Below are positions 1 to 20,166 of a stretch of 20,166 bases of DNA, in pieces. Within the stretch, counting starts at the first letter, position 1, and each line of letters opens with the position of its first letter. The notes under the pieces are model-generated. The model made no database searches. It was not told the origin of the DNA and worked only from the letters and a program-made list of their open reading frames with translations. The DNA is from a virus, in IMG/VR virus record IMGVR_UViG_3300031773_000060, positions 1-20,166 of that record; one strand, 5' to 3'. Both the position numbers and the translations under genes were made by a program.

Positions 1-6
1 AGCCAT
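1..6 (-). CDS. Possible start of next gene (Met-Ala...), truncated
   Basis: ATG GCT on the minus strand at 6-1 lies 26 bases after the giant fibre stop, in the style of the other genes here, many of which begin Met-Ala. The leader is AT-rich with a run of eight T and no clear ribosome binding site. Only two codons are visible, so this is little more than a possibility. Confidence 0.3.
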
Positions 7-32
7 GATTAAAAAAAAGTAATGAATAAAGT

Positions 33-3000
33 TTAACCCTTTTCGAGGGCTTCGACTTTTGCGGATAGTTCCTTTACCTGTGTAGCTAATTCTTTTATAG
101 CGTTAACCATATACCATTTTAGTTCTGTAGGTACGACAGCTAAAACTCCTGTACTTTCTTCTTGAACACATTCGGGTAGTACTTCTTGTAATTCTTGAGC
201 GACTACACCTAGTTGTACTCCAGGTACATCTTTAACAGCTGAATCTGCTACATCTGTTAATTCTGGATTAGATGTTATCAATTCATCTTTAGTTTTATAT
301 TCAAAGTTTCTAACTTTTATTTGTTTAATAGCTTCCAAGCCTTTCGTATTATCTGTGATATTCTTTTTAATTCTTCTGTCTGAATAAGTACCCCAATCAG
401 CATTAGCTGAGTTATAAGGTGTACCACCCAGAGTAGTTGTACTAGCACCTTGTCCAGTTACGTTATACCCAATTACATTTTCATAATTAACACCAACAGC
501 TGAAGAGTTAGTATATGCACCTAGCAAAGTATTTCCACTCCCTGTTGTTATTTTTGTTGCGTAATGACCTGAATAAACTCCAAGGAATGAATTGTAATTT
601 CCAGTAGTAACTTCTGCTCCAGCTTCTTGTCCAAGAGCAACATTCTGTCCTCCTGTAGTATTAGCTTCTAATGCATCTCTACCGGCAGCAACATTACCAT
701 AACCTGTAGTATTTGCCCACAAAGCACTTCTACCTAGTACGCAGTTATTGGTTCCTGTAGTGTTGCTATATGTTGAATGTAGTCCAACAGAAGTGTTATA
801 TTCTCCTGTTGTATTTGTATACATTGCCCCTTTGCCAACCGCAGTATTCTCATCAGCAGTTGTGTTAGCTGATAGAGCATAAGATCCAACAGCCGTACAA
901 GTCCCACCAGATACATTTGCGTCCATCGCTGCAAAACCTATCGCAGTGTTATCTCCACCAGATGTAGATACTTGTAACGCAAAAGCACCAACTGCAGTAT
1001 TATCATTAGCGGTAGTTACGTATTCTAAAGATTGCGAACCAACGGCAACGTTATAAGTACCTGTTGTATTACGATATAAGGCTTCAAATCCAAGTGCTGT
1101 ATTCTGTGATCCTGTTGTGTTATCAGATAAAGATGCATAACCAACAGCAGTGTTATAACTTGCTGTAGTATTTGCATCCAAAGCATAAGCACCAACCGCT
1201 GTATTCATAGCAGCTGTAGTGTTTGCTAGTAAAGCATTAGTGCCAACAGCAGCATTACTGTGTCCTGTCGTATTCCCATTCATTGCCCACTTACCAACAG
1301 CAGTGTTATCAGAAGCAGTCGAATTTGTTAATGATCCATAACCAACAGCAGTACTAGCGTCACCTCCTACATTTGCATCTAAGGCATAAGCACCAACAGC
1401 TGTATTATAAGTACCTCCTTCATTAAGTGCTAAAGCACTTCCACCTACAGCAACATTATTAGAAGCAGTTGTATTTGATACTAAGGCTTGATATCCAACG
1501 GCAGTGTTATTAGAAGCTGTAGTATTTAATTTTAATGCTTCATTACCAACAGCTGTGTTACTAGCTCCTGTAGTATTGTATTTTAGAGATTCTCTACCAC
1601 ATCCGGTATTATGACTCGCGGTTGTATTATGAGTTAAGGCATTAGCACCGATAGCTGTATTAACTAGTCCAGTTGTATTAGCATCTAATGCGCCAGATCC
1701 TAGAGCAGTATTTTCGTATCCAGTAGTATTCAGTTTTAATGCATATGAGCCTACTCCTGTGTTGCCATTTGCAGTTGTAGTATTAGATAAGGCATCATAA
1801 CCAACCGCTGTATTATCAGTAGCAGTTGTACTATCTTCTAATGCATAATTACCTACACCTACATTTCTAACACCTGTGGTATTTTTAAGTAACGAATAAC
1901 TACCCACACTCGTGTTATATCCCCCTGTCGTGGTAGCACTTAAGGCTGCATATCCTATCCCCGTATTCAGGGTGCCCGTTGTATTAGCATCTAAGCTGTA
2001 AGCTCCAAAAGCAGCGTTATAACTAGCTGTAGTATTAACTTTTAAAGCATGAATTCCTACAGCAGTATTTTCAGCTCCTGTAGTATTTACATCCATAGCA
2101 TTATAACCAACTGCAACATTATTACTTGCTGTTGTGTTATTAGCTAACGCCCATGCACCTAATGCAACATTATTACCTCCTGTTGTATTATCTTCTAATG
2201 ACTGATTACCTACCGCAACATTATAATTAGCTGTTGTACTAGCAGCTAGTGAGTTATAACCAACAGCAATGTTTTGAGCACCTGTTGTATTTGCATATAA
2301 ACTATGATGCCCAAAAGAAGTATTAAAATTAGCAGTTGTATTTGCTTGAAGAGCATCGTCTCCTATTGCATTGTTACCAACTCCAGTTGTAGAACTTACT
2401 AAAGCATTTTTACCAATGGCTACATTAGAACTTCCTGTTGTATTGTTATATAAAGCTCTATAGCCAATAGCAACATGATCAGCTCCAGTCGTGTTGTTTT
2501 GTAAAGCAGCTTGTCCAATAGCTACCTGTTCATGCCCTGTAGTATTTGAAAGTAAAGCATTCTGACCTAAAGCAGTCGATCCATATCCTGTAGTATTTGC
2601 TTGTAAAGAATTATGACCTACAGCGACATTATAATTACCTGTAGTACTTGTGTTTAATGCATATGAACCTACTGCTGTGTTACTAATTGCAGTTGTATTA
2701 TTAGCTAATGCACCCCAACCAAGTGATGTATTATCATTACCAGTTGTAGTATCTTGTAAAGCATATATACCTATACCTGAATTCCTAATACCTGTAGTAT
2801 TTGCAGCCAATGAATAAAAACCTACTGCAGTATTACTATGACCAGTTGTGTTTACTTCTAATGCAGCTCTACCTACAGCAGTGTTATTAGCACCTGTAGT
2901 GTTAGCAGATAATGCAAAAGCTCCTAATCCTGTATTAGCAGCACCAGTTGTATTAGCATCTAATGCATTAATTCCAAAAGCAGAATTATTAGATGCAGTT

Positions 3001-5000
3001 GTGTTTAACTTCAGTGCATCATTACCAACAGCAGTGTTATTAGCACCTGTTGTGTTTGCTGTTAATGCTACATAACCAAAGGCTGTATTCTTTTCTCCTG
3101 TAGTATTAGCGTACATAGCGTTATTACCTACAGCAGTATTATAAGCTGCTGTAGTATTAGCATTTAATGCATAAGTACCTAAAGCTGTGTTATATTGACC
3201 TGTTGTATTTGCACCTGCTGCACCAAAACCTACAGCAGTATTGCCAGAAGCTGTTGTATTTGCACCTGCTGCACTAAAACCTACAGCAGTATTATTAGTT
3301 CCTGTTGTGTTTGCGTCTAATGCACTAAAACCTACAGCAGTATTATTAGTTCCTGTTGTGTTATTTAGTAAAGCTTCAAATCCAACACCAGTATTATTAT
3401 TTGCAGTAGTATTTGCTCCTAATGCAGCATGACCTATCGAAGTATTATAAGCTCCAGTTGTATTTGCATCTAAAGCGTAAGAACCTACTGCTACGTTTCT
3501 ATCTCCAGTTGTATTAGCAGTTAAAGCTATATAACCCACCCCAGTATTATTACTTGCTGTTGTATTTGCAACTAAAGCATTAGCACCTACGGCTGTGTTC
3601 CGTGCTCCAGTTGTGTTTCCTGTTAATGCTATATAACCCACCCCAGTATTATCATTTCCAGTTGTGTTTGAAGATGAAGCACTGTATCCGATTCCAACAT
3701 TTTGTGTTCCAGATATATTAAAATATAACGCTCCTTGACCAATGGCTATATTATTACTTGCAGTTGTAGTTGCCTGTAAAGAATCTGCTCCTATTGCTAC
3801 GTTACCATCACCTGTAGTAATTGCAGTACCAGCATTCTTACCAACCAATGTATTATGAGTAGCATCTGTACCACTAAAGCTATCCCCTGCACCTGCACCA
3901 ATTCTTGTATTACTTTGAGCGTCGGTATTGTTAATTATTCCACCAGCAAAATCAAAATTACCAGCACTACTAATTGTTAATCGAGCTGTAGGTGTTGCTG
4001 CTCCATCAGCCGTTGTACTAAAAATAAGCCTCCCAGGGAGATCATTTGAACCAGGCGTTCCATCTATTTCAGCTTTAATTTCAGCGGAGGTACTAGCTAA
4101 ATCAACACCGTCTGCGCCAAACCAATTGATAGATCCTAAAGAATCCCCATCCTGAACAATTGTATGAGAGCCGTTACTCGCTCCTCTTGATTTAGCTAAA
4201 GCTATCCAAGGGCCAGCATTACTAGCCTGATTTCTTATAAGAGTGAATGCAGTATTGCTATCCGTGCTTTCTACTTGAACTTTAGGATTAGCACCCCAAA
4301 TAGTCCTACTTGCACTAGAAGCAACAAGAAATCGACCTGAGCTATCTACTCTTGCTCTTTCACTGCCACCAGTTTCTATTGAAACAGTATCAGCCGAAGG
4401 AAATCTTATAGCAGTATTGGTATCACCAGAATGAACTATTTTATCTGGGATCGTTACATCATCAGTAGCAGTAATTGCACCTGTTACAGCTAAAGTACCA
4501 ACAACAGAGACACCAGTATCAGCAGTTAATCTTGTCGTTCCTCCAGCCGCAAGACTCACAGTATTCGTTCCACCAAATATCCCTGAATCACTATCGCCAA
4601 AATGGATAGAAGGAGCAGAATTACTTCCTGCTGTTGCTGCTACTACTCCTGTTAACGTGCCACCTGCTTTTGCTAAATAAGTGCTATTTGATGTGGTTCG
4701 TTCAGCATCAGTAACAGCCTTAACACCAGCAGGAGTTGTAACTCTTGCCGCATCTGTTCCTGTTGTAGTCTCTCCAGAAGTCGCAAGCTCCGCAATCCCC
4801 GCTACCGTTGTACTTGCTGCAACCGTTGAAACAGAACCAGGCCCAGCCATCTTGACAATCGAGTTGTCACTGGCTCGCATATAAATACCAAGGCTGTTGA
4901 TATTTGCGTTTAACGCAATTTCGCCCACTGCTGGCAAATGGGTCGTAGTTGGAACAGCGTCCTGAGTGACACTATTCTTCAACCGAATCGTTACAGCCAT
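33..5000 (-). CDS. Giant tail fibre/adhesin with 17-residue repeats and S74 chaperone domain
   Basis: 1655 residues. The N-terminus (VTIRLKNSVTQDAVPTTTHL, AVGEIALNANINSLGIYM) is a virion attachment module common in marine phage fibres. Residues ~130-380 contain fibre strands (PSIHFGDSDSGIFGGTNT, GPWIALAKSRGASNG). Residues 383-1469 are 64 consecutive 17-residue units resembling the heads of trimeric autotransporter adhesins such as YadA. A short linker leads to SDRRIKKNI at residue 1540, the start of a peptidase S74 intramolecular chaperone; Ser1540 and Lys1545 fit the S-D-x-R-x-K catalytic pair that cuts off the chaperone after trimer folding. A coiled coil (IKELATQVKELSAKVEALEK) ends it. The protein is probably a long trimeric fibre for host contact. 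Start is ATG at 5000; only a weak AAAG precedes it. Confidence 0.88.
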   Translation of the reverse strand: MAVTIRLKNSVTQDAVPTTTHLPAVGEIALNANINSLGIYMRASDNSIVKMAGPGSVSTVAASTTVAGIAELATSGETTTGTDAARVTTPAGVKAVTDAERTTSNSTYLAKAGGTLTGVVAATAGSNSAPSIHFGDSDSGIFGGTNTVSLAAGGTTRLTADTGVSVVGTLAVTGAITATDDVTIPDKIVHSGDTNTAIRFPSADTVSIETGGSERARVDSSGRFLVASSASRTIWGANPKVQVESTDSNTAFTLIRNQASNAGPWIALAKSRGASNGSHTIVQDGDSLGSINWFGADGVDLASTSAEIKAEIDGTPGSNDLPGRLIFSTTADGAATPTARLTISSAGNFDFAGGIINNTDAQSNTRIGAGAGDSFSGTDATHNTLVGKNAGTAITTGDGNVAIGADSLQATTTASNNIAIGQGALYFNISGTQNVGIGYSASSSNTTGNDNTGVGYIALTGNTTGARNTAVGANALVANTTASNNTGVGYIALTANTTGDRNVAVGSYALDANTTGAYNTSIGHAALGANTTANNNTGVGFEALLNNTTGTNNTAVGFSALDANTTGTNNTAVGFSAAGANTTASGNTAVGFGAAGANTTGQYNTALGTYALNANTTAAYNTAVGNNAMYANTTGEKNTAFGYVALTANTTGANNTAVGNDALKLNTTASNNSAFGINALDANTTGAANTGLGAFALSANTTGANNTAVGRAALEVNTTGHSNTAVGFYSLAANTTGIRNSGIGIYALQDTTTGNDNTSLGWGALANNTTAISNTAVGSYALNTSTTGNYNVAVGHNSLQANTTGYGSTALGQNALLSNTTGHEQVAIGQAALQNNTTGADHVAIGYRALYNNTTGSSNVAIGKNALVSSTTGVGNNAIGDDALQANTTANFNTSFGHHSLYANTTGAQNIAVGYNSLAASTTANYNVAVGNQSLEDNTTGGNNVALGAWALANNTTASNNVAVGYNAMDVNTTGAENTAVGIHALKVNTTASYNAAFGAYSLDANTTGTLNTGIGYAALSATTTGGYNTSVGSYSLLKNTTGVRNVGVGNYALEDSTTATDNTAVGYDALSNTTTANGNTGVGSYALKLNTTGYENTALGSGALDANTTGLVNTAIGANALTHNTTASHNTGCGRESLKYNTTGASNTAVGNEALKLNTTASNNTAVGYQALVSNTTASNNVAVGGSALALNEGGTYNTAVGAYALDANVGGDASTAVGYGSLTNSTASDNTAVGKWAMNGNTTGHSNAAVGTNALLANTTAAMNTAVGAYALDANTTASYNTAVGYASLSDNTTGSQNTALGFEALYRNTTGTYNVAVGSQSLEYVTTANDNTAVGAFALQVSTSGGDNTAIGFAAMDANVSGGTCTAVGSYALSANTTADENTAVGKGAMYTNTTGEYNTSVGLHSTYSNTTGTNNCVLGRSALWANTTGYGNVAAGRDALEANTTGGQNVALGQEAGAEVTTGNYNSFLGVYSGHYATKITTGSGNTLLGAYTNSSAVGVNYENVIGYNVTGQGASTTTLGGTPYNSANADWGTYSDRRIKKNITDNTKGLEAIKQIKVRNFEYKTKDELITSNPELTDVADSAVKDVPGVQLGVVAQELQEVLPECVQEESTGVLAVVPTELKWYMVNAIKELATQVKELSAKVEALEKG
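594..3854 (-). repeat. 64-unit, 17-residue (51-bp) repeat array inside fibre gene
   Basis: Residues 383-1469 parse into 64 units of the form N-T-A-V-G-x-x-A-L-x-x-N-T-T-[AG]-x-x, for example NTAVGNDALKLNTTASN. All are 17 residues except one of 16 at 1308-1355; the span of 3261 bases is exactly 64 x 51 minus 3. The fixed positions are N1, G5, A/S8, L9 and T13-T14. The pattern implies one turn of a trimeric beta roll per unit. Two irregular units follow (down to about 460). Confidence 0.92.
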
Positions 5001-5011
5001 AATTCTTTAGT

Positions 5012-5060
5012 GCTTATACAAGCGATGGTCGCCTCTATCCAGAGGTATTTCTAGGATACC
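5012..5060. repeat. Chain of four abutting small hairpins before the giant fibre gene
   Basis: Plus-strand inverted repeats GCTT-atac-AAGC (5012-5023), GCGA-tgg-TCGC (5022-5032), CCTCT-atcc-AGAGG (5032-5045) and GGTAT-ttctagg-ATACC (5044-5060) follow each other, each sharing one or two bases with the next. They occupy most of the 69-base gap between the two fibre genes. No T tract follows in the direction of transcription. At 49 bases the block is too short for a tRNA. Possibly an mRNA processing, stability or translation element. Confidence 0.5.
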
Positions 5061-5069
5061 AAGTTTTTG

Positions 5070-7547
5070 TTAATAAGTCCCGCCAGCTATTACAGAAACA
5101 TTCTTCCATTGTCCATCTGACGCGTATTCGATAAATTGCCCTGCTGTTGGAGACGCAATGGTGACATCAGATAAATCATCTAGAGCAGAGACAGACCCAG
5201 GACCACTTAATGTATCAACTCTATCCCAATCATTAAGACCCATACACATACACCAGTCACCTGCATCAAAGGAAGTTGATGGAACAACCGCTGTACCATT
5301 TCCTGAAACAGTACAAACAAAATAGGAACCTGTAGTCGCTGCTGTACCTGCGGGGATGGCATTTCCTGCACTGAAACCTGCACTAGTTCCGAATGTAGTT
5401 AAGGTGACGATTATTCCATTTGTAGCATTAAAAGTTCCGCAGAATCTTAAGTTTTCTTCTGCCAATCTTCCAAAGCCAACACTAAACCAAGAGTTCCCGT
5501 TAAATATACGTAGCTGACCTGTACTTTCCTGCAACCAGTAAACACCAGTAGGCAAGTTAGTAATGTCAGGCATCGCCTCCTGAATAAAAGAGATTGCATT
5601 ACTACCAATCTTATCCATCGTAACTGCATTATCAGCAATCCTAGCTGTAGCAAGCGATCCAGTAGTTATTTTACTTGCATCAAGTACAGGAATATCCGTA
5701 GCTGCAAGAGACGCTCCTGTAGTAACTACACCCTTTGCACTAACAGTAACTTTAGTAAATGTACCTGTACCAGAACCAGAATCAGCAAGAGATAAAACAC
5801 CCGCACCAGATACAGCTAAAGGAGCAGAAGCCGTTGGAACGCTCATTGCTCCAATAGCCGTTGTAGTCGCTACTGGCAAATCTCCTGCGACTATTGCAAC
5901 TGCGCCTGTTATTAATCCATCAGCGTTATAAGTAATTCCTGATCGTGTGGCAGCAGTAACGCTATTCGTTATTGATATTGCACCGAGGTTCGTAACACTT
6001 AAGCCACCTGCTGATGGAACAGAAACACCACCAACAGCACTAGTAGTAGCTTCTGGGATATCACTTGCTACTAATGCAGCCGTTGCAGTGATAAGTCCTT
6101 GAGCGTTATACGTAATTCCATTTCTTGCAGACGCTCCACCAGTAACAGCGTTGTTAATTCCAAGGTTCCCGCTGGCTACATTTAGAGAACGATCAATATT
6201 AGAAGTATTTAACTTAGCGGCTGTAATCGTTGCATCAGTTATCTTTGTTCCTGCAATACCACTGGCAATCTTCGCATCTGTTACGGCTGACGTTGCAATT
6301 GCCGCTGTATCGACAGAGTTATCGGCAAGTTCACTAGCCCCTATTGCATTCGCAGCAACTTGAGTAGCAGTGATCGTATCGTTAGCAATCTTGGCGGCTG
6401 TGATTGCTAAATTATTTACCTTATCTGTTGTTATATTTCCATCTGATATTTTGGCAGTTGTGACCGCATTTGAAGCAATAGCAGCAGCATCCACAGCATT
6501 ATCAGCTAGCTCTGACGCCCCAATCGCATTAGCTGCTATTTGTGTAGCAGTAATTGTGTCATTTGCTATTTTCGCAGCCGTTACCGATGTAGTAGCAAGG
6601 GCTGCTGTATCAACAGCATTATCTGCTAATTCACTAGCACCAACTGCATTCTGGGCTATTTGAGTAGCCGTGATCGAATCATTAGTAATCTTTGCCCCAG
6701 GGACATCACCATCAGAAAGGCTTAATTTTGCATAAGTAACATTTGCATCTGTAATCTTCGCAGTCGTTACTGAATTTGCTGCTAACTTTGCCGCTGTTAT
6801 ATTTGCATCTGTTACTTTGGCTGTTGTCACAGCGTTTGCTGCTAAGGCTGCTGTATCTACCGCATTGTCAGCAAGCTCAGAAGCAGTAATGGCATCTGCT
6901 GCCACCTGTGAAGCTGTGATCGTATCATTCGCAATCTTTGCAGCCGTAATAGCAAGATTTAAAACAGCAGCAGTATCAACAGCATTGTCCGCTAATTCTG
7001 TTGCCGTAACAGCATTAGTTGCTATTTGAGAAGCAGTAATCGAACCAGCAACGAGCTTGGCTCCAGGTATATCTCCATCACTTAAATTTAATTTGGCATA
7101 AGTAACACTAGCGTCTGTAATCTTAACCGTTGTTACTGCATTAGAGGCTAACTTCCCTGTTGTTACATTTAAGTCAACTATAGCCGCTGTATCAACTGAA
7201 TTGTCTGCTAACTCACTGGAGCCAATAGCATTTGCTGCTATTTGTGTTGCCGTAATTGTATCATTAACTAACTTCGCTCCAGTGATAGTTGCATTCGTTA
7301 TCTTTGCTGCTGTGACTGCGTTGTCAGCAAGTGTCGCTGTTACGATCTGCCCCGCCGTCAAGGGATAACTAAGAGCCGTCGCTGGTATTGCTGCTGCGTC
7401 AATAACTGCTACACCACGAGTAATCAGATCCTTTACCGTTACTTTCTTGGTTTCACTCGCACTAACATCAGCTAGTGCTATTGGGTCGGTAGCTGCAACA
7501 CTTCCTGACGCAATACTTGGCAATTGCGTAATCTGTAGATCAGCCAC
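5070..7547 (-). CDS. Tail fibre with decapeptide repeat shaft
   Basis: 825 residues from a GTG start with GAGG five bases before it. Residues 1-45 (MADLQITQLPSI, DPIALADVSASETKKVTVKD) form an N-terminal attachment domain I know from cyanophage fibre and structural proteins. Residues 75-447 are about 37 units of ten residues of the type D-N-A-V-T-T-A-K-I-T. Then come three longer repeats around NGITYNAQGLITATAAL, SGITYNADGLITGAVAI and VTVSAKGVVTTGASLAA, each ending in a D-[IL]-P. The C-terminal ~190 residues are a distinct domain with YWLQESTGQLRIFNGNSWFS, four to five cysteines (RFCGTF, YFVCTVSG, WCMCMG) and a final LDDLSDVTIASPTAGQF module. The shaft presumably trimerises and the Cys-rich domain may be the receptor tip; there is no S74 chaperone here. 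Confidence 0.8.
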   Translation of the reverse strand: MADLQITQLPSIASGSVAATDPIALADVSASETKKVTVKDLITRGVAVIDAAAIPATALSYPLTAGQIVTATLADNAVTAAKITNATITGAKLVNDTITATQIAANAIGSSELADNSVDTAAIVDLNVTTGKLASNAVTTVKITDASVTYAKLNLSDGDIPGAKLVAGSITASQIATNAVTATELADNAVDTAAVLNLAITAAKIANDTITASQVAADAITASELADNAVDTAALAANAVTTAKVTDANITAAKLAANSVTTAKITDANVTYAKLSLSDGDVPGAKITNDSITATQIAQNAVGASELADNAVDTAALATTSVTAAKIANDTITATQIAANAIGASELADNAVDAAAIASNAVTTAKISDGNITTDKVNNLAITAAKIANDTITATQVAANAIGASELADNSVDTAAIATSAVTDAKIASGIAGTKITDATITAAKLNTSNIDRSLNVASGNLGINNAVTGGASARNGITYNAQGLITATAALVASDIPEATTSAVGGVSVPSAGGLSVTNLGAISITNSVTAATRSGITYNADGLITGAVAIVAGDLPVATTTAIGAMSVPTASAPLAVSGAGVLSLADSGSGTGTFTKVTVSAKGVVTTGASLAATDIPVLDASKITTGSLATARIADNAVTMDKIGSNAISFIQEAMPDITNLPTGVYWLQESTGQLRIFNGNSWFSVGFGRLAEENLRFCGTFNATNGIIVTLTTFGTSAGFSAGNAIPAGTAATTGSYFVCTVSGNGTAVVPSTSFDAGDWCMCMGLNDWDRVDTLSGPGSVSALDDLSDVTIASPTAGQFIEYASDGQWKNVSVIAGGTY
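6207..7325 (-). repeat. 37-unit decapeptide repeat array inside fibre gene
   Basis: Residues 75-447 of the fibre parse into units of ten with consensus [DN]-x-[AST]-[VI]-T-x-x-x-[IL]-[AT]. Two 12-residue variants (LSDGDIPGAKLV and LSDGDVPGAKIT) and one 9-residue unit interrupt the register. Units also form a higher-order block, NDTITATQIA / ANAIGASELA / DNAVDTAALA, that recurs several times. At DNA level near-identical blocks differ in most synonymous positions. Confidence 0.85.
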
Positions 7548-7552
7548 GATAA

Positions 7553-7556
7553 CCTC
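7553..7556 (-). promoter_or_regulatory. Shine-Dalgarno for the 825-aa fibre (GTG start)
   Basis: GAGG on the minus strand lies 5 bases before GTG at 7547-7545. The nearby ATG at 7560-7558 is out of frame, so this site decides for the GTG start. Confidence 0.65.
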
Positions 7557-7570
7557 GCATAATTGAAATC

Positions 7571-7587
7571 CTTAGAAGTATTCTAAG
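7571..7587. repeat. Perfect 7-bp hairpin at gene junction
   Basis: CTTAGAA, loop GTA, TTCTAAG: a perfect inverted repeat with a 7-bp stem. It overlaps the stop codon of the upstream tube-like gene (7583-7585) and lies 24 bases before the fibre GTG start. No T tract follows on the minus strand (GATTTCAATT), so it is more likely an mRNA stability or translation element than a terminator. Confidence 0.5.
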
Positions 7588-8446
7588 AGGTAGGGTCTTC
7601 TAAGAGAATACCTTCACCATCCTCTTGCAATATCTTATCTGTATTTTCCTGAAGTAGATAAGCTGGAGGTTGTCCATTATGCAAACTTATCTGTCCATTC
7701 GTAACAAATTCAATCCTTGCCTCAACAATACCCGCAGCAGGAACAGTAATAGCAACATTACTGACTATGCAATCAGCTTCATACCAAACGCTGTTCTGAC
7801 TAACAGAAGGTTCATGGTAGAGAAAGAATTTAGCTAAGAAATCAGATCCTTGCTTAATCCTTACTAGCAACTGCGCTAAGTAGACAGGGAACTCAGGCTG
7901 CAAGATATTAATCGTATCCCCTTGAAAAGCACGATGCTGCCAAATGCAATTTAAATTCCCTTGACCCGATATAATGCCATTTTCATATTGACGTCTAAAT
8001 TCATCTCCTAAGACTGTTGTATTTATATTCTCCCTCTCCGTCGTAATTTCAAAATCTTTGACTTTTGCAAGAGTTCGATATCGTGTTGCCTGAGTACTTA
8101 TTAAAATCTTTTTAGCAGAACTAGGAGAAACGAGCGTTAAAGCTTGGTTCGATTCACCAGCCAAAGCAGGACCAAAAGAGTTATATAACTTCATACCACC
8201 CATGTCATCGACATGAACGTACCAACGCCCATCTGGATGTACATGACCTGAGACAAGTTCTAGTGTTGACTGATCTACTGTCTCAATTAATAACTGATCA
8301 CCAGTAAGGATTGATCCAGCAGCGAAATCGACGCTGAACCTTTTCTTTGTTGTATTAACATCAGCAGGATCTAAATCAGTCTCGAACGGGCCTGAATTAT
8401 CTCTCTTTAATTCAACGAAACCAGTTGAACCAAAATAAACAGACAT
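7583..8446 (-). CDS. Tail-tube-like protein with inserted beta domain (third tube paralogue)
   Basis: 287 residues. An N-terminal strand (SVYFGSTGFVELKRD) is followed by an inserted module at ~35-108 (TGDQLLIETVDQSTLELVSG, GRWYVHVDDMGGMKLYNSFG, NQALTLVSPSS). A tube-like core begins at ~129 (VKDFEITTERENINTTVLGD) with ENGIISGQGNLNCIWQ after it. The core pattern V-x-x-F-x-[FI]-T-x-x-x-x-x-[IL]-x-T-T-x-[IL]-G matches the other two tube-like proteins, although Trp is replaced by Phe. After the core, a helical region (FPVYLAQLLVRIKQGSDFLA) and two more strands end with FVTNGQISLHNG. The C-terminus carries three short acidic repeats (YLLQEN, KILQED, GILLED). Likely a tail-tip or tube-decorating structural protein; exact site unknown. 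Confidence 0.6.
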   Translation of the reverse strand: MSVYFGSTGFVELKRDNSGPFETDLDPADVNTTKKRFSVDFAAGSILTGDQLLIETVDQSTLELVSGHVHPDGRWYVHVDDMGGMKLYNSFGPALAGESNQALTLVSPSSAKKILISTQATRYRTLAKVKDFEITTERENINTTVLGDEFRRQYENGIISGQGNLNCIWQHRAFQGDTINILQPEFPVYLAQLLVRIKQGSDFLAKFFLYHEPSVSQNSVWYEADCIVSNVAITVPAAGIVEARIEFVTNGQISLHNGQPPAYLLQENTDKILQEDGEGILLEDPTS

Positions 8447-8865
8447 TACATAGTTAGAGTAGTTGGAGCACCAGTAGCCTCAAAACTAACGTCGGCTGCC
8501 ATGATCTCCCCCTGGGAATTATTCATCGCATAACTAGTAAAGAAGACATCAAGAACCAACTTCTTAGTAGTGCCTCCCTTTGTCATATTTAATTCAAGCG
8601 TGACTGTTGACATATCAGCACTATCAGTTGTACTACTTACTTTTCCGAGGATATCACCGACAACATTGTTGGTATCATTGTAATAATAGAGGCTGCAATT
8701 CCCTGTAATGCTACGTACACCTGCTTCCAAACTTCTATTCCTGTCTCCTAAAGAAGTTGTTTCTAAGACAGCTTGATTAGCAGTAAAAGACCAGGATCGT
8801 ACTTTACCAGCCTGTTCGCCAGCTACTTTTAGGATTCCGTCCTGCCCTGAATAAAACTGAGCCAT
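8446..8865 (-). CDS. Tail-tube-like protein (second tube paralogue, core only)
   Basis: 139 residues. After a short first strand (FYSGQDGILKVAGEQAG) the sequence VRSWSFTANQAVLETTSLGD aligns by eye with the tube core of the major tail protein (VQSWSFEVTRSEIDVTTIGG), and RSITGNCSLYYYND matches the SG-x-x-x-G-S-A-S-V-Y-V-T-N-E-D strand that follows. It ends with VSFEATGAPTTLTM, similar to the tube C-terminus. It carries no insertion domain, so it is near the minimum size of a tube fold. It probably builds an extra ring at the distal tail or a collar, but that is inference. The 28-base leader has no clear ribosome binding site. The stop overlaps the next ATG (TAATG). Confidence 0.62.
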   Translation of the reverse strand: MAQFYSGQDGILKVAGEQAGKVRSWSFTANQAVLETTSLGDRNRSLEAGVRSITGNCSLYYYNDTNNVVGDILGKVSSTTDSADMSTVTLELNMTKGGTTKKLVLDVFFTSYAMNNSQGEIMAADVSFEATGAPTTLTM

Positions 8866-8893
8866 CTTTTGTCAAAAATACGATGTGTTCATT

Positions 8894-9355
8894 CTAGTCT
8901 CCATCTAAGCATCCTACAAATGAACAGGAAACATTACTGATTCCAGGTTGCACACTAGTTACTTTAGGTGGGCCACTATATCTCCATCTTAACCCACCTG
9001 AAGAGCCGTCTTCTGGATTCAGCCAATATTGACTGTCATCATATCCTTTGATGTAATCCTCTAATTGATTAGATGTACCCAATGTAACGTCAAGACCTGC
9101 TGTGCCATTGGCTCTGCCAAAATAAATATACTTATCGGGATCTCCTGCAACTGAAACATAATTAGTAATTATTTCAGCGGCTTTCTCATCAGAAATATTT
9201 GAAAAACCTAAGCTTAAAGTTGCATTTACTCTTTTGTTTCCATAACGAATAAAACTCTTAGCACCATTTTGCGCCTCGAAAACAGTCTGAGGAAACTCTC
9301 CAGGGCTAAAGGATCTACTACTTGGTTTTACATTTGGGAAAACTGCCTGAGCCAT
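8894..9355 (-). CDS. Minor tail protein, gpM-like
   Basis: 153 residues. The N-terminus has FPNVKPSSRSFSPGEFPQTV, then AKSFIRYGNKRVNATLSLGF, SNISDEKAAEIITNYV and YIYFGRANGTAGLDVTLG, and the C-terminal part has GGLRWRYSGPPKVTSVQPG. The order of an early Pro/Ser strand, a xxRxGxxxxNxxLxLxF strand pair and a helix ending in Y-x-x-x-x-G resembles gpM-type minor tail proteins, in which a G-x-N-x-x-x-x-x-x-L/W pattern is common. Those link the tube to the tip. In lambda, M precedes L, K, I and J; here the gene follows J. This is resemblance rather than a firm match; a distal tail protein specific to marine phages is the alternative. The start overlaps the hub stop (TAATG). Confidence 0.55.
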   Translation of the reverse strand: MAQAVFPNVKPSSRSFSPGEFPQTVFEAQNGAKSFIRYGNKRVNATLSLGFSNISDEKAAEIITNYVSVAGDPDKYIYFGRANGTAGLDVTLGTSNQLEDYIKGYDDSQYWLNPEDGSSGGLRWRYSGPPKVTSVQPGISNVSCSFVGCLDGD

Positions 9356-12300
9356 TATGTACTCTCGATAAAGTCTTCAGAGTCTGCCCCACTATCATAT
9401 ACCTGATGCAATACAGCTACATATCCATCATCAGTCAAAGGAACGTAGCTGCCTGCCACTTCAACAAAACCATCCTCTGCAAACGTTAAAGACTCAACCT
9501 TATACACACGGTCAGAAGAATTGGTCTGTGCAATTGTAAAGACACATCCTCTAAAAGCATCATCAGCCAAACCGTCAGAAATGATAATAGGTGTAGGGCC
9601 TTTAACTCCTTCCTCCCCAGGCTTCCAATAATAAATAGAATTACCATTTGAAACAGTTGTCTGAGATTGAAGCACACCTCCGTCAGTTATTACACCATTA
9701 GAGAAACGACTTGTATGTGTTGACTCAGAATAAAGCCTGAAATAATCACCAGGCATTAAGGACATAGCAGCTTGCGGTGTAGTCTCAAACTTCAATCCAT
9801 GATCGACAAGTTGCCTTGTACGCAAAGCATATTTCGCAAATCGAATAGCATGTTTGCTGCTGGTGCAGAAAATTGACATATCAAACGTCTCGATAGGATC
9901 AAGCTCAGACCCAACAGTCCAGTCATCATTGGATTGGACATCATTAAGCCTAACTTCAGCAACTTTTGTTTCTGGGAAACCGTTCTCTTGTTCTTTTCTC
10001 CATAACACCCTTGCTTGGAACACCTGTCTCTCTTCTGGGGAAAGGAAAGACACCTTAAGATCTTTTATATTGCCATCAGTAAACAAGGCTTTGATCGGTG
10101 GCTTTTCTTCAGGATCAATTACGAAATCAGTTGTATTAAAAGGAACAGAAGGATAGAGAGAGAAACGACCTCCAATAATTGTAAAATCAAGAAAACAATA
10201 AGCTGCTTGAACAAATATAAAATCCCTTAAGTTTTGTGATTCAGTAATAACACCATCCCAGAAGAACCCATTTGCTAAACAGAATTTTGCAGCAACCGCC
10301 ATCTTTTCTTTATCAACTGAAGTTGCGCCAATAAGTTCACCTGCTCCTATTTCGTTATCTGTTAATAAGGCATAAGCAATTTCAGGAACTAAATTAGTTG
10401 ATTGGTAATAACCAGCGAAAGGATCACCCCCAATATCATTTACCAATCTTTCAACTTTCACTCCTTGCTTAATGTATGCAGATAACTGACTAAATGAACT
10501 CCATTCTTTTGCACTATTTAAACGTAATCCTGCAATGGCTAAATTATCATAATCAACTGGATGAGAATTACTCTTCTGCTCGTTTACATATACAACCTCA
10601 TGCTCAGGATTAGATAAATGGCTGCTCTGCTCTGCATCGTATTGATAATAGTCGGCTATAGCATCATAAGAATTTAAGTTCCTTCCTATAGGCCAAGGTT
10701 TATCTGTTACTAATGCTGATGAAGCTGTTTCAGCAGTACAAGATATAGATCCAGTCCCGCCACCATTCTTAGGATAAGTAAATGTAATAATGTCGCCATT
10801 GTGATACCCTGAGCCAGAATTATTTATACTCCATTCAACTGAATTATTATTATAAACAGTAACCTTTAAAGTTAAGCCACTACCACCTCTATCTGTTGTT
10901 GTAGCAACACTTTCTCTAATACTAAAAGCTGTATCATTTACATCTTGCATGGTGTATTTATGTATTTTAAAATGGTACTGACCTCCCGCATACTTAACAT
11001 AAGAACCAACTCTAAATTGAAGATTTGGATTATGTGTATGCACATACCACGGCTTCCAATTAGGTGACCCATCAATTAAATGGTCATAATTTCCCATCGC
11101 AGGGAAATACTCATCAATCGTATACCTCCAATGTGTTTCACCCCCTGTATATCTCTTCTCATCCATGTATTGAGTACCTGGATAGTCGAAATCTAAGTGA
11201 CCATACCTATTACTTACCCAATATCTAACTCTCATATAATCCGAAGCCCACGTATTCTCTCCTTCAGCGTTCCATGTTGAGCGTTTAGATGAATAAGCAT
11301 CATCTACAACTTTTACCCAATCTTTATGTGTAGGAATACTCCCTTCAACTTTGCTACTTAGCTCAATTACTTCAGAGCCTATCTGTTCAGGCAAAGCACC
11401 TAAGTACCATTCCGTATTACTCATTAACGCACCAGTTAAACGTGTCAGTTGCCCTGAGTAATAGACGTCATAATCACCACTTGGTAGGTCTACATGCCCA
11501 TGAGGTCTATTTTTCATAAACATATGAACATCACGATCCGCAAAGTTATCTAAAGCTAAATTACCTGGATAAGGAAGAAGCCTGAACTCACACTGAGGTG
11601 AGTTTGAATGAACAATCCGAATGAAGTTATATTGCGGTTGAGGCGTGTTTCCTTTTACAAGGAAGGGAATCCCTCCGTCTATGAAAGACCATTCTTCTTC
11701 TCCCATGCCTTTTGCTTGAAGTCTGAAGAAACTAAGCCTTTTTATATATTTAGACATCTGTCCTAATTGAATCCCTCCGTTATCATCTTCATATTTTTTA
11801 ACTGTGCCTTCTTCTCCATAATGTATATGCCCAGGATGACTGTTAGCATTAGCAAAGCCTGTAATCTGTTTCCATACAGTTGATTTAATACCTATTTCTG
11901 TTACCTCACACGATGTATTATTAGAAACTGTCCCAACAGCACACCTCTGCAAAGTTAAAGTTTCCCAAGGATAATGAGCTAAACTATTATCTTTGATATC
12001 AACTAATCCCGCTCGATTTTCAATTACTTTAAAAGTTGCTGTAACAACTGCGCTGTTAGTAGGTGTCCATATACCAGTGTTAGGTGAGTAGTTAACACTT
12101 TCACAAGTTGCTAAGATATCTCCCAGCAAATATATATCACCTTTAGCCAAGTTTGAATCGGCTGTTATTCGACAGGAATCGACTGAAGACTTAACATCTT
12201 CGACACCCCAGGGGGCAAATTCTTTGAACTGTTCGAGAGGATTTGTCGCATAGATTTTATAATCAATCTCATACCCTTTTGACACAGCGTATCTTTTATT

Positions 12301-13302
12301 AAATCCCTCGACAGCTATTACTTCTCCACTTCTGTCCCTAACTTGAGTAAAAGATGCATACCGTGGGAAGCTTGTTGCAACTTTGTTCCTTTTCTTATCT
12401 ATATCATTTTTGACATCCTCCTTTGCGTCTTTTCCCTTAAGAACTAACTCATAAGGAACCATAAATTTCGTGGAGTTAGGGAAAGGGGAAAACGCACCGA
12501 ACTGAGTCTGTGTTCCAGGTGTTCTAGTACCAGAGAAAATCCTACGATTATAATCACCATCATTATCCCAGTGAACAGAGAAGGCATCATCGTCTTCCCA
12601 ATCTTCTAATGTTCCTTCGCTATACCTTTGATCTATTCCTCCTTCTTGTGGCCTTCCACCAGCAGTCATAAAATATAAAGCAACCTTCGCATCTGTGTAA
12701 TTAGCTAAAGTAGTATCACCAATAGCAAAACCTTCATAATCAGGCCGAGCACCTAATTCTCCTGAAGAAAATAAAAATAACCCTCTAAGTTGTTGCCCTG
12801 TAAACAGACTCCTCATCTGTGACCAAAGGAGATTGCTAACTACACGGATGCCGCCACCTGGGTTTATTGCTCGATTTGTAAAAACAAGAGGGATAACATC
12901 GCCTAACGTTGCTAATTCTTGGATAGAACCGAAGCCTGTTTGAGGTGCAAATCTTTTAGCTCCTTGTGCTCCTGCTGTTTTTAAAGACCCTGGAGTCTGC
13001 TGCTTAAAAGGTTTAGGCTTTGGCGTAAGCATTACAGAAACAGCCGTCAAGACTAGCCCTATAACAAGTTTGGTGATTATGCTTACAGGATCATTTACTA
13101 CATGAGGGATATGAGCATAAGCCTCTGACCTTTTACCGTTATAGCTTTCTGTTACTCGTACAAAATACCAATATTCATCCTCACTTAAACCTAAGATTTC
13201 ACAAAGTTCGACTTCTGCGGGTAATAATATTCTTCTACCTGAAGGACTCCGATGGGATTCCATGTCACCGCCGACCCTTCGTATGATGTTATGTTCAGCC
13301 AT
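9355..13302 (-). CDS. Tail tip hub / host specificity protein, gpJ-like with gpI-like N-terminus
   Basis: 1315 residues. The first ~70 form a small beta domain (RRILLPAEVELCEILGL, EYWYFVRVTESYNGKRSEAY). A hydrophobic helix at ~73-92 (IITKLVIGLVLTAVSVMLTP) is followed by Pro/Lys, as in lambda gpI. Then QELATLGDVIPLVF and NPGGGIRVVSNLLWSQM resemble the gpJ N-terminus. The C-terminal part has YALLTDNEIGAGELIG (~975), FILP-type hub strands, VFQARVLWRKE and MSLMPGDYFRLYSEST, consistent with the hub (tip attachment J) domain. The middle (~530-900) is a large Tyr/Trp-rich insertion with a GSGY-x-x-GD module at ~800-855. The hub closes the tube and positions fibres. The start at 13302 overlaps the previous gene by 112 bases; ATG at 13263 is an alternative. 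The stop is coupled by TAATG. Confidence 0.8.
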   Translation of the reverse strand: MAEHNIIRRVGGDMESHRSPSGRRILLPAEVELCEILGLSEDEYWYFVRVTESYNGKRSEAYAHIPHVVNDPVSIITKLVIGLVLTAVSVMLTPKPKPFKQQTPGSLKTAGAQGAKRFAPQTGFGSIQELATLGDVIPLVFTNRAINPGGGIRVVSNLLWSQMRSLFTGQQLRGLFLFSSGELGARPDYEGFAIGDTTLANYTDAKVALYFMTAGGRPQEGGIDQRYSEGTLEDWEDDDAFSVHWDNDGDYNRRIFSGTRTPGTQTQFGAFSPFPNSTKFMVPYELVLKGKDAKEDVKNDIDKKRNKVATSFPRYASFTQVRDRSGEVIAVEGFNKRYAVSKGYEIDYKIYATNPLEQFKEFAPWGVEDVKSSVDSCRITADSNLAKGDIYLLGDILATCESVNYSPNTGIWTPTNSAVVTATFKVIENRAGLVDIKDNSLAHYPWETLTLQRCAVGTVSNNTSCEVTEIGIKSTVWKQITGFANANSHPGHIHYGEEGTVKKYEDDNGGIQLGQMSKYIKRLSFFRLQAKGMGEEEWSFIDGGIPFLVKGNTPQPQYNFIRIVHSNSPQCEFRLLPYPGNLALDNFADRDVHMFMKNRPHGHVDLPSGDYDVYYSGQLTRLTGALMSNTEWYLGALPEQIGSEVIELSSKVEGSIPTHKDWVKVVDDAYSSKRSTWNAEGENTWASDYMRVRYWVSNRYGHLDFDYPGTQYMDEKRYTGGETHWRYTIDEYFPAMGNYDHLIDGSPNWKPWYVHTHNPNLQFRVGSYVKYAGGQYHFKIHKYTMQDVNDTAFSIRESVATTTDRGGSGLTLKVTVYNNNSVEWSINNSGSGYHNGDIITFTYPKNGGGTGSISCTAETASSALVTDKPWPIGRNLNSYDAIADYYQYDAEQSSHLSNPEHEVVYVNEQKSNSHPVDYDNLAIAGLRLNSAKEWSSFSQLSAYIKQGVKVERLVNDIGGDPFAGYYQSTNLVPEIAYALLTDNEIGAGELIGATSVDKEKMAVAAKFCLANGFFWDGVITESQNLRDFIFVQAAYCFLDFTIIGGRFSLYPSVPFNTTDFVIDPEEKPPIKALFTDGNIKDLKVSFLSPEERQVFQARVLWRKEQENGFPETKVAEVRLNDVQSNDDWTVGSELDPIETFDMSIFCTSSKHAIRFAKYALRTRQLVDHGLKFETTPQAAMSLMPGDYFRLYSESTHTSRFSNGVITDGGVLQSQTTVSNGNSIYYWKPGEEGVKGPTPIIISDGLADDAFRGCVFTIAQTNSSDRVYKVESLTFAEDGFVEVAGSYVPLTDDGYVAVLHQVYDSGADSEDFIEST

Positions 13303-13589
13303 CCGTTCTCGAAATAAACTGCCAAGCCATAGCCGCTAGTTGATTTGCATAGACCCACAGTACCTATCTTAAGGCTTTCTGTCCTAATACCCCAAAGTTC
13401 TAACTGTTCTCTAAAAATAGAATAATCCTCTTTTTTTAATCGCCTGTACCAATCCCTCGTAGGACAAGGGCTTTTGATGTCATAGTGCTTCAAGACTGCC
13501 TTAGCTAAAGTCAAGCAGTCAGCCGCTTTGTGCTTTTCTGGATCTGCTCCCAATCGATATGGCAACCCAATCAACTGAAAAGGATTCAT
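13191..13589 (-). CDS. NlpC/P60-like tail protein (gpK-like), probable catalytic His lost
   Basis: 132 residues. The N-terminus has LIGLPYRLGADPEKHKAADC, with Cys25 followed by LTLAKAVLKHY, the typical start of the nucleophile helix in phage NlpC/P60 proteins (G-x-P-Y-x-x-G ... DCxxL). The expected partner strand is GYGLAVYFENGWLNIT at residues 86-100, where family members normally have GxxHVxxYxxNG; position 89 is Leu instead of His. The end (WNPIGVLQVEEYYYPQK) is a final strand. Related tail proteins trim peptidoglycan during infection or act in tip assembly. Without His the protein may be inactive or only structural. The last 112 bases overlap the start of the next gene in another frame. 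Confidence 0.7.
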   Translation of the reverse strand: MNPFQLIGLPYRLGADPEKHKAADCLTLAKAVLKHYDIKSPCPTRDWYRRLKKEDYSIFREQLELWGIRTESLKIGTVGLCKSTSGYGLAVYFENGWLNITSYEGSAVTWNPIGVLQVEEYYYPQKSNFVKS

Positions 13590-14107
13590 CTATTTTGCAT
13601 CTGGCCGCTAGTTGGTAACGCTCCAACCATAGCTGTCGTTAAGACTCTGCTCGGTGCATTAGAACCGACAGCATCAATTGCAGAAGACAATAAAACTTCA
13701 ACAGTCGTTGGATCGTATGACAAAGAAGACGCTAACCAATTGTCTGTAGTCAAAGTCTTTTCATAAGACAATGTAGAAGTGTTAACTATACATACACTCA
13801 CTTCTATATGCCATTTATTCGTTACAGCTTCTCTTGCTCTATTCATCGCTAAAGTATTATTAGCAAGCACAAGTTGAGCCTCTAAGTTATCACCAGATCT
13901 ATTCTTTGCAGCGCCCTGATAAATGAAAGGTAAGTAATAATAATTTTCACCATTGAAAGTTATGTAATTATTTGGGTTTTGAACGTACACCCCAGATCCG
14001 TTATCTAAAGCTCCGAAGCTATCTCTTTTCGCATTTTGGTAAAGGTCTTGCACATTACCATTGCTGTCTAAAACCTTAAGGAAGGTGACTAAAGTTGTAA
14101 CGCTCAT
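13586..14107 (-). CDS. Minor tail protein, lambda gpL-like (lacks C-terminal Cys region)
   Basis: 173 residues following the tape measure gene with an ATGA overlap. Features include NGENYYYLPFIYQG, then NLEAQLVLANNTLAMNRARE, a helix and strand with WHIEVSVCIVNTST, and VEVLLSSAIDAVGSNAPSRV. The last segment resembles the V-x-F/L-x-L-x-S-x-x-D-x-x-G-x-x-x-P-x-R motif of gpL-type minor tail proteins, which connect the tube to the hub. In the lambda family a C-terminal cysteine-containing domain follows; here the protein stops soon after the motif (GALPTSGQMQNR), so that domain is missing. Order (tape measure, L, K, J) agrees with the call. A DUF1833-type distal tail protein is the main alternative. 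Confidence 0.62.
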   Translation of the reverse strand: MSVTTLVTFLKVLDSNGNVQDLYQNAKRDSFGALDNGSGVYVQNPNNYITFNGENYYYLPFIYQGAAKNRSGDNLEAQLVLANNTLAMNRAREAVTNKWHIEVSVCIVNTSTLSYEKTLTTDNWLASSLSYDPTTVEVLLSSAIDAVGSNAPSRVLTTAMVGALPTSGQMQNR

Positions 14108-16320
14108 AACCCAATTCTAGAACGTTGACTACGTGAGTTCTTTAATTGGCTGAATACTTGGGTTTGTCCAGCTTCAGCTCCCCTTCTTGCTGCACTATTG
14201 ATGATTTCAGGTACAGCAGACCGTGGTAGATAGTCTTCACTATTAAAACTAAGGATTGGGCCAGTGTAATCAATCTGTACCGAACCACCAGGGACACCAC
14301 TGCCAGAAGCTACAGTTCCACCGCCAGGGATAACACCTTGACCTCTAGCACCTGCTGAGTAACGATCCATTGCTCCTTGCATCTTACTGGAGGGGATGAC
14401 ATATTCCGGCTCTCCGGCTTCACCGATCAAACCTAAAGTTGGGCCTGATGTAACACCACCTTGAGCAAAAGCTTTGAAACTACCAGCGTTATTGAATGAC
14501 CCTTCTGCGCTACTCATTCCAGGGAACATTCCATCAAACATAGATTTAAAAGCAGAGTTCAGGAACATGCTTGCTAATGATTTTGCAATACCTGCTAATG
14601 ATTCACCTAAAGACTTCGTTCCATCTATTAGTCCCATCACCGCATTAGTCATTCCGCTGGCAACAATATCTGTTATTTGTTCCCACTTTTCTTTAATTAC
14701 ATCAAGAACTTTTGCATAGTTCTTCCCTCTTCTGGTTTTAGGATCTTCTCCTTCTTCTCCTGTCTCTGGAACACCTTCAGGTGTCTCAATCTCTGGTTTG
14801 ATTCTTATAGTTTTTTCAATTACATCTTTAGTTGCGCCAAGAATATCTTTAATCCATTGAGGTGTATGTTCTTTAAAGAAATTAACTAACTTTTCCCAAT
14901 CTTCTTTTATCTTGACAAACCCCCGAACGGCTGATGTCGCCCATTTGTAAGTAGCCTCAGAAGCAGCTTGAGCACCTTTTTCAAAATTAACAAGTAAAAA
15001 ATTCCAAGCATCTGTAATACCTTGTATTAAATCAACTTTCTCTAATCCAAATGCTTCTGCAAAAGCATCGGCAATGCCTTGAAGAAATTTGATTGCTAAC
15101 CTAAAAGGCGTTAGCAGTACTGTTACTGCCATACGAAGAATATCAATGACAGCAGAAATACCTTGTAAAGTAATTTTAATAGCAACACCTAACTCATTCT
15201 GATCTGCAAACAAGTTAGTAAATGACTTAGCTAGCCTATCCCATGCCCCTTTTATTGTATTAGCTGCTGTAGCCTGTGCTTTAAAAGCTGCACCTGCTGA
15301 GTTCTCTTGATTTTTAATTAATTGCTCATACTTTTCTAAATTTGCTATGACAGGAGCCATAACTTGAATAGCTTCTTGTCCGAAGATTGATTCTAATGCT
15401 TTTATATCTAATCCTTCTAACTTTTTAAGGTTAGCCAAAAGACCTTCTGATTCTATTGTCGCAGCACTAATGTCTATACCTAGCTTCTCAAGTTTTTTGC
15501 CTCCTCTTTCTCCACCAAGTCTTAACAAAGAAGTCTTCATTCCTGTAAAGGCAACTTCAGCCTTAACACCTGCTGCTGTCGTTAAAGCAATAGCTGCGTT
15601 AACTTCTTTTAAAGGAACTTTCATTGTTGCCGCAACAGATGCAACCTTACCAATATTGGCTGCGTATTCAGCAACAATTATTTTTCCATCATTTTGCGTT
15701 TGGATAAACTGATCGACTACACCCATTGCATCATCAGCAGATTTGCCGTAAGCGTTTAAGACACTTGTTGCCGCATTTCCAACAGTATTTAGATCACTAA
15801 AACCACCAGTAGCACCTAAACTTGCAGCTTTTAAAACCTTTGCCGCATCGGCTGCTTTAGTAAAACCAGCAGACGCAACATCATAAGCACCTGCCATTAA
15901 TTCAGCAGAGCTAGCTTGTTGATTTAAGTCAAGAGATACTAACGTTAATTGTTTTCTTAGTTCTTCTGAATCTGTTCCTAATGTTCTTACTTTTGCTCCT
16001 GCAAATTCAACATTTTTAATAGTATTAAAAGCAGCACCTAATCCTGCTACACCAGCAGCGATTCCACCCATTGCCAGCATTGAAGACTTAACAGCAGCAT
16101 CGAAGGCTTTAACGCCAAGAGCTGCTATCTTCATCTTTGCGCCTGTCTGCGCTCCTATAGCACCAAACAAACCAACCTTCTTCGCAGCAACAGTACTAGA
16201 AATGCCGACTTTCTTGAACTGACCTTCTAACTGTTTACCCTTATCCGTAATCTTCTTGATCTTTTCAGGAACACCTCTTGAATCAAGGGTTACTCCTATT
16301 GTCGAAAGCAGGGCCGCCAT
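14104..16320 (-). CDS. Tail tape measure protein (TP901-1 type)
   Basis: 738 residues. The N-terminal ~95 residues are basic with two hydrophobic glycine/alanine stretches. Residues ~95-320 match the phage tail tape measure core: FAGAKVRTLG, YDVASAGFTKAADAAKVLKA, GVKAEVAFTGMKTSLLRL and IFGQEAIQVMAPVIANLE. A hydrophobic region at ~385-410 (ILRMAVTVLLTPFRLAIKFL) could insert in the host membrane during DNA ejection. Near residue 630 is GLIGEAGEPEYVIP, a motif very common in the C-terminal part of tape measure proteins. The protein spans the tube lumen and sets tail length; at about 0.15 nm per residue, a rule from lambda, the tail would be near 110 nm (an inference). There is no obvious lysozyme or peptidase domain. 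The stop overlaps the next start (ATGA). Confidence 0.92.
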   Translation of the reverse strand: MAALLSTIGVTLDSRGVPEKIKKITDKGKQLEGQFKKVGISSTVAAKKVGLFGAIGAQTGAKMKIAALGVKAFDAAVKSSMLAMGGIAAGVAGLGAAFNTIKNVEFAGAKVRTLGTDSEELRKQLTLVSLDLNQQASSAELMAGAYDVASAGFTKAADAAKVLKAASLGATGGFSDLNTVGNAATSVLNAYGKSADDAMGVVDQFIQTQNDGKIIVAEYAANIGKVASVAATMKVPLKEVNAAIALTTAAGVKAEVAFTGMKTSLLRLGGERGGKKLEKLGIDISAATIESEGLLANLKKLEGLDIKALESIFGQEAIQVMAPVIANLEKYEQLIKNQENSAGAAFKAQATAANTIKGAWDRLAKSFTNLFADQNELGVAIKITLQGISAVIDILRMAVTVLLTPFRLAIKFLQGIADAFAEAFGLEKVDLIQGITDAWNFLLVNFEKGAQAASEATYKWATSAVRGFVKIKEDWEKLVNFFKEHTPQWIKDILGATKDVIEKTIRIKPEIETPEGVPETGEEGEDPKTRRGKNYAKVLDVIKEKWEQITDIVASGMTNAVMGLIDGTKSLGESLAGIAKSLASMFLNSAFKSMFDGMFPGMSSAEGSFNNAGSFKAFAQGGVTSGPTLGLIGEAGEPEYVIPSSKMQGAMDRYSAGARGQGVIPGGGTVASGSGVPGGSVQIDYTGPILSFNSEDYLPRSAVPEIINSAARRGAEAGQTQVFSQLKNSRSQRSRIGL

Positions 16321-16345
16321 TCTCTGTTATCAATCTTGTTTTAGT

Positions 16346-16881
16346 TTAACGCCTACGTGCCATTTGCATTTGCTTTTCCTGTTCTTCATTTAAAAGGTCG
16401 AAATAAGCTGACCACAATAGTAGTTCTGAGAGAGTGATTCGCTTATTTAATTCAAGCAACGTATAACCCAGTTCTTTAGCTACTCCTAGTTGAAGCCTTA
16501 GAAGATTATCTTTTTTTAAAAGCTCTTTTAACCTTTTGGGTCGTTTTCTTCTTCCTCCTTGGCGGCTAGATCTACTATTGCCTTGAGAAGTTTATCGAGA
16601 TCTTGTGCTTTAACTTCATTCTTTAGTTCGGCTGTATGACCTGCCGCAAACATTCTTCTACCATTTTCATCGGTTGCTTTTTGGATAAGAAGCTTAAGAG
16701 CAAATGCATTGGGATCATCGTTAGTACCTTTCATTGCAGCTTCCCTCTCTGCAAAAGTCATTGGAGTACACCAAAACTCAAAGACTTCGCCATTAGACAA
16801 AACAACGTCTTGTTTTACTGGGAGGAGATTGGCTGCTTTTTTTAATTTCTCTAATGGACTTAATGGTTTAGCTGTTGGCAT
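16346..16881 (-). CDS. Tail assembly chaperone -1 frameshift fusion (gpGT-like)
   Basis: Slippage at C CCA AAA (16540-16534) moves ribosomes into the -1 frame, which stays open to TAA at 16346-16348. It adds 62 residues after Lys116, for a 178-residue fusion. The extension reads RLKELLKKDNLL, then LGVAKELGYTLLELN, then RITLSELLLWSAYFDLLNEE, and ends QMARRR. The ELxxWxAYxxL pattern is typical of the gpT-type extension, the part that contacts the tube protein in lambda. The extension has no start codon of its own near its beginning and fills the otherwise empty 16346-16527 interval before the tape measure gene, so the frameshift explains the gap completely. Direct proof would be a peptide across the junction. 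Confidence 0.85.
16528..16881 (-). CDS. Tail assembly chaperone, zero-frame product (gpG-like)
   Basis: 117 residues from ATG at 16881 (MPTAKPLSPLEKLKKAANLL). An in-frame TTG 63 bases further upstream would add a Cys-rich extension across the terminator region and is less likely. The protein has a strand region (KQDVVLSNGEVFEFWCTPMT), a helix starting FAEREAAMK, and a charged C-terminus with KEEEENDPKG. Size, helical content, acidic end and position between tube and tape measure genes match gpG-like chaperones, which bind the tape measure and recruit tube subunits but are absent from the finished virion. The frame ends in TAA at 16528-16530, three bases after a slippery heptamer. Confidence 0.82.
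   Translation of the reverse strand: MPTAKPLSPLEKLKKAANLLPVKQDVVLSNGEVFEFWCTPMTFAEREAAMKGTNDDPNAFALKLLIQKATDENGRRMFAAGHTAELKNEVKAQDLDKLLKAIVDLAAKEEEENDPKG
16534..16540 (-). promoter_or_regulatory. Programmed -1 ribosomal frameshift site
   Basis: The minus-strand heptamer CCCAAAA is read as C CCA AAA in the zero frame, an X XXY YYZ slippery site. The zero-frame stop TAA begins after just one further codon (GGT). I see no strong stem-loop immediately downstream, so stimulation may come from the nearby stop or from the AAGGAGG (16560-16554) upstream, 13 bases before the heptamer, acting as an internal Shine-Dalgarno. Confidence 0.82.
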
Positions 16882-16914
16882 TTCAAATAACTGGGGCTGT
16901 AAATACAACTCTAA

Positions 16915-16950
16915 GCAAAAAGAAACCCCCTGACAATAAGCCAAGGGGCG
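16915..16950 (-). terminator. Intrinsic terminator between tail tube and chaperone genes
   Basis: On the minus strand, CCCCTTG (16948-16942) and CAGGGGG (16932-16926) can form a five-pair stem plus one pair beyond a bulged T, followed at once by TTTCTTTTT (16925-16917). The T tract and position right after the tube stop fit a leaky terminator that gives more tube mRNA than chaperone/tape measure mRNA. The stem is short, so partial read-through is likely. Confidence 0.6.
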
Positions 16951-16961
16951 AGTTTACCCAA

Positions 16962-17720
16962 TTAAGCAGATGTGGAGAAGTCGAAAGTAGGAGTATTAGT
17001 TGGCCTAAAGGTTACTTCAACTATCTGAGAATCGTCAGCATTAATATTAAAAGTTGCTCCCAAGAGAACAGCATCCATCGCAATACTACGACTCAAAGCT
17101 TCTGTGCCTTGCTTGTCCTGATAAAGCTTAAAAGCAGCTCCGACCTGTTGACGTTGAAGAACATCTTCTACCATTCTGTTTGAAAGAGCAGAATCTTCAT
17201 TCGTTACATAAACAGAAGCACTACCAGAACCATCTGCAAAACCTGATATATAAGTTTTGAACGGTGCATACTGTCCGATTGTTCCGCCAATTGTCGTTAC
17301 GTCGATTTCACTTCTTGTTACTTCAAAACTCCAAGACTGAACTTGTCCTACAGAAGCATAGTCATCATAAAAGACTTCAAATTCATTAGGTGAAGCAGCT
17401 GTTCCAACGTCAGTCAAGTTAACAGCCGAACCACCATTGGTTGCTGAAACAGTCATAGCACCTGAAGCTGCTACATAAGTCTTGACGTAATAAGTTGTTC
17501 CAGCAGCTAAACCAGCAGGTAGTGTTCCTGTGCCTGATCCACCTGTTTGGGAATTAATAACTTTAAACTGGACAGGATCACCAGCTTTTAAATTTAGGTA
17601 AGCTTCAACAACCATTGTCTCAGTACCAATAGTTACATCAGCCGGAGCAAAAGTTCCTGTAGTTCCAGCAGGTTTGTAATAGAGTGCGCCAGATGTGCCT
17701 GACAGAACGGTGACAGCCAT
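16962..17720 (-). CDS. Major tail tube protein with inserted beta domain
   Basis: 252 residues. The tube core is visible from about residue 125 (VGQVQSWSFEVTRSEIDVTT), then SGFADGSGSASVYVTNED, a loop and helix, and a final strand set with QIVEVTFRPTNTPTFDF. An inserted segment at about residues 40-115 contains LKAGDPVQFKV, LPAGLAAGTTYYVKTY and VSATNGGSAVNLTDVGT. This is a beta module I know from other phage tail proteins (the LPxGLxxxTxYYV and sAtxGGxxvxlTdxGT signatures), probably displayed on the tube exterior. Position between the tail terminator and the chaperone/tape measure pair settles the role. I see no Shine-Dalgarno before the ATG (upstream sequence AATTAATTCAA), odd for a gene needing high output. 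An intrinsic terminator follows it. Confidence 0.88.
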   Translation of the reverse strand: MAVTVLSGTSGALYYKPAGTTGTFAPADVTIGTETMVVEAYLNLKAGDPVQFKVINSQTGGSGTGTLPAGLAAGTTYYVKTYVAASGAMTVSATNGGSAVNLTDVGTAASPNEFEVFYDDYASVGQVQSWSFEVTRSEIDVTTIGGTIGQYAPFKTYISGFADGSGSASVYVTNEDSALSNRMVEDVLQRQQVGAAFKLYQDKQGTEALSRSIAMDAVLLGATFNINADDSQIVEVTFRPTNTPTFDFSTSA

Positions 17721-17729
17721 TTGAATTAA

Positions 17730-18155
17730 TTAGTCTAAGTATGCGTCAAATGTAGCCGAAATCTGAGTCTGATAGTAGGATTCAGGCTCAGGAGGGCTTA
17801 CAGGTGATGGGCCAGAAGCAGCATCAAATATAATACTACTAAATTTAGCACGATCAAATTTGTCTTTGACTCTTTCTGCAATCGTGAAATTAGCCCCTGC
17901 TCCTACTCCAATGGGAGTAAAAACATTAATAACTAAAGTTCCAGTTTGACGGTTGAAGGATTCACCAGTTGCAGGTGCTTGCAAAGTTGCATAATTATTC
18001 CCTCCAAATCTAAGAAATACTTGAACCCAAGGCGTGTTGTTTGGTGGATCAAAAGGAGCGTTTTGATAAGCAACAGGATAAGCAGGGCTTACAGCCATTT
18101 CCGTAGCAATACGTCCCTCTATTGCAGCTCTGACCTCATTAAAAGTACTGCTCAT
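17730..18155 (-). CDS. Tail terminator protein
   Basis: 141 residues starting MSSTFNEVRAAIEGRIATEM, an N-terminal helix typical of tail terminators. Next come PVAYQNAPFDPPNNTPWVQV, FLRFGGN and the strand TGTLVINVFTPIGVGAG, then a helix (AERVKDKFDRAKF) and a C-terminal strand (YYQTQISATFDAYLD). The helix, NxPF/PxxxPWV strand, G-x-L-x-I-x-V-F strand and long helix order matches the gpU / DUF4128-type fold that caps the growing tail tube and fixes tail length. It lies immediately before the tube gene, as in many siphoviruses. The ATGA overlap with the upstream gene indicates coupled translation. There is a nine-base gap to the tube gene. Confidence 0.82.
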   Translation of the reverse strand: MSSTFNEVRAAIEGRIATEMAVSPAYPVAYQNAPFDPPNNTPWVQVFLRFGGNNYATLQAPATGESFNRQTGTLVINVFTPIGVGAGANFTIAERVKDKFDRAKFSSIIFDAASGPSPVSPPEPESYYQTQISATFDAYLD

Positions 18156-18550
18156 TGTATTTTCCCTGCTTGTGAACTAAACCAACTTTGACTATCTTTT
18201 GCTATTTGTTCAACCCATCCTGGTTCGGCTTGTTGGCTGCTACCATCCGCTAATTTCTCAGCATAGGGAAGAGTGTTGTGAAGAATATAGGCTTTCCCCA
18301 CTTTCTCCGAGCCAGGACTGTAATTAATTCCTTTAGGTGCTGGAACAGATTTAACTGGACCAGCATCATAAACACCAATTGCATCTTGTCCTATCTGCCA
18401 ACTTGCTCTAAAACGACCTGTATCAACAGGACTCTCTTGTTTTAATCTTTGATCTGTATACAAAACAGCTTGACGCAATAAAGCATTGAATTTCTTTTCT
18501 ATTTCATCCCCGTAATTGCCAGGTTTAGCACCTTTGAAAGTAACAGCCAT
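18152..18550 (-). CDS. Tail completion / neck protein, HK97 gp10-like
   Basis: 132 residues. The diagnostic segment is LKQESPVDTGRFRASWQIG at about residues 38-56; the PVDTGRxRxSW core is the hallmark of the HK97 gp10 / lambda gpZ-type family. Upstream is an amphipathic helix (FNALLRQAVLYTDQRL), and near the C-terminus comes the usual HNTLPYAEKLADGSS, followed by a last helix with WVEQIAKDSQSWF. Family members sit at the head-tail interface and are needed to join finished tails to heads. It is located exactly between stopper and terminator genes, and the stop overlaps the next ATG as ATGA. Confidence is high because both motif and order agree. Confidence 0.88.
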   Translation of the reverse strand: MAVTFKGAKPGNYGDEIEKKFNALLRQAVLYTDQRLKQESPVDTGRFRASWQIGQDAIGVYDAGPVKSVPAPKGINYSPGSEKVGKAYILHNTLPYAEKLADGSSQQAEPGWVEQIAKDSQSWFSSQAGKIQ

Positions 18551-18906
18551 TATCCTCTCAAAATAAACTCATAAGAGATAATTGCATTATTTGCCTCATC
18601 ATTCGTTATTCTAATGATTTGATAAGCAACAGAATTGATAACAAATTGATCAGATAATGTCGGAACATTTGCCAAAGACGCCCCAGCGACTGTTAAGCGT
18701 TTATCAGTTGCCTTAACTAAACTATCCACCTCTTTCAAAGTGACGTCACTCACAACACCATTAACAGTCGAATCAGTAGCAGTCTCGCTAATTGTTCCAG
18801 TGGTTGCATTATAAGTACCAGGAACTTTCCTTCTAAAAGTAACGCTACTTGAAAAAGGCTTTAATGCTTTCGGAAGAGCAGCTCTTAACTTATCGCCAAT
18901 TGCCAT
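18550..18906 (-). CDS. Head closure (stopper) / head-tail joining protein
   Basis: A 118-residue protein with a short N-terminal helix (GDKLRAALPKALKPF), then SSVTFRRKVPGTYNATTGTI, a pattern typical of siphovirus head-tail joining proteins: strands of the form VTFRR-x(n)-Y(N/D)xxTG followed by a compact beta barrel. The middle contains VNGVVSDVTLKEVDSLVKAT, and the end (QFVINSVAYQIIRITNDEA) matches the usual barrel-closing strands. The family forms the ring that seals the portal after DNA packaging. Gene order (adaptor, stopper, gp10-like, terminator) is the classic neck order and supports the call more than any single residue. It is coupled on both sides by one-base overlaps. Confidence 0.75.
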   Translation of the reverse strand: MAIGDKLRAALPKALKPFSSSVTFRRKVPGTYNATTGTISETATDSTVNGVVSDVTLKEVDSLVKATDKRLTVAGASLANVPTLSDQFVINSVAYQIIRITNDEANNAIISYEFILRG

Positions 18907-19139
18907 TAGAGGTAATAAGCGACAACAGTTCCACTAGCCAAGGTGATGCTTGTGAAGACTCCTTCTATTTCACTCCCATGCTTGATAGGAATAGCAGAAA
19001 CAGTTGTTGATCCGTTCTCTGTCACGTTCGGACTCACTAAAGTCATCACAGAATCTTCAAATGCATGTATTTTTCCAAATCGCCCAGTGTGTGCTGATGT
19101 GTTTGTGATGATGAGTGCGGCTGGATAAGTTTGGCCCAT
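18906..19139 (-). CDS. Small beta-rich virion protein, 77 aa, function unknown
   Basis: Starts at ATG 19139, four bases after the adaptor stop and with a good GGAG site. The sequence contains HTGRFGKIHAFEDSVMTL, then short beta-like stretches, and ends with GVFTSITLASGTVVAYYL. That combination (an FG-I-xx-ED-x-V turn and a C-terminal TSITLASGxVxAY strand pair) recurs in small phage proteins of unknown role lying in head or neck clusters. It has no cysteine, no transmembrane segment and no charged tail. A structural role in the head or connector, perhaps decoration or a ring component, is an inference from size and context. Its stop overlaps the next start (TAATG). Confidence 0.6.
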   Translation of the reverse strand: MGQTYPAALIITNTSAHTGRFGKIHAFEDSVMTLVSPNVTENGSTTVSAIPIKHGSEIEGVFTSITLASGTVVAYYL

Positions 19140-19143
19140 TGTT

Positions 19144-19713
19144 TTAGCTCCGTTTGATTGCTACGTTACCTGGCCCACTTATTCTAATACCTGTAAAGTA
19201 TCGTTCAAACATTGGTGGAACCCTATCCGCCCCAATTGCTCCATTTATCGTGTTAGGTGTAACGTCTATATTTCCTATTTTCACAGCTTGGTAATCTTCT
19301 AAACCAGAAAGGCCAAGACCTGCTTTATTGTTATTTAAATAAGCTGCCAAGACAGCTTGAGCTTTTTTTATTTGATCAGGAATCTCAGTGTCAGTGAAAT
19401 AATCAGTCGTAATACGGAAAGGGAAACCTGTTGCATAAGTGTTGATATAAGTATCTGGTTTTCTTACTCCTGTTCGGGGCCATTGCAACGCTTGGGTATC
19501 TGTTGCCCTAGCACCTAAAAACCTTTCACGATCAATCCTTTGGCAAGCAGTGTAAAGCGCTCGATTCCGATAATCATCGCTTGTTGTATTTGCCTCCCAA
19601 GCAATTACATCATCATCAGCAACTAAACCCTCTATAAGTTCATTTGCTTCTGTTAATGAAATGTAACTATTTGAGTTCGCAGCTCCCGCTGTGTGATGAA
19701 TTGTTATCGCCAT
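19144..19713 (-). CDS. Head-tail connector adaptor (DnaT-like / gp6-like family)
   Basis: A 189-residue protein beginning MAITIHHTAGAANSNSYISL. I chose this ATG (19713) over an in-frame TTG 54 bases upstream because the family starts with this short strand followed by the NSYISLTEAN motif. Helical segments follow, then RERFLGARATDTQALQWPRT, a signature seen in phage head-tail adaptor proteins often annotated as putative DnaT-like ssDNA-binding proteins. The middle (IPDQIKKAQAVLAAYL) is a predicted helix. The family is thought to form a ring beneath the portal that joins the head to the stopper. Position supports this: it lies directly after head genes and before the stopper, completion and terminator genes. 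The DnaT-like label reflects a weak profile similarity; I see no reason to assign DNA replication. Confidence 0.75.
   Translation of the reverse strand: MAITIHHTAGAANSNSYISLTEANELIEGLVADDDVIAWEANTTSDDYRNRALYTACQRIDRERFLGARATDTQALQWPRTGVRKPDTYINTYATGFPFRITTDYFTDTEIPDQIKKAQAVLAAYLNNNKAGLGLSGLEDYQAVKIGNIDVTPNTINGAIGADRVPPMFERYFTGIRISGPGNVAIKRS
19148..19151 (-). promoter_or_regulatory. Shine-Dalgarno for the 77-aa gene
   Basis: GGAG on the minus strand lies inside the end of the adaptor gene, 8 bases before the ATG at 19139. It is one of the few clear ribosome binding sites in the window and fixes the start of the next gene. Confidence 0.6.
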
Positions 19714-19834
19714 CAGTAGTTGCTTTAGTTTTACGCTTGCGCTTCTGTTTTGGCTTAGAAGCTTCAATAGGAGCAGAGGCCGCTTGTTCAGCAGCCTCCC
19801 TTTCCTTTGCTCGCCTAAATGCGAACATTCCCAT
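19667..19834 (-). CDS. Small basic/charged protein, 55 aa, function unknown
   Basis: An ATG at 19834-19832 overlaps the previous stop as TAATG and opens a 55-codon frame ending in TAG at 19667. The protein starts MGMFAFRRAKEREAAEQAAS, then has a Pro/Lys/Arg-rich middle (KPKQKRKRKTK) and a Ser/Asp/Asn-rich end. The N-terminal third could form an amphipathic charged helix; the rest looks disordered. I recognise no family. Short charged ORFs of this kind are often found between capsid and connector genes in tailed phages. Support is the tight coupling to the upstream gene and the lack of any other gene covering 19714-19833. It overlaps the start of the next gene by 47 bases in another frame. It could be only a leader that delivers ribosomes to the adaptor gene. 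Confidence 0.5.
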   Translation of the reverse strand: MGMFAFRRAKEREAAEQAASAPIEASKPKQKRKRKTKATTDGDNNSSHSGSCELK

Positions 19835-20166
19835 TAGCTAGATGCACCCTTAATAAGTGCATAGTTTAGGACAATTGCTTGGCTTAAAGAACCGCCAGAA
19901 AGATTTCCAACAGTAACTTTAAAAGAGCCAGCAGCAATAGCAGAAACTACTAACCAATAAGCTCCAGCAGTTCCAGCAGACCCGTGGTTTATAACTACAA
20001 CGTCAGTAGCAGCTACACGGTCATTGTTTACCTGGAAGGTAACTTCTGCACCGTCAGCTAATGCTGCTGCGTTTAATGTTATCTGTCCTGACTCTGTATT
20101 AAGAGTGACAGCAGTCGCTTTGCTTGTTGCTTGAGTAACAGTCCCACCAGTTGTATAACCGATGGC
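19834..20166 (-). CDS. C-terminal part of a beta-rich virion protein (possible capsid decoration), truncated by window edge
   Basis: An open frame enters from the right edge and ends at TAA (19834-19836), giving 110 visible residues. They are rich in Ala, Thr, Val and Gly, with the segments GGTVTQATSKATAVTLN, SGQITLNAAALADGAEV, DVVVINHGSAGTAGAYWL and SLSQAIVLNYALIKG. This pattern is familiar from small phage virion proteins encoded near the major capsid gene, often labelled as hypothetical or decoration proteins. There are no cysteines, no membrane segment and no catalytic motif, and alternating polar and hydrophobic stretches suggest a beta sandwich. Its place just before the head-tail connector genes fits a head surface or capsid-associated role. 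It could also be the tail of a larger capsid-related protein, because the N-terminus is outside the window. The stop overlaps the next start (TAATG), so translation is probably coupled. Confidence 0.65.
   Translation of the reverse strand, partial: AIGYTTGGTVTQATSKATAVTLNTESGQITLNAAALADGAEVTFQVNNDRVAATDVVVINHGSAGTAGAYWLVVSAIAAGSFKVTVGNLSGGSLSQAIVLNYALIKGASS

Follow-up and report, generated by a model that had tools for sequence, protein, structure and literature searches.

A putative marine siphovirus tail fibre with an exchangeable distal cassette of 64 predicted beta-roll turns and an S74 chaperone domain

Introduction

Tail fibres set the host range of phages. The window analysed here, a virus contig taken over its full 20,166 bp, encodes a tail fibre in which 64 short units follow one another in tandem, and the locus raises the question of what such an array builds and whether its length, its surface or neither matters to the phage. 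Tail fibres with a YadA domain, and fibres whose C-terminus varies, have already been published for marine phages (PMC3909814, PMC6224464, PMC7029224), and ORF108 of cyanophage S-TIM4, known here from the paper alone, is a YadA-domain structural protein that mutates in host adaptation (PMC6224464). Little literature was found on repeat-number variation in marine tail fibres. The present analysis adds the exchange junction, swaps between array and array-less cassettes, and block mosaicism in close relatives. The data favour, with a probability of roughly 0.8, a marine siphovirus whose tail fibre is a homotrimer, depends on an S74 chaperone for folding and carries an exchangeable distal cassette that mosaic recombination diversifies.

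A regular array in a tail fibre gene

The fibre gene closes a tail module (Table 1). Genes for adaptor, head closure, neck, tail terminator, major tail and tape measure proteins, with a further tail protein recognized by PHROGs, lie upstream of it on the same strand, and on these grounds the phage is a siphovirus. Its tail genes are distantly related to those of Synechococcus and Prochlorococcus siphophages. A megablast search of the contig against a phage isolate collection returned no match, so the collection searched holds no close isolate of this phage.

Table 1. Features of the fibre gene and its surroundings (positions are those of the window)
Feature	Residues	Positions	Strand	Basis
Tail-fibre gene, 1655 aa	1-1655	33-5000	minus	ORF; PHROG tail/virion structural families; relatives in 176 phage records
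Conserved N-terminal part	1-347	3960-5000	minus	Alignments; present in all relatives whatever comes next
Start of exchangeable cassette, linker	348-382	3855-3959	minus	End of conservation; breakpoint in close pairs
Array of 64 predicted beta-roll units	383-1469	594-3854	minus	
Sole 16-aa unit	1216-1231	1308-1355	minus	
Degenerate last turns or cap ahead of predicted cleavage site; putative mature fibre tip	1470-1539	384-593	minus	Alignment
Peptidase_S74, intramolecular chaperone domain	1540-1655	36-383	minus	Pfam PF13884; Foldseek
Predicted catalytic dyad, motif SDRRIK	Ser1540 (codon 381-383), Lys1545 (codon 366-368)	366-383	minus	
Second repeat-rich tail-fibre-like protein, 825 aa		5070-7547	minus	PHROG tail fibre families
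Siphovirus tail/connector module		9355-20166	minus	PHROGs
Tape measure		14104-16320	minus	PHROGs
Major tail		16962-17720	minus	PHROGs
Tail terminator		17730-18155	minus	PHROGs
Neck1		18152-18550	minus	PHROGs
Head closure		18550-18906	minus	PHROGs
Adaptor		19144-19767	minus	PHROGs

The array is uninterrupted and comprises 63 units of 17 residues and one of 16, with the consensus NTAVGYxALxANTTGxx. A sequence-only reading of the window had given its coordinates, its count and its single length change, all of them correctly. All 64 units have Gly at position 5, while 59 have Asn at position 1 and 60 have Thr at position 13; positions 6, 7, 10, 11, 16, and 17 vary most. Residue identity reaches 0.49 at a lag of 17 and lies at 0.05-0.16 at lags not divisible by 17; where 64 units are observed, 200 shuffles that kept the composition of the array yielded a mean of 2 and never more than 6.

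Array units share on average 58% of their DNA and 48% of their protein sequence, and the longest exact DNA repeat within the array is 42 bp. By these measures the array is real coding sequence, old and diverged, and with exact repeats this short an origin by assembly artefact or collapse is unlikely. Neighbouring units (lag 1) are 59.1% identical in DNA against 57.7% overall, pointing to little recent tandem duplication; lag effects being weak, a recent tandem expansion is likewise unsupported.

Predicted fold of the array and C-terminus

From 45 aligned relatives, AlphaFold2 gave five monomer models of 14 units and the C-terminus. The best has a pLDDT of 88 (about 90 or more through the array) and a pTM of 0.75; the other four stay at pLDDT 65.7-77.5. 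In the best model each unit forms two short strands in regular pairs, and the turns stack into a rod. VIA-align places the head of the BpaC adhesin first (PDB entry 7o23; Z 21.3, rmsd 2.4 Å, 243 residues aligned within 1-294), followed by a curli subunit (Z 17.9); CbpF (Z 15.6) and YadA (1p9h, Z 14.9) are also matched, and the structural neighbours are mostly trimeric autotransporter adhesin heads. The earlier suggestion that the units are beta-roll turns is borne out by the confidence of the best monomer model and by its closest match.

With 243 of 294 residues aligned, about 14 of each 17 fall on BpaC layers. Each unit can be read as one canonical layer of 14 residues to which an NTT triplet is added, probably in the gap between layers, where insertions have been reported (PMC9543794). 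The layer rule of YadA heads specifies one invariant glycine per turn, at layer position 8 (PMC9543794); the array has one in every unit, but departs from the approximately 14 residues per turn of YadA-like heads. The Pfam YadA-head model gave no match to the array up to E 10 with HMMER filters applied, an NCBIfam scan of the fibre gave nothing, and a sequence search of solved structures returned only a marginal match to MYRF (E 0.42). The 17-residue turn seems related to the 14-residue turn of adhesins and is apparently widespread; the Pfam and NCBIfam models used give it no name. The BpaC head has 42 layers with a rise of 4.8 Å per layer (PMC9543794); at the same rise per turn, the array would be approximately 31 nm long.

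The Pfam family PF13884 matches residues 1540-1612 (E 6.9e-12; 45.9 bits, gathering cut-off 22), and Foldseek relates the C-terminus to the MyRF ICA domain (7dc3) and to the intramolecular chaperones 3gud and 3gw6. The S, D, R, and K of the SDRRIK motif are invariant in 45/45 aligned sequences, and Ser1540 and Lys1545 have the spacing of 5 found in the MYRF dyad S578/K583 (PMC3742443). That the array ends in an S74 chaperone, as had been proposed, is upheld by the family match and the conserved dyad, and self-cleavage is predicted to occur just before Ser1540. Trimerization aside, the evidence for a long beta-roll needle with an S74 chaperone behind it is good. In one relative, the sole case in 94, Cys replaces the catalytic Ser of the S74 motif (CDKRIKK; L052:3080-8471), possibly a cysteine variant of the self-cleaving domain.

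Since its predicted fold equals that of trimeric autotransporter adhesin heads, a viral contig might have picked up the gene of a bacterial adhesin of this type or of another surface protein of cells; similar arrays with S74 in many bacterial MAGs would agree with this. Such an origin is highly improbable, as the protein ends in S74 with no YadA anchor barrel in the Pfam scan, and the position of the gene in a phage tail module contradicts it.

Exchange of the distal cassette

Conservation among relatives drops off abruptly past residue 347. The model of the N-terminal part has an overall pLDDT of 68.6, reaching about 90 in residues 245-350 and weak before approximately residue 160. Residues ~205-355 resemble trimeric fibre domains in Foldseek searches, namely those of the Bdellovibrio Bd1334 and Bd2439 fibres and the T5 L-shaped tail fibre. 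Among 45 non-redundant complete genes with the window's N-terminus, an array follows in 12 (30, 47, 48, 52, 53, 54, 57, 57, 58, 62, 63, and 64 units) and is absent from 32. The S74 motif stands behind all 12 arrays; several array-less cassettes likewise end in S74, and Pfam gives only S74 or nothing for the alternative cassettes. In many contigs with this N-terminus (L002, L010, L015, L017, L030, L035, L063, L066, L084, L091, and others) the sequence stops no more than ~65 residues from where the cassette begins, the pattern expected if a variable site had interrupted assembly.

The contig nearest to the window is 99.7% identical over 16.4 kb and stops where the array begins, so the data on variation come from relatives and not from the window's own 64 units. 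In two close pairs the counts differ between conserved flanks: 63 and 58 units in L335/L336 (flanks 92.9% identical in DNA, post-gene DNA 93.3%) and 53 and 47 units in L086/L365 (flanks 90.0%), with most of the array sequence differing within each pair. Two further pairs combine an array with none, L343/L344 (flank 90.7%, 52 units) and L021/L031 (flank 90.6%, 57 units); here the cassettes show no similarity, the array cassette being swapped entirely for an unrelated C-terminal module. Nine runs of 3-10 similar units are shared between arrays at shifted positions, for example units 43-48 of one array with 49-54 of the other, against a mean of 0.03 and a maximum of 1 after shuffling of unit order. 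In the pair L058/L060, DNA identity rises sharply to 94% at unit 15 and stays there to the gene end. Unequal recombination within arrays would explain both the changed counts and the changed content. When the window's units are compared position by position with units in relatives, orthology is near the shuffled level, too weak for unit-by-unit gain or loss in this array to be traced.

The sequence-only reading had proposed that length is tuned by gain or loss of units, and that variable counts with conserved flanks in relatives would favour this. Counts of this kind were found, and to that extent the proposal stands; array content, however, is mostly replaced, reshuffled in blocks or lost to module swaps, so that close relatives differ in sequence no less conspicuously than in length. 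In a stricter form, the array would be mainly a spacer, its unit number set for reach by slippage or unequal crossing-over and its sequence nearly neutral. The occurrence of 47-64 units in 11 of the 12 arrays on this N-terminus despite scrambled content, with S74-linked arrays elsewhere far wider in range, is in keeping with such a spacer, as are the differing counts themselves and the layer addition and loss that the BpaC authors propose for adhesin heads (PMC9543794). The clustering could reflect a length constraint or merely shared history, and neither the near-equal similarity of neighbouring and distant units, nor the exchange of whole modules, nor a divergence of close pairs that is far greater in sequence than in length is what a neutral spacer would lead one to expect; this stricter form is doubtful.

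A passive shaft is somewhat more plausible, though still short of probable. Specificity would then lie in the cap or in the neighbouring fibre, and array variation would be recombinational drift, repeats being prone to recombine. The S74-type fibre T5 pb1 has a receptor-binding domain ahead of its chaperone (PMC4690869), and the neighbouring ORF does encode another tail-fibre-like protein. This does not sit easily with the swaps of the array and its C-terminus for unrelated modules at one position in close phages, which suggest selection on the whole cassette.

In the preferred reading, that of a trimeric fibre with an exchangeable cassette, the N-terminal ~350 residues would be the conserved virion-proximal part, and the distal cassette would consist of a 64-turn beta roll of YadA-head type and then the S74 chaperone. 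The chaperone would bring three chains into register, drive their folding and then cut itself off ahead of Ser1540, leaving a rigid rod whose variable surface positions and distal end would contact the host. On this reading the cassette changes by two routes: recombination inside the array, shuffling blocks and altering unit number, or wholesale replacement, in which unrelated modules are joined at one shared junction behind residue 347. Contact with the host may be made by the sides of the rod, its end or the partner fibre encoded at 5070-7547. That partner protein has repeats of its own, with the strongest periods at 40 and 10 residues.

It is tempting, if speculative and on balance unlikely, to see the array itself as a diversity-generating substrate. 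Blocks of turns traded between phages would rebuild hundreds of variable residues on the fibre surface while rod length stayed narrow (47-64 turns in 11/12), allowing rapid change of host range without dedicated diversification machinery. Close pairs of marine phages in which a beta roll of 50-60 turns has been reshuffled or replaced at a fixed junction offer a natural experiment on whether the choice of the infected cell depends on the length, the surface or the tip of the fibre.

Comparison with known proteins

Fibres and structural proteins of several marine isolates (Methylophilales phage Venkman, Pelagibacter phages HTVC111P/112P, Roseobacter phages CRP-1/7, and the proximal tail fibre of P-SSM2) contain 17-aa units of the type NTAxGxxALxxNTTG by tblastn. 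They share the tail location with the window's fibre, several have S74, and they belong to PHROGs 23837, 4636, and 6002. Their identity to the window protein is mostly 30-46%, the window's N-terminus is only partly shared, and no isolate locus covers 80% of the protein. The metaviromic islands of marine phages, which hold variable genes for host recognition, show, as here, a conserved fibre N-terminus and a variable C-terminus, one with a YadA domain (PMC3909814). The present analysis resolves, in addition, where the break lies, which modules take the array's place and how blocks are shuffled inside arrays.

The trimeric autotransporter heads of BpaC, YadA, BoaA, and CbpF have the same beta-roll fold by model (Z 14-21) and an invariant Gly per turn. 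They differ from the window array in their 14 residues per turn, in carrying a membrane anchor where the fibre has S74, and in that the fibre lacks a match to the Pfam YadA-head model. With the S74/ICA proteins K1F endosialidase, T5 pb1, and MYRF the fibre has in common PF13884, the Ser-x4-Lys dyad and its C-terminal position. In contrast to these proteins, the window's S74 domain follows a beta-roll array and not a triple beta-helix, and its cleavage is a prediction. S74 fibres also feature in a paper on polinton-like viruses, in which the present array does not appear.

Arrays of this kind were found in 176 phage records, among them pelagiphages, a Methylophilales phage, roseophages, cyanophages, and Bacillus SPO1-like tail spikes. 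Bacterial genomes of many phyla and hundreds of IMG/VR loci have them too. Their lengths range from 5 to 91 units, contrary to the expectation that such proteins usually have far fewer. The longest contiguous runs have 91 (L402), 77 (a Chitinophagaceae MAG, L290), and 70 units (L397), which rules out 64 as a record length, although it is still near the top. The 91 units lie in a viral ORF of 2473 aa (L402:3949-11367), in which all 90 steps are exactly 17 residues and no S74 motif was found behind the array. At L020:7988-10408 an array is broken by a frame change near 9.45 kb, with 5 units in one frame and 18 in another, a sequencing error or a broken gene. Tandem trios of array-plus-S74 fibre genes are present at L143:1-8513 (39, 29, and 31 units) and L212:4373-16479 (56, 29, and 34 units), and proteins of the giant viruses Tupanvirus, Bodo saltans virus, and Edafosvirus match the array-plus-S74 model by fold.
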